Source: Edaphochlamys debaryana
Lineage: Eukaryota > Chlorophyta > Chlorophyceae > Chlamydomonadales
NCBI GenBank assembly: GCA_016858145.1
Contig: JAEHOE010000240.1
Location: 19,665 to 83,664 of the forward strand
Reading direction: 5' to 3'
DNA: 64,000 nucleotides
Both the position numbers and the translations under genes were made by a program. Positions within the stretch are counted from its first letter, which is position 1. Every line of letters starts with the position of its first letter. The notes beneath the pieces were generated by a model. That model worked only from the letters and a program-made list of their open reading frames with translations. It did no database searches and was not told where the DNA came from. Positions 1-64,000 of the stretch are shown piece after piece.

Positions 1-720
1 GTCAGCAGGCCCGAGCGGTCAAACACCAGGTCCGCAAACAGGCCGCCGCTGCTGCTGCCACTGGACGAGCCGTTGCTGGTGACCACGCCGAACACACCTG
101 TACGGGCATGAGGTTCGGGGAAGCCTTGGATTTCGAATCATGTGACGCAAATCCTATGCAGACAGCAGCCCGTTGGCACGAAAGCTCATACTGTACGTAC
201 GTGAGGATAGGTCGGGCGTGTAGAGCCGCAGGCTGGGGAAGGTGTAGCTCGAGGGGAAGAAGTCGGGAACCGTGATGCTGCTGCCGCTGCCGCCAAACTT
301 GCTCAGAAGGCCCGACACCAGCTTGCCCAGGTTGGCAGAAGGCAGGGTCGTTGATAGGAGGGTTCGGCGTGTGGTCCGGTTTGACGTAGCGTTGAAGACC
401 TTGGTCAGGTTCATCGCCACCGAGCACGCCTGGCCCATGGCACTGCCGGCGCCAGAGGCGGCAAGGTAGTCTCCGCGCACGTTGGTCGACATGCGCAGGT
501 CTGTGATCGTCACGGCGCCGTCCAGGAGCTGTACGTCCGTCACCACATCCACGAGGATGTTGCCCGCCGTGTACGTGAGGGAGGCCACTACGTTGGTGAT
601 TTGCAGGTCGGGGCACGTCAGCGTCATGCTGGCGCTGATGTTGCGGGTGGCCGTGTTGACAAGGAGCTGGAGGCGTGTTGCCGTGCACGCCCCGCCAAAC
701 AGTGGCACAGACCCGGACAC
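1..720 (-). other. Repeat module M5 of the giant protein (partial, cut by window edge)
   Basis: Alpha exon 201-720 and the first 97 nt of beta (1-97) are present. The rest lies to the left of the window. Sequence is nearly identical to M3 and M4. Confidence 0.9.
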
Positions 721-3700
721 CTGAGGCAGCAGAAGGGTCACACAAGCAATTTAGAGCATTTAAGGGTTGCAACGGGCAAGATGAAGGGCGCATCCGAAAG
801 CAGCAGCTGGCCGGATTGCTTCATGGCATTATGCTTCTGCGCTGCGTCGGACACATCCAACACCACTCGAGCAGTGAAACCAGACCCGTGCCTGAACTAC
901 TAGGTTCTGCTGGATTTGCTTCAGCCCCCCTCCCACTCATGCCATCCGCCCAAGAGCCACCCAGGAGAGCTAGGCGCCTCGCTCTTCACCCACCACGATG
1001 GGGATCGTTGTGGCGTTCATGCTGCCAACAGTGATCGAGGCGGTCACGTTGTTGATGCTTAGCTCGGGGACGCTCAGGGAGAAACCAGCAGACGTTGCAG
1101 GCTTGACCACCGTCCCGTTGGGCAGGGTGTAGTTGGAAGAGCCTACGGGCAGGAACGGCAAGGTAGCAGCGAGTTCCAACGTGAGGCACCCGCCCAGCAC
1201 ACCAAACAACGGCAAACCCATTCATACGGCCCAGCCAGACTGTTGGTTATAACGCTAAAAGCAGGCCTGCTGCTGAGGTTAGAATTTTACACTCTTAACG
1301 TGTAAGCTCAGACCAGAACCCCCGCCCTGCTGCATGCCAACCTCGCTCGATAGGCGGACCCACCATTCTTGGGCGTTGGGATGTATTCAAAGAACGCCCC
1401 GCATAGAGTGAAGGAGTTGGACGGGACGGGCAGGTCCAGACGCATGCCACTGATCACGTCGGCCAGAGTCAGGCAGCCGTCGCCTTGCTCGAAGCGGAAA
1501 TAGCGCAGGCTGCCGTTGTTGTCGACCCCAAACGACAGCGCCAGCCCGTTGGTGAGCGGTCCGGCCTGGGCAAAGTACTGACCTGTAGCACAAGAAAGCA
1601 AGGGGGGAACGCACACAGCAAGAGGTAGGGCGCGGAGGGGATTGGCTCGAGGCCCGCTGTGAGGATACGCAGAACTATGGCTAAACATGGCTATGTATCT
1701 AGAGGTCATATCTAATGCAGCAGACACAAGCCCGTCTTTCCAACTACGGATGGGCGGCGAAAGTGTGCTCTCTGTGTCTGAAACAAGTGAGGGTTGCGGT
1801 AGGGCTGCACACGTCATCATGCAAACGGCTGGTTTCTGTCCGGCATGCGCCTATCGCAGCCCAAGAAACGCACCCTGCGTGCCGATGAACGTGAAGGCGG
1901 GGAACGTGACCTTCTGCAGCTTCTGAACCACCACGTCCGGCACGTCGCCCCAGATGCGCGCATTGGAGACCAGCGAGCCCAGGTTGACGTTGGAGGTGCG
2001 CAGCGTGATGTTGGGGAAGCCGCCCGTCTTGGGCAGGCTGACGTTGGCGGACATGGCCAGGCCCAGGAGGTTGGCGCTGCATGCGGCCTGGAGCCCCGTG
2101 GGCAGGGTGGCCAGGCTGAGGCCGGACAGGTTGAACAGGCCGTTGAGCATGGGCACGTCTTGGGTGATCTGAGGGGGTGGGTCGACAGGGCGGGCGGCAG
2201 CAGGGCAAAGGAGGCAATCAGTGGATGCGCCGCACCTGAAGCCTAGAGCTTGCACACAGATTATGATCAAGCTCCGGGTTGAAGGGGATACTGGAACTAT
2301 CTATCTAGGCGCACGGGTTGATCCGTATGAGACGAGTCCCTATAATCAAGATGCCCCCGCGGCGGATTATGCCATGCTGTTCAGTGCTCAGCCAAGCGTG
2401 CACCGTGCAAGCTTCACGTGACGTGGATGGGGGCAGTAACTCCCTCACAATCAAGTGCATCCACCTCACCGCAAACTGGAACGCCGACAGGAGCGAGCCC
2501 GCAGCGTTGCGGAGCAGGAAGTTGCAAGGAAGCGTCGTGGACGGCGCCAGGCTGGGCAGCTTGAGGCCAAACCCAAACGACGTGCCCAACTTGAACAGGC
2601 TGGGGCTAGAGCCGACCGTACCGCGGATGGCTGCAGGCACAAAAGAAATAAAGGAAGGGTGTGTCGTCTCAGGTGATCATGTGCACGAAGGCTACGAAGG
2701 CTGGGGAAATGGACACAACTGAAGAACAAGTACTGGCCTGGCGCTCTCTATATATGTACTCTATGGTATCCCCTACTGCAAGATTCACTTTGCCCGCGCT
2801 GATCCAGGCCCGCATGCAAGCACAGCATCGACGGCGGAGAAGCTTCAAGCTCACAGCTTATGAAGGACGCGTTGGCGCGTGGTGACGAGGTGCTGAACGA
2901 CGGCTTGCTGATGGACAGCAGGGACGAGGTGTCGAAGGGCAGGGACAGGCCCAGCTTGCTGACCAGGGTCCCCACGTTGAGGCCGTCGGGGATGCCCACG
3001 TTGCCCGTCAGCAGGCCCGAGCGGTCAAACACCAGGTCCGCAAACAGGTCGCCGCTGCTGCTGCCACTGGACGAGCCGTTGCTGGTGACCACGCCGAACA
3101 CACCTGTACGGGCATGAGGTTCGGGGAAGCCTTGGATTTCGAATCATGTGACGCAAATCCTATGCAGACAGCAGCCCGTTGGCACGAAAGCTCATACTGT
3201 ACGTACGTGAGGATAGGTCGGGCGTGTAGAGCCGCAGGCTGGGGAAGGTGTAGCTCGAGGGGAAGAAGTCGGGAACCGTGATGCTGCTGCCGCTGCCGCC
3301 AAACTTGCTCAGAAGGCCCGACACCAGCTTGCCCAGGTTGGCAGAAGGCAGGGTCGTTGATAGGAGGGTTCGGCGTGTGGTCCGGTTTGACGTCGCGTTG
3401 AAGACCTTGGTCAGGTTCATCGCCACCGAGCACGCCTGGCCCATGGCACTGCCGGCGCCAGAGGCGGCAAGGTAGTCTCCGCGCACGTTGGTCGACATGC
3501 GCAGGTCTGTGATCGTCACGGCGCCGTCCAGGAGCTGTACGTCCGTCACCACATCCACGAGGATGTTGCCCGCCGTGTACGTGAGGGAGGCCACTACGTT
3601 GGTGATTTGCAGGTCGGGGCACGTCAGCGTCATGCTGGCGCTGATGTTGCGGGTGGCCGTGTTGACAAGGAGCTGGAGGCGTGTTGCCGTGCACGCCCCG

Positions 3701-6700
3701 CCAAACAATGGCACAGACCCGGACACCTGAGGCAGCAGAAGGGTCACACAAGCAATTTAGAGCATTTAAGGGTTGCAATGGGCAAGATGAAGGGCGCATC
3801 CGAAAGCAGCAGCTGGCCGGATTGCTTCATGGCATTATGCTTCTGCACTGCGTCGGACACATCCAACACCACTCGAGCAGTGAAACCAGACCCGTGCCTG
3901 AACTACTAGGTTCTGCTGGATTTGCTTCAGCCCCCCTCCCACTCATGCCATCCGCCCAAGAGCCACCCAGGAGAGCTAGGCGCCTCGCTCTTCACCCACC
4001 ACGATGGGGATCGTTGTGGCGTTCATGCTGCCAACAGTGATCGAGGCGGTCACGTTGTTGATGCTTAGCTCGGGGACGCTCAGGGAGAAACCAGCAGACG
4101 TTGCAGGCTTGACCACCGTCCCGTTGTGCAGGGTGTAGTTGGAAGAGCCTACGGGCAGGAACGGCAAGGTAGCAGCGAGTCCCAACGTGAGGCATCCGCC
4201 CAGCACACCAAACAACGGCAAACCCATTCATACGGCCCAGCCAGACTGTTGGTTATAACGCTAAAAGCAGGCCTGCTGCTGAGGTTAGAATTTTACACTC
4301 TTAACGTGTAAGCTCAGACCAGAACCCCCGCCCTGCTGCATGCCAACCTCGCTCGATAGGCGGACCCACCATTCTTGGGCGTTGGGATGTATTCAAAGAA
4401 CGCCCCGCATAGAGTGAAGGAGTTGGACGGGACGGGCAGGTCCAGACGCATGCCACTGATCACGTCGGCCAGAGTCAGGCAGCCGTCGCCTTGCTCGAAG
4501 CGGAAATAGCGCAGGCTGCCGTTGTTGTCGACCCCAAACGACAGCGCCAGCCCGTTGGTGAGCGGTCCGGCCTGGGCAAAGTACTGACCTGTAGCACAAG
4601 AAAGCAAGGGGGGAACGCACACAGCAAGAGGTAGGGCGCGGAGGGGATTGGCTCGAGGCCCGCTGTGAGGATACGCAGAACTATGGCTAAACATGGCTAT
4701 GTATCTAGAGGTCATATCTAATGCAGCAGACACAAGCCCGTCTTTCCAACTACGGATGGGCGGCGAAAGTGTGCTCTCTGTGTCTGAAACAAGTGAGGGT
4801 TGCGGTAGGGCTGCACACGTCATCATGCAAACGGCTGGTTTCTGTCCGGCATGCGCCTATCGCAGCCCAAGAAACGCACCCTGCGTGCCGATGAACGTGA
4901 AGGCGGGGAACGTGACCTTCTGCAGCTTCTGAACCACCACGTCCGGCACGTCGCCCCAGATGCGCGCATTGGAGACCAGCGAGCCCAGGTTGACGTTGGA
5001 GGTGCGCAGCGTGATGTTGGGGAAGCCGCCCGTCTTGGGCAGGCTGACGTTGGCGGACATGGCCAGGCCCAGGAGGTTGGCGCTGCATGCGGCCTGGAGC
5101 CCCGTGGGCAGGGTGGCCAGGCTGAGGCCGGACAGGTTGAACAGGCCGTTGAGCATGGGCACGTCTTGGGTGATCTGAGGGGGTGGGTCGACAGGGCGGG
5201 CGGCAGCAGGGCAAAGGAGGCAATCAGTGGATGCGCCGCACCTGAAGCCTAGAGCTTGCACACAGATTATGATCAAGCTCCGGGTTGAAGGGGATACTGG
5301 AACTATCTATCTAGGCGCACGGGTTGATCCGTATGAGACGAGTCCCTATAATCAAGATGCCCCCGCGGCGGATTATGCCATGCTGTTCAGTGCTCAGCCA
5401 AGCGTGCACCGTGCAAGCTTCACGTGACGTGGATGGGGGCAGTAACTCCCTCACAATCAAGTGCATCCACCTCACCGCAAACTGGAACGCCGACAGGAGC
5501 GAGCCCGCAGCGTTGCGGAGCAGGAAGTTGCAAGGAAGCGTCGTGGACGGCGCCAGGCTGGGCAGCTTGAGGCCAAACCCAAACGACGTGCCCAACTTGA
5601 ACAGGCTGGGGCTAGAGCCGACCGTACCGCGGATGGCTGCAGGCACAAAAGAAATAAAGGAAGGGTGTGTCGTCTCAGGTGATCATGTGCACGAAGGCTA
5701 CGAAGGCTGGGGAAATGGACACAACTGAAGAACAAGTACTGGCCTGGCGCTCTCTATATATGTACTCTATGGTATCCCCTACTGCAAGATTCACTTTGCC
5801 CGCGCTGATCCAGGCCCGCATGCAAGCACAGCATCGACGGCGGAGAAGCTTCAAGCTCACAGCTTATGAAGGACGCGTTGGCGCGTGGTGACGAGGTGCT
5901 GAACGACGGCTTGCTGATGGACAGCAGGGACGAGGTGTCGAAGGGCAGGGACAGGCCCAGCTTGCTGACCAGGGTCCCCACGTTGAGGCCGTCGGGGATG
6001 CCCACGTTGCCCGTCAGCAGGCCCGAGCGGTCAAACACCAGGTCCGCAAACAGGTCGCCGCTGCTGCTGCCACTGGACGAGCCGTTGCTGGTGACCACGC
6101 CGAACACACCTGTACGGGCATGAGGTTCGGGGAAGCCTTGGATTTCGAATCATGTGACGCAAATCCTATGCAGACAGCAGCCCGTTGGCACGAAAGCTCA
6201 TACTGTACGTACGTGAGGATAGGTCGGGCGTGTAGAGCCGCAGGCTGGGGAAGGTGTAGCTCGAGGGGAAGAAGTCGGGAACCGTGATGCTGCTGCCGCT
6301 GCCGCCAAACTTGCTCAGAAGGCCCGACACCAGCTTGCCCAGGTTGGCAGAAGGCAGGGTCGTTGATAGGAGGGTTCGGCGTGTGGTCCGGTTTGACGTA
6401 GCGTTGAAGACCTTGGTCAGGTTCATCGCAACCGAGCACGCCTGGCCCATGGCACTGCCGGCGCCAGAGGTGGCAAGGTAGTCTCCGCGCACGTTGGTCG
6501 ACATGCGCAGGTCTGTGATCGTCACGGCGCCGTCCAGGAGCTGTACGTCCGTCACCACATCCACGAGGATGTTGCCCGCCGTGTACGTGAGGGAGGCCAC
6601 TACGTTGGTGATTTGCAGGTCGGGGCACGTCAGCGTCATGCTGGCGCTGATGTTGCGGGTGGCCGTGTTGACAAGGAGCTGGAGGCGTGTTGCCGTGCAC

Positions 6701-9700
6701 GCCCCGCCAAACAATGGCACAGACCCGGACACCTGAGGCAGCAGAAGGGTCACACAAGCAATTTAGAGCATTTAAGGGTTGCAACGGGCAAGATGAAGGG
6801 CGCATCCGAAAGCAGCAGCTGGCCGGATTGCTTCATGGCATTATGCTTCTGCGCTGCGTCGGACACATCCAACACCACTCGAGCAGTGAAACCAGACCCG
6901 TGCCTGAACTACTAGGTTCTGCTGGATTTGCTTCAGCCCCCCTCCCACTCATGCCATCCGCCCAAGAGCCACCCAGGAGAGCTAGGCGCCTCGCTCTTCA
7001 CCCACCACGATGGGGATCGTTGTGGCGTTCATGCTGCCAACAGTGATCGAGGCGGTCACGTTGTTGATGCTTAGCTCGGGGACGCTCAGGGAGAAACCAG
7101 CAGACGTTGCAGGCTTGACCACCGTCCCGTTGGGCAGGGTGTAGTTGGAAGAGCCTACGGGCAGGAACGGCAAGGTAGCAGCGAGTCCCAACGTGAGGCA
7201 TCCGCCCAGCACACGAAAAAAAAGGCACGCCCATTGCCACAGTACGGAACCTGCAGGTTGTCGACATCAGTTGTCCAAGCAATCACTGTCATTAAAGCTC
7301 CTGGGACATTTGGATTCTGGAGTCTCCAAAAGGTAACGGATGCACTTAAGTCATCTGCCTGGGCAGACTCACCGGCCTTGGGCGTTGGGATGTATTCAAA
7401 GAACGCCCCGCACAGGGTGAAGGAGTTGGACGGGACAGGCAGGTCCAGACGCATGCCGCTGATCACGTCGTCTAAGGTCAGGCAGCCGTCGCCTTGATCG
7501 AAGCGGAAATAGCGCAGGCTACCGGTTCTGTCGACCCCAAAGGACAGCGATAGCCCGTTGGTGAGCGGTCCGGCCTGGGCAAAGTAGAGGCCTGTGGATT
7601 GACGGCAGTTTCGGACACGTCATGGCGGATTGCTGTCCATCCAGATAGCGTTAGCAAGTCCATGGCCAAAACTCCCAGTCCGAATGCGCCATGCACCCAT
7701 CCAAGCTCATCCAAGAAACGCACCCTGCGTGCCGATGAACGTGAAGGCGGGGAACGTGACCTTCTGCAGCTTCTGAACCACCACGTCCGGCACGTCGCCC
7801 CAGATGCGCGCATTGGAGACCAGGGAGCCCAGGTTGACGTTGGAGGTGCGCAGCGTGATGTTGGGGAAGCCGCCCGTCTTGGGCAGGCTGACGTTGGCGG
7901 ACATGGCCAGGCCCAGGAGGTTGGCGCTGCATGCGGCCTGGAGCCCCGTGGGCAGGGTGGCCAGGCTGAGGCCGGACAGGTTGAACAGGCCGTTGAGCAT
8001 GGGCACGTCTTGGGTGATCTGGAAGGGATGAAGAAGACAATGATGAGCTGAGGCAATGACGTTGGCCGCAAGTGACGAGTTCTGCTTGACCCGAAGATCA
8101 GCAGAATCCCCCTATCTACCCCGTCCAGACTCGGCCGAACAACAATGCCCCGGCGGACTATTCCCTACCCACCGCGAACTGGAACGCCGACAGGAGCGAG
8201 CCTGCAGCGTTGCGGAGCAGGAAATTGCAGGGAAGCGTCGTGGACGGCGCCAGGCTGGGCAGCTTGAGGCCAAACCCAAACGACGTGCCCAGCTTGAACA
8301 GGCTGGGGCTAGAGCCGACGGTACCACGGATGGCTGCAGGCACACCGAAAAGAACGGTCAGAGGCAGGTGCATGAAGCCTCGGTCAGAGGTAGGTGCATG
8401 AAGCCTTATGTTTAAGGAGAGCAGCCCTGAAGAACGACTGGTACAATTACTATGGGGACACCCTGCGGCTCCCCTTTGCCCCTCATTAGTACTGGACGCA
8501 CGCATGGAGCTGACGGGAAGATTATTGCGAGCGCACTCACAGCTTATGAAGGACGCGTTGGCGCGTGGTGACGAGGTGCTGAACGAGGGCTTGCTGATGG
8601 ACAGCAGGGACGAGGTGTCGAAGGGCAGGGACAGGCCCAGCTTGCTGACCAGGGTCCCCACGTTGAGGCCGTCGGGGATGCCCACGTTGCCCGTCAGCAG
8701 GCCCGAGCGGTCAAACACCAGGTCCGCAAACAGGCCGCCGCTGCTGCTGCCACTGGACGAGCCGTTGCTGGTGACCACGCCGAACACACCTGTACGGGCA
8801 TGAGGTTCGGGGCGGGTGCATAAACTGGTCAACTTCAGCAAGGCCGCTATGCAGCAAACTGTACCCAAGCCACGTACACCCGCAAATAACTTGTCATAAA
8901 CATCATGGCCTGATGGCGCGCTAGGCACGCACACCTTCACCCTACGTACGTGAGGACAGGTCTGGTGTGTACAGCCGCAGGCTGGGGAAGGTGTAGTCCG
9001 AGGGGAAGAAGTCGGGAACCGTGATGCTGCTGCCGCTGCCGCCAAACTTGCTCAGAAGGCCCGACACCAGCTTGCCCAGGTTGGCAGAAGGCAGGGTCGT
9101 CGATAGGAGGGTTCGACGCGTGGTCCGGTTTGACGTAGCGTTGAAGACCTTGGTCAGGTTCATCGCCACCGAGCACGCCTGGCCCATGGCACTGCCGGCG
9201 CCAGAGGCGGCCAGGTAGTCTCCGCGCACGTTGGTCGACATGCGCAGGTCTGTGATCGTCACGGCGCCGTCCAGGAGCTGTACGTCCGTCACCACATCCA
9301 CGAGGATGTTGCCCGCCGTGTACGTGAGGGAGGCCACCACGTTGGTGATTTGCAGGTCGGGGCACGTCAGTGTCAAGCTAGCTGCAATCTTTTGAGTAGC
9401 TGTGTTGACATTCAGCTGAAGGCGTGTTGCCGTGCACGCCCCTCCGAAGAGAGGGATTGATCCAAAGATCTGTGGTGAAGGGAGTAAAAACACCCAATAA
9501 TTTCAGGCGTTCGACGTGTCAGCGTCTACGTCCATTAAGAGATCTGATGTACGTAGAACCATGCATAGGTCATCACTTGGGCGCACGAACAATTTTGGGT
9601 TGCTCAATACGGCAGCGCCCAGTGCCAATACGGCTTAAACGGATCAATACGGCGCGCGCCCAGCTGTATCATTACGGCAGCGTATATATGGCATGGCTGC

Positions 9701-12700
9701 AGCCCATGCTATATTATTGCCTTATGGGTGGATAGCCCTTCCTAGATGGATGGCGCCCACCCCCCAACCTACCACGATGGGAATTGTTGTGGCGGCCATG
9801 TTGCTAAGGGTAATTGAGGCGGTCACATTGTTGATGCTTAGCTCCGGTACGCTCAGGGAGAAACCAGCAGACGTTGAGGGCTTGACCACCGTCCCGTTGG
9901 GCAGGGTGTAGTTGGACGAACCTGTGAACGGGCACGGCAGGAGACCCATGGAATTCATTGTGAATATCGCTGGCACGGGATAAATGATGAGACACAGATC
10001 TTCCTGAGCCCCACTGTCAAGGGGATGCACAGACGCACGCCACATCTTTATCTTTTGATAAGCCAAACAAATGATGCTCTTGCTTCCTTGAAACACTGAC
10101 CAGGGACACTTGTGCCGCAAACCTCCCAGAGTCCCAAGCGGCTTGACCACCTTCAGCCTAATACTCTAGCACCCGAGTCAGCCGCGCGCCTGGGCGTGAG
10201 CACCCACCATTCTTGGGCGTTGGGATGTACTCAAAGAACGCCCCGCACAGGGTCAACGAGTTGGACGGGACGGGCAGGTCCAGACGCATGCCGCTGATCA
10301 CATCGGCCAGAGTCAGGCAGCCGTCGCCTTGCTCAAAGCGGAAATAGCGCAGGCTGCCGTGAGTGTCGACCCCAAACGACAGCACCAGCCCGTTTGTGAG
10401 CGGTCCGGCCTGGGCAAAGTAAAGGCCTGCGGGAAACGTGTGAACATCCAGCAAGAGGGAAAAGCAGAGATTGGCGACAGATTTCGCATCGAGCACTGAT
10501 TGAGCAACCATAACAGGAGTCCTGCTAGTCCTGCCGCCGTTGAAATGCTTGATACATCTTGCCGCGGCTACAAGGTAGGCTTGCTCTTGAGCTACAGCCA
10601 GCCCCCAGTTTGGCGCACCCTGCGTGCCGATGAACGTGAAGGCGGGGAACGTGACCTTCTGCAGCTTCTGAACCACCACGTCCGGCACGTCGCCCCAGAT
10701 GCGCGCATTGGAGACCAGCGAGCCCAGGTTGACGTTGGAGGTGCGCAGCGTGATGTTGGGGAAGCCGCCCGTCTTGGGCAGGCTGACGTTGGCGGACATG
10801 GCCAGGCCCAGGAGGTTGGCGCTGCATGCGGCCTGGAGCCCCGTGGGCAGGGTGGCCAGGCTGAGGCCGGACAGGTTGAACAGGCCGTTGAGCATGGGCA
10901 CGTCTTGGGTGATCTGGAAGGGATGAAGAAGACAATGATGAGCTGAGGCAATGACGTTGGCCGCAAGTGACGAGTTCTGCTTGACCCGAAGATCAGCAGA
11001 ATCCCCCTATCTACCCCGTCCAGACTCGGCCGAACAACAATGCCCCGGCGGACTAATCCCTACCCACCGCGAACTGGAACGCTGACAGGAGCGAGCCCGC
11101 GGCGTTGCGGAGCAGGAAGTTGCAGGGAAGCGTCGTGGACGGCGCCAGGCTGGGCAGCTTGAGGCCAAACCCAAACGACGTGCCCCTGGTGAAGCTGGTC
11201 GTGGAGCCAATAGCACCACGGATGGCTGCGTGCGGCACATGAAAGGCAAGGGAGCCATAACATCAACGACGCCAACCAACAAAACTTGGGCAATCAAAGT
11301 GCAAATTACAAACAGTTTATCAAGCTTTACAATATAAACAATCCACAACGCCCTTTCGCCTTACAGTTCACAAGCGAAGCGTTCGCTCGCGCTGAAGTTG
11401 TGCTGAAGGACGGGGCGCTGATGGTGAGGATTGAGGATGTGTCGAAGGGCAGGGACAGACCCAGCTTGCTGACCAGGGTCCCCACGTTCAGCCCATCCGG
11501 CAGGCCAGCATTGCCCGTCAGCAGGCCGGAGCGGTCAAACACCAGGTCCGCAAACAGGCCACTGCTACCGCCCGTGGCGGTGCTATTCCTTCTTACTGAT
11601 GAAGTCGTCAGGCCGAAAATGCCTGCCAGGGGACGCAGCCAGGGCATGAAGGGCGGGGTTGTGAGCGTGTGCGGTCAAGACTGCATGAAAGAAAACATCC
11701 AGTGCCATTGGAACAAGCTCAATGAAACGCAATGTCTCACCGGCAGACAGGTCGGGTGAATAGATCTTGATGCTTGGAAACTTAAAGTCCGACGGGAAGT
11801 AATCGGGAAGCGTAACGCTCCCACTGCCCGGCACCAGGGAAATGAGGCTTGAGATCAGGGGGCCCAGCCGTACATCCGATGGCAGGCCGACCGAAAACTC
11901 GGTGCGGCTGGTCGTCTGATTGGAGGTTTTGTTGAATACAAGCGACCGGTTGAAGGAAACCGAGCAGTCGTAGCCGGCCAGTGTCCCCGAGCCGAGCCCA
12001 GCAACATAGTCGGCCTTGGTGTTGGTCGACAGCGATAGCTGCGTCACAGTGATGGCCCCATCGACGAACTCGACATTGCCCGTCAGGTCGACCTGGGGCA
12101 AGAGTAGCAAGAGTCCATGAAAGGGCGCACATTCATACAGAAGCAAAGCCACAGCCACAGCTTACAGCCATCGCCAGCCTTAGGGAAGGAGACAGTCCGT
12201 AATGAGGATGATGATGAGATGAAGCCATGCAAGCAGCTGCCCGGAAATTTCCGCACGCACGTACCGTGATATCACCGTTCGAGTACGACAGCGTGGCGGC
12301 AAGGTCGAAGATCTGGAGATCTGGGCACGTGAGCACCAGCGTGGCCGAGTAGTCGGACGCCGAGGTGTCCACGAGCAGCCGGAGGGACGTGGCAGTGCAG
12401 GCGCCGTCGAAGAGGGACACGTTTCCGGTGACCTGATGAGGGCCGGAATAGACTTGCAAACTGGGGAAAAGGATCGGAACGTACTCGGCCTATTATATGC
12501 CATATTCTCAGCAGGTGGGAAGGACTTGCCAAGCTAACAAGAAGATCGTGCCACCCGCCCTGCCCGCAGCTACCGCAGCCACAAATGCAACTCACGGTGA
12601 TGGGCAGGGTGGTGGAGTTGCCTGTCATGCTGAAGGACGCACTGACACTGGAGAGCGACAGCTCGGGGATGGCCACTTTGAAGCCCGCCGCCATGACGGG

Positions 12701-15700
12701 GGACAGAACGGTGCCATTGGGAAGCGCGAAGCTGTTGGAGCCTGCACGCACACGAGGGCATGCAGCGGACGCAGCTGTTAGCTGTCTCCTTGGGTCCAAG
12801 CCTCAAGCATCGAACTGCTTTGTTCCTGCGCCGCCCTCGCCCTGTGTGACAACCAATACAGGCAACAGCAACCAATAATCAAGGCCCCCGCCGTCCACCA
12901 TCCGGCATTGCGTGTCCACCCATCCCACCCGCCCCTGCCACTAACCCCTGCAACCCCTTCCGCACCCGCACCACGCACCGGCGACGCGCGGCACGTAGCG
13001 CACGGATGCGGCGCAGAGGCTCCAGCCCAGGGGCGCGTCCACGCTCAGCGCCACGGCGTCCGCCAGGTCGTGCAGGCTGTAGCAGGCCGAGCCCATGTCC
13101 AGCGCCAGGTAGCGCAGCCCGCCGCCGGCGCTGCGGTCCACCGCCACCGCCAGCTCCTCGCCGCGGGGGCCCGTGGCGCGGCCGTAGTAGCGGCTGCTGC
13201 TGTCTGCAAGCGGGACAGGGCGGGCTGGCGGTTTGGACGTACGGCAGGGCAGGAAAGTGTTGGCAAGGTAGAGGTAGGTTTAGGTAGAGGACGGAAGAGC
13301 ACGTTGATGGGCTGCAGTGGCACGGGCCGGCACGTTTGTGTAGGGGCGCATCACAGAAACTCCATTGCTAGCACGTTGGGTTGCAACGATCGCCCGTGGG
13401 AACAGGCCAGCATTCGAAGCAATACGGCCACGCGCACCGTTGCCGTACGACTGGAAGTCGAACGTTACGAAGGTGATGTTGGCCAGGCGCTTGATGACGC
13501 CCGGGGAGGCGTCGTCCCACACCGCCCACACGATGAGCCCCAGCTTGAGGTTGGCGGCGCTCAGGCGCACCGAGGGCGCGGCCCCGCCCTTTGGCAGGCT
13601 CACGGCGGCCGCCATGCTTATGCCCTGGAAGTTGGCCGAGGCGCTGGCCTGCGGGGGATGGAGGAATGGGGTGTTCGTTGCTGAGAGGAAGGGGGGAGGG
13701 CGGAGGGGGCAGGGCACATGGGCCGGCTCGTTAGCATTGTGCAAGAGGCAGGGCGAGAAGTAAGGCGTGCACGTCTTGGCGGTGGGGAGGTAGGTCCGGG
13801 GGGGCGGGTGTGGGGCGGGTATGGGCGTGCCGCTGCTCAAAGCGAGCGTGCCTTGCGCAGCTGATGCGCATGGCTTGTAACCGGCTAGTAGCCGGAGCCG
13901 GGTTCGTTCTGTGGTACCTCGAGAGCCGCGAGCCGGTGCCTACCTGCAGGCCCTGCGCCTGCACGCTGAGGCTGACGCCCGTCAGGTTGAACAGGCCGCC
14001 CATCATGGGGATCGTGCTCGTGATCTGCGCGCAGGTAGGGCCAGCGGCCAGAGGGTGGGTGTACGTGAGAGCAATTACCACGTTGTCAAGTTCAGTGCGT
14101 GGAAAGCAGGAGCACCGCCCCGGACTACCGCCGCCCCGAGGCACAGCCCCTCGCGCCGTTCCTTGCCTGGCCTTACCCGCCCACTTGGAACGCAAAGCGG
14201 CAGCGCGGCGCCCCACCCAACCTCCAACCCGCCCAACTGGAACGCAAAGCGGCAGCGCGGCGCCCGACCCACCCACTCGCCAACCCACCTGGAACGCAAA
14301 GGACGACAGCGCGGCGCCCAGCGCGTCCCTCAGCTTGAACACGCAGGGGAGCACCGAGCCGGGGGCCACTCGCGGCAGAGCGACGGAGAGCGACATGTAG
14401 GTGCCCGACAGCGGGGGAGCCGAGAAGCCGGAGGCGGCCGACACGACTGCATGCAGCGAGGGAGGGGGGGCCCGGGGGTGTTTGTTGCTGAGCGGGAACG
14501 CTCGGACGCCAGGGAAACCTTGTATGGAGAGGTACATACCGCCGTATTAATAAGCAGATGGTGAGAAGAGCTCCGTAGTGTCCGCGTGACGAGAGTGGCT
14601 GGAGTGGCGTAGGCAGCGGCGGCTGTGCGCTATCCCTAAGCACTAATAGGTCGCAGGTAACAGAACCGGCCAGTCGCTGGGGTGCTTCCGCATGCGAGTG
14701 CAACGCGCAAACCAACGCACAAACGACGCATAACCGGGGCCCGGGGGCGGGAGGGGTCATCAAGAAGGGGGCTTAGATGTGTGACCGGGGAACCACAGCT
14801 AGCGGATGAAATGAAGCCGAACAGCCCCAACTGCTCAACTGCATCGCATGGTCGCTAGGGTGCGTGCCGCTAAGGGGAATGGACATGCAATCCATCCTTG
14901 CCTAGGCCTAGGCCTAGCTAGCTAGCTCTAGATAGCCTGATGACACACCCGACAGCAGCGACGCGTTGGCGCGGGCTGACGTGTACTTGAAGTACGGCGC
15001 GGTGATGGTCATGATGCTGGCCACGTCGTACGGCAGCGTGGGCAGGGCGGCGCGGCTGAGCACGTCGTTTACCGACAGGCTGCCGGGCAGCCCTATGTCC
15101 GCCATGAGTATCCCCGAGCGGTCCAGCACCAGGCGCGCAGAGACGCCGCTGACGCTGGCGGTGAGGGCGAGCATGCCTGCGGGGGTGGGAGTAGGGGGGA
15201 GGGGGGGAGGGGCCCAGGGGGTGGGAGAGGGGGGAGGGTGCGTGGTGGAGGATCAGGGGGCATGCAGGCAACGGGGGTCAGGCGAACGAAGAGCTGAGGA
15301 GCGAAGACCATCGCGGGGCTATGAAAGGCCAACAAAGGGCCAATCCCAAGCAGGGCGCATTGGGGCAGCCCAAAGCCCGGCCCCCGACCCGCCCCGACTG
15401 AGTATTGCACACGCTCACCCAGCGACATGTCGGGTGTGTAGATTTGCATGCTGGGGAACACGAAGCCCGAGGGGAAGAAGTCGGGCAGGCTGCCGGCGGC
15501 GGAGGGGAAGAGCTTGGACACGAGCGTGCCCAGGCTCACGCCCGTCAGACCCAGCCGCACGGCCGTCTGGCGGCTCATGGTGGCGCCGCCCGTCTTGGCC
15601 GCCGTCGACGTGTTCAGCAGCACCGAGCACGGGAACCCGGCCACGCTGCCCGTTCCCGACCCCGCCAGGTACGTGATCTGCGTGTCCGTCGCGAGGCGCA

Positions 15701-18189
15701 GCTCCGTGATCGTGAAGAGTCCGTCCAGGAAGGACAGGTCGGAGGTGACCAGGGCCGTGACCGCGCCGCCCACCGACGATACCTCCACCGTCGCGCCCGA
15801 GATGCCTGCCAGCGCGCACGTGACCTCCAGCCGCGCCGTGAAGTCCGTGGCGGCGTCCGCCGGGTCCAGGCTCACCACCAGCTCCGTGGCGGTGCAGTCG
15901 CCGCCAAAGAGCGCCACGTCAAACATGAGCTCCACCTGCGGTGCGGACGGGCGGGCAAACGGGGGGGGCCGGGGGGCCGGGGGGCCGGGGGGAGGGTGGC
16001 TGGGTGCAGTTCGATGGCCGGACGCAAACACATCACGCGCCCACACCCCGCACCCTAAGCACGCAGTACGTGCGTTAGAGGGGAAAGGGGTGGAGCGCAA
16101 TAGGGGCGGGCAGGACAGCTTGCACCAGACCGAAGCCAACCGCTCCCAGACTCCCGACTCCAGACGTCCAGACTCCCAGACTCCGAGCCTCTCCGCATTT
16201 CCGCTGGCGGCCCAGCTAGATTACACGCCGACACCCAGCAAACTGCTGCCCATTCATGCACCAGAACCATCCGTCCCCTCCGCCCAGCGTGGCAAGCCTG
16301 ACGTTCCCACATTACAGACGCCGCGTCAACCGGCTCCACCACCTCCCCGACCCCGGCCACCCACCACCCACCTTCCCCCATGTCCCCGACCGGGCCCATG
16401 ACCAGCGCCACGCACCCTGTCAGCCCGGCCACACGCCCACCACACTCCTAGCAGACGCTCAGACGCCCAGAGAGGCCCAGGCGCCCAAACCCCATCCCCG
16501 CCCCACCGGTCCACCCGCCCCACCCGCCCCCACAACCCCTCCTCACCCTCCCTTCCCCACCTCTCCCTCCCACCCACCCAGCCACCCCCACCCCCACCCC
16601 CACCCCCAACCCCCACCCCACCCCCACCCCCACCTGCTTCAGTGCTCCTGTAGTTCGGTTGGCCGTGACCTGCAGCTCCGCGCTCCCCGCCGGGACCACG
16701 CCGCCCAGGTCCGCCAGCGAGAGGCCGCCCGTGATGGTCTCCAGCAGCCACTGCACGTTGGTGGTCGCCACGCCCGCCAGCACGGCGGTGGAGGAGATGT
16801 TGAGCTGGGCGCGGACCAGCCAGGAGGCGGCGGCGGCGGGGCGGGTGGTCTGGGATTCCGGGGGGGAGGGAGGGAGGAAGGGAGGGAGAGGTGGGGGGAG
16901 GGGGGAGAGGTGGGGGGAGGGGGGAGAGGGGAGGGAGAGCGAGAGGCCCGACCCCGAGCCCTCAGCCTGCTCCCCCTCAGAGCGAAGCGGGCAGGCCCGT
17001 CAAAGACGTCAAGCCGACTCCAGCGGCTTCTAGCGGCGGACTCACCAGCGGGGCTTGCAGCGTCACGAATGCGAACACCGCCGCAATGGTGTCGTTGCGC
17101 CAACTGCTCGCCGTAGCCGGAATGCCGTACAGGTACCAACTGCTGGCGCCGTCGTACCCGAACTCGATGGTCGACGGAATGCGGTACCTGCCGTATACAC
17201 GCACGCAAGCCGGTCAGCACGGGCAAGGTGCGGCGATGGGCCCTTCAAGCCGCGGCATGTGCACTTGCTTGTCACGACGGGTGAGGTATGGGTACGTATG
17301 ATTGTACGTCCGTACGACGTGCACTTACTTGGCGGCTGTAAGCACTGCAGCCACCCGCCCGAACAGGGCAGTAACTACGCTCTCCTGATAGCTAAGGGCG
17401 GGCGGCGATGGGGGCGAAGGCGGCCGGCGCGGCCCGGGGGGCGGGAACGGAACTGCGAGGAGCGGCAGGGTGAGTGGTTGAGTGGGTGGATGCCTGTAGC
17501 CCGCTCCAAGCCGCCCTCTTCCCTGGAGCCTGGCCCGATCCGACCACCCCACCCACGTGAGACATTGGTGGTACCCAACTGCCGCCGTACGGCCGCAGCG
17601 CCCACGCCCACATCGTGCACAACGTTGTCGGCTGCGAGGGGAGGGGAGCGGGTGGGTGGGGTTATGGCTAACATATGGGCAACAACCTGGTCAGCTGTCA
17701 GTTGTGCATTAGGAGTCGGAACCCGCCCGCCCGCCGGCTGGGGCGTGACGCACGCGGGTGGTGGCGGGGGTAAACCCGGCACACCGTGACCAGGTGTGAC
17801 TTCACACCAGCCGTTGGGATGCTGAGCAGCAAGCCGATGGCCTACGGCTAGGCTAAGGTAACCATAGCGGCTGCGCAGGAAGTGGCGTCGAGTGCGACAG
17901 GGCTGAGTGTTCATGGCAATTTTGGCGCCCGACGGCCGGCCTACGGCCACCGTGCCGTGGTTTGCATCAAGCTCATTAAGGCTTCATCGCGCACCGAACG
18001 ACCTCGGCGGCTTTCGGTCGCGCCTACCTTGGGTCCGCTTGCATGCCCCGCTGCCCCGCAGCCCCGCCAACTTGCATAAGTCGCCTGTATCTTGTTGAGG
18101 TTCAACGTACCTTCACTTGAGCTGGCGATCGGAAGCAACACCGCGCTCACAGACAAGAGCGCAAGCGCGAGCCGCCTCATTTGCGGCAT
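1..18189 (-). CDS. Giant secreted protein made of ~531-residue repeat modules (partial, continues past left edge)
   Basis: At least ~3,045 residues are encoded here. The start at 18,189 gives a leader (MPQMRRLALALLSVSAVLLPI, then small residues) typical of secretion. Four N-terminal exons (18028-18189, 17329-17384, 17046-17187, 16634-16849; about 192 residues) precede module M0, followed by M1-M4 and a partial M5. Each module uses six basic exons, alpha to zeta, whose lengths in M2-M4 (520, 249, 161, 295, 219, 149) sum to 1,593 nt, exactly 531 codons, with intron phases 1,1,0,1,1,0. This frame closure across every module strongly supports the model. Many N-x-S/T sequons and recurring cysteines (GGACTAT, LTCPDLQ, QACSVAM, GDGCLTL, TLCGAF) suggest a disulphide-bonded, N-glycosylated extracellular or cell-wall protein. 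No known domain was recognised. The donor of exon 1 is uncertain: GTACGT near 18,111 breaks frame, whereas GTAGGC at 18,027 keeps it. An additional exon between 17.4 and 18.0 kb is possible. Confidence 0.85.
994..3726 (-). other. Repeat module M4 of the giant protein
   Basis: Exons: alpha 3207-3726, beta 2855-3103, gamma 2470-2630, delta 1874-2168, epsilon 1364-1582, zeta 994-1142. Donors and acceptors are canonical (for example the acceptor before GTGTCCGGG and the alpha donor GTACGT). 531 codons. Confidence 0.93.
4000..6732 (-). other. Repeat module M3 of the giant protein
   Basis: Exons: alpha 6213-6732, beta 5861-6109, gamma 5476-5636, delta 4880-5174, epsilon 4370-4588, zeta 4000-4148. 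Each coordinate is exactly 3,006 higher than the matching exon of M4; 531 codons. It differs from M4 by only a few substitutions. Confidence 0.93.
7006..9469 (-). other. Repeat module M2 of the giant protein (6 exons)
   Basis: Exons: alpha 8950-9469, beta 8541-8789, gamma 8173-8333, delta 7724-8018, epsilon 7373-7591, zeta 7006-7154; 1,593 nt, 531 codons. Exons are close to those of M3-M5. Most introns differ, apart from the zeta side, which lies inside the homogenised 3,006-bp repeat tract. Confidence 0.9.
9773..12432 (-). other. Repeat module M1 of the giant protein (7 exons)
   Basis: Exons: alpha-a 12265-12432, alpha-b 11741-12092, beta 11365-11622, gamma 11068-11225, delta 10619-10913, epsilon 10208-10426, zeta 9773-9921; total 1,599 nt (533 residues). 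The two alpha pieces (168 + 352) sum to 520 nt, exactly the undivided alpha exon of later modules, so an intron was gained or lost here. Delta and the intron following gamma are nearly identical to M2. Confidence 0.88.
12596..15935 (-). other. Repeat module M0 of the giant protein (most diverged copy, 7 exons)
   Basis: Exons: alpha 15419-15935, beta 14949-15176, gamma 14289-14446, delta-a 13944-14024, delta-b 13438-13648, epsilon 12979-13203, zeta 12596-12741; total 1,566 nt (522 residues). It aligns end to end with the later modules (for example LPDFFPSGFVFPS against VPDFFPSSYTFPS, and LVLDRSGILMADIG against LVFDRSGLLTGNVG). The delta exon is split here by an intron after GLQ that no other module has. 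Confidence 0.85.
14170..14325. repeat. Three tandem copies of an exon end plus donor in the M0 gamma-delta intron
   Basis: The block (actggaacgcaaagcggcag, then cgcggcgccc and a ccaaccc spacer) occurs at about 14,186, 14,237 and 14,289. The last is the real gamma exon end; the other two are copies of the exon tail and donor inside the following intron, so they act as decoy 5' splice sites. Confidence 0.8.
18028..18189 (-). other. First exon with signal peptide of the giant protein
   Basis: ATG at 18,187-18,189, with a second in-frame ATG at 18,178-18,180 directly before two arginines. A run of about 15 hydrophobic residues (LALALLSVSAVLLPIA) is followed by SSSEG, which fits cleavage after an A-x-S/A motif. 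The exon end at 18,028 assumes donor GTAGGC, which is in phase with the next exon (ESVVTALFGRVAAV). Confidence 0.7.
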
Positions 18190-20230
18190 CAGATCGGCCC
18201 AGACTCGATGGTGTTGAACTCAAAATATGGCCAACACGCCGGCAAGTCACGCCGTGGATGTCGCCGAGACAGACGGGTTCATGGTCACTCGGCGGGTGGA
18301 TGCGCACGAGTTGGGGCCTAGCGATTGTTGCCTGCTAAGAGGCAACACATACGGACACGTATACGCGGTGTGGTCGGCTACGTGTGTCGTCCGAGCAGGT
18401 TTGATCGGCCCGGTGGTTGGTCGTAGTGCGCAACTAGTGGCATCGTGCGCCGACGTCGGGCAGGACCGCCGAAGACGGTAGCCCTTGCCCCTATGTATGT
18501 CATGAGTCCCGCGCAAGAACATCCGGGTACGGTTCTGCAACCAGTTAGCTGCCTAAGGTAGGCTCGTCATTCGGGATCGGGTCGTCAGGCCACCTGTCAG
18601 GTCAACCGCTCTTGTAGGGGAACGGGCACCTGACGGCACTGCATTGCCACAGAGTTGCATGCGGATTGGTTGGGCTTGTGAGGCAGGAATGCGGGTAAGT
18701 TTCAAGGTGCATAGCCTCGACGGTTCGACATAATTGGTATGTCCAAGTGGTGACGTCGAGCGTGCCTGCCTGGTACCAGGGGTACTAGGTTCTGCCCACC
18801 CCTCGAGCCTATGGCGGCTCCAACCGTAGACAGCTGCGGGTGTCAGTGGTGTCAGTTGGCATGAAGCAGTGCCCCCAACACTCTGTGTGCCGTGTGCCGT
18901 GTCATGGAGGAGGGAGGGTCATGCCGCGATGGCGGCAAGGCCGTTAGACCTTAACTGCATCGACATGCCTGCATGGTGCCTGGCTGCGCCGCCTCAATGC
19001 AGCTCCTGCCTGGCCCAGATGTATGTTCAATTCTCCTGTCCATCTCAATCCCCCAACCTCCACCCAGGCTTCCAACCCCGGCAGCTCAACACGTCCATCC
19101 ATCCTCCAGGGCTGCACAAGCGCTCCACAAGCCACATCACGGAGGGCCGAACCGGTCTACTGCCCGCGTTCTACTGCCGGTCTACCGCACTCGGCCAATG
19201 CCCAATCTGAAATGGAAAGCGTATGCGTACTCATCACCGTACCGGTACAGTTTGTCACCTTCACCGGCGTTTCTCTTTCCCCCGGGATACCGGCACGTTT
19301 GCCCCCATCCCCCACCCCATCCCACCATTCGAAGGCCGCGCGAGGCCCTCCCCGCCCTGCCCCTCACAGCGGGACGTTAACGTTCAGAAGCTCTACATAC
19401 ACGGCACAGCAGAGCGCTGCGTTGCGCCCCTGCAAAGATAGCGTCCTGGGCCCCAACAGCGCGTTCCACCTTCTACCAGCTCGGCTCATGCTTACCTCGC
19501 CCCACGCGAGGCCGCACGCCGAGCATGGATGGCCTCCCACGATACGCCCCATCAGCGCATGCCGCCTTATCGCTGTACCCGCGCTCCTGCAGGACCGCGC
19601 AGCCCGCACTGGCGCACGGCCCAGGGCCCACGTGGTGGCTCATGTTGATGAAGCAGCGAGGGCCAGGCAGGGCCAGGGCGGCTTCCCCCTCGTACGGCAT
19701 GCAGGCCAGGGACCAGGCCCCGCCCCGCCACCAGGGCGTGCACCGGCGCGTGCCCCCCTTGTACGGCATGTACGGCGCCATGTACGACACGTGCGGTGCC
19801 GCTTTTGACACCAGAGACGGTAGGCGCTGCCCTGCCCCACACAGGTGCTGGGCCGACCGTGCGGCACCAGGGCATGCAGGGGCCCGCGCCTCCCCCCTTG
19901 TACGGCGCGTACGGCACGTACGGCGCGTACGGCACGTACCGTATGGCATTCGGCACCCACCACAACGCCGCTGTGCTGGCGCCGCCCCTCTGCCTCCAGC
20001 GCTGGTTGCGCCACGGTCCTTCCTTCGCCACAGCTGCTCCATCGCCGCCGACGGCCCCTCCGCCGCTCGGATGCCTCCTGCCCAGCGCTGTGTGCACAAC
20101 CGCTCTTTCGCCGGCATGGCCGAGGGGGGCCCTCCCTCGGGGGCGGGGGGGGCCGAGGCCCCTGCCGCGGGCCCAGGTCCAGGCCCCTCCCTCTAGGCCA
20201 GGAGGCCCCCCGCCCTCGGGGCCAAGGGCC
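18190..20230. other. Gene-poor spacer with TACGGC/TACGGCA short repeats
   Basis: Between the start of the giant gene and the end of the 199-residue gene. Open frames exist on both strands but show no splice-joined or domain-like protein. Around 19,700-19,945 short units such as gtacggcatg and tacggcgcgtacggcacgta recur and account for the PYVPYAPY / CRTRRTCRTR strings in those frames. I see no RNA gene. The region near 18,190-18,400 is the likely promoter of the giant gene. Confidence 0.5.
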
Positions 20231-22084
20231 CTACCGCGGGGGGCGGTTGGGGTCTTCGAAGGCCTGGCGGGCCTTGACCTCAATGGTCCTGGGGGGGCAG
20301 GGGAGGGGGGTGAAGAGGAGGGGGAGGGCGGAGTGGTGAGGCCGGTCCGAGGCCCGTACCCAGCGGGCCAGGAAAGGGGAGGAAGCGGAGCCGCGGGTAA
20401 GGACATTCGCATGCATTCCCATTTCCAGCGGGACCTCCCCCCCCCTCCCCTGCCCCACCTGGAAACCCTGCTCCATGGCCCTTCGCACGCCCCCCCGCCC
20501 CCTGGTGCCACCCCCCTGAGCCCCCCCCTCCACACCTGAAGCCCTGCTCCATGGCCGGCACAACGGTGCGCTCCATCTCAGCCACGGACTCAGCCGCCAC
20601 ACGGGCAGTGCGCTCCACCAGCGCCTGGAGGGGGGGTGGGGGGGGGTGCCGAGCGGAAGCTGAGGGTGAGGCGGCGGCCGGCAAGCCCCATGAGAGGCAG
20701 TTGTGCGGCGGACAGGTGGGGTTCTTCTCACCCATCCCGGCCCGTGAGGACCACATGCGGCCCGTATGCGGTTGCCCCACGTGCTCCAACCCCTCCATCT
20801 GCCCCCTTCCCCCCGCACCCGCAACCTCTTCCCCACCAGCCCGCTCCCCGCGCCGCCCCACCTGCGACGCCCCAACCCAACCCAACCCGCGCCCCCGCCC
20901 CCGCCTGGCCTGCGCCACCCCCACAACCTGCAACTCGTCCCCCAACTGCCTCGGCTGCCTGGCCCCTATCGCAAGCCCCCCCGCAAGCCCTGGCCCCCCC
21001 AGTCCTGCCCCCAGCCCCACCCCTCCCACACACCTGCGAGCCCTCCATCTGTCGGGCCAGCGCCGCGTTCCGCGCCCGCACCTCCTCCGACAGGTCCCGA
21101 ACCACCGTGTCAACCTCCCGCTTGACGACCTGGGGGCGGGGGCGGCGGGGACGTGTTTCCGTCCTCGCACGGGCATTCACCGCACTGTCAACCTCGCGGT
21201 TGACCACATCAGAGGGGTGGAAGGCCGGTTGGAACGACGGTCCCGCCCCCGAGGTGCCGCCGCTCCACACGCCCCCTTATCCCGGCCCCGGCCCCACCTA
21301 CACCTTCTCTACCACCACGTGCCTCGCCACTGCCCTCCGATGCCCATCCACGCGCCCCCCATTTTACCCACCTCCCCTCCCCCCACCCCTCCCCCCACCT
21401 GCGCCTTCTCCGCCACCACGTGCCTCGCCGCCAGGGGGTCCCCCTGCTCGTGGCCGTAGTAGGCGGCGGCGCCCAGCGCGGGGCCCAGCAGGATGGTGGG
21501 GAACAGGTCTGGGCGGGGGAGAGGAGGGGGGCAAAGCAGGGGAGGGGCAGCGGAAGCTGGGGAGCTCTGCTAAAACAGATAGCCGGGGGGCCGGGGGGCT
21601 GGAGGAGAAGTGAGGCGGAAAAAGGAGGGGCGAGGGCTCAGGGGGTAGGCGAAGGGGAGAGGTTCGACAGGGGCGGCTCACCTAGGATGGGTTTGGTGAA
21701 GAGGCCCAGGACCGGGATGGCGTTGAGGATGCGTTTGGCCAGGTCCACCACCACCACGCCAGCCACCATGGCGGCCGCATACCTGCATTCACATACGCGA
21801 GAGTCGGTTAGGAAACCGGTTGCACTTGTTTGCGGGGGGTGTCAGAACGGTGTCCATGGCCTCCAAACCCAGCCCATCGGCGCCCATGGGCATGGCCGTT
21901 TCAGGGAAGGCCGTTTGCGGGGCAGGCCAGGCACGCACTTGGCCTTGCGGACGGACGTCCGTCGGTTGCGGTTGATGGGAGGAGGTGCCCACTTGGAGCG
22001 CTCGCGCGAGGCCCAGGGTAGTTGCACCGGGGGCATCGCCAGCGATGGCGGGGGCCCGCTGGGCGCCGGCCACGACATGGCCAC
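20231..22084 (-). CDS. Unrecognised membrane-type protein, 199 residues, six exons
   Basis: Exons: 21939-22084, 21682-21782, 21399-21508, 21034-21129, 20536-20624, 20231-20288 (stop TAG at 20,231-20,233); 600 nt, all phases join. Residues 1-49 are rich in Pro/Ser/Arg and basic (ends RNRRTSVRKAK), resembling an organelle transit peptide. Residues ~50-100 contain hydrophobic stretches (AAAMVAGVVVVDLAKRI, LFPTILLGPALGAAAYYG), probably membrane-spanning or re-entrant. The C-terminal half is a charged helix (KREVDTVVRDLSEEVRARNA, MERTVVPAMEQGFRT) suited to a coiled coil. I do not recognise the family; a plastid or mitochondrial membrane protein is a guess. It is divergent from the L33 gene. Confidence 0.75.
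20440..20500 (-). pseudogene. Decayed copy of exon 5 end and donor
   Basis: The minus strand reads RAMEQGF then a GTGGGG donor, matching the true exon-5 end PAMEQGFR with GTGTGG at 20,536. It lies downstream of that exon in the final intron, so it is a decoy 5' splice site. Confidence 0.6.
21185..21345 (-). pseudogene. Decayed duplicate of exon 3 end and exon 4 start inside intron 3
   Basis: 21,300-21,345 repeats the end of exon 3 (RHVVVEKV against RHVVAEKAQ). 21,185-21,215 repeats the start of exon 4 (DVVNREVDSAVNARAR against VVKREVDTVVRDLS). The copied exon-3 end has a stop where Gln was, and the copied acceptor AG is mutated (tgatg), so it should not be spliced. Confidence 0.65.
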
Positions 22085-22799
22085 CCCTGCTGCGACCTAA
22101 AGAGGAGCTGCTTGTTGAGCTTGCGCTGGTGTGAGTTGCGAAGTGTTAAGGGTTTGCGGCTTCAGCTACGTCGGCTGGCAAGATGCGAGAAGAATTGCCG
22201 CGATCGTCGTGTGGGCGAGGCCTTGCGGTGAATCAAGACTCTGCACGTTCAGGTGACTATATATATGTGCCTGGATAGTGGGCCAGGTCCAGGCGGCACG
22301 TAAGCGCCGCGTTCGCGCATCTGCCCCAAGGCCCAACGCCGCGAACGTGCCTCAGCGGCCCTCGGCCGCAACGCCCACAGCCCTCGTCCCCTTCTCCCTC
22401 CCCCCCCATATCGCTCCGCCCCCAGATATGCCATGGCCACCCCCGTTCCATTGGTCGCCCTCCCCCTCCGCTGTCTGCAGCGCTCTCGCCCGTCTCTCCC
22501 CTAGTGCGCAGGGACTTGTGAATGCCATGAAGTGAACTTTCGCTGGGTTCCCAAGAGACGCAAAGGGATGCGAGCAGGAGGAGTCAGAGGCGAGGAGGGG
22601 GCGGGGGGGCGGCGTGTGTGTTTTGCTCGCTCTTTGGCGCACCTATGTGCAGTGGCCTAGACCTGCACGCCCATATAGCATTAGAGTTGCTGACGCACCC
22701 ATTTTCTACGCCCCGGCTTTCATACCGTGTTGCGATACAGAACTCGTGTGCATCCCTTTCCCACTGCGCCGCGCTGTCTCCTAGCCTGTGTAGCACCTA
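22085..22799. promoter_or_regulatory. Bidirectional promoter region between the 199-residue gene and L33
   Basis: A 715-bp spacer between two divergent start codons. It contains no convincing coding sequence and must hold both 5' UTRs and promoters. A tatatatatg stretch occurs at about 22,257-22,268. No specific factor site could be assigned. Confidence 0.45.
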
Positions 22800-22976
22800 A
22801 TGAGCGGAAACGCGAAGAAGGTCCGCTTGCTCGTGAAGCTTGTTAGCACAGCCAAGACCGGCTCTTTCTATGTGACGGAAAAGAACCCCCGCAACACGCC
22901 GTGGAAGCTAAAGCTGATCAAATTTGACAAGGTCGTCAACAAGCATGTGCTGTTCGAGGAGCAGAAGCTAAAGTGA
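22800..22976 (+). CDS. RPL33: Ribosomal protein bL33, mitochondrial type (58 residues, single exon)
   Basis: Intronless ORF, ATG at 22,800 and TGA at 22,974-22,976. The product starts MSGNAKKVRLLVKLVSTAKT and contains FYVTEKNPRNTPWKLKL and KFDKVVNKHVLFEEQKLK. This is the complete bacterial-type L33 fold signature (basic N-terminus, V-R-L-V-KLVS, TG-FYVT-KNPRNTP, KYDPVV-KHVLF-E-K). The length is normal for L33. The lack of the zinc-ligand cysteines and the closeness to alpha-proteobacterial/mitochondrial L33 suggest a large-subunit protein of the mitoribosome. It is not plastid-encoded here, given the nuclear context. The start is fixed by the family N-terminus. Confidence 0.95.
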   Translation: MSGNAKKVRLLVKLVSTAKTGSFYVTEKNPRNTPWKLKLIKFDKVVNKHVLFEEQKLK

Positions 22977-25465
22977 TGGCCATCATCAGTCGCCGATGAA
23001 ACATCCCGTGGCGGCCACGCACATATGCGAATCAGGAGCTGAGGAGTGGCGCTGGAGTATGCGGACCTGTGGAGGTGCCAAGACCAGAAGCTGTGTCGAC
23101 GTGGAGGATGGCCGATAGGATGGTGCCAGGACTTACACACGCGCGGGAACGGCACGAGGTGCCGCTGACCCACCGTCAGCGCTCCGGTGGGGTTCAAGGA
23201 TAACAGGATGCAGTATGTCACATGGGAACAAGCAGCCAAGCACAGAGCCGTGCCAAGTGGTGCGGAGTAGTAGAGGGGCCGCCAGGGGTTTGGAACGAGT
23301 TGCAGCACCGGGGATGCCGTCGGTAACGCTGGGGGTACCCTGCCGTCGTGCTGAGCTCTTGCTGGGGCCAAGGTCAAGGTCATCACGGAGCCAGAGTGAG
23401 ACGTCTTGAGGGCCTGCTTAACTTGAAGGGCTGGCCCGCCGCACGACCAGGTGCTGTGGTGAGGGGTCTGGAGTTAGGGCCGTCCATGACGCCTTGGGCC
23501 CACAGGGACCTGTCAAGAGGCATGGCAGCCGAGTGTCGTTGCCGTTCGGTGCCGACGGCACACACTGCGACGGGTCAGAGGTTGCACTGCTTGGGCGGTG
23601 GGGGGTGACTGAGGCGCGATGGGCCAGCGCAGAGCGTTGGTCGGGCGATGCGCACGGGCCGTGAGGCGGTGGCGCTTGCAAGTAAATGAGGTTGCGTGCT
23701 GCGTGACATTCTGAGGAAGGGCGAGGTGTGGAGTCGGTGCTACGGAGTGCCGAGGCCTCTTGCGGCTGTTGAGGAGGTTGGAGGGGTGCAGGCAGGCCTC
23801 CGGTGATGCGCCCTGACCCGGTTGGAGGTCGGCCCGATTACTGAGGGATCTGGTGATGCGGCGTGGACGCAAACTCCTGTTGAGGGACTGCTGTCCGGTT
23901 GTGGTTCCGCGTGGGAGCTCTGAGCAGCTGTGTAAGACAACGCCTGCGGCTTGCGTGCTAGCCATGGGGTCCGTTGCCCCGTCATTAAAGGGAGGCTTAG
24001 CGCTGGCAATCAGTGTGGAGGGTTGGTGTGGAAGGCGTGTCGTTGGGCTTCACCCCTGCCAAACCCAGCGCGGGGGCCTTCAATCCACAGTTGGCTACTT
24101 CAATCCAGGGTTGGGCTTTCCAATCCGCTGTCGTCCATCCCAATCCAAGGGTGGCCGTTTCAATCCCCGACCATGGTTTCCAATCCAGGTTGCCCAATCC
24201 CAATCCGTCCGCGTGCCCAGGGCACTTTCCAATCCAACCGGGGATGCCCACCCTCCGATCAGTGCTAGCACAGCGGCTTCCGGCAGTCCTCCGGCGCCCC
24301 GCCTGACGTCCTTGACCGCAAGTGGCTTGTGGTGGCCGGGGCAGAGGGCAAGCACACTATACTCTTCCGCTGTGTCAGCCGGTGGTGGCTGGCAGGCTGG
24401 TGGCAGGCCGCGCAGTCAACCACCGCCGCCACAGCTTGATAGTGGGCAGACATGTGCGGCTGCAGCTCTGCAGCCCCGGGTCCCCGCCGAGCCTCCCCGA
24501 GCGCGCAGCTTTCACACAACCGCCTCCCCGCACTGCCAAAGCCTCCTCGCCCTCCTGCACCCTTGGACACATCGGTTAAAAACCTGCAAGGCTGTTGGCA
24601 GGCCCGGAATGCCCGGGAGCAGGGCGGGTAACCCTTCACGCCTGCCTTCCCTCGCACGCGCTCTAGCACCGCTGCAGGCGCATCCCGCATTGTACTGGTA
24701 TGTACTTGCAGCCAACGCGCACCCGCAGGACCCGCCCTTGTCTGCCTGCTTGGACCTCGAGCGGCACTCTTAATTGCACGCAGCCTCCCGATTGGCCTAG
24801 AGGCCAGATATTCCTGCGTGCCGTCCCTGCTACCCTTGCCCAGAGAACGCTCTTGCGCTCTGGCACACCTCATGTTGCACCGGTATCTCTCAGCCGTGCC
24901 ACTCCAAGCCAACCAAGCACACCACCCCGCGCTGCCTTCGTGTCTTCGTCCAGGCACCACCGGGGCCGCAGCACACGTGCTCCCTTCACCTCCAACTCTT
25001 CGCAAGGGCCCACGGTTCGCTCCCAATCCCGCGCTGTCTTGCTTCAGCCCTGCGCCCCATCTGCAAGGCCCCGCAACCGACATGAAGCGTACAATGGGCT
25101 TGAGCCCGCCCTTTGGCCACGGATAGCCCCAAGCTCGCGCCCACTCTGCAGATGGGTACACGCGAAATAACCGAACAGCTCGCCAAACAATACATGCAGT
25201 GCAATGCGTCACGAGTTGAAGGCCGAGTGGCAATCTATCCGCTGGTGCCGGGGCCCACCGGGCTGGCACCAGCTGCCCGCCGCAGCCTCAGCGGTTGTCT
25301 CTCGCAGTGCGTCTTTCACTCCCCTCTCTAGAATCCAGTCTCGCTCCCGCGGGTTGGAGCGAGCACAGGAACACTTCAGCACGCGTCAAACGCGCCAAAA
25401 CCCGCACATTCTGCCCAGAATTGCTTCGGCCTCAACCCGCCTCCGCCTCCGCTTCCGCCTCAGCC
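22977..25465. other. Intergenic spacer, no gene seen except a 20-bp periodic repeat
   Basis: About 2.5 kb between the L33 stop and the stop of the convergent FemAB-like gene. Frames are open here and there but give no domain, no phase-matched exons and no tRNA-like fold that I could find. It holds the 3' ends of both genes and the CAATCC repeat at 24,081-24,246. Confidence 0.5.
24081..24246. repeat. Degenerate 20-bp tandem repeat, each unit starting CAATCC
   Basis: CAATCC recurs at 24,081, 24,101, 24,121, 24,141, 24,161, 24,181 and 24,201, exactly every 20 bp, then once more after 29 bp. The 14 nt between anchors vary (for example acagttggctactt, agggttgggctttc, aagggtggccgttt), so only the hexamer and the spacing are strictly kept. 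Confidence 0.85.
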
Positions 25466-28400
25466 TCACTCCGCCTCCGCCCGAACCGCCGCCTGCGCCA
25501 CACCCGCGGACTCCCCCTGGCCGCCCCCACCGGCTGACTCCTCCATCGGACCGCCCTCATCCGCGGAGGCGAGGTCGGCGGAGGAGAGGGAGGAGAGGGA
25601 GCTGTGCGCCCGCAGCTTGCCCAGCAGCGCCTGCACGGTGCGCTCGCGCTTGTAGGGGGAGCCCTGGAGGGACATGACCTGACAGGGGGGAAAGGGGGGG
25701 GGCAGACATTGGGGTAAGGGGGATGGGGGGGGAGGAGGTCATGGCCCGGCAGCGCCTGCACGGTGCGCTCGCGCTTGTAGGGGGAGCCCTGGAGGGACAT
25801 GACCTGACAGGGGGGGAGGGGGGGTTGAGGGGGAGGAGGGGGGGGGCGGGTGAGGGGTTTTAAGGGGGAGGCGGGGGGCTTTTGCATGCGGCCGCCTGAC
25901 CCCTGCCTTGGCGCCGTGCCCCTGCCGGCCAAGCGCCAACCCGGTGTCATCGTCCGTCGCTCCCCATGCAGGCCCCGACCCATGCCCTCTCAGTGCCCCT
26001 CCACCCAGCTGCAGCGTAGCCTCAATCTGCCGCCCTCCACCCCCCTCCATTCCCCTTCTCCCTTCACCCCTTCCCCACCTGCAGCGTGTACTGGATGTCC
26101 CCCCGCTCGCGGTTTAGGAAGCGCCCCACAGCGCCCGACAGCGCGGGGTCGCGCAGGTAGTGGCAGCTGGGGGGGAGGGGGGTAGGGAGGGAGAGGAAGG
26201 GGAGAGGGGGGGGGAGGAGGGGGAGGGGGAGGAAGGGGAAGTCGCTGTGAGGGTCGCGCAGGTAGTGGCGGCTGGGGGTGGCGGGTGCGGGGTGGGGGCA
26301 GGAGTAGGGTCGGGAGCGACCACATGCTTGCTGCTGAACAATGGCCCTGGGTCCGCCCCATCCCAACCCGGCCCCCCTGCTCCCTCACCTGTACGTGAAG
26401 GAGGGCAGGTAGCCCCTCTGCAGCTTGTGCTCCCCCTGCGCCCCCGCCTCCACGCGGGGGAGGCCCCGGGCGATGGCCTCCTCCAGCGCCTGGGGGGTGG
26501 GTGGGTGGAGGAGGGAACAGAAGGGACGGGCGTGTTTTGACAAACGCGCGTGTTTAGTACGGCGGATCATGTGGTGCAGCCTGTGCTCCAGCCCGTCGCG
26601 GAGCTCCGGTCCATGCGAGCATCGAGCAAACGAAGTACGTGGCCTTACCAACAATCCGTTCCACCCTTTGCCGGCCATGCCGCATCGGCCCTCCTATATG
26701 TACGGCACTCCAGTCAGCATGATCCCGGAACGAGCCCGAAAGCCGTGTGTTCGGTATGGCGCGTCCGCCGTCAAGCACACCGCCCCCTTTCAATAGTTCA
26801 CTACTACTGAGCTAGTTAGGGAAGTGATGTTATATGTGCGGGTAGCTCCAAGCTGTGGCAGTAGTATTGGCACCCCCCGCACTTGCAGCCAAGACCGCAT
26901 CCTCGTTCATCAGTCGTGAGGGCCACACCGCCGTGCACGCACCTGGTAGTAGCAGAGCTCGAAGTGCAGGTTCCTGACCTCCCGCCCGGGGGCCGCGCCC
27001 CAGTTGCGGCCGAAGAGCGCGTGCGAGCCCACCAGGTTGAGCGCGGCGGCGGCCAGGGCGGAGGGGGCGGAGGCGGGGTCGGAGCCGCGGTCCGAGGCGG
27101 CCACCAGCAGGACCTGATGGGGGGGAGAGGGGGGGAGAGGGAGGGGTGAGGGAGGGAGGGAAAGGAGGGGGGGTACTGATGAGGGGGAAGGGGGGAATGT
27201 GTCGTACTGTGTGTGCCGTACTGTGTCGTACGGCCTGCCTCACCCGCTCCGGCATGGTCTCCCCCAGGCGCTGGAAGAAGTCCCGAGTCAGGTAGGCGTT
27301 GCCCCACTTGCGATCCACCTGACGGAAGGCATAAGAGGGGGGTGGGTGAAGTCGTGTTTGTAACTGCGCGGGATCGTTTCGCCGGGGGAAGCGCCGGAGG
27401 GCGAAGGCGCGTGAACCCCGTAGCCTTGCAATACCTTACTGCCCCCGCCCCGTCCGCTCTCATCTCACCCTCTCCACCTCGGCCCCCCTGCCCCGCTCCC
27501 CCCTCCCACACACACCGTGTCTGTGTAGAAGTCGTAGAATCGGTCCCAGTGCGCCGGCCGCAGCGCCCCCCCCGGCAGCCGGTGCACGTCCAGGCCCGCG
27601 GCCGCCACGCTCTTGCGCTCCTGGTGGGTGGGGAGGGGGTGGGTGGGGAAGGAGGCAGAGAAAGGGGGTCAGAAGGGGAGAGGAGAGAGGGTGTTCGTTG
27701 CTGAGGAGAGAGGGGGGAAGGGCTAGATTTTGTGATGTGGAAGGGTCACGAGGGGAGGGCAGGAGGAGGAGACAATTTGAGACGAGGAACAGCGCGTCCC
27801 CTGGGCCGGACAATCGGGCACTACCCTGCCGCCACCACCACCACCGCTGGGCCCCAAACAATTGCCCCAACTCCACCCCCAAACCCCGCGCCGGCCCCCC
27901 CTGACCTTGCTTTTCGCATAACATCGTCCCCATTTCACGTTTACCTCCCACCTGTCGTATGCTCTTGCGCTTGGACTGCTTGAGCTCCCCGAGGAAGGCA
28001 TCGAAGGAGGCGTAGCCCTCGTTCTGCCACCAGAACTGGGGGGGGGGGAGGGTTAAGACGGGTTTGGGATCATATGGACAGAAACGCATTGAACTGGGGG
28101 GTGGGGTGGGGAGTAGGGGGAGGCGGGGGCAAGCGTCAAGGGGTTGTAGACGGGCAGGGTAGGGGCGGCGGCTGGCGAGGCGCGACAGGCACGGACAGGG
28201 TGCTGCAAGGGGATTTGGTTCACAGGACACGGCCCCAGAAATCCCCAGTGATCCCCACAACCCCAGCCCTACAGGCCTCTCCCCTACCCCGCGCCCTTCC
28301 TCCAAGCCCCCACCTGAATCCCCAGCCGCTGCTGAAAGCCCATCTCCCCAAGCACAGCCCTGGGGGTGAGGGGGGCGAGGGAGATTGTGGAGCTGGCGGC

Positions 28401-31400
28401 GGAGGAAGCGACGACAGCAGAACCTCGGCGCCCCATTCAGTCCCATTCCATCTCGCCCCTCCCCTGACCCACCGCTCCATGGCGGCTGTGGGGTGCGGCG
28501 GAACCGGCAACCCACCTTTCCAGCCTACCCCCTAACCTTCTGTAACCTGCCCTGTGCCCTCCACGTCTCCCCCTTTCCCCACCCGCCTCCCTGAACCCGC
28601 CCACCCACCACTCCTCAGCGGTTGTGAAGGTGAGGTGCAGCCCCGACAGGTCCAGCGTGTCTGGGGGAGGGGAGGGAGGGGGCAAGGGGAGCGGCAAGAG
28701 CGAGGGGGCAGAAAGGTGGGGAGGGATGCGGAGGGTGGGCCTGACGTGGCTGTGCAGGGGCTGCCAGGGCGACGGCGAGCACCTGCCCCTCAGCGAGGCC
28801 CCATGCACGGGCAGCACGGCCCTTCATAGCCCGCGCCTCCATTATGTGGTTCAAGGGGTACACCCGAAAGCTCACCCCTTGCCTCGACACACAAAGGGGC
28901 CCCCGACCCCCCAGCTCCGGCCCTGGCTGCCCTTGCTATAAAACCTACGCCCGCACCCCGCAGCCGGCCTCCTCGGCCCCACTTCTTTCGCACGCCCCAC
29001 CCCCAGGCCTGCCAAACCCGCCGCTTCCCAGACCCTCCGAGGAGCCCCATCCCCCAAGCCCCAACCCCCATCCCCTAGCAGCAAACACCCCAACTCCCAT
29101 CCCACTCGGCCCCCACCCCCTAAGGCCCCCACCTCCTAAGGCCCACACCCCCTTAGGCCCCCACCCCCTTAGGCCCCCACACCCTTAGGCCCCCACACCC
29201 TTAGGCCCCCACACCCTTAGGCCCCCACACCCTTAGGCCCCCACACCCTTAGGCCCCCACACCCTTAGGCCCCCACACCCTTAGGCCCCCACACCCTTAG
29301 GCCCCCACCCCCACCCCCACCCCACCCGCTGCGTTGATGAGTGCTTGCGCCATGGCACGGACCACCGCCGCCCGCTGGGAGGGGGGCAGCTGGGGAGGGG
29401 GGAGGGGGGAGGGGCGGGGAGGTTGACCCTTGACCTCAGTACCGGCGAGGGAGAGGGAGATGGAGATGAAGAGGGAGACGGGAAGGACGAGGTTCTCGAG
29501 CATATGGGTATGGTGCCGGTTGGGCGGGCCGAGAAAAGAATTACCATGTCTGTGTGTGGACACCTAGCCAGACCCTGCCGTTTGGCCCTGTGGGCCCCGA
29601 TGGCCTTCGATGGCCTTCGATGGCCTTCGATGCGCAGCTCCAGGAGGGGGTAGGGCGGCCGCCACGAGCCCCTTCTGAGGCTCCACAGGGCGGAGGCCCC
29701 ACATCCATGGTGGGTGCCTGTGGCCCTCCCTCCTACCAAACCCTCGCCCCTTTCCCCCCTTCCCCCTTCGCCCCCCCCCCCCCCCCCCCATCTGCTCACC
29801 CCCCCGTCCACGCACAGTCGCGGCCCCGTGACGGGGGTGAAGGGCACCGCCGCCTGCAGCTTGGGGTAGTACCTGTCAGGGGGGGAGGGGGGGCCAGACA
29901 TAGGGGTTAAGGGGAGGGCATGGTGCGGATGAGGGGGACGCATGGTCGCCAGTTCATCTCATCCCCTCCTCTTCTCACCGCAGGCAGCCCACACCCGGGT
30001 AGCCCACGCCCTTCAGCCCACACCCCGGCAGCCGGCACCCCTGTGCTGCTGCAGCCCCCCACCTGATGCCCAGCCTTGAGGCCGCGTCCGCCCAGCTCTG
30101 ATCGAACACATACTCCCCGTTGCTGGGGGATGGCAGGCGGTGCAGGCGAGAGGATGGGGGTCCAGGGCGGGCGCAGTAAACAGCCGACCGTGTCCCTGCG
30201 GTTTCCCTCCTCGGTTCGCTCCGTCCTCCACAGCACCTTCCCCCCCACTCTCTTTCCCCCCACCCCCCCCACCCCCACCTGTGGCCCTTGAGGTACATGG
30301 GCACGCATCCCACCAGCCGCCCCCCGCGGACAGCGCTGCCGTTGCCGTTGCCGTTGTGACCGTTACCATTGCCGTTCCCGTTGCCGTTGTGGCCGTTACC
30401 GTTACCGTTGCTGCTGGCGGCGCCCTCGCCCGGCACCCCGCCCCCGTCAGCGTACGGCACCTCCCGTACGATCACGTGCTGGGGCAGCCAGCCGGTGCGG
30501 GGGGCCTGGGGGTTAAGGGCCAAGAAGGGTGTGAGCGAGGGTTTGGTCCGGGAGAGGGATGCCTGGGGCCGGCCGAGGTATACTGCTGCTTACACCCACG
30601 CCGAGCGCTGGAAGCCACACCCCAGGACTCCTGCCCCCCATCCCCACCCCGCACCCACCGCCGACCCGCTCTCCTCCAGGGCGTGCAGGAAGGCCCACAT
30701 CAGGAAGGGGTTCAGCTCGCCGCCCGGGCCCCCGCCCACCACCGCGTCCCACTCGGCCTGGGGCACCTGCGTGGGGGAGGGGGGGAGGGGGGGCAGTCTT
30801 ATGTGTGCGGCCCCGCGGGCGCCGGCACCATGAAGGCACGCCTCGACCGCCCCGGCCCCACGCCCCGGCCCCAGCAGAGCCGCCACTGCCTACCGGGTGA
30901 CCAGGCGCAGACCACCTGACCACCGGGTCAACGACATACCCCGCGAGTCGCAAAATATACCCTCTTCTTGCTCCCCTCCTCCACCTTTCCGCCCCTGCCC
31001 CCTCCCCACCTTGCTGATGCTGTCCACCACCCGCACCTCCAGCCGCACGCCCCGCGCCCCCCCGCCACCACCGCCACCGCCAGAAGCCGCGGCCAACCCG
31101 CCCCTCTCCCCCGCCTCCGCCTCCTCCCGGCCGCCAGCTGTTGCCCCATCCGCTGAGGGTGCAGCGGCAGCAGGGGTTGTGACGGAGGCGGGGGCGGAGG
31201 CGGAGGCGGGGGCAGCAGTGGGGGCGGCGGAGGCGGGGGCGGAGGAGGAGGCAGGGGCGGGTGCTCCCGCGGCCCGGGCCTGGTCCTGAGGGGGAGGTGG
31301 GGTACGGCGCTCACGTGTTTTGGCAGTAGGCCCCCCGCTAGCCTCCTGAGTGATTTGCTCACGGCCGGGCCAGGCCACGGCTCGTCACTTTGACTCGCCT

Positions 31401-31834
31401 CTGCCCCGCCCGTGTTATCCGCAGTTAGTCAAGGTTGCTCCTTCATGTAACCCTGCTGTGTGCCTGCCCCCCCTGCCCCCCCTGCTCCCTGACGTTGCTC
31501 CTCGTGTCCCTGACTGCCTTGGCCCCTCCGTGCGCCTGCACCCCCCCCCCTCGCCCCCTCCCGTTTGAGGTTCTTCTTCCTCCCAGTCACCCTCCTGCCC
31601 CCCCCCCTCCCTCCCCCACACCTGTTGAACTCCGTCGAGGCCCGCGCTCTCCCGAGGCCCCGGCCTCCGCAAGCCCAGCCGCGCCAACGCCTGCTCGCTC
31701 ACAGCCACAGCGCAGCTCCATAGCTCGGCAGCGGAACGAGGGAGCGCGCTGCACGGCACGCTGCTAGCTCGCTGTATGCGCCTGCTGTGGGGACGCGCGC
31801 CGCTGCGGGGCGCGCGCTGCAGCGGGCGATGCAT
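25466..31834 (-). CDS. FemAB-like N-acyltransferase family protein (DUF482/PF04339), 16 exons
   Basis: Exons: 31622-31834, 31010-31285, 30659-30766, 30279-30505, 30063-30122, 29800-29872, 29326-29374, 28609-28660, 28314-28359, 27952-28035, 27516-27620, 27244-27318, 26943-27113, 26389-26489, 26079-26166, 25466-25678 (TGA); about 646 residues, all phases join. After a ~160-residue Arg/Ala/Pro-rich leader, the whole family profile appears in order: [186 protein letters not shown]. The family belongs to the GNAT/FemX superfamily; its acceptor substrate is not established. The leader suggests import into an organelle. An upstream in-frame ATG at 31,985-31,987 could add 51 residues. Confidence 0.93.
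25740..25812 (-). repeat. Duplicate of the final-exon 5' edge of the FemAB-like gene (decoy acceptor)
   Basis: The minus strand repeats acceptor CCTGTCAG and the first ~60 nt of the last exon ([18 protein letters not shown]), then diverges to PGHDLLPP. It sits in the intron just upstream of the true exon at 25,678. Confidence 0.85.
26235..26285 (-). repeat. Duplicate of exon 15 5' edge in the FemAB-like gene (decoy acceptor)
   Basis: The minus strand reads ...CCCCCAG then CCGCCACTACCTGCGCGACC, a near copy of the exon-15 start (CHYLRDP) at 26,166, placed upstream in the preceding intron. Confidence 0.75.
29090..29325. repeat. Intronic minisatellite, unit cccttaggcccccaca (~16 bp, about 12 copies)
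   Basis: Units are cleanest from 29,150 to 29,310 (acccttaggcccccac repeated) and degrade to the left (cccctaaggccccc). They lie in the intron between exons 7 and 8 of the FemAB-like gene, directly before (in genome order) the exon-7 donor. Confidence 0.9.
29771..29790. repeat. Homopolymer of about 19 C
   Basis: A single uninterrupted C run immediately left of the exon-6 donor (29,800) of the FemAB-like gene. Slippage or a miscounted length is likely here. Confidence 0.9.
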
Positions 31835-32246
31835 GGCCGCGACTGGGGTTCGAGGGACTTTGCGCCCGGGTGCCCCAGCGCGAGCTCCGGCGAGCGCTAG
31901 TCGCTCGCGTGATGCTATGTACGCCACGCTGTATAGGTACACAAGCGTGGGCACTCCCTCGCAAGGTGCGCGATGCAAGGTTTCCATTCCGCGGTTTCCG
32001 CCAAACGAGCACGCCCGGGCATGTCCCGTGTTTTGTTACATAAAGTTTAGTCGCGTCTACACAACTCCAAGTAGTTGGGCCGTGACCCAGGAGGCGCGCA
32101 AGCCAGATCCATCTCGCCTCTCTCGCGAGGCCACGCCACTTCCCAGCGACGCCGCTCAGACTGCTGCTGTTGACGTAAGCAAGCCCCCGTAAAGCCTTCG
32201 CGAGATACGCACCTGCGCGCTTGACGAGGAACGTGAGCCCGGCAAG
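31835..32246. promoter_or_regulatory. Short bidirectional promoter, FemAB-like / PSMG2
   Basis: 412 bp (or 259 bp if the upstream FemAB ATG is used) separate two divergent start codons. An AT-richer patch (tttgttacataaagttta, ~32,032-32,049) is the only TATA-like element. Both genes must share this interval for transcription start. Confidence 0.5.
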
Positions 32247-34699
32247 ATGCTGTGCAGCCCAGAGGCGCTGCAGAGCCTGAAGGGCGCGGTTGTGGTGCTG
32301 GTGAGTCGGGAGCGCCCTCTTTGTGTAGATCCGATACCGATGCGGCTTCTGGGGTGCCCGAAAGGCGCCTGGGGACCGGGGTCCAGGGCCAGGCTGCCTG
32401 GGGTCTCGGCCACCCCGCAGCGGGTTACCCCGCTACCACGCTGTCCCGCCGCCTGTCCTCCTCGTATGCCCCGTATTCCACACACGCACGCCCTCCCCCC
32501 TTTACCTTCCCTCCAACCCACAGCCCGCCGTGTCGTACGCCAACGTGGGGGAGCTGGCGGTAGACGTGCTGGTGGCCTCGCTACAGCCCGCGTCCCTGGG
32601 CCCCGTCGAGTCGGTCAACGTACTGCCGGCGGTTGGGAACGACGCCTTCGACGCGGCCGGGCCCGGGCCCCGGGCGGGCCTGGCTGGGCCCAGCGGCGGC
32701 GGCGCGCTGTGCACCGCTCTTGAGCTGTTCGGGGTGCCGGGTGAGGGGGGAGCAGGGGAGACGGATGGGGCAAAGGGAGAGGGGCGATGGGGGGACGGAG
32801 AAGAGCGCGGGCAGCGGGAGCGTGTGAGGGTGTGGAGGGGGGCCCGCAGCCAGCCCAGAGGCAGCACTCCGGGGCTCCAGGCGCAAGGGTGGAAAGGAAC
32901 TGGAGGAAGAGCAGATCTGTGGAGCTTCAGACGGGGGAAATGGTCAGGCTTTGGGGAAAGGAGAGGGGAGATGGCGAGGAACGGAGAGGAGAGCCGGCAG
33001 GAAAGAAAGTGCAGCTCTGTGGAGCTTCAGGCACAGTAAGGGATGCTAGCCCACGAGCAGCCAGCCAGGGGCCAGCATAGGACGGGGTGAAGCCCTAGGC
33101 TCAGGCCGCAGGGGGGGCCGTGGACACGCGCGGGGCAGCCGACTGGCCGGCCAGCCCGGACTGGGTTAGCCCAAGAATCCCGCTACCCAGCAACAGCAAA
33201 GTTGGGCCGGACCCTTAGTTCAGCCTTCAGCTTCGGCCCAATACCAGCGTGACTGGGTTAGCCCAAGGGCACCCAAGGGTACCCTTCAACTGCGTGATGG
33301 GGCCGGCAAGTGGACCTTGCAGCCTGGGAAATGCGGGGTCAGCCCGGGACCAGCTAGCGGCGTGAGGCCGACCCTGGATCGAATCTGCCGCTGCGGGGTT
33401 CAGACCAAGCGAGTCAGGACAGAGTCGTCGGGCCTCAGTACGGGCTGCGCAACCCCTCGACCCCTCCCGCGCTGCTATGACCTTCCCTCTTTCGAGTTTC
33501 CCCCCTTTTCTGTCCCCCCTCCCCCACAGGCCGGCCGCTGGTCTTCCTTCAGCAGCGGGCGCCCGCCATGCTGGGACGCCAGGTGGGAGGGGGGCAGGAC
33601 GGGTGCGCTGGTAGGGTTCTGTGCCATGTCTGATGGCAGACGGCAATGCTGCGGTCACCGCAAGAGGCACTTTGCCGTGCGGAGGCCTGGGAGGAGGGCA
33701 CCGGTAGATTGTGCCCTCAAACGTCACCTCCTCCTGCTCCTCTTCCCTTCGGCCCCACCCCCTCACCTCCCCCACCCCCAGGCCGCCTTCGCGCAGGAGC
33801 TGGTGTCCTGGCTGTTGTCTGGCGTGTCCGCAGCTCCCTTCATTCCTGACGCTCCCCAGTCCACCTTATACCACCCGCCCTTTCTTGCCTGTGCCCCTAT
33901 TCTCCTTCCCCCGTAGGCCGCCTTCGCCCAGGAGCTGGTGTCCTGGCTGGTGGCCGCGGGCGCCGCTGCGGTGGTGGTGCTGACGGGGCTGGACGCGGGA
34001 CTGAGGGGCGACCGGCAGCTGGACAGCTCGCCGTTCCGGTGGGTGGGGTCCGGGGGACGGGGGAGAGGTGGGGTGGGTGGAACGGGAAAGGGAGGAGAAG
34101 GGGGCATGCCGCCTGTGCCCCTGACCGCTCCAAAATGCCGCCTGCCTGCCCTTGCCCTGCCTTCCCCTTCACCTCTCCCCCACCCGCTTTTGCTCCCTCC
34201 TCTCCCCAGCTTCCTGGCTAGCAGCGATGAGCTCCGTGCGGCCGTCTCCGCCGCCGCCGCCGCGCCGCCGCCGCCCACCATCCCGGCGCCCTGGGCGCCG
34301 CCGCCAACCGCCGACCCGTTCGCCCCCCCGCTGGCCGCCCAACCGCTGGCCGAGCTGGAGCCGGAGGTACGGCAGGAGGAGCTGGAGCTGCACCACTCGC
34401 TGCCGCCGTGGCCTGTCGTACAGGAGTGTACGGCGCAGGGGCTGCCGTACGTGATGCTGGGGTGCTTCGCGGCGGAGGGGGACAACGGCGGCGAGGGGCT
34501 GGGGTTGGCGGGGCACGCGCTGAGGCTGCTTGGCGCCATGCGGGGGCAGGGCAAGCAGGGGGAGGGGGCCAAGGAGGAGGTCAAGGGGGCGGAGGAGGGG
34601 GGAGTGCTGGGGCCGGCGGGGGCGCAGGGGTTGGCGCTGCGCACGCCCGGGTCGTGGGTGGGGCTGTACGGGCGGTCGTACCCCATGGAGATCTTCTGA
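32247..34699 (+). CDS. PSMG2: Proteasome assembly chaperone 2 (PSMG2/PAC2), 311 residues, five exons
   Basis: Exons: 32247-32300, 32524-32740, 33530-33582, 33917-34038, 34210-34699 (TGA); phases join. Family landmarks are in order: LKGAVVVL-PAVSYANVGELAVDVL (start of the PAC2 fold), VLPAVGNDAF, GRPLVFLQQRAP, FAQELVSWLVAAGAAAVVVL, LDSSPFRFL, GLPYVMLGCFAAEGDN, and the terminus PGSWVGLYGRSYPMEIF. Human and plant PSMG2 have the same order (VGNVGQLA, GNDAY, EGDN, W--LYG----F). Known role: with PSMG1 it forms a heterodimer that assembles the alpha ring of the 20S proteasome in nucleus and cytosol. A Pro/Ala-rich insert (APPPPTIPAPWAPPPTADPF) makes it longer than the ~265-residue norm. Confidence 0.92.
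33775..33822 (+). repeat. Decoy copy of the PSMG2 exon-4 acceptor and exon start
   Basis: cccccag followed by gccgccttcgcgcaggagct and then tgtcctggctgttg nearly duplicates the true exon-4 start at 33,917 (gccgccttcgcccaggagct). It lies about 135 bp upstream in intron 3, with its own pyrimidine tract. Its frame would read AAFAQELVSWLLSGVSAAP and no proper donor was found. Confidence 0.85.
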
Positions 34700-34924
34700 G
34701 GAGCTGTGCTATGCTGTGCGTCCGGGCAGGCAGGCAGGTGCATGACTTTGCGCGGTGTGCTGATGGCCGGTGTGGAGTGGGATTGGCTCGGCGTGCGTGG
34801 GACACGGTGCCGTTGCCGTTGCCGTGGCTGGGTCGGGGCGTTCGCAGTTGCGGAGGTGCTATGCGTCGGAGCGGTCGGCGGGGGGCTTCGCGCTTGACCG
34901 GGAAAGGCGGAAGGCCGTGGCCGT

Positions 34925-35030
34925 GGGCGTGCTGCATGCGGCGGCGTGGGCGTGCTGCATGCGGCGGCGTGGGCGTGCTGCATGCGGCGGCGTGGGCGTG
35001 CTGCATGCGGCGGCGTGGGCGTGCGGGAAA
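34925..35030. repeat. 23-bp tandem repeat (about 4.5 copies) between PSMG2 and the BTB gene
   Basis: Unit gtgctgcatgcggcggcgtg plus ggc repeats from about 34,927 to 35,022. It is non-coding as far as I can tell and lies in the 3' flank of PSMG2 / 5' flank of the BTB gene. Confidence 0.9.
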
Positions 35031-35175
35031 GGCGGGTTTATGGCGGGTGAACCCGTGAGCTCATGGGGTCGACGGCCTTGTCTTGGACGGCCCAAAGACC
35101 AGTGCCAATCCAACACACGCTGCGCCTACGCTTCCCAGGCTCACAGAGCGACTCACACGCAAGCCTGCAGGACGC

Positions 35176-36877
35176 ATGGAGCTCAGCTGCCGCACGCTGC
35201 CGCTGGGCCGGGCGGTGAACGGCCTGGTGGTGTGCCCACGACCCACCGGGTGGGGCTCCAAGCGCGGGAGCCACGTGCTGCTCTTCACCGCCGACGGAGC
35301 CCCGAAGGAATTCGACATTTCCGGGGGAGCCGCCGAGCTGCAGCCCAGCGTTCTCCCTGCTTTCGGCGCCGGCTGGGGCAGGGCACCCGTGTACGCCTGG
35401 GGCGGCGTCTTTGCGGCGGGTGTTGCGCAGCAAGGCCTGGTCGAGATACAGACGAAGGGGCTCTGGAGCCCTGTCACGCCTATGGGGGCGGCGGAGATCA
35501 CAACCCCCCTGACCTCGCTGGCCGCCGGCGACGGCCGGCGCAGCCTGTGGGCGACCGACGGCCGCAGCCTGTGGCACGTGCAGGCTAAGGGGGGCCGCCA
35601 GGTGACGGCTCTTCCCGGTGCAGCCGCCGCCGTCGAGAACGGCGAGTGGGTCAGCCTGGCGTTTGACGCTGTCGGGGGGGGCGTGCTCCTGGCGGCGACC
35701 CGGGACGGCGTGTGGCGTGTGCACACCAAGGGCCCGGGCTCGCTGGCACTGGTGGCAGGGGGCTCCTCGGGGGAGGCAGGAGCGGGGAGCGCTGACGGCG
35801 TCGCCGGTGCGGAGGCGCGCTTCACGTGCATCCGCGGGCTGCTGGTAGCGCCGGGCCGTTGGCTGCTGATCGCCGACGGCACCGACCTCCGCTGCATGGA
35901 ACCCGGAGGCGCCGTCACCACCCTGCTCCGCGGCTGTATCGCGGCGCCGTCGCCGGGCGATGCCGTACAGATGGCCATCCTGCCCTCGGGCGAGCTCGCC
36001 GTGCTGTACCCGGGGGCCTCCTACCTGACCCTCATCCTTGGGCTCGACCAGCTGCCCCCGGCCATCGCCGCCCCTCCCTCTCCTGACCGCCTGCTCGACC
36101 TCCTGGCACCGGCGAGCCTGGACCACGCAGGGAGCGGCGGGGGCAGCGGCGAGGCGGCTCACGACGCTGCGGCCCTCACCGGCACTGTGACGGTGCGCGT
36201 GGGCGGCCGGGCCTTCCCCGTTCAGCGCTCCGTCCTGGCGGCCGGGTCGGACTTCTTTGCCCGGCTGCTAGCGCCCGGCGGGGGCTTTGCGGACAGCGGC
36301 GCGGCGGAGGTGGACCTGCCCGACGCCGACCCCACCGCCTTCGCATACCTCCTGTCGTACATGTACGGCAGCTCCCTGGGCCTGCCGTACAGCTCGTCCT
36401 AGCTCGTCCAGGCCGTACCGCTTGAGTCGTTGCGCCCGACCAGGGTGCTGGCGGAGCGGCTGCTGATGGGCGGCGCGGCGGCGGCGCTGACGGAGCGGCT
36501 GGCGGCGGCCGCCACGCCCGCCACGGCCCTGTCTGACCTGCTGTGGGCGGACGAGCACGGCATGACGGACCTGGTGGCGCGCCTCAAGGCCTTCGCGCTG
36601 GCCAACCGCAGGTGCGTGGTTCAGTTGGCGGTTAGTTGCGTGAAGGCGTGCCGTGATCCGAGAAAGTCCGGAGCGTGCCAGTGCTTGATGGCTCCTGCAG
36701 ACCGGTTATTGATTGTTGCCATGCCTCCCTACCGGCGGCATCCATTCCTTGCCTCCCCCGTCCCTCTCCACCGCCCCCTCGGTCAGGTGCCTGGACCTGT
36801 CCCCCCTGCGTGAGCTGGTGGGCCGCTGCCCCCAGCTGGCGACGGAGCTCCTGGGAGGAGCGCTGAGGGCGGAGTAG
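35176..36877 (+). CDS. Beta-propeller plus BTB/POZ protein, interrupted by an in-frame TAG
   Basis: ATG at 35,176 (MELSCRTLPLG), exon 1 to 36,611, intron, exon 2 36,787-36,877 (TAG). Residues ~1-300 carry propeller-like blades ending in similar strands (GLVEIQTKGLWSPV, SLWHVQAKGGRQVTAL, GVWRVHTKGPGSLALV, LRCMEPGGAVTTLL). A BTB domain follows (GTVTVRVGGRAFPVQRSVLA, FFARLL, VDLPDADPTAFAYLLSYMYG) and then a BACK-like helical tail (LRPTRVLAERLLMGG, LLWADEHGMTDLVARLKAFA). BTB proteins commonly act as CUL3 adaptors. TAG at 36,400-36,402 stops the frame inside the BTB domain, yet homology resumes in the same frame right after it. The stop sits in a near-duplicated 9-10 bp (agctcgtcct agctcgtcc). It may be a pseudogene, a polymorphism, readthrough or an assembly error. 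Confidence 0.8.
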
Positions 36878-38319
36878 CGGGGTGGCTTGGTTTGGGGCCT
36901 CTATCTGGAGAAGGTCGGGCCCCGGGCGGGTAGGGTGCTGGGCGTTCAAGGCGGTGGACTCGGCTGGGCCTGGGCAGCAGGGGCCGGGAGTGGGGCTCGC
37001 TGGGGGCGGAGTACGTACGGGGGCAGGGCAGGGGTTGAGATGGTGCACCTGGCTCGCTGGCCTGTCTAGGCACGCAAGGAGCAGGGGAGGGCGGGGCCGC
37101 GGGGGGAGGGCGGCGGAGCCGCAGGACGGGGTGCTAAGAGAAGCGGACGGAGTAGGAAGGGCTTCAACCGGCGCGGCAGCTTTGCAGGCGGGCCCCCGGG
37201 GGGCGCTGTGTCTGGATTTGGGACGGGGCTGCCCGATCGAAGGCTGGGGCCTGGGGACACACAACGACATGGTGCCCGGGGTGCATGCTTGGGACCATCC
37301 ATGACGGAAGGATCGTGGCAGCTTGTGCTGAATGAAGCTAGGGTTCTAGGGCTTGCTTGGGTGGAGGCCATTGGGCTTCGGTTAAGGTGCAGGATTGTCG
37401 CGTGTGGAATCTCCACCAGCCTTGTCCGGCCTGTCCACAGTGTTCTGTGGAGGTCATGGGGCTTCGCTCTGACAAGTGCCTGTTATTGTGAAGTCAAACA
37501 GCCCAGCTCTCTTTGCTCAACAGTTTCTTAAGAGCAAGACCTTCACCCAACCGGCCCCAGCACAGACTTCTCGATAGGCGCTCTGTCCGGAACCTCGCAC
37601 CCTCCACAACCTGCAACCCCCGCAATCTCGCACCCTCCACAACCTGCAACCCCCGCACCCTCCACAACCTGCAACCCCCGCAACCTCGCACTCTCCGCAA
37701 CCCGCTTGAGCAGGGTCACTTGGGCACGGCTCCCGTCCCCGTTCTCGGCTTCCCTCCAGGAGCCGTACCAGCCTGGCCGTAGCCTGGCCGTGCTCTCCCT
37801 TGACGTAATTTGGACCGCATACTCGATATTGAGGCTATATGGCCACAGCAGCATGTCTTATCCTAAGACTGTGTGTGCGCGTTCCCTGGAGTGCGTGCAT
37901 ACGGTACCATGCTGTTGCCCCGCTAAACTCCGTCTTGACCACGACACCCCACACTCCATCACGGTGCTGCCTGCTTGCTTGCCGCTTGCTATACGCACTG
38001 GCACCTGTTTATCGCGCATCAACCCAAGCATCCAAACACTCCATCACGGTGCGCCGTGTACTTCGCCATCTGGCCACCGCATTCCGCCCTGAGCTTGATG
38101 AATGCACACAACCCCACCTGACATGATGCGCCATGAAGCGCCTCCCACACTTGCAAGCGTCACGAATGCCCACCGCAGTCAGCTGTCCCCTCGCGGGCGG
38201 GTCTCATTAGTCATGACCCATCTCCTACCCCACGCACTGCCCCACGGCCCCATCAGTACGTGCCACCACGCCGCTCGCCGCATTGAAGACATATGGTACA
38301 AGTTCCTCGGTCCTCCACC
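36878..38319. other. Intergenic region between convergent BTB and MYND genes
   Basis: No supported gene. It contains the 3' ends of two convergent genes and, at about 37,585-37,700, imperfect repeats of gcaccctccacaacctgcaa and ccccc (also ending gcaacctcgcac). Open frames here are short and featureless. Confidence 0.5.
37585..37700. repeat. Imperfect tandem repeat, caacctgcaacccccgca type
   Basis: tcgcaccctccacaacctgc followed by aacccccgcaat repeats about four times with small deletions between 37,590 and 37,700. Confidence 0.8.
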
Positions 38320-41300
38320 CTACCCACCCCCCTCCACCCGCAGCACCAGCGCCGCCGCCATCGCCCCGCACTCGTCCTTGTGCCCCATCCGCCAGTGCGC
38401 CCGCTGGCAGGCGGCCCCGCAGTACCGTACCGCCCGGCAGCCACCGCAGCGCTTGAGTGGGATCTCCGCCTCACTGCGACTCCCGAACGAACCACACCCC
38501 GGGGCCCCGCACACCAGCAGCTGAGTCAGCACCCGGCCCGCAGCCGGCGGCGCTAGGAGCGGCGGCAGCGGCGCAGCCACCACGGTCGCCTCCGCTGCCT
38601 CCTTTGCGGCTACCAAACCGCTGTCCTCGCCTCGCCTGGGGCTGAGGAGGTGTGCGACCAGCGCGGTCGGGGGTCCTTGCTCGCCTCGCTCCCTTACCGC
38701 TAGCCACTGCAATAGGGTTGCGGCGGCCTGGCGGAAGCGCTCGGCGGATGGGCAGCTGCCGTCACTGCTGCCGTCACCGCTGCCGCCCCGGCCGCTCTCG
38801 CCACCGCCGCTGCCCTCCTGTGCCGCTCGGAGCAGCGCCAGCCCTACGGCTGCGTAATCCTCCTTTCCCGCGGCCGCGGCCGCCCGCGAGCGCATGGCGA
38901 GGGGCCACGCCTGCGCCAGGCAGCCCCGCGCCCCCAACTCGGCTGCCCCCGCCCCCCCTGTCCGCGCCTCCCCCGCATCCCCCCCGTCCGCGACAGCCCC
39001 CGCCTCGCAGTCGCCAGAGTTTGCGGGCGGCGGCAGCAGCCAGCTCCGGACGCGCGAGGCAAGGTGTGGGGAGTGTTCGGCCATCCTTGCGAGCGCCATC
39101 GAGACCCTTGGCATTACGTTGGGCCACGAGACTGTGGGCGCAGGCCGAGCAGGCGCCTTTTGATCCCCATCCTTGCTGGCGGCCCCTGCAGCACCCTGAG
39201 GGGTGGCGGCGGCGGGGTCCCGCCACGCGCACAGCAGCTTGCAGGCCGCCGCCGCCAGCCGGTGCGGCTGCAGGGCGAGGAGCCGGGCTTCCATCAAGGG
39301 GCTGCCGTCCTCACTGGTACGACGCAGCACATTCAGGTAGGCGAGGCAGTTGCCGAGCAGGCGAGAACTCGCCAACCCGGTGGGCCCGCCAACGTCCGCC
39401 GCCGCCTCTGCCCCTGCGAGCGCCGCCAGCCGGCTGCCCGCCTGCAGCATCAGAGCCTCCAGCTCGGAAGCCAGGGGGCCCCACGCGCCGGGACCCGGGC
39501 GGGGCACCGGCAGGGCCTCGGGGGCAGGTGCACAGGCTGTGAGGGTAGAGTCACGTCCTGCTGGGACGGATTTGGCCGCTGCGGCGGGCGAGCACGTGGC
39601 GTCGACGTGCGGGACCCGGGCCGCTGGGCCGGCGGCTTGTGCCCCTCTGTCGGCCTCTCGAGCTGGGCCGGCGGCGGCGGGTTGCGCATCACCGTCGGCC
39701 ACCCCAGCAGTCTCGCCCGAGCCTCCTCCTGTGGTGTCGCCCGGTCTACCTCCGCTTCCTACTGCCGTTGGGGCCACCCCGGTGCCCGATCTGGGGTCCG
39801 GGGCCTGGTGCAGCACGGCTGTTTGCCGGCGGGTCCCACCTAAGCCGGTGCTGCCTCAGGAGCGCGAGACAGGTGGTCACCGCCGCCACGCTGTGCTGCA
39901 GAGCCGCTGCGTGGGAGGGCTGCGGGGGCCCCGCACGGATGCTCGCCGGAGGGGGCACCGCTGCGGCCGCGGACTCCCCATCCTCGGCCGCAACGGTCCC
40001 GGGCGGAACCCCCTTCGTCTCAGCCTCCTCCTCTGCGGTCGCCCCCGCCTCCAGCCGCCCAGCCAGCGCCAGCGCCCGCTTAGTGACCGTCACCGCCAGG
40101 CCCCCTGCATCACCCAGGCCCAGCGGGCCCGAGCCCGGGCCCGGGCGGGCCCCGCCAGGCCCACTCGTTGGCGCAAGCAGGTCCAGGCCCAGCTGCTCCA
40201 CCACGGCCAGCACCCGCGCGGGGACGGGCTCCAGCAAGCATGCAACCTGCGCCTCCCAACCGGCTGCACCCGGCGCTGCGGCCCGGTCCGCCGCTGCGTA
40301 GGCGAGGCGCAGGGCGTGGTCCAGGGAGGGGCCCAGGCCCGCGCAGCGCAGGCGGGTGAGGACCGCCTCGCGACCGGCGGACGAGGCGGCGGCGGGGTCC
40401 TTTGCGGCGCCTGCGGGTGTAGTGCCTGAGAAGGGCGTCAAGGACGGACGCAAGAGAGAATTTAAGAAAACCACATGAGGGGTATTAAGTCTTGCCCGAG
40501 TGCTCTTCAGCAGTTGCTTGGGCTCATCACCCACTCACCCATAAACCGCCACGCCGCCCGCAGATTGTGTGCCACTCGCTCCGCACTCGCCAGAGCCCCG
40601 GCCACGGCCACCGCAGCCAGCAATGCCGCAAAAGGTTCCTCGAGGACCTGAAGGCCAGCGGTGAGTAGGGGAAAACGACATGACAGACCCAAAGTAATGG
40701 GCATTCCGCTAAGCACCACCAGGTTTACACACCGACCTGCGCTCCTGAGGTCCGGCGGCGGGCGCAGGTGTATCGGGACAGCAAGCAATAGGTGCACTGG
40801 CACGCCCAGGCCCTGTTCAGTCGGCTGCCCCCTTACCTCCGCACCGTCCGGTTCCGGCAGGTTTCGCGCCAGTGCCTCCACAGCCGTGACCAGAGCCCAG
40901 GCCACGGCCTCGGCCCAGTGCGGCGCCGAGGCGGAGGCCCAGACGAAGGGTGGCAGCCCCTTGTCCACAAAGAATAGGTGCAATCTCTGTGATGAATGAA
41001 GGGGCAGTGCGTGTTACAAGACATGAAGTCCACGGCAGGAAGGCAGGAAGGCCACGACAGAGAACCATGGCCCCGATTTCAGAGCCCCATGCAGCGACCG
41101 CACTGCTCCATTGTTTGGCTTCAGCGTTTAGGGCTAGTAGGGCCTGAGTGACGCCCACAAATGTTTGCAGTGCCAGGGGCGGTTTGGCCCCCGCCAGGGG
41201 ATCTAGGTTGTCGGCAATAGCCCCTCCAAGGGCAGCCCCTAAACCCACTTCGACTGCTGATGACTCACCCCGTGCGGCAGCGCACTCAGGTCCAGCCTGC

Positions 41301-42962
41301 CGTACTGACCCCACATGCCCTGCCCCCGGTGGAGCCGGCACACGGCCTCCGCTGACCGTGCCGTCCGCCTCGCGAGCGGTAGGTCCGAAGGCACGCCGGT
41401 CTCATCCAGCAGCGGCGGCAGCACGCCACCACCCTCAATGTACAGCATGCCTTGGTAAGCGCCGTGCCAGAGCCCCACCGTGACCGCTACGATGCGAATG
41501 TGCAGGTCCTCCCGGTCCTGGCACGTGCGCTCGTACGCGCGGCAGAGCGCGGTCCGCTCGGCCTCGTTGAGCCTCAGCTCGCCCTCACCGCCGGGCCTCA
41601 AGCCCGCCTGCTCCCACAGCGTCTCGAGCATCGCCGCCCGCAGCTCCGCCACCTGCAAACCCGTGAGAGGTCATGTCAATACCTGAGAGCACAGCAACCA
41701 ATTGCAGCGCGTTTAACTTTATATCCCAACCCACATCGCCCCCCAGCAGCGCCGCCACCCACCTCGTGATCCCCCAGGGCCTCGCCCAGCGCTTCGGCAG
41801 CCTCGGCGGCCCCAGGGCGGGGGTCGTTCCGGAGAGCAATGCCCGGCTGCCAAAAGCTCGACAGCGCGACCAGGAAGTTCCAGGCCGGGGCGCTGCAGTT
41901 CAACGGCTCGAGGGCCTCGGGCACGGCGACGGCGCAGCGAGGGGCCTGGCCCTTCATTAACATAAACTGAACCCCCGGGCACGTGAGGATGGCCCTCGCT
42001 GCCGCCGCCGCCAGGCCCGACTCCCGGAGCGCCTCTGCCAGAGCGGGCACAGGCTCTGGCAGGGGCTGCGTGCGGCCCGCAGGGGTCTTGTCGCAGCCCG
42101 CAGGGGCCCTGCCGCAGCCTTCGACGTGTTTGTCGATCAGCAGCATGACGGTGCTGAAGGCCTGGGAGGCCGCGAGCGAGAGCCGAGCGCAGGCCTTTGC
42201 GCAGCCCGGGGCCGTGGGGCGGGGGCTCCGTGTGGCCCCCACCAGGGCCTGCGTGCCCGGCAGCGCCGTGTGCCGAGCCAGGTCCGCCATGGCCCGTGCG
42301 GCCTGGGCCAGGGCCGTCAGCAGGGCGGGGTCCAGCAGGGCGGCCGCGTGGGGGGCGGTGGCGGCCCAGTCCTGGACGGACCGGGCCGTGCAGAGCGCCG
42401 CCAGGCACAGGCTGAGCGCCGTGCTGGCTGCGTCGCTGGCCGCACAGGCTGAGTCAGCGTTGTTGCACACGGCCCAGGCGGTGGTGGCGGGGTTGGAGGC
42501 GGTGGCGGTGCGGGCGAGGAGGGCGCGCAGGGTGCGCAGGAGCCAGGCCGCTACGCCCGACTGCCGGGCGCCGGTCAGCCACTGCAGCCGGGCGGCTGCA
42601 GCCTCGTCGTTCAGGACCTTTGTGGGTACGTACCAGGCCTCCTCGTAGCTTAGTGGCTTCGCGAGTGCAAGCAGCGTGCGCCTGGCGTCCTGAAAGGCGT
42701 CGGTCCTATGATGCAAAGCGGACGGAGGGGGCGAGAGCAGGGGGGTATGCGTCGGGGGGGTGGTAAGCGACCACGGCGACCGGCGTGGGGATGCCCGGCG
42801 CGCGACTTGCTGAAACGCTTTGACATCCCAAGCGACCGACCTGAGCCGAACCTCGCGCTGAGGCGGCTGCCACAGGCTGCGCTCGACGTAGATGTTGCAC
42901 AGCCGATCGGCACAGCGCATATACACGCGCCAGGCATCCTCAAGCGCCTGCAGCGTGACCAT
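38320..42962 (-). CDS. MYND-type zinc-finger protein with a probable frameshift, six exons
   Basis: Exons: 42841-42962, 41763-42705, 41269-41652, 40837-40986, 40539-40647, 38320-40425 (TAG). The long Ala/Leu-rich helical body is unrecognised. The C-terminus is a clear MYND finger: CGAPGCG, LKRCGGCRAVRYCGAACQR, AHWRMGHKDECGAM. MYND fingers bind Pro-rich partners; the cellular role is unknown. Two frames must be joined in the last exon near 39,750-39,840: the upstream frame (RWDPPANSRAAPGPGP) ends at TAG 39,746, while the downstream frame (VAPTAVGSGGRPGD) carries on to the finger. The inverted copy at 43.4-45.4 kb is continuous across this point, so a 1-nt insertion or equivalent is likely. The first exon is uncertain: ATG at 42,962 has an in-frame stop shortly before it and the donor GTCGGT is weak. 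Confidence 0.78.
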
Positions 42963-43363
42963 TAGGTCGAGCCACTATGTGTGATGCGCGCAGCTATCGT
43001 GGAAAGAACTAGCCCGGAGCGAGGAACGTCGGCACTTGCACGCCGCTGTGCGCTCTCGGACGCCACATTTTAAGCAATCCTGGACCTGAGCATTGATTTG
43101 CGTGCAGCCTATTCGGTGTCTTGACCTGGCGCGCGTACGTAAGCAAAAGCTGTTGCCCGCTGTCATCCTGAGGCCGCGCCAACATTTCGCGCTCTGTACA
43201 TGGATAGAAGCAGTAAGCCCCAACCTGAACTCATTGTCATAGGCACGCTGATGTCTCGCCCGAAACCTGGTCGGACACTAGGTGCTTGAGGATGCCGACC
43301 TCGCGACCTGGGGCTAGGTTTCTCCACGAAAGCTGCCATAATCAAACAAAGCAGCGTTTCCTG
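42963..43363. other. Spacer at the centre of the inverted MYND duplication
   Basis: About 400 bp separate the two inverted copies. Homology of the arms begins almost exactly at the ATG (atggt[c/t]acgctgcaggcgc) on both sides. Nothing recognisable lies between, and no target-site duplication is evident. Confidence 0.6.
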
Positions 43364-45434
43364 ATGGTTACGCTGCAGGCGCTTGAGGATGCCTGGCGCG
43401 TGTACATGCGCTGTGCCGATCGGCTGCGCAACATCGGTGGAGCGCAGCTCCTGTAGCAGCCGCCTCAGCGCGAGGTTCGGCTCAGGTCGGAAGCTTGGGA
43501 TGTCACAGCTTCAGAGCATGGCGCGCGCCGGGCATCCTCACGCCCCACGCAGGTCGCTTACCAACCCCCCGACGCATACCCCCGTGCTCTTGCCCCCTTC
43601 ACTTGGCAACACAGGACCGACGCAATCCAGGACGCCAGGCGCACCCCGCTTGCACTCGCGAAGCCACTAAGCAACGAGGAGGCCTGGTACGTACCCACAA
43701 AGACCTGCTGGCGCCCGTGGGGCCTGGCGGGGCCCGCCCGGGCTCGGGCTTGGGCCTGCTGGGCCTGGGCCTGGGCGATGCGGGGGGCCTGGCGGTGACA
43801 GTTACTCAGCGGGCGCTGGCGCTGGCCGGGCGGCTGGAGGCGGGGGGCGACCGCAGAGCTGGAGGCTGCGACGAAGGGGGTTCCGCTCGGGACCGTTGCG
43901 GACGAGGATGGGGAGTCCGCCGCTGCAGCGGTGCCGCCTCCGGCGAGCATCCGTGAGGGGCCCCCGCAGCCCTCCCACGCAGCGGCTCTGCAGCACAGTG
44001 TGGCGGCGGTGACCACCTGTCTCGCACTCCTGAGGCAGCACCGCACAAGGTGGGACCCGCCGGCCAACAGCGTTGGTGCACCGGTCGCCGAGCCCCCCAA
44101 CCCCAACCCAGACGCATTACCGGCAGGTGGAGGAGGACCGGCCGACACGGCAGGAGCGGCCGACGGAGGGGCATCCGCCACCGGCCCAGCGGCCGATGCC
44201 CCACACGTCGATGCCACGTTCTCGCCCGCCGCAGCGGGCGACTCCACCCCAAAGGGACATGGCTCCACCACAGCCTGTGCACCTGCCCCCGAGGCCCTGC
44301 CGGTGCCCCGCCCGGGTCCCCGAGCGTGGGGCCCCCTGGCTTCCGAGCTGGAGGCTCTGATGCTGCAGGCGGGCAGCCGGCTGGCGGCGCTCGCGGCGGC
44401 GGCGGCGGCGGCGGACGTTGGCGGGCCCAGCGGGCCGGCGAGTGCTCGCCTGCTCGGCAACTGCCTCGCCCACATCAATTTGCTGTGCCGTACCGATGAG
44501 TACGGCAGCCCCTTGCTGGAGGCCCGGCTCCTCGCCCTGCAGCCGCACCGGCTGGCGGCGGCGGCATGCAAGCTGCTGTGCGCGTGGCGGGACCCCGCCG
44601 CCGCCACCCCTCAGGGTGCTGCAGGGGCCGCCAGCACGGATGGGGATCAAAAGGCGCCTGCTCGGCCTGTGCCCACAGCCGCGTGGCCCACCGTTCTGCC
44701 ACGGCTGTCGATGGCCCTCGCAAAGATGGCCGCCCACTCCCTACACCTCGCCTCGCTTGTCCGGAGCTGGTTGCTGCCGCCGCACGGAGACTCTGGCGGA
44801 GTCACCGCTGCCTGCTGCTATGAGGCGGAGGCGGCGGCGCGGGGCTGCCTGGCGCAGGCGTGGCCCCTCGCCATGCGCTCGCGGGCGGCCGCGGCCGCGA
44901 GGGCCGAGGGCAGCTCTAGGGCTGGCCCTGCTTCGAGCGGCGCTGGAGGGCGGCGGCGGTGACAAGAGCGGCCGGGGCAGCAGCGGTGACGGCAGCGGCG
45001 ACGGCAGCTGCCCATCCGCCGAGTGCTTCCGCCAGGCCGCCGCAACCCTATTGCAGTGGCTAGCGGCCAGGGAGCGAGGCGAGCACGGGGCCCCGACCGC
45101 GCTGGTCGCACACCTCCTCAACCCCAGGCGAGGCGAGGACAGCGGTTTGGTAACCGCAAAGGAGGCAGCGGAGGCGACCGTGGTGGCTGCGCCGCTGCCG
45201 CCGCTCCTGGCGCCGCCGGCTGCGGGCCGGGTGCTGACTCAGCTGCTGGTGTGCGGGGCCCCAGGGTGTGGTACGTTCGGGGGTCGTAGTGAGGCGGAGC
45301 TCCCGCTCAAGCGCTGCGGCGGCTGCCGGGCGGTGCGGTACTAGCGGTACTGCGGGGCCGCCTGCCAGCGGGCGCACTGGTGGATGGGGCACAAGGGCGA
45401 GTGGGGGGCGATGGCGGCAGCGCTGGTTCTGCGA
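43364..45434 (+). pseudogene. Inverted, internally deleted pseudogene copy of the MYND gene
   Basis: On the plus strand it repeats the start of the MYND gene (43,364 to ~43,702, including intron 1), then jumps at cacaaag/acctgctgg from exon 2 directly into the last exon, deleting ~2.4 kb of the parent. Lesions: a stop soon after the start (NIGGAQLL then TAG), a frameshift near 44,900-44,940 (EGSSRAGPASSGAGG), a 9-bp insertion creating TAG inside the finger (cggtac tag cggtac, ~45,338-45,350), and loss of a finger cysteine (KDEC to KGEW). Retained introns show that it arose by DNA duplication, not retroposition. Confidence 0.9.
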
Positions 45435-45640
45435 CAGCGCATCGCCACTCGTGGGTTGAGCAGCCCCTGTATTTCTAGCTTATCAAGCAACCCAAAAGCC
45501 GCCCTGCGCCCCGCTTCCAACAACTCTGAAGTGCACGACTCAAACAGGGTCCCTGGTCCATAAAAGAGACCAAGATACCGTGCCCTCTTCTTCCACGGGA
45601 CTGGCTTCTCCACCCACACCCCGCCGCACAGTATGGAAAC
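45435..45640 (-). mobile_element. Fragment of a non-LTR retrotransposon reverse-transcriptase ORF
   Basis: The minus-strand frame reads PWKKRARYLGLFYGPGTLFE, CTSELLEAGRRAAFGLLDKL and LLNPRVAMRC. This order (RYLGL..., a hydrophilic helix with RRA, LL--L, L-PRVA) matches the region after the catalytic core of LINE-type reverse transcriptases. It starts immediately where pseudogene homology ends. No catalytic YADD box, endonuclease or poly(A) tail is present, so it is a short relic. Confidence 0.55.
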
Positions 45641-46632
45641 AAGCTGTAGCCCTCATACCCCAACCATTTCCGTAGTAAGCAAGCAGATGCTGAATAACCG
45701 GTCTTTGTACACGATCTCTTAAGGGCTGTAGGCTACCGGTTGTTAGCCCCTTCGGCTAACCCACCCGGCCATGGGATCCGGGTTGAACCAGAGTGTGACC
45801 TTCACCCCTGCACAGGCCTGTGCGGACCTGTATCAGCCTGCTAGACGTACCCGGCACAGCTCTACACCGTCAACAGCAACAGCATGCCGGTTACTCTAGC
45901 GTAGCCGTTCTCAGCCGCATCCCCGACTATATCTGCTGCGCATACCGCTCCGTGTAGTGCTGGATAGCCCTGTTGCTAGTGTACTGCATGGAGGCTATGC
46001 CCCCCGACCCCCCGCTACTGGACGAGAGCCAGTGCGTGGGAATGACTGATGACCTCATTGTCGTGTTCCACCCCCTATACCCAAAGGGGCCCTAAAGCCG
46101 GCTGCTTATGCTGCTTAACTGTGTGGCGAAATACCAACTGTACCGCTGTCGGCTGTGTCCGCACACGCACCGTCCAGCCGCCGACGCCTTCAGCCAGCTA
46201 GCTGTCTTCCGGACGTCGGGCGGATCTGCCTGCCTGTTCACGGCCACCCCAAGTATCCCAACCAAGGCTCGCCCCAGCACGCACACCAAACCACCCTCAC
46301 GCATGCACGCACACACACGCTTCCGCCCCCGGCAGCCCCCGCCCCCCTAGACGTGCCGCGCACTGCCCCGGCTCCCGGCGGGAAGCTTCCCAGCGGCTCC
46401 CTTCGCTTCCACGTTGGGCCCGCCCGGGCCCGGGCTCGGGCCCGCGTCTCGGACCTGCCTGGGCCCGGCGGCCCGCCGTGCGTGGCTGCGTGCTATGCCC
46501 CCCGTGCTGGCCATGCTGAGGCGCTTGCCGCGCAGCACGGAAACCTCAACGACCACAACTGTGCTCCCCCAGCACAGCACAGCACAGCACAGCGCGGCAC
46601 CACACTCCCCTCGGTCCCCCTGTCCGCTCCCC
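45641..46632. other. Gene-poor region, possible retroelement relics, (CAGCA)n at 46,568-46,597
   Basis: No gene could be supported. A short plus frame near 46,108 (LLNCVAKYQLYRCRLCPHTH) might be a worn retroelement tail, but evidence is thin. The microsatellite cagcacagcacagcacagca lies at ~46,572. This region includes the 3' flank of the P450 gene. Confidence 0.4.
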
Positions 46633-46794
46633 TCAGTCCCGGGGTTGGAAGCGCAGCCTCAGGCGCCTCAGCTTGGTGATCACAGCCACCTGGGGGGGGA
46701 AGGGGGAAGAAAAGGGGAGGAAGGCTTGTGTGTTTTGGCACGGTCACGTGTCGAAGGGCAGCCTCAGGCGCCACAGCTTGGTAACCACAGCCAC
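46633..46794 (-). repeat. Two tandem alternative terminal exons of the P450 gene
   Basis: The proximal copy 46,744-46,794 encodes VAVVTKLWRLRLPFDT-stop. The distal copy 46,633-46,689 encodes VAVITKLRRLRLRFQPRD-stop. Both have acceptor AG after a C-rich tract and an in-phase stop. They are separated by a G-rich spacer and the motif tgttttggcacggtcacgtg. Confidence 0.85.
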
Positions 46795-49700
46795 CTGGTG
46801 GGGAAAGGGGAGGAGGGAGAGTGAGGGACTGAAGGGGGACAGGAAGGAGAGCCCGTGGGGACACCTAGCCTTCCGCGGGCTTTAGTCCGGGTAAGCCCGA
46901 GGTAAGCTGGGTTACGCTGCTGGAACCCTATCACGACCTCGCCCGCCCTTTCCATAACTCGTGTGCATTTCCCCCGCGAGAGTCCGTGCCCAGGCGACGT
47001 TCACGGGCGACGACGAACACTCTGTAAGCTGCTCGCAGGTCTGCGTAGTCCGCGGAACACGCCCTACGCCACAACCAAGCGCTTCGCTTCGTTGATGTCT
47101 TCTACCCCTGCCCTCTGTTGCCCCCGCGCTGGCTGGCCTCCACGCCACACGCCCCCCACCCCCCCACCCGGCCCCGTTTGGCCCCACCTCCATGTAGCCT
47201 CTCCCTCCTCCCCCCATCAACCCCCCCCCCACACACACACACACACGCACACGCACACATGGGTCGGGCTTCGGACTCCCAGGGCTTTCGGTTCCGTATC
47301 TAAGACCGGCCGGCTACCGGTAATCACCGCGCCTACGCTCTTCCTGGCCTTTACACGAGCAGCCCTGAACACACACGCACACACGTTGGCCCCCCACCTG
47401 CGTGAGCACCGCCGTCTCCTCGGCACTGGGCCCGTCCGGGCCCATGTCGGGCCCCAGCCGTACGACGTAGCGGGACAGCAGCAGGCCTACCAGGGACCGC
47501 AGCACGGTGTGACCGAAGTTCTGAAAGGGGGGGGGGCACCAATATTTGGGCATGGGGCAAAGGGAAGGGGGAGAGGGGGGGGAGGGGGTGATGTTCGGAG
47601 CATTGGAGAGCGGGGGGAGGGGGGTGAAGAGGGAAACAGAGCGGGGGAACGGAAGGGGAGAGGAGGGCACCATGGGATGCAGCATAGGGTTGGCTACGAG
47701 GAGTGCATGACAGGACCATGCGGCCTGGCAGTCAACGGCTTCCCGCGGTCAACGCCCCTGGCCTCAAACCAGACCCCTCGTATCCCGTGCCGTTCCTACC
47801 AACCTACCTCACTCGGCCCCCGTCCCCTGGCCCCCACCCCCCGTCCTCCACCCCCCGTATCCTGTCCTCCGTCCCGTTCGGTTTCCCCCAACGCCGCCAT
47901 CCATCCCTTGCCGTCGCCTCCTACGTTCCGTTCCTCCATCCCGTTCGTTTCCCCCCAACGCTGCCAATACCCCATGCCGTGGGTCCCTCCCCCGCCTGGC
48001 TCACGCAGTTCCCGATCCCCACCGGGCAGACAGGTCCGAAGAAAACTCCGTCCCCCGCCCCACCCGAGCCCGCCCCTATCCCTCCAGCCCGCCATCCGCA
48101 CCTGCCCCACGCAGTTCTTGGGCCCAGCGCCGAACGGCAGGAAGCGCCGCGGCGGCTCCTCGGACCGGGGACCGCCCTCGGCCGCCCCCACTCCCGCCGC
48201 CTCCTGAGGCCCTCCGTCCACCCCCTGGCGGGCGAAGGCGCAGCGGGGGTCCTCCAGCCAGCGGTCGGGCCTGAGAGGGGGTGACAGGGCATCGAGGAGG
48301 AAACAAAATAAAGAACGAGAAAAGATTGAAAATCTAAAAACAAATGTTCTGCAGGTTGCAGGTTCGCTATGGGGCGTTGGGGCTCTGCCGCTTCAATGGC
48401 GCAGCGGGGGTCCTCGCTGCGCCTCAGCGTCCCCACGGCCTACACGAGCCGCCCTTCACACACCCCACCCCAATGCCCCCGATCATCCAACGAGCGAGGC
48501 CGAAACACCCCGCCCGGTAGGATACACCCCGACCACCCTGGCACCCTGGCTGCGAAAAACTCCCACAATCAGCACCCCTCACCTGAAGGCCTCCGGGTCC
48601 TCCCACTTTGCCCCTGACTTCCGCGGGATCCCCCTGATACTCCCCTGCAGAGTACACACGTCCTCCCTCCGCAGACTCTGTGTGGTTGCACGCTCCTAGA
48701 CCCTCCCCATAAAACCCCTCTCTCGCTCTCGCTCTACCTGCCCCCCCCCCCCCCACACACACATACACACCTGAACGCCTCCGGGTCCCCCCAGTTGTCC
48801 GCCCCCATGTGCAGCGCATAGGTCATGGGCCAGACGGTGGTGCGGGGGGGCAGCACCAGGCCCCCCAGGCGCACGGGCTGGTCCCCCACCTGCCTGTCAG
48901 GGGGTAGGGGGGGGCAGACATAGGGGCAAGGGGGAGGGGGGGAGGGGGGGCAGGTCATGGGCCAGACGGTGGTGCGGGGGGGCAGCACCAGGCCCCCCAG
49001 GCGCACGGGCTGGTCCCCCACCTGCCTGTCAGGGGGTAGGGGGGGGGCAGACATAGGGGCAAGGGGGAGGGGGGGAGGGGGGGCAGGTCATGGGCCAGAC
49101 GGTGGTGCGTGGGGGCAGCACCAGGCCCCCCAGGCGCACGGGCTGGTCCCCCCCCTGCCTGTCAGGGGGGTAGGGGGGGGCAGACATAGGGGCAATGGGG
49201 AGGGGGGGAGGGGGGGCAGGTCATGGGCCAGACGGTGGTGCGCGGGGGCAGCACCAGGCCCCCCAGGCGCACGGGCTGGTCCCCCACCTGCCTGTCAGGG
49301 GGTAGGCGGGGGGGGCAGACATAGGGGCAAGCGGGAGGGGGGGAGGGGGGGCAGGTCATGGGCCAGACGGTGGTGCGCGGGGGCAGCACCAGGCCCCCCA
49401 GGCGCACGGGCTGGTCCCCCACCTGCCTGTCAGGGGGGGGGGGGGCAGACATAGGGGCAAGGGGGGAAACGAGGAATCTGAGCCCTCTCCCAGTGAGCAG
49501 GTTGCAGGCCTCTGCGGCCCTCCGCGCCTTGCCCTTTCGTAAGTTACCCTTCCGGGGAGGCCGCCTCCCACCCGCGCTCCTCCCCTCCCCGCTCACCTCT
49601 CTGCAGCCAGGGCTGTGGGGGAGTACATGCGGAGGACCTCGTTGATCTGAGGGGAGGGAGGTGGGAGTGGGATGGCAAAGTTGGAGCGGGAAACACATCG

Positions 49701-52700
49701 AGGCCCCTCTGCGCCCTGGCGCCTCCCGCAGTCCATCCCAGGCCCAGGCCCAGGTCCATCCCAGGTCCATCCCAGGCCCGACTTGAGGCCCGACCCCATG
49801 GCTCCACCAGCCACCAGAAGCCCAGCCCCGCGTCCCAGGACTTTCTCAGCCTTTACCCCCCCGCCCCCCCCGTCGCGCCCCCCCCCCTCCTGTCCCCCCT
49901 CTCCACCCCCTCGTCCCCTCCCCCTTCCCAACCCCCCCCTCCCCCCCTTACGAAGGCGTTGAGGCGGGGCAGCCTCGCCAGCTCCTCCGGCCCCGGGCAG
50001 CGACCAGGGTCCAACCGGAGGAGGCGGCGGGGGCCCCTGTTGGCAGCCCCCTCCTGCCCCTCCCCATCCCCCTCCCCATACTCCGCCCCCCCTTCCTCCT
50101 CCCTCTCCGCCTCCAGCACCGCCCCCCGCCCGAACACGCCAGCTTCCCGCAGCTCCCGCGCCACCGCCTCCTGCTCCGAGGGTTGCATGGCGGCGGCGTA
50201 CCTGTCAGGGGGGGAAGGGGGGGAGAGGGGAGATGGAGAGGGGGAGGTGGTGGTGAGCTGAGGAAGCCCAGGGACCCACCCACCTGCCTTCACCCCGCTC
50301 CTATACCCCTCACATGCACCAGCCGGTGGAGGGCTCTGCCCCCCTTGCCCCCCCCCCCTCGTGCCTCTCCCCTCCCCCTCTTCCTTCTTGCCTCCTCCCC
50401 TGTCCCCCCCTTGCCTGCCCCCCCTCTCACATGCACCAGCCGGTGGAGGGCTCTGCCCCCCTTGCCCCTCCCCTTGCCTCCCCCTTGCCCTCCTCTTGCC
50501 TCCCCCCTCTTGCCTCCCCCCCCTCTCACATGCACCAGCCGGTGGAGGGCTCTGCCCCCCTTGCCCCCCCCTTGCCTCCCCCTTGCCCTCCTCTTGCCTC
50601 CCCCCTCTTGCCTCCCCGCCCCTCTCACATGCACCAGCCGGTGGAGGGCTCTGCCCCCCTTGCCCCCCCCCTTGCCTCCCCCTTGCCCTCCTCTTGCCTC
50701 CCCCCTCTTGCCTCCCCGCCCCTCTCACATGCACCAGCCGGTGGAGGAGGTGGTGGTGTCGAAACCAGCGGTGGTGTACATGCCCACTGGGGGGGAGGGG
50801 GGGGAGAGGGTGGGGGGGAGGGCGTGTGTGTTTCGCTACGCACGTGGTACCCTGCCTGGTGCCTGCCCAGGCCCTTCCCCACACGTCCCCCTTCTCCACC
50901 CACCCGGCCCCTCACCTACCCCCGCCCCCCACGTCCCCCCTCACCCTCGGGGTGCAGCTGCTTGGGCGTGAGGGGCAGCAGCCGGTGGAGTGCCGTACCA
51001 CACACACACACGGTCTCCCCCCTCTCCCCTTCCCCCCCCAGTCCCCCGTCCCCCCTCACCCTCGGGGTGCAGCTGCTTGGGCGTGAGCGGGCGGCCGGTG
51101 CGGGGGTGGCGCAGGCGGTGCAGGCAGGCCCACAGGAGCGTGTTGCCGGGCTCGGGCTCGGGCCTGGGGGTAAACAGTTGGTGGTTGGTTGGTTGGTTGG
51201 TTGGTTGGTTGGTTGGTTCGAGGGGCCGGTACTCGCAGCACGAGTTGGAGAAAGGAAGGGGGCAGCATGAGGCGGCATACACCCACCCAGCCACCCCACC
51301 GGGCACCCGCCCAGGGGGCCCACCTGCTGAGCACACAAGGAGGCCCCCGCCCGTTCCCACCCCCACCTCCCCACCCCCCCACCCCCCAGCCCCCCCACCC
51401 CCCAGCCGCCCCGCCTGCTGAGTACGCGTGTGGCTGTGTTCGTGTGGAAGGCCACGATGGACTTGAGCGCTGTACGGCAGCGGGCCACGTGCTGAGGGGG
51501 GGTGGGGGGAGACAAGGGGGGGGGTCAGACATGCGTGTTTCGCTTTTGCAGAGCGAGGACATGGGGTCTGCAACCCGGCTGGCGCTGCAACCACTCCAGC
51601 ACTTGGCTCGAAGCCACTGAGCGAAGCCTACGAAGGTACAGGCATACCTACGAAGGAAAAGGCATACAAAGGTAAAAGCTGGTTATAACCCCATATGCCA
51701 CCACTCCAGCATATGCCCTCATACCTTGGACAGCAGTGGCGCCAGGGGTGTGGCGTAGAAGGCCTTGCGGATGGGGTCCGTGATCTGGGCGTTGGCCTCG
51801 GTCTGGGGGGGAGGAGGCAAGAGGGGGCAGACATAGGGAGAGGGCAGACATAGGGAGGGGGCAGACATAGGGAGGGGGCAGACGTAAGGAGAGGGCAGAC
51901 ATAGAGAGGGGGCAGAGGTAAGGAGAGGGCAGACATAGGGAGGGGGCAGAGGTAAGGAGAGGGCAGACAAAGGGAGGAGGCAGAGGTGGGAAAGAAGGCC
52001 CTCCCGACGCCAGAAACCAGCACTGCCACACGCGCCCGTTGCGGGATGTGGGCTGAGCAGGGGAAGAGGTTCCCTGCGTCCCTCTTCAGTCACCCCGCCC
52101 ATACACCGCACCATGAGTAGCGGAAGCGGGTCCCGGTGCTCCCCCCTAACCCCCCGTAATCCCCCCCCCCTTCACCCCCGTTCACCCCACCCCCCTCCCC
52201 CACCATGAGCAGGGTGATGTCGGCGGCCAGCGGCAGCCGTCCCTCCGTCCCACGTGGCCGTGCCAAACACACACACACACACCTTCCCCCCCTCCCCCCC
52301 TCCCCCCTCCCCCCTCTCCCACCATGAGCAGGGTGATGTTGGTGGCCAGGGTGTCGAAGCCGGGGACCTGGGTGGCGTCGGGGACCTGCGGCAGGGGGGG
52401 GGGCAAGGGGGGAAGGGCGGGGAGGCGTAAGTGTGTTTTGGCACGGTCACGTGGGGCGGAGAGACGGCGTCTGGGTGGCGTCGGGGACCTGCGGCAGGGG
52501 GGGGGGCAAGGGGGGAAGGGCGGGGAGGCGTACATGTGCTTTGGCACGGTCACGTGGGGCGGAGAGACGGCGTCTGGGTGGCGTCGGGGACCTGCGGCAG
52601 GGGGGGGGGCAAGGGGGGAAGGGCGGGGAGGCGTACATGTGCTTTGGCACGGTCACGTGGGGCGGAGAGACGGCTTCTGGGTGGCGTCGGGGACCTGCGG

Positions 52701-55700
52701 CAGGGGGGGGGCAAGGGGGGAAGGGCGGGCAGGCGTAAGTGTGTTTTGGCACGGTCACGTGGGGCGGAGAGACGGCTTCTGGGTGGCGTCGGGGACCTGC
52801 GGCAGGGGGGGGGCAAGGGGGGGAAGGGCGGGGAGGCGTACGTGTGTTTTGGCACGGTCACGTGGGGCGGAGAGACGGCTTCTGGGTGGCGTCGGGGACC
52901 TGCGGCAGGTGGGGGGGGGCAAGGGGGGAAGGGCGGGGAGGCGTACGTGTGTTTTGGCACGGTCACGTGGGGCGGAGAGACGGCTTCTGGGTGGCGTCGG
53001 GGACCTGCGGCAGGGGGGGGGCAAGGGGGGAAGGGCGGGTAGGCGTACGTGTGTTTTGGCACGGTCACGTGGGGCGGAGAGGACGGCTTCTGGGTGGCGT
53101 CGGGGACCTGCGGCAGGTGGGGGGGGGCAAGGGGGGAAGGGGGGGGGAGGCGTACGTGTGTTTTGGCACGGTCACGTGGGGCGGAGAGACGGCTTCTGGG
53201 TGGCGTCGGGGACCTGCGGCAGGGGGGGGGGGGCAAAGGGGGGAAGGGCGGGGAGGCGTACGTGTGTTTTGGCACGGTCACGTGGGGCGGAGAGACGGCT
53301 TCTGGGTGGCGTCGGGGACCTGCGGCAGGGGGGGGGGCAAGGGGGGAAGGGCAGGGAGGCGTACGTGTGTTTTGGCACGGTCACGTGGGGCGGAGAGACG
53401 GCTTCTGGGTGGCGTCGGGGACCTGCGGCAGGGGGGGGGGGGGGGCAAGGGGGGAAGGGCGGGGAGGCGTACGTGTGTTTTGGCACGGTCACGTGGGGCG
53501 GAGAGACGGCGTCTGGGTGGCGTCGGGGACCTGCGGCAGGGGGGGGGGCAAGGGGGGAAGGGCGGGGAGGCGTACATGTGCTTTGGCACGGTCACGTGGG
53601 GCGGAGAGACGGCGTCTGGGTGGCGTCGGGGACCTGCGGCAGGGGGGGGGCAAGGGGGGAAGGGCGGGGAGGCGTAACATGTGCTTTGGCACGGTCACGT
53701 GGGGCGGAGAGACGGCTTCTGGGTGGCGTCGGGGACCTGCGGCAGGGGGGGGGCAAGGGGGGAAGGGCGGGCAGGCGTAAGTGTGTTTTGGCACGGTCAC
53801 GTGGGGGCGGAGAGACGGCTTCTGGGTGGCGTCGGGGACCTGCGGCAGGGGGGGGGCAAGGGGGGAAGGGCGGGAGGCGTACGTGTGTTTTGGCACGGTC
53901 ACGTGGGGCGGGAGAGACGGCTTCTGGGTGGCGTCGGGGACCTGCGGCAGGGGGGGGGCAAGGGGGGAAGGGCGGGTAGGCGTACGTGTGTTTTGGCACG
54001 GTCACGTGGGGCGGAGAGACGGCTTCTGGGTGGCGTCGGGGACCTGCGGCAGGTGGGGGGGGGCAAGGGGGGAAGGGCGGGGAGGCGTACGTGTGATTTG
54101 GCACGGTCACGTGGGGCGGAGAGACGGCTTCTGGGTGGCGTCGGGGACCTGCGGCAGGGGGGGGGGGGCAAGGGGGGAAGGGCGGGGAGGCGTACGTGTG
54201 TTTTGGCACGGTCACGTGGGGCGGAGAGACGGCTTCTGGGTGGCGTCGGGGACCTGCGGCAGGGGGGGGGGGCAAGGGGGGAAGGGCGGGGAGGCGTACG
54301 TGTGTTTTGGCACGGTCACGTGGGGCGGAAGAGACGGCTTCTGGGTGGCGTCGGGGACCTGCGGCAGGGGGGGGGGGGGGCAAGGGGGGAAGGGCGGGGG
54401 AGGCGTACGTGTGTTTTGGCACGGTCACGTGGGGCGGAGAGACGGCTTCTGGGTGGCCGTCGGGGACCTGCGGCAGGTGGGGGGGGGGCAAGGGGGGAAG
54501 GGCGGGGAGGCCGTACGTGTGTTTTGGCCGGTCACGTGGGGCGGAGAGACGGCTTCTGGGTGGCGTCGGGGACCTGCGGCAGGGGGGGGGCAAGGGGGGA
54601 AGGGCGGGGAGGCGTACGTGTGTTTTGGCACGGTCACGTGGGGCGGAGAGAGACGGCTTCTGGGTGGCGTCGGGGACCTGCGGCAGGTGGGGGGGGGCAA
54701 GGGGGGAAGGGCGGGGAGGCGTACGTGTGTTTTGGCACGGTCACGTGGGGCGGAGAGACGGCTTCTGGGTGGCGTCGGGGACCTGCGGCAGGGGGGGGGG
54801 GCAAGGGGGGAAGGGCGGGGAGGCGTACGTGTGTGTTTGGCACGGTCACGTGGGGCGGAGAGACGGCTTCTGGGTGGCGTCGGGGACCCTGCGGCAGGGG
54901 GGGGGCAAGGGGGGAAGGGCGGGGAGGCGTACGTGTGTTTTGGCACGGTCACTTGGGGGCGGAGCGACGGCTTCTGGGTGGCGTCGGGGACCTGCGGCAG
55001 GGGGGGGGGGGCAAGGGGGGAAGGGGCGGGGAGGCGTACGTGTGTTTTGGCACGGTCACGTGGGGGCGGAGAGACGGCTTCTGGGTGGCGTCGGGGACCT
55101 GCGGCAGGGGGGGGGGGGGGGCAAGGGGGGAAGGGCGGGGAGGCGTACGTGTGTTTTGGCACGGTCACGTGGGGCGGAGAGACGGCTTCTGGGTGGCGTC
55201 GGGGACCTGCGGCAGGGGGGGGGCAAGGGGGGAAGGGCGGGGAGGCGTACATGTGCTTTGGCACGGTCACGTGGGGCGGAGAGACGGCGTCTGGGTGGCG
55301 TCGGGGACCTGCGGCAGGGGGGGGGGGGGCAAGGGGGGAAGGGCGGGGAGGCGTACGTGTGTTTTGGCACGGTCACGTGGGGCGGAGAGACGGCTTCTGG
55401 GTGGCGTCGGGGACCTGCGGCAGGGGGGGGGGTAGGGGGGTGATCGAGGGCCGGGTGGCAGGCGAAGTGAGAGGAAGGGCTGGCAAATCTCAGGGCATGC
55501 TGCAGAAGCTGCTAGCCGATACTATACTACACTATACCAAACTGATACCGCTGCTGAAGCTGCGAGCCGATACCGCTGCCACCGCCGTGCCCGGGCCTCT
55601 GTGCGCCTCCCGCCCGCCTAACCCCCACAGACCCACCTCGAAGAGGCCCTCCAGGGTCGCCCGGAGCATGAGCCTCTGTGGGAATGGGTTGGATTGGGGT

Positions 55701-58700
55701 CCCAAAGTCGGGCACCTGAGACCGCTTAACCCGCGCCGCAATGCATTCAGACGGACCCACCTTCTCCCGCAGCCCCTACCACTGGTCGTCCCAGCTGGTT
55801 CCTCCAATTCCAGCGGCTCCGCAAACCCACACGCACCCCCTCCTCCGCAGCAGCGGCTCCGCCTCAGCCCAGCCCCTCCAACCCCCGAAGCTATCGACCG
55901 GGAGTAGCCGTGACCGTGCCAAAACACACACGCCCTCTCCCCCCCTTCCCCCCACCTGCAGCAAAGGCTCCGCCTCCACCCAGCCCAGGGCCGCCTGCTC
56001 CCGGTCGATAGCTTCCAGCAGCTCCCCGGCACTGGACAGCACTCCCCCGTAGTAGCGCCTTTGGGGGCAGGGGGGAGAGGGGGAAAAGGGGGGAGGAGAG
56101 GGCGTGTGTGTTTTGGCACGGTCACGGCTGCTCCTGGTCGATAGCTGGGGGGGGGGCTGGGTGGAGGCGGAGCCGCTGCTGCGGGTGGGGGGTTGCGTGT
56201 GGGTTTGCGGGGCCGCTGGGAGTCCTTGGCGAGTTGCCCCCCGGTACCTCCACAAACGCACTGACATTGGCGGCTTGCTTATGGTTCACTCGTTGCCAAG
56301 CACTGGCATTAACAGTGGATAAGACGGCCCTCGGCCCCACACGTGCTTGGGCTCTTCACACTCCCACAACCCCCTTCACCCCGTCTCACACGCCCTCGCC
56401 TGACCTTGGCCATGGAGAACGCGGCCCCTCCCCCTTTTGCACGTGCGCAACCCCCCTGACCCACATTCACCCCACCCCCCTCCGGACTTGAGCCGGCTGC
56501 CCCTCCCCTTTCACCCCATCTGTGTCCCCCGTTCCCCCTCTACCCCCTCACCTGACGTTGGCCATGGAGAAAGCGGCACGTCCCCCCTTCGCACGTGTGC
56601 ACCCCCTGACTAGAGCCCCCCTAACCCCCCTAACCCCCCTCACCCCCCCTCTACCCCCTCACCTGACGTTGGCCATGGAGAAAGCGGCACGTCCCCCTTC
56701 GCACGTGTGCACCCCCTGACTAGAGCCCCCCTAACCCCCCTAACCCCCTCACCCCCCCTCTACCCCCCCACCTGACGTTGGCCATGGAGAAAGCGGCACG
56801 TCCCCCTTCGCACGTGTGCACCCCCTGACTAGAGCCCCCCTAACCCCCCTAACCCCCTCACCCCCCCTCTACCCCCCCACCTGACGTTGGCCATGGAGAA
56901 GGCGGGGGCGGTGGCCTTTCGGGTGTTGCGCCAGGCCTCCTCATCCAGGGTGCCAAACATGCTGGGGGGGGGGGGTGCAAGGCGGGGCATAGGACGAGGA
57001 TTGCGGGTAGGAGGGAAACGCGTGCCGTAGGGATGGACGCGAAGTGAGGGCCGGCGCGCGCAAAGGCGGGGGCGGCATCCCCAGGGGTTAGGCACACATA
57101 AAGGATTGAGGGGGGGGGGGGGTAAGGCAGGTTGCGGGTCGAGGGTGCGGGTGGCAAGGACGAGGGGCCTCCCCGTCCACGACGCCAGGCCGACATGCTG
57201 GGGAGAAGGCGAGGGCTCTGGAGCAGAGTGAGGCCAGTTTGTGGCGGTTGGGGCAGACGCCAGCCGCGCACGTAAGTGTCGCGGAGGATTGCTAGCGGCG
57301 ACCCAGCCCCGCTCGCCGGCCCTCTGCTCACCTCACCACGCCGGGGCCTCCGCACACCTGCGGCCGTGAGGCACGTGGGAAGCAGGGGGCGGCAGGGGGC
57401 ACGTGAAAGGAAGGGTCCAGAGCAGCCGGCATCCCCCGGCATCATTCACGCCCCCGAGCAACATATCCACTGCACCCGATGATGTCTTACAATCCTTCAC
57501 CACCACCACCACCCACACACACTCGCACCGCGCCCACGACTCCCAGGCTCATGCGAGCAGCCCTTCACACACACTCGCAACAATCCCGCCCCCATTCCTC
57601 ACCACCCTCCCCCACACCATCCTTCCCCACACCATCCTTCCCCACCCCATTCCGCTTCTCTGGGCTACACACGTGTTGCTAAAACGAAAGGGTCAGCACA
57701 CACCCCACACACCTCGTCAATGAGTGTGTAGTTCGCGGTGCGGCCGGGGATGTGGGTCAGCGCCTGTGCGGCCAGGGCGGGGTCGGCCACCACCACGGTC
57801 CACTCGGTGAGGACGCTGGGGGAGGGGGGTGGGGTGAGATGGAAGGGGGTGGTGTGGGGGGGGGGAGGGAGGGGGGGGAGGGGGGGGGTTCCACTCGGTG
57901 CGGATGCTGGGGAGGGAGGTGGGTGTTGGGGAGGGGGTGAGGAGTGTGGCGTCAAGGCGGGTAGACTGTGGGTGGGAGGGGTGGGGGGCTCTGCGAAGCG
58001 GGGCGCTGCTCAGTGCTGGGTACAGCACCCAGATCCCTGGTATGCGGTGGCCGCTCAGGGCGGGAGGAGGGGGTTGACCTCTGCGCATGGAGGCACCGGA
58101 GCGGGGTGAGGGTCTTTTCAGGGCTGGGCTGAGGCGCCGGGGATCATGAGGAGGGTGGTGGTTGGGGGGAGGGGAAGGAGGTGGATGGGAGGGGCGGAGG
58201 GGCTCTGCCCGCAGCTCTCGCCGGTTTGCTGCAAGGCAGGCGGGGGCTCAGGTGCGGCGCCGGGCCCAGCTCGCTAGGACCGAAGCACTGCGCGGCTGCG
58301 GCACGCACCGCACGCGGAAGGCCTTGCCGTACTTGTTGGCCCACTGCAGGATGACTGCGGCATGCGGTGTTTGAGAATGGGCGGGGACAGGCGGGAAAGG
58401 TGGGTCAAAACACACTGGCTGCCGAGTCGCGGTCGTGCCATGGCTTTCTTTCTTAGCCCGGCTAATGCTTTCATATTGCATCCGAGCAATTGCGCCCATA
58501 GCTGACCGCGGTGGTAGTCGGGGCGGAGCAGGTCGGGCACATGGCCCAAGAGCCAGCTACTTGCGGGAGGCGACGGCAGCTTGCTTAGGTCGCCATGGTC
58601 GGCCATAAAGTATTTGAACAGCTTGGAGAAGCCTAGGCCCAGCAACACTCCCGCGAGGTTGAGCAAAACACACGCGATGGGCGTCCAGACGCCCAGCGGC

Positions 58701-58732
58701 CCCTTTGACGTGTAGTAGTAGCTCCAATCCAT
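46633..58732 (-). CDS. Cytochrome P450, 18 exons, about 600 residues
   Basis: Exons: 58507-58732, 58309-58354, 57713-57815, 57332-57357 (26 nt), 56881-56961, 55956-56058, 55637-55675, 52323-52385, 51725-51802, ~51,38x-51,491 (donor unclear), 51060-51163, 50729-50786, 49952-50201, 49597-49646, 48771-48893, 48102-48270, 47398-47520, then a terminal exon at 46744-46794 or 46633-46689. Start MDWSYYYTSKG with a hydrophobic anchor (ACVLLNLAGVLLGLGF), then the LPSPP hinge. P450 hallmarks: EEAWRNTRKATAPAFS (helix C), AGFDTTTSSTGW (helix I oxygen-activation motif), NEVLRMYSP (E-x-x-R), FRPDRW, and the haem loop FGAGPKNCVGQ with the Cys thiolate ligand. Role: ER-type NADPH-dependent mono-oxygenase; clan and substrate not assignable. 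Exon 13 has an acidic, low-complexity insert (GAEYGEGDGEGQEG). The 12-kb length comes almost entirely from repeat-filled introns. Confidence 0.92.
48590..48620 (-). repeat. Copy of P450 exon-15 3' edge and donor
   Basis: The minus strand reads GGACCCGGAGGCCTTCAG then GTGAGG, duplicating the true exon-15 end (DPEAF, donor GTGTGT at 48,770) about 175 bp into the following intron. Confidence 0.75.
48890..49460 (-). repeat. Tandem array of P450 exon-15 5' edges (four extra copies, decoy acceptors)
   Basis: A ~125-bp unit holds acceptor CCTGACAG, the first ~75 nt of exon 15 (QVGDQPVRLGGLVLPPRTTV) and a G-rich spacer with ggcagacataggggcaag. The true exon is the last unit (48,893), and four more precede it in the transcript, up to ~49,440. 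The copied exon pieces remain open (PRTTVWPMTCPP). Confidence 0.92.
50305..50735 (-). repeat. Tandem copies of P450 exon-12 3' edge (four decoy donors)
   Basis: ctctcacatgcaccagccgg recurs at ~50,306, 50,424, 50,523, 50,624 and 50,723 (the true exon end). On the minus strand each is STGWCM followed by donor GTGAGA. The spacers are pyrimidine-rich blocks (ccttgcctcccccttgccct) on the plus strand. Confidence 0.92.
50940..51085 (-). repeat. Duplicate of P450 exon-11 3' edge and donor
   Basis: cctcaccctcggggtgcagc plus tgcttgggcgtgag occurs at ~50,939 and again at ~51,055 (the true exon-11 end PLTPKQLHPEG with donor GTGAGG). Confidence 0.85.
51181..51222. repeat. (GGTT)n microsatellite next to P450 exon 11
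   Basis: About nine ggtt units lie just upstream (transcript sense) of the exon-11 acceptor. An equivalent (CAAC/CAAC)n tract lies beside armadillo-gene exon B at 62,900-62,940. Confidence 0.9.
51810..51990. repeat. Short tandem repeat of the CAGACATAGGGAG element in a P450 intron
   Basis: Units gggagagggcagacata and gggagggggcagacata repeat about eight times next to the exon-9 acceptor (51,802). The core cagacatagg is the same element found singly in other introns. Confidence 0.9.
52185..52240 (-). repeat. Duplicate of P450 exon-8 3' edge and donor
   Basis: cccaccatgagcagggtgat at ~52,198 repeats the true exon-8 end at ~52,319 (ITLLM with donor GTGGGA) inside the following intron. Confidence 0.8.
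52386..55437 (-). repeat. ~30-unit, ~104-bp minisatellite in P450 intron 7, each unit a decoy 3' splice site
   Basis: Every unit on the minus strand contains a C/T tract (CTTCCCCCCTTGCCCCCC), CTGCCGCAG, the first ~19 nt of exon 8 (GTCCCCGACGCCACCCA), then gaagccgtctctccgcccca and cgtgaccgtgccaaaacaca. About 30 acceptor/exon cores can be counted, the last being the true exon-8 start at 52,385. Units differ mainly in the length of the G/C run and in two variants (cgtctggg/cttctggg; acatgtgcttt/acgtgtgtttt). On the plus strand it is open in all three frames, which explains long Gly/Arg-rich frames there; these are not genes. Confidence 0.95.
55810..56219. repeat. ~145-bp inverted repeat flanking P450 exon 6
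   Basis: Arm 1 is 55,810-55,955 and arm 2 56,066-56,219. The reverse complement of arm 2 matches arm 1 almost throughout (cagcggc[t/c]ccgcaaaccc, gcagcagcggctccgcct, gctatcgacc, gtgaccgtgccaaaacacac, acgccctctcc). Exon 6 (55,956-56,058) sits in the loop, and a piece of that exon (GAAGCTATCGACCGGGAG) is itself part of the arms. Confidence 0.88.
56400..56900 (-). repeat. Tandem copies of P450 exon-5 3' edge (decoy donors)
   Basis: cacctgacgttggccatgga with gaaagcggcacgtcccccttcg repeats at ~56,549, 56,661 and 56,769 beside the true exon end (56,881; SMANVR). A worn copy is at ~56,400. On the minus strand each presents ATGGCCAACGTCAG followed by GTG(A/G)GG. Confidence 0.9.
57880..57915 (-). repeat. 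Decoy copy of P450 exon-3 acceptor
   Basis: The minus strand reads CCCCAG CATCCGCACCGAGTGG, a near copy of the exon-3 start (CGTCCTCACCGAGTGG) at 57,815, about 85 bp upstream in intron 2. Confidence 0.75.
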
Positions 58733-59386
58733 CTTGTCTCAATTCTATGTAAGGAGCGGTGCAACGCGGGTGTATGCGGCGGACATGGTGCGACGCGCGG
58801 GCCTAGTGAAGCACACGATCTGGCGGTTGCTCGAAGGGGTGAGGCGGATGGCGTGTTTGGAGAAGCCTGCTCTGCCCACCCGTCTTGTAGACTTGACCAG
58901 AGGGCCTCCAAGCTTGTCGTGTCAACTGTGCAGGACTTCAGGGGCACGGCGCAGACGGGGGTAGGGGGCCTGCCAGGTAGCCAGGCTGGCTTTGCACACA
59001 ACTCCTCACAACGTCCCGGACAAAATGTGAGGGGTTGGGGAACCAAGACGTGAGCCGTTCCCGCAAGCGGCCTCTCAGGCACCGGCGGAGAGGGTTTCGG
59101 CTCCGCACGCGCTCTGCCGGCCTCCTCCCTCCTCCCTTCAAGTAGCTTTGAACAGCCCTACCTCCGCTCCTCACTCGCTTGCCTCCCCTGCCGAGGCAAG
59201 GCCTGCCATGCCCTCCACAGGACGCGGTCTGTAACCCCGCCTCACATGCAGTAACAGGCGCCAGCACCCACTCAGGGCCAAAACCACTCACGCCCCAAAA
59301 CCCGGACCTGCCGAAGCGTACCTCAGCTCCGTGCACACCGTACCGCAACCCATCCCGGCAGCGCTGGGCTGCACCCGTCAATATCT
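58733..59386. other. Intergenic region upstream of the P450 gene
   Basis: About 650 bp between the P450 ATG and the end of the armadillo-like gene. No supported gene or RNA. It must contain the P450 promoter and the 3' end of the neighbour. Confidence 0.5.
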
Positions 59387-59595
59387 TTACTCAAGGGAAC
59401 AGCCAAAACCCAATGCAGCAGGATCCCAACCACTCCCGCATGCTCCTGCACCCGAAGTATCCCGTCGTCCCAAATCCCCCCAAACACAAACACAAAACCA
59501 CAACCCCGCCTGGACCCATCTCCCCATCAGCGCAAGTGCTCCGACCTGCCGTACGCCTTGAAACGTACTGCCGCGATCTGTATCGTACAGCCGTA

Positions 59596-62500
59596 CTACA
59601 TCTCGTCCTTGACGCTCTTGGCCGAGGCCTTGGCCCCCTGCGCCGCTGCGGCCCCCTTGGCCTTGGCCCCCCCCTCCTTGGCAGCGCCCGAGGTGGTTCC
59701 CTGCGAGGGCCCCTTGGCCGCCTCTCCCTCCTTGGACCCCCCCCTTCTTGGCCCCCCCTTCCTTCTTGGCCGCACCCTCCTTGGCCGCTGCTCCCTTGGG
59801 GATGCCCCCCTTGATCACCCCCTCCTTGGATCCTGGATCCTCCTTGTTCTTGGGCGGCAGTTTGACTTTCTTGATCCCAACGGATTTGGTCCAATCCTCG
59901 GCAAGCTTGGCCGCATGCTCCGGGATCTTGGGCCTCTTGATCCCTTTGGCCTGCTCATGATCCGTGTTGGATCCACTGTCGTACCGCTTGGCCTCCGCCT
60001 TTGCCTTTTCCGTCGCCGCCGCCGCCTCGCGCACCTTGGCCGCCGCCGCCTCCGCCGCCGCCTCCCGCGCGGCCTCCTCCGCCAGGGCTGACTCCAGCTT
60101 GTCGAGATCAATGCCCGCGGTGCCGTACATCTCGGCAACCTGAAAGGCGGGCGGGAGGCGCGGGTCACAAAGGGATCACAGTTAATCTATGTGCGCATTG
60201 CCGTATATCTCAGCCACCTGATCAGAGGGGATCACACATGGGGTTTCATGGGATTACCCGACCAATTGGTGCATGCAGAAGGAAGCCGGCCGCCCGCTCA
60301 CCCGACACACCCGACCGGTCCCACACGCATTCCCATCCCCGACAACACACCTGGACCGGACCGAACTGGATTGACCCGAGCACCCCGATCCTGATCAAAA
60401 AGTTCGCATGTCCGCAAGCACAGCAATCCGACCGCACCTTGGGGTCCCTCTCCAGCAGCCTCTAACGCTCCATGACACCCGCCGCGCCCCTCCGTGCAAT
60501 ACACACACGTCTTCTCCCCCCTATCCCCCCCCCCGCCCCCCCCCCCCCCCGCACCTTGGGGTCCCGCTCCAGCAGCCTCAGCACCCTCAGCGCCGCCCGC
60601 TGCTCCTTGGACGACCCCCGCGCAAAGTACATGTGCGCGAGCGGCTCCAGCACCCCCGCCGCCACCGCCTGGGCGTCGTACTTGCCGTCATCGGCTGCAC
60701 GTGGAGGGGGGGACGGGGGGGTAAACAGGGTGTGTTTTGCGCGTGTGCGTGTGGAGAGGGGGGGTATGTGGGCAAGGGGTTCCAGCACCCCCGCCGCCAC
60801 CGCCTGGGCGTCGTACTTGCCGTCATCGGCTGCACGTGGAGGGGGGGACGGGGGGGTAAACAGGGTGTGTTTTGCGCGTGTGCGTGTGGAGAGGGGGGGC
60901 ATGTGGGCAAGGGGCTCCAGCACCCCCGCCGCCACCGCCTGGGCGTCGTACTTGCCGTCATCGGCTGGGGTTGGGGGTTGGGGGGAGAGAGGGGGGGTGA
61001 ACAGGGTGTGTTTTTCTGTCCGTGTGCCTGGTCGTACTTGCCGTCATCGGCTGGGGTTGGGGGGTGGGGGTTGGGGGAGGGGTAGAGAAGGGAGGAAAGG
61101 CCGACGGGGATAGGCGGGAGGACGGGGGAAGGGGGGCGGGGGCGTTTGGCGCCTCCCACCGCTCTCTGCGCGGGCCTTCCCCGCCCTTGCCTGCCCTGGT
61201 GCGTTCCCTCCCTCGCGGGACACTGCTCCTCCCCCCCCCCCCCCGCTCACACAGGATGGGCACCAGGGTTGGGGAAGGAGGGGGAAAGGGTGGGATTGGG
61301 GCTCCCTCCCTCCCTCCCTCCCCCAACCCAGATTCCTTGCCGATTCCCCCCCCCCCCCTCTCTTCTCCCCGCTCACACAATATGGGCACCAGCGCCGCAG
61401 CCGCCGTGATGCGGACCTGCGGCACAGAGGGAGGTGGGGTGGGGGGTGGGGGGTGGGGGGGGGGGGGGGTGGGGGGTGGGGGGTGGGGGGTGGGGGGTGG
61501 GGGGGTGGGGGCGGCGGCGTGAGAAGGGTTTTTAGGCCGTCAAAGCAGGCGTGCCTCCTAATCGCTAACCGTGACGCAGCCGCCGTGGTGCGGGCCTGCG
61601 GCAGGGGGGCGGGGGGGAAGGATTCTGCGGCAGTCAATGCACGGGGCCCCCCTCCCTGCAGTCCCCCACCTGCACCTCCGTGGCCACTCATGCCGTCGGC
61701 TCTCCCCCCCTCCTGCCGTTCCTCCTTCACCCTTGACCCCATCTCCCCCTCCCCTCTTTCCTTTCCTTTCCACACCATCACCTTTCCCTTCCGCCCCCCC
61801 CCCTCACCTGGGCCATGAGCCCCGTCTGCCCCGTGTGGGTGGTCAGGGCGGCCGCCAGCCCCTCCACCGCCCCCCCCTCCACCACCTCCCCACGGAGGGT
61901 GGGGTCCAGCGCCAGGAGGGCCACCACCGCTGCGGCGGTGCGCTGGGACTGCACCACCCAGGCGTGGGATGCGACATCAGATTCTGTGAGGGGGTAGGAA
62001 GGCAAGAGGGGACAGACATAAAGGGAAGGGGGGGAGGGGAAGGCGGGTGGGATGCTGCGTCTACACCAACCAGGCGTGGGATGCCACGTCAGATTCTGGG
62101 GGAAAGGGTTTAGGGGGAGGGGGCAAGGGGGGCAGACATGAAGGGAGGGGGGCACGAGGAGGAGGGGGAGAGGTGAGAAGGTGCGCTGGGACTGCACCAC
62201 CTAGGCATGGGCGGCCACGTCGGATTCTGGGGGGAGGGGACAGCAAGGTGGCAAGGGAGAGGGGGTGGGTGCAAGGGGGGGCAGACATCAAGGGAGGGGA
62301 TGGCAGGGTACCAACACATGGAGCGGATGAGGGTAGGGCCTTTAATGTTAAACCACGAGTCCATTCCCCCATCGCCCACTACGATTCCACTCCCGGCACA
62401 CTCCCGTGCCACGTCTCCAGTTCCCCTTCTCCTCTCTCCCCCCCTCTCCCTCCTTGCGTTCCCCTCCCCCTGTCTGCCTCCGTTCCCCGCCCCCCCTGCC

Positions 62501-64000
62501 GCTCACTGGACGCCTTCTCGCCCGGCGGCTCGATCTTGTGACTCAGCACCTGTAGGGGGGGGGAGGGATGGGGGGATAGGGGGAAGGGAGATTGCCGGGT
62601 GGGGGTCAGGGGGCAGGGGGGGGGAGGATGGCGGGCAGCGGGGGTCACGGGCCGGGTGATGGATCACCGCTCCATGTCCTCAAAGGGCAATGCCCTTAGG
62701 GAGCGCCTGGGGGGAAGTCGGGAGGAGTTGACTCTCTCCCCCTTATGCGGGGCCGGCAGCTCGTCTGCCCGCTGGCCGCAACCCTGCAACGCGTCATTCC
62801 TATTCCCCCTTCCCCGGTCTAAAGCCTTGACAGCACGGATAGCCAGGCGGGAACCAGAGAGCCCAATGGTGGCGACCCCACCTATCCCACCAACCAGCTA
62901 AGCAACCAACCAACCAACCAACCGTCCAACCGACCAACCGCCCACCTGCACCAGCTGCGGCACGGCCCCCGCCGCCACCAGCGCCCGCGCCGCGCCCCGG
63001 AGTGCGGCCGAGTCGCGGCAGGCCTCGAGCAGGGCATCGTGGAGCTCGGGGTAGTCGGTGTCCCTGACAGGGGGGAGGGGGGGGGGGCAGACATAGGGGT
63101 CAGGGGGAGGGGGGAGGCAGGGCATCGTGGAGCTCGGGGTAGTCGGTGTCCCTGTCAGGGTGGGAGGGGGGGGGCAGACATAGGGGTCAGGGGGAGGGGG
63201 GAGGCAGGGCATCGTGGAGCTCGGGGTAGTCGGTGTCCCTGTCAGGGTGGGAGGGGGGGGGGCAGACATAGGGGTCAGGGGGAGGGGGGGAGGGGAGGAG
63301 GGAGGGGGGAAGGGCATGCCTCGAGCAGGGCATCGTGGAGCTCGGGGTAGTCGGTGTCCCTGTCAGGGTGGGAGGGGGGTGGGCAGACATAGGGGTCAGG
63401 GGGAGGGAGGAGGGGGAGGGAGGGAGGGGGGAAGGGCATGCCTCGAGCAGGGCATCGTGGAGCTCGGGGTAGTTGGTGTCCCTGTCAGGGTGGGAGGGGG
63501 GGGGCAGACATAGGGGTCAGGGGTCAGGGGGAGGGGGAGGAAGGGAGGGGGGAAGGGGAGAAGAAGGCGAGCCAATCTGTCGTGTGCCAGCGCCAGCCGC
63601 CCCTCCGCCCCCTACGTGACTGTGCCAAAACACACATGCCTTCCCCCTACCTCTCCCTCCCCCCCCGGCCCCCCGCCCCCCCACCTCATGGTCCGCAGTA
63701 TGTCGGTGGCCAGCGCCAGCCGCCCCTCCGCCGAGTCGCTGTAATGACCCAGCGCCGCTCCGCCCTCGGCCCCCCCGGCCCCAGCCTCGTCCTTGGAGGC
63801 CCCCTCCGCCCCGGCCTGGTCCTTGGCCGACTCGGTGTCTTTGTCACCCTCCTTGGACTTATCCTTGGACTTTGACTTGGCCTTGGGCTTAGGCTTCTGC
63901 TTGCGGCTGCAGAGGGCAGAAGGTAAGGGGTGGAGCGGGAGGAGGTGGCTGAGTCATGCCGACATACGTCGCCCCCCAGGTTGCCGGTTCCCGTGCACCC
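59596..64000 (-). CDS. Armadillo-like helical repeat protein with Lys/Ala-rich tail (partial, open at right edge)
   Basis: Exons in window: 63685-63906, 62946-63063, 62507-62549, 61808-61983, 61377-61416, 60555-60694, and a last exon from 60,139 down. Phases join. The first carries a basic KPKPKAKSKSKDKSKEGDKD tract and RLALATDILRTMR. ARM-type helices follow: DALLEACRDSAALRGAARAL, VAAGAVPQLVQ, AAVVALLALDPTLRG, VEGGAVEGLAAALTTHTG, VRITAAAALVPIL, VAAGVLEPLAHMYFARGSSK and ALRVLRLLERDPK. The tail is an Ala/Glu/Lys helix (LAEEAAREAAAEAAAAKVRE) and then KEG/KKGG repeats. After an 8-C run at 59,737-59,744 the read frame becomes unnatural and ends at 59,387. One base fewer would continue as SKEGEAAKGPSQGTTSG to KSVKDEM-stop at 59,596. 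The family cannot be named more closely; likely a protein-interaction scaffold. Confidence 0.8.
60185..60225 (-). repeat. Diverged copy of the last-exon start of the armadillo-like gene
   Basis: The minus strand reads GATCAG GTGGCTGAGATATACGGC, echoing the true exon start GTTGCCGAGATGTACGGC at 60,139. It is a decoy acceptor about 80 bp upstream. Confidence 0.75.
60430..60475 (-). repeat. Copy of exon F 3' edge and donor (armadillo-like gene)
   Basis: cgcaccttggggtccctctc with cagcagcctc at 60,435 duplicates the exon end LLERDPK with donor GTGCGG (true site 60,555). It is a decoy donor in the following intron. Confidence 0.8.
60695..61060 (-). repeat. Tandem copies of exon F 5' edge (decoy acceptors, armadillo-like gene)
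   Basis: ccgcctgggcgtcgtacttg plus ccgtcatcggctg recurs at ~60,667 (true), 60,805, 60,939 and a short form at ~61,033. Each unit also has gtaaacagggtgtgttttgc and a cagcacccccgccgccacc block. Copied exon pieces read DDGKYDAQAVAAGVLEPLAH and remain open. Confidence 0.92.
61438..61515. repeat. (GGGGGGT)n tract
   Basis: ggggtggggggtgggggg-type sequence, nearly pure G and T for ~75 bp, in the intron upstream of exon E. A strong G-quadruplex candidate on the plus strand and a pyrimidine tract on the transcript strand. Confidence 0.95.
61990..62240 (-). repeat. Copies of exon D 5' edge (two decoy acceptors, armadillo-like gene)
   Basis: caggcgtgggatgc[g/c]ac[a/g]tcagattct occurs at 61,962 (true), ~62,070, and worn at ~62,204 (taggcatgggcggccacgtc). 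Each is followed by a G-rich spacer with the agacat element. Confidence 0.88.
63064..63510 (-). repeat. Tandem copies of exon B 5' edge (four decoy acceptors, armadillo-like gene)
   Basis: catcgtggagctcggggtag and tcggtgtccctg[a/t]cagg recur at ~63,037 (true), 63,124, 63,211, 63,331 and 63,451. Minus strand: CCTGACAG or CCTGACAG-like tract, then GGACACCGACTACCCC (DTDYPELHDAL). Spacers carry ggggcagacataggggtcag. Confidence 0.93.
63580..63645 (-). repeat. Partial copy of the exon at 63,685-63,906 with the shared GTGCCAAAACACAC motif
   Basis: gccagcgccagccgcccctc plus cgcc matches the exon segment at ~63,710 (GRLALAT) and is followed by cgtgactgtgccaaaacaca, the motif also seen in P450 introns. 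Confidence 0.75.

Follow-up and report, generated by a model that had tools for sequence, protein, structure and literature searches.

How introns grow, and how the spliceosome picks the true site among identical ones, are open questions, and both are touched by intron 7 of a cytochrome P450 gene of the green alga Edaphochlamys debaryana, in which the acceptor junction is repeated in tandem over 3 kb. Is such an array a device acting on splicing, or a product of intron growth? The window, i.e., the whole stretch of DNA analysed here, comprises 64,000 nucleotides of contig JAEHOE010000240.1, and all positions refer to it.

The P450 gene and its intron 7 array

The gene HYH03_018824 occupies positions 46633..58732 of the minus strand; its 18 assembled exons encode 591 aa in an intact reading frame, and the product shows a Pfam p450 match (E 3.1e-49) and 100% and 90% identity to the annotated proteins P0001 and P0002, respectively, with 93% of the query covered. 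In this exon assembly, intron 7 (52386..55636, minus strand, 3251 bp) precedes exon 8 (52323..52385, minus strand, 63 nt, phase 0 at both ends). The assignment of 52385 as the true acceptor, made in an earlier note on this DNA, is borne out by the exon 8 start, VPDA, which does not vary among the six volvocine proteins aligned, including HYH03_018824, and by both annotated isoforms, where exon 7 is joined to 52385. The motif CACCCAG at 52368 was also considered as the real acceptor, with 18 nt then becoming intronic, and was ruled out by the same invariance in the six proteins. The Rfam scan of positions 46000-64000 revealed zero families at the gathering threshold.

The array (52386..55437, minus strand) consists of units of 102-109 bp, in agreement with the unit of about 104 bp reported earlier; Tandem Repeats Finder indicated a single array at 52368-55440 with a period of 103, 29.4 copies and 95% matches. 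Each unit contains a C-tract, TGCCGCAG and a copy of the beginning of exon 8, whose length is 18 nt (GTCCCCGACGCCACCCAG) and not about 19 nt, as had been supposed. The figure of thirty decoys given earlier holds for the junction copies in total; 29 of them are decoys, with first exon-copy bases running from 55414 down to 52488, and the thirtieth is the true site. The motif TGCCGCAG is intact in all 29 units, as had been claimed, and in the decoy at 54888 the AG is followed by an additional G. An A>C variant is found in units 2, 18, 19, 28 and 29. Units 16-19 and 26-29 have variants in common, and mean differences between units are lowest at lags 9-12, which fits a multi-unit expansion; this block similarity suggests that the array expanded in the past in steps of several units.

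Copies of exon edges in the introns of the region

Besides the intron 7 array, five junction-spanning arrays with periods of 87-135 bp lie between 48820 and 63557, and every array of the window whose period exceeds 80 bp (six in all, score at least 100) extends across a splice junction. In the P450 gene they are found at the acceptor of exon 15 (48820..49465, four decoys and the true one, 133 bp period), the donor of exon 12 (50314..50747, four decoys, 99 bp period) and the donor of exon 5 (56400..56905, four decoys, 109 bp period); in the neighbour gene HYH03_018825, at the acceptors of exon 6 (60630..61050, three decoys, 135 bp period) and exon 2 (63029..63557, four decoys, 87 and 121 bp periods), all on the minus strand. 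Single decoys, also on the minus strand, accompany the P450 exon 18 acceptor (46690..46794), exon 8 donor (52204..52322) and exon 11 donor (50945..51059), and in a third gene, HYH03_018819, the acceptor junction of the last exon is copied in intron 15 (25679..25824, minus strand). The list of distant repeats was limited to repeats of at least 22 bp with a dinucleotide entropy of at least 2.9, drawn from the best 60 distant pairs.

The frequency of such copies was estimated by comparing 24-nt exon edges with their own adjacent intron, non-adjacent introns serving as the control; the score threshold of 11 was picked post hoc, after an initial look, and other thresholds were computed as well. The counts leave aside a sub-threshold copy at 51324 and a junction duplication at 33759-33969 (plus strand) in a putative gene model. 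For the P450 and neighbour genes, 16 of the 46 edges are copied in the adjacent intron at a score of at least 11, versus 4 of 924 non-adjacent pairs, and 13 of 46 versus 0 of 924 at a score of at least 14. The copied edges comprise eight donors and eight acceptors, the edge of a flanking exon recurs in 15 of the 23 introns, and inverted copies were found for none of the 46 edges. The signal drops from 35% to 6% with growing distance from the junction; the nearest copy lies 88-135 nt from the true junction for 14 of the 16 edges, and at 179 and 188 nt for the other two, while the duplicated exon stretch varies from 16 to 74 nt.

The third gene gives a much weaker signal (2/15 introns; 2/30 edges versus 13/1054; P 0.06 at score 11 and P 0.0007 at score 14, one of its two copies having already been spotted ahead of the test), so the high density of edge copies may be local. 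With the three genes pooled, 18/76 edges are copied versus 19/2672 control pairs (23/3800 in the length-matched control), and the introns bearing copies are longer than the others (median 520 versus 278 bp, P 0.0005). The presence of copies in 17 of 38 introns, on both donor and acceptor sides, favours a mutational process over a device specific to the P450 gene, and supports the suggestion, already made in the earlier note, of a minisatellite that captured a splice junction.

The intron 7 array is thus probably a passive "mirage", a minisatellite in which the repeat unit straddles, by chance, the boundary of an intron and an exon. We infer the following order of events. Intron 7 would have undergone a break or a template switch at its C-rich end, duplicating the last intron bases together with the first 18 nt of exon 8 and leaving about 60 nt of filler at the joint, namely a module (E) that is found again in five other introns of the P450 and neighbour genes. 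The change would have been close to neutral, because the outermost AG still gave normal mRNA, and the older junction would have turned intronic. Slippage or unequal exchange may then have multiplied the unit of about 103 bp to 30 copies. The array would represent passive growth of the intron, with the spliceosome normally reaching 52385 and a decoy used now and then giving a message with an early stop. The array looks like an extreme case of a local habit, in which exon edges are copied into introns, mainly as passive growth.

If half of the introns of the region contain duplicates of the junctions at their own ends, then introns do lengthen by junction duplication outside lancelets, too, and E. 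debaryana is an easy organism for studying this process. Since thirty junction copies have their local signals in common throughout 3 kb, counting reads would indicate which of position, exon context and transcription order is decisive.

Filler modules and alternative explanations

The search for module E, a 15-mer, with up to two mismatches, revealed 34 matches in the window versus 0.17 expected: 28 in the intron 7 array, five at other introns of the P450 and neighbour genes and a weak one at 13590. On the plus strand, as the module is written, it is located in the acceptor-side tail of P450 intron 17 (46734..46748) and in the tail of intron 5 (56112..56126); in reverse, on the minus strand, it is found at the heads of P450 introns 8 (52253..52267) and 6 (55909..55923) and of neighbour-gene intron 1 (63615..63629), where it adjoins a copy of that gene's own exon 1. 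For the second module, M2, 16 matches were counted versus 0.08 expected; they are spread over five introns belonging to three genes, invariably at the acceptor end. Simple tandem duplication leaves filler E unexplained, which counts against the passive mirage. For the intron 7 array, tandem duplication without filler was rejected, the match on the intron side of the first copy being only 26 nt; it fits the arrays of exon 15 (41 nt) and neighbour exon 2 (54 nt), where an intron-side match of the first copy is present. Module E was not found upstream of the first intron 7 decoy.

These modules might be remnants of mobile or template-borne elements that entered exon edges together with a copy of the edge, the P450 array being one such entry, amplified in tandem afterwards. 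Besides the excess of both modules, the orientation of E, with the C/G-tract side always facing the splice site, argues for this origin, as does the E flank in intron 8, which agrees with exon 1 of the neighbour gene at 28 of 31 nt and scores 25, whereas none of 200 shuffles scored above 19. However, some copied edges contain neither E nor M2 (P450 introns 2, 12 and 15), the variable length of the exon duplication is unlike a fixed target-site duplication, the exon match of two of the six E flanks is no better than that of the best shuffle, and E is absent from the third gene, HYH03_018819; growth driven by modules is therefore possible, though unlikely. A broader proposal goes further: in E. 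debaryana, an active process would bring E and M2 into exon edges, copying the edge, sometimes along with part of an exon from another gene, and lengthening introns by cloning splice sites, and in the P450 gene the 29 cloned acceptors and the inverted arm around exon 8 would make array length set productive splicing. Taken as a whole, this appears rather improbable.

According to the next explanation, 52385 faces competition from the 29 decoys, whose use channels the transcript into nonsense-mediated decay (NMD), so that the array sets P450 output. Several observations speak for it. With a matrix built without intron 7, the decoys score 10.9-17.4, bracketing the true site (14.3), which ranks 11th of 30, level with four decoys. 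The distance from the intron 7 donor is 222 nt for the first decoy, close to the median intron length of the species (198 bp; excerpt of PMC8226300), and 3251 nt for the true acceptor. All 11 distinct variants by substitution fall outside the 26 nt junction block (post hoc P of 0.027), a weak hint of possible constraint that is not relied on. In silico translation, assuming no further splicing in the array, gave a stop ahead of exon 8 for all 29 decoys, so that site use would lead to a premature stop, as expected in alternative splicing coupled to NMD. The TGA predicted earlier within about 13 codons is reached after exactly 13 codons (VPDATQ[K/T]PSLRPT) from 20 of the decoys; the other nine read 48 to 361 codons to a stop and correspond exactly to the units with a small indel before the TGA, and these indels may be sequencing errors. 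Yet stops are expected from nearly any out-of-frame decoy: among 17 decoys translated at other P450 junctions, only acceptor 49025 and donor 50945 gave none (stops in 15/17). Like copies at both donors and acceptors in 17/38 introns are unexpected for a dedicated device, and the array is bypassed in both annotated isoforms. Decoys of this kind are not necessarily inert, since the annotated model of isoform P0002 runs through two of the decoy acceptors at exon 15, within 49426-48893. The poison-acceptor device, and with it a tuning of P450 output through NMD, is nevertheless improbable.

It is still less probable that RNA pairing is involved, with array units predicted to pair with an inverted arm opening intron 8 (52223..52322, minus strand) and exon 8 enclosed in the loop; the nearest unit might then win by proximity, marking 52385, or exon 8, which is in frame (63 nt), might be skipped or circularised. 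The flank complementarity of exons 8 (40.5) and 6 (53.0) exceeds that of all 485 non-cognate tail/head pairs (maximum 36), these being two of 21 exons. The predicted duplex of the intron 8 arm has an energy of -159.3 versus -97.6 +/- 7.2 for 200 shuffled tails, and a 276-nt stretch folds at -174.9 versus -134.7 +/- 5.8 for 50 shuffles. On the other hand, the predicted pairing of the arm with 28 of the 29 decoys (-149.2 to -172.8) is similar in strength to that with the true tail, the first decoy being weaker (-104.9), and pairing itself therefore does not single out 52385; equal duplex energy is reached by one non-cognate pair, and inverted arms are a possible by-product of template switching. 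Pairing of the head of an intron with its own tail was also considered and is unsupported, with 0 introns above the non-cognate pairs.

An assembly or sequencing artefact as the source of the copy number is highly improbable: 15 of the 17 indel variants are confined to a single unit, many beside C or G runs, like residual long-read errors, but substitution variants are common to several units in an ordered pattern, and smaller independent arrays are present at other junctions.

Comparison with known systems

The founding paper on mirages is said to be that of Canestro (2002). The opinion expressed in the earlier note that this arrangement is not a described one does not stand as far as the principle is concerned, since amphioxus mirages are tandem repeats across intron/exon boundaries, found, according to the excerpts of PMC3087553 and PMC3902484, in Adh3, the globins BflGb6 and BflGb9, TnC and PGBD5. 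These repeats are described there as minisatellite-like, located on 5' or 3' boundaries in several genes per genome, with copies containing AG/GT signals and with units of 150-160 bp in the globins and 60 and 108 bp in PGBD5; the BflGb6 haplotypes have six and three repeat units, and copy numbers near 30 do not occur in these excerpts. The algal arrays are alike in their tandem units with an intron end and an exon edge (29 copies of TGCCGCAG and 18 nt), in affecting both 5' and 3' boundaries (eight donor and eight acceptor edges in two genes), in similar unit size and in their presence in several genes of one genome. They differ in host, a green alga versus a lancelet, in the number of decoys (29 versus the six and three BflGb6 units), in extending to 17/38 introns of three genes and in the fillers E and M2 recurring at the joints. 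Among open-licence literature, no matching title was found for junction-spanning arrays in a green alga.

Introners are mobile elements that generate introns. The algal introns resemble them in short modules common to introns of different genes, but differ in that they are not alike end to end: in the two genes of this window, similarity is limited to the first or last 100 nt, with the shared modules at one end only, instead of near-identical whole introns. The duplicated exon stretch (16 to 74 nt) is long and variable, unlike a short target-site duplication of fixed length.

In Daphnia, 55 of 90 new introns contain internal direct repeats, ascribed to staggered double-strand breaks (excerpt of PMC4202315); passive lengthening through repeats is a common feature, whereas the algal repeat takes in the exon edge and the splice site. 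In human duplicated genes, tandem repeats at exon-intron boundaries are variable, and this variation can give rise to introns and bring cryptic splice sites into use (excerpt of PMC2812944); the position of the repeats at the boundary unites these cases with the alga, but the human repeats, as described there, are coding, lie in segmental duplications and comprise about four units of 30 bp. New in E. debaryana are the copy number, the algal host, the local density and the recurring filler modules, one of them with a piece of the neighbour gene's exon.

The P450 gene and its intron 7 array

The P450 gene of the volvocalean green alga Edaphochlamys debaryana (HYH03_018824, 58732-46633, minus strand) was assembled from 18 exons into a single open frame of 591 codons, and a protein database search matched it to P0001 (549 aa) of the same species, with 100% identity over 93% of the query. 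It is adjoined by HYH03_018825 (63906-59596), which matches P0015, marked partial (100% over a 380-residue query); a third gene, HYH03_018819 (31834-25469), was mapped with 16 exons, and its coding sequence translation is exactly P0019. The annotation of the species is described as made by BRAKER with stranded RNA-seq and STAR mapping, giving 19,228 genes with 20,450 transcripts, the median intron length being 198 bp (PMC8226300).

P450 intron 7 is 3251 bp long and contains an array (52386-55437, minus strand) of 29 tandem units of 102-109 bp each, with 29 decoys, i.e., intronic copies of the splice junction; the true junction, at 52385, comes after them. The array described in the earlier note is thus there, and its count of about 30 decoy acceptors becomes 29 plus the true junction. 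The motif TGCCGCAG is kept in 29/29 units, and the 18-nt copies of exon 8 carry no substitutions and two one-base insertions, including a G directly after AG in one unit. With a splice matrix built from 22 other introns of two genes, the true acceptor scored 14.3 and the decoys 10.9-17.4, placing 52385 11th of 30, level with four decoys. In silico translation from all 29 decoys reached a stop ahead of exon 8; the earlier expectation of a TGA within about 13 codons from any decoy held for 20 of them, with a stop after 13 codons, and failed for the nine whose units have small indels upstream of the TGA (stop after 48-361 codons). If these indels were sequencing errors, the 13-codon stop would apply to 29/29.

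Decoy acceptors occur in the modelled isoform P0002, at another array of the P450 gene. The sole route that reconstructs P0002 leads from exon 14 to decoy acceptor 49426 or 49291 (yielding the same protein), leaves at 49390 or 49255 for a second decoy acceptor at 49158, and leaves at 49022 for the true acceptor at 48893. Since BRAKER introns derive from RNA-seq, as stated for this annotation (PMC8226300), the modelled P0002 decoy junctions may be backed by real reads, but reads within repeats can be misplaced. At the 30-copy array itself, both annotated isoforms join at 52385 and not at the intron 7 decoys; a poison function of these decoys is therefore no more than a possibility.

Copies of exon edges and filler modules

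Six tandem arrays in the whole window (score at least 100) have periods longer than 80 bp, and every one of them spans a splice junction of the P450 gene or HYH03_018825. An array-independent test looked for each 24-nt exon edge in the intron next to it, using non-adjacent introns as controls. In these two genes, edge copies scoring at least 11, a threshold chosen after the first edge scores had been seen, were present at 16/46 edges vs 4/924 control pairs, and those scoring at least 14 at 13/46 vs 0/924. The 16 positive edges (eight donor and eight acceptor) involved 15 of the 23 introns; inverted edge copies at threshold numbered 0/46. At the junction the signal was 35%; more than 60 nt away it had fallen to 6%. 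It was much weaker in HYH03_018819, with 2/30 edges vs 13/1054 controls (score at least 11, P 0.06) and two edges vs no controls at a score of at least 14 (P 0.0007), one of the two positive edges having been known before the test. Pooling the three genes gave 18/76 positive edges and 17/38 positive introns (length-matched control 23/3800). Introns with copies had a median length of 520 bp vs 278 bp without (P 0.0005), as would be expected if junction copying made introns longer, although a longer intron also has more room for copies.

The copied exon stretch measured 16-74 nt, and the nearest copy lay, by subtraction, 88-135 nt from the true junction at 14/16 edges and 179 and 188 nt at the other two. 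In the first decoy of the intron 7 array, the match to the intron covers only 26 nt, and the rest of the unit, ~60 nt, is filler with module E (CGTGACCGTGCCAAAACACACACGCC). This module occurs in one orientation in the tails of P450 introns 5, 7 and 17 and in the opposite one in the heads of P450 introns 6 and 8 and intron 1 of HYH03_018825, its C/G-tract side facing the splice site at every occurrence. Its 15-mer, with up to two mismatches, has 34 matches in the window vs 0.17 expected (28 in the array, five in other introns and one weak at 13590). A second module, M2 (CCCCTATGTCTGCCCCC), has 16 matches vs 0.08 expected, in five introns of three genes and on the acceptor side only; P450 intron 8 has in its tail a 17/34-bp array made of this motif (51807-51987). 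Compared with exons of the three genes, the flanks of E scored above the best of 200 shuffles at 4/6 loci and equal to it at 2/6. Because these flanks match exons, above all that in the P450 intron 8 head, whose best match is exon 1 of HYH03_018825 (28/31 nt, 11 kb off), material has moved between genes along with E, the candidate routes being conversion, template switching or mobility.

Several further observations concern the window. In an unmodelled gene (33759-33969, plus strand), the acceptor junction AG|GCCGCCTTCGC occurs twice, 135 nt apart. P450 intron 10 begins with GC at 51414; ~90 nt downstream, at 51324, the end of exon 10 recurs with GT after it. This GT could be the real intron 10 donor; alternatively, the repeated stretch may be an edge copy that stays below the threshold (score 8). 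A 16-bp minisatellite of 12.8 copies (29108-29312), within intron 7 of HYH03_018819, spans no junction. Positions 1-12436, a repetitive gene or gene cluster, hold long segments repeated in tandem at an offset of 3006 bp (1-4592 vs 3007-7595, 97%) and more diverged copies, and a large inverted duplication (38339-45433, 88-91% identity) surrounds a MYND-finger reading frame (38323-39816).

Inverted flanks of exons 8 and 6

The complementarity of the intron 7 tail to the intron 8 head scored 40.5, the non-cognate maximum being 36 (485 pairs); the flanks of exon 6 reached 53.0, the highest of all pairs and also above the 485 non-cognate ones. Flank complementarity was unremarkable for the other 19/21 exons, as was that between head and tail of the same intron in 23/23 introns. 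A 276-nt stretch around exon 8 is predicted to fold with the exon in the loop, at -174.9 vs -134.7 +/- 5.8 in 50 shuffles. The inverted arm in the intron 8 head is predicted to pair with 28/29 decoys about as strongly as with the true tail, and therefore pairing could choose the true site by proximity only. A long inverted repeat (55830-56200) encloses exon 6 and holds exon 6 pieces in both orientations; its predicted fold is -295.8 vs -190.9 for 30 shuffles.

Origin of the array and comparison with mirages

The array is most likely a mirage, a minisatellite spanning an intron/exon boundary, as described in amphioxus (PMC3087553): the junction would have been duplicated with filler inserted, and the duplicated unit later amplified in tandem. 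Units 16-19 and 26-29 have variants in common and unit differences dip at lags 9-12, consistent with expansion in blocks of about ten units. Such duplications would be tolerated because the outermost splice site would still yield the normal message. For new introns of Daphnia, passive lengthening via repeats from staggered breaks has been described (PMC4202315), and by analogy this mechanism may plausibly apply to the array too. The earlier note took a chain of ~30 poison acceptors in one intron for an arrangement not yet described; as to the principle, this does not hold, since mirages are known, further cases including PGBD5 and troponin C (PMC3902484), and in anatomy the array matches them. 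It differs from the known mirages in copy number, organism, density and the presence of filler modules.
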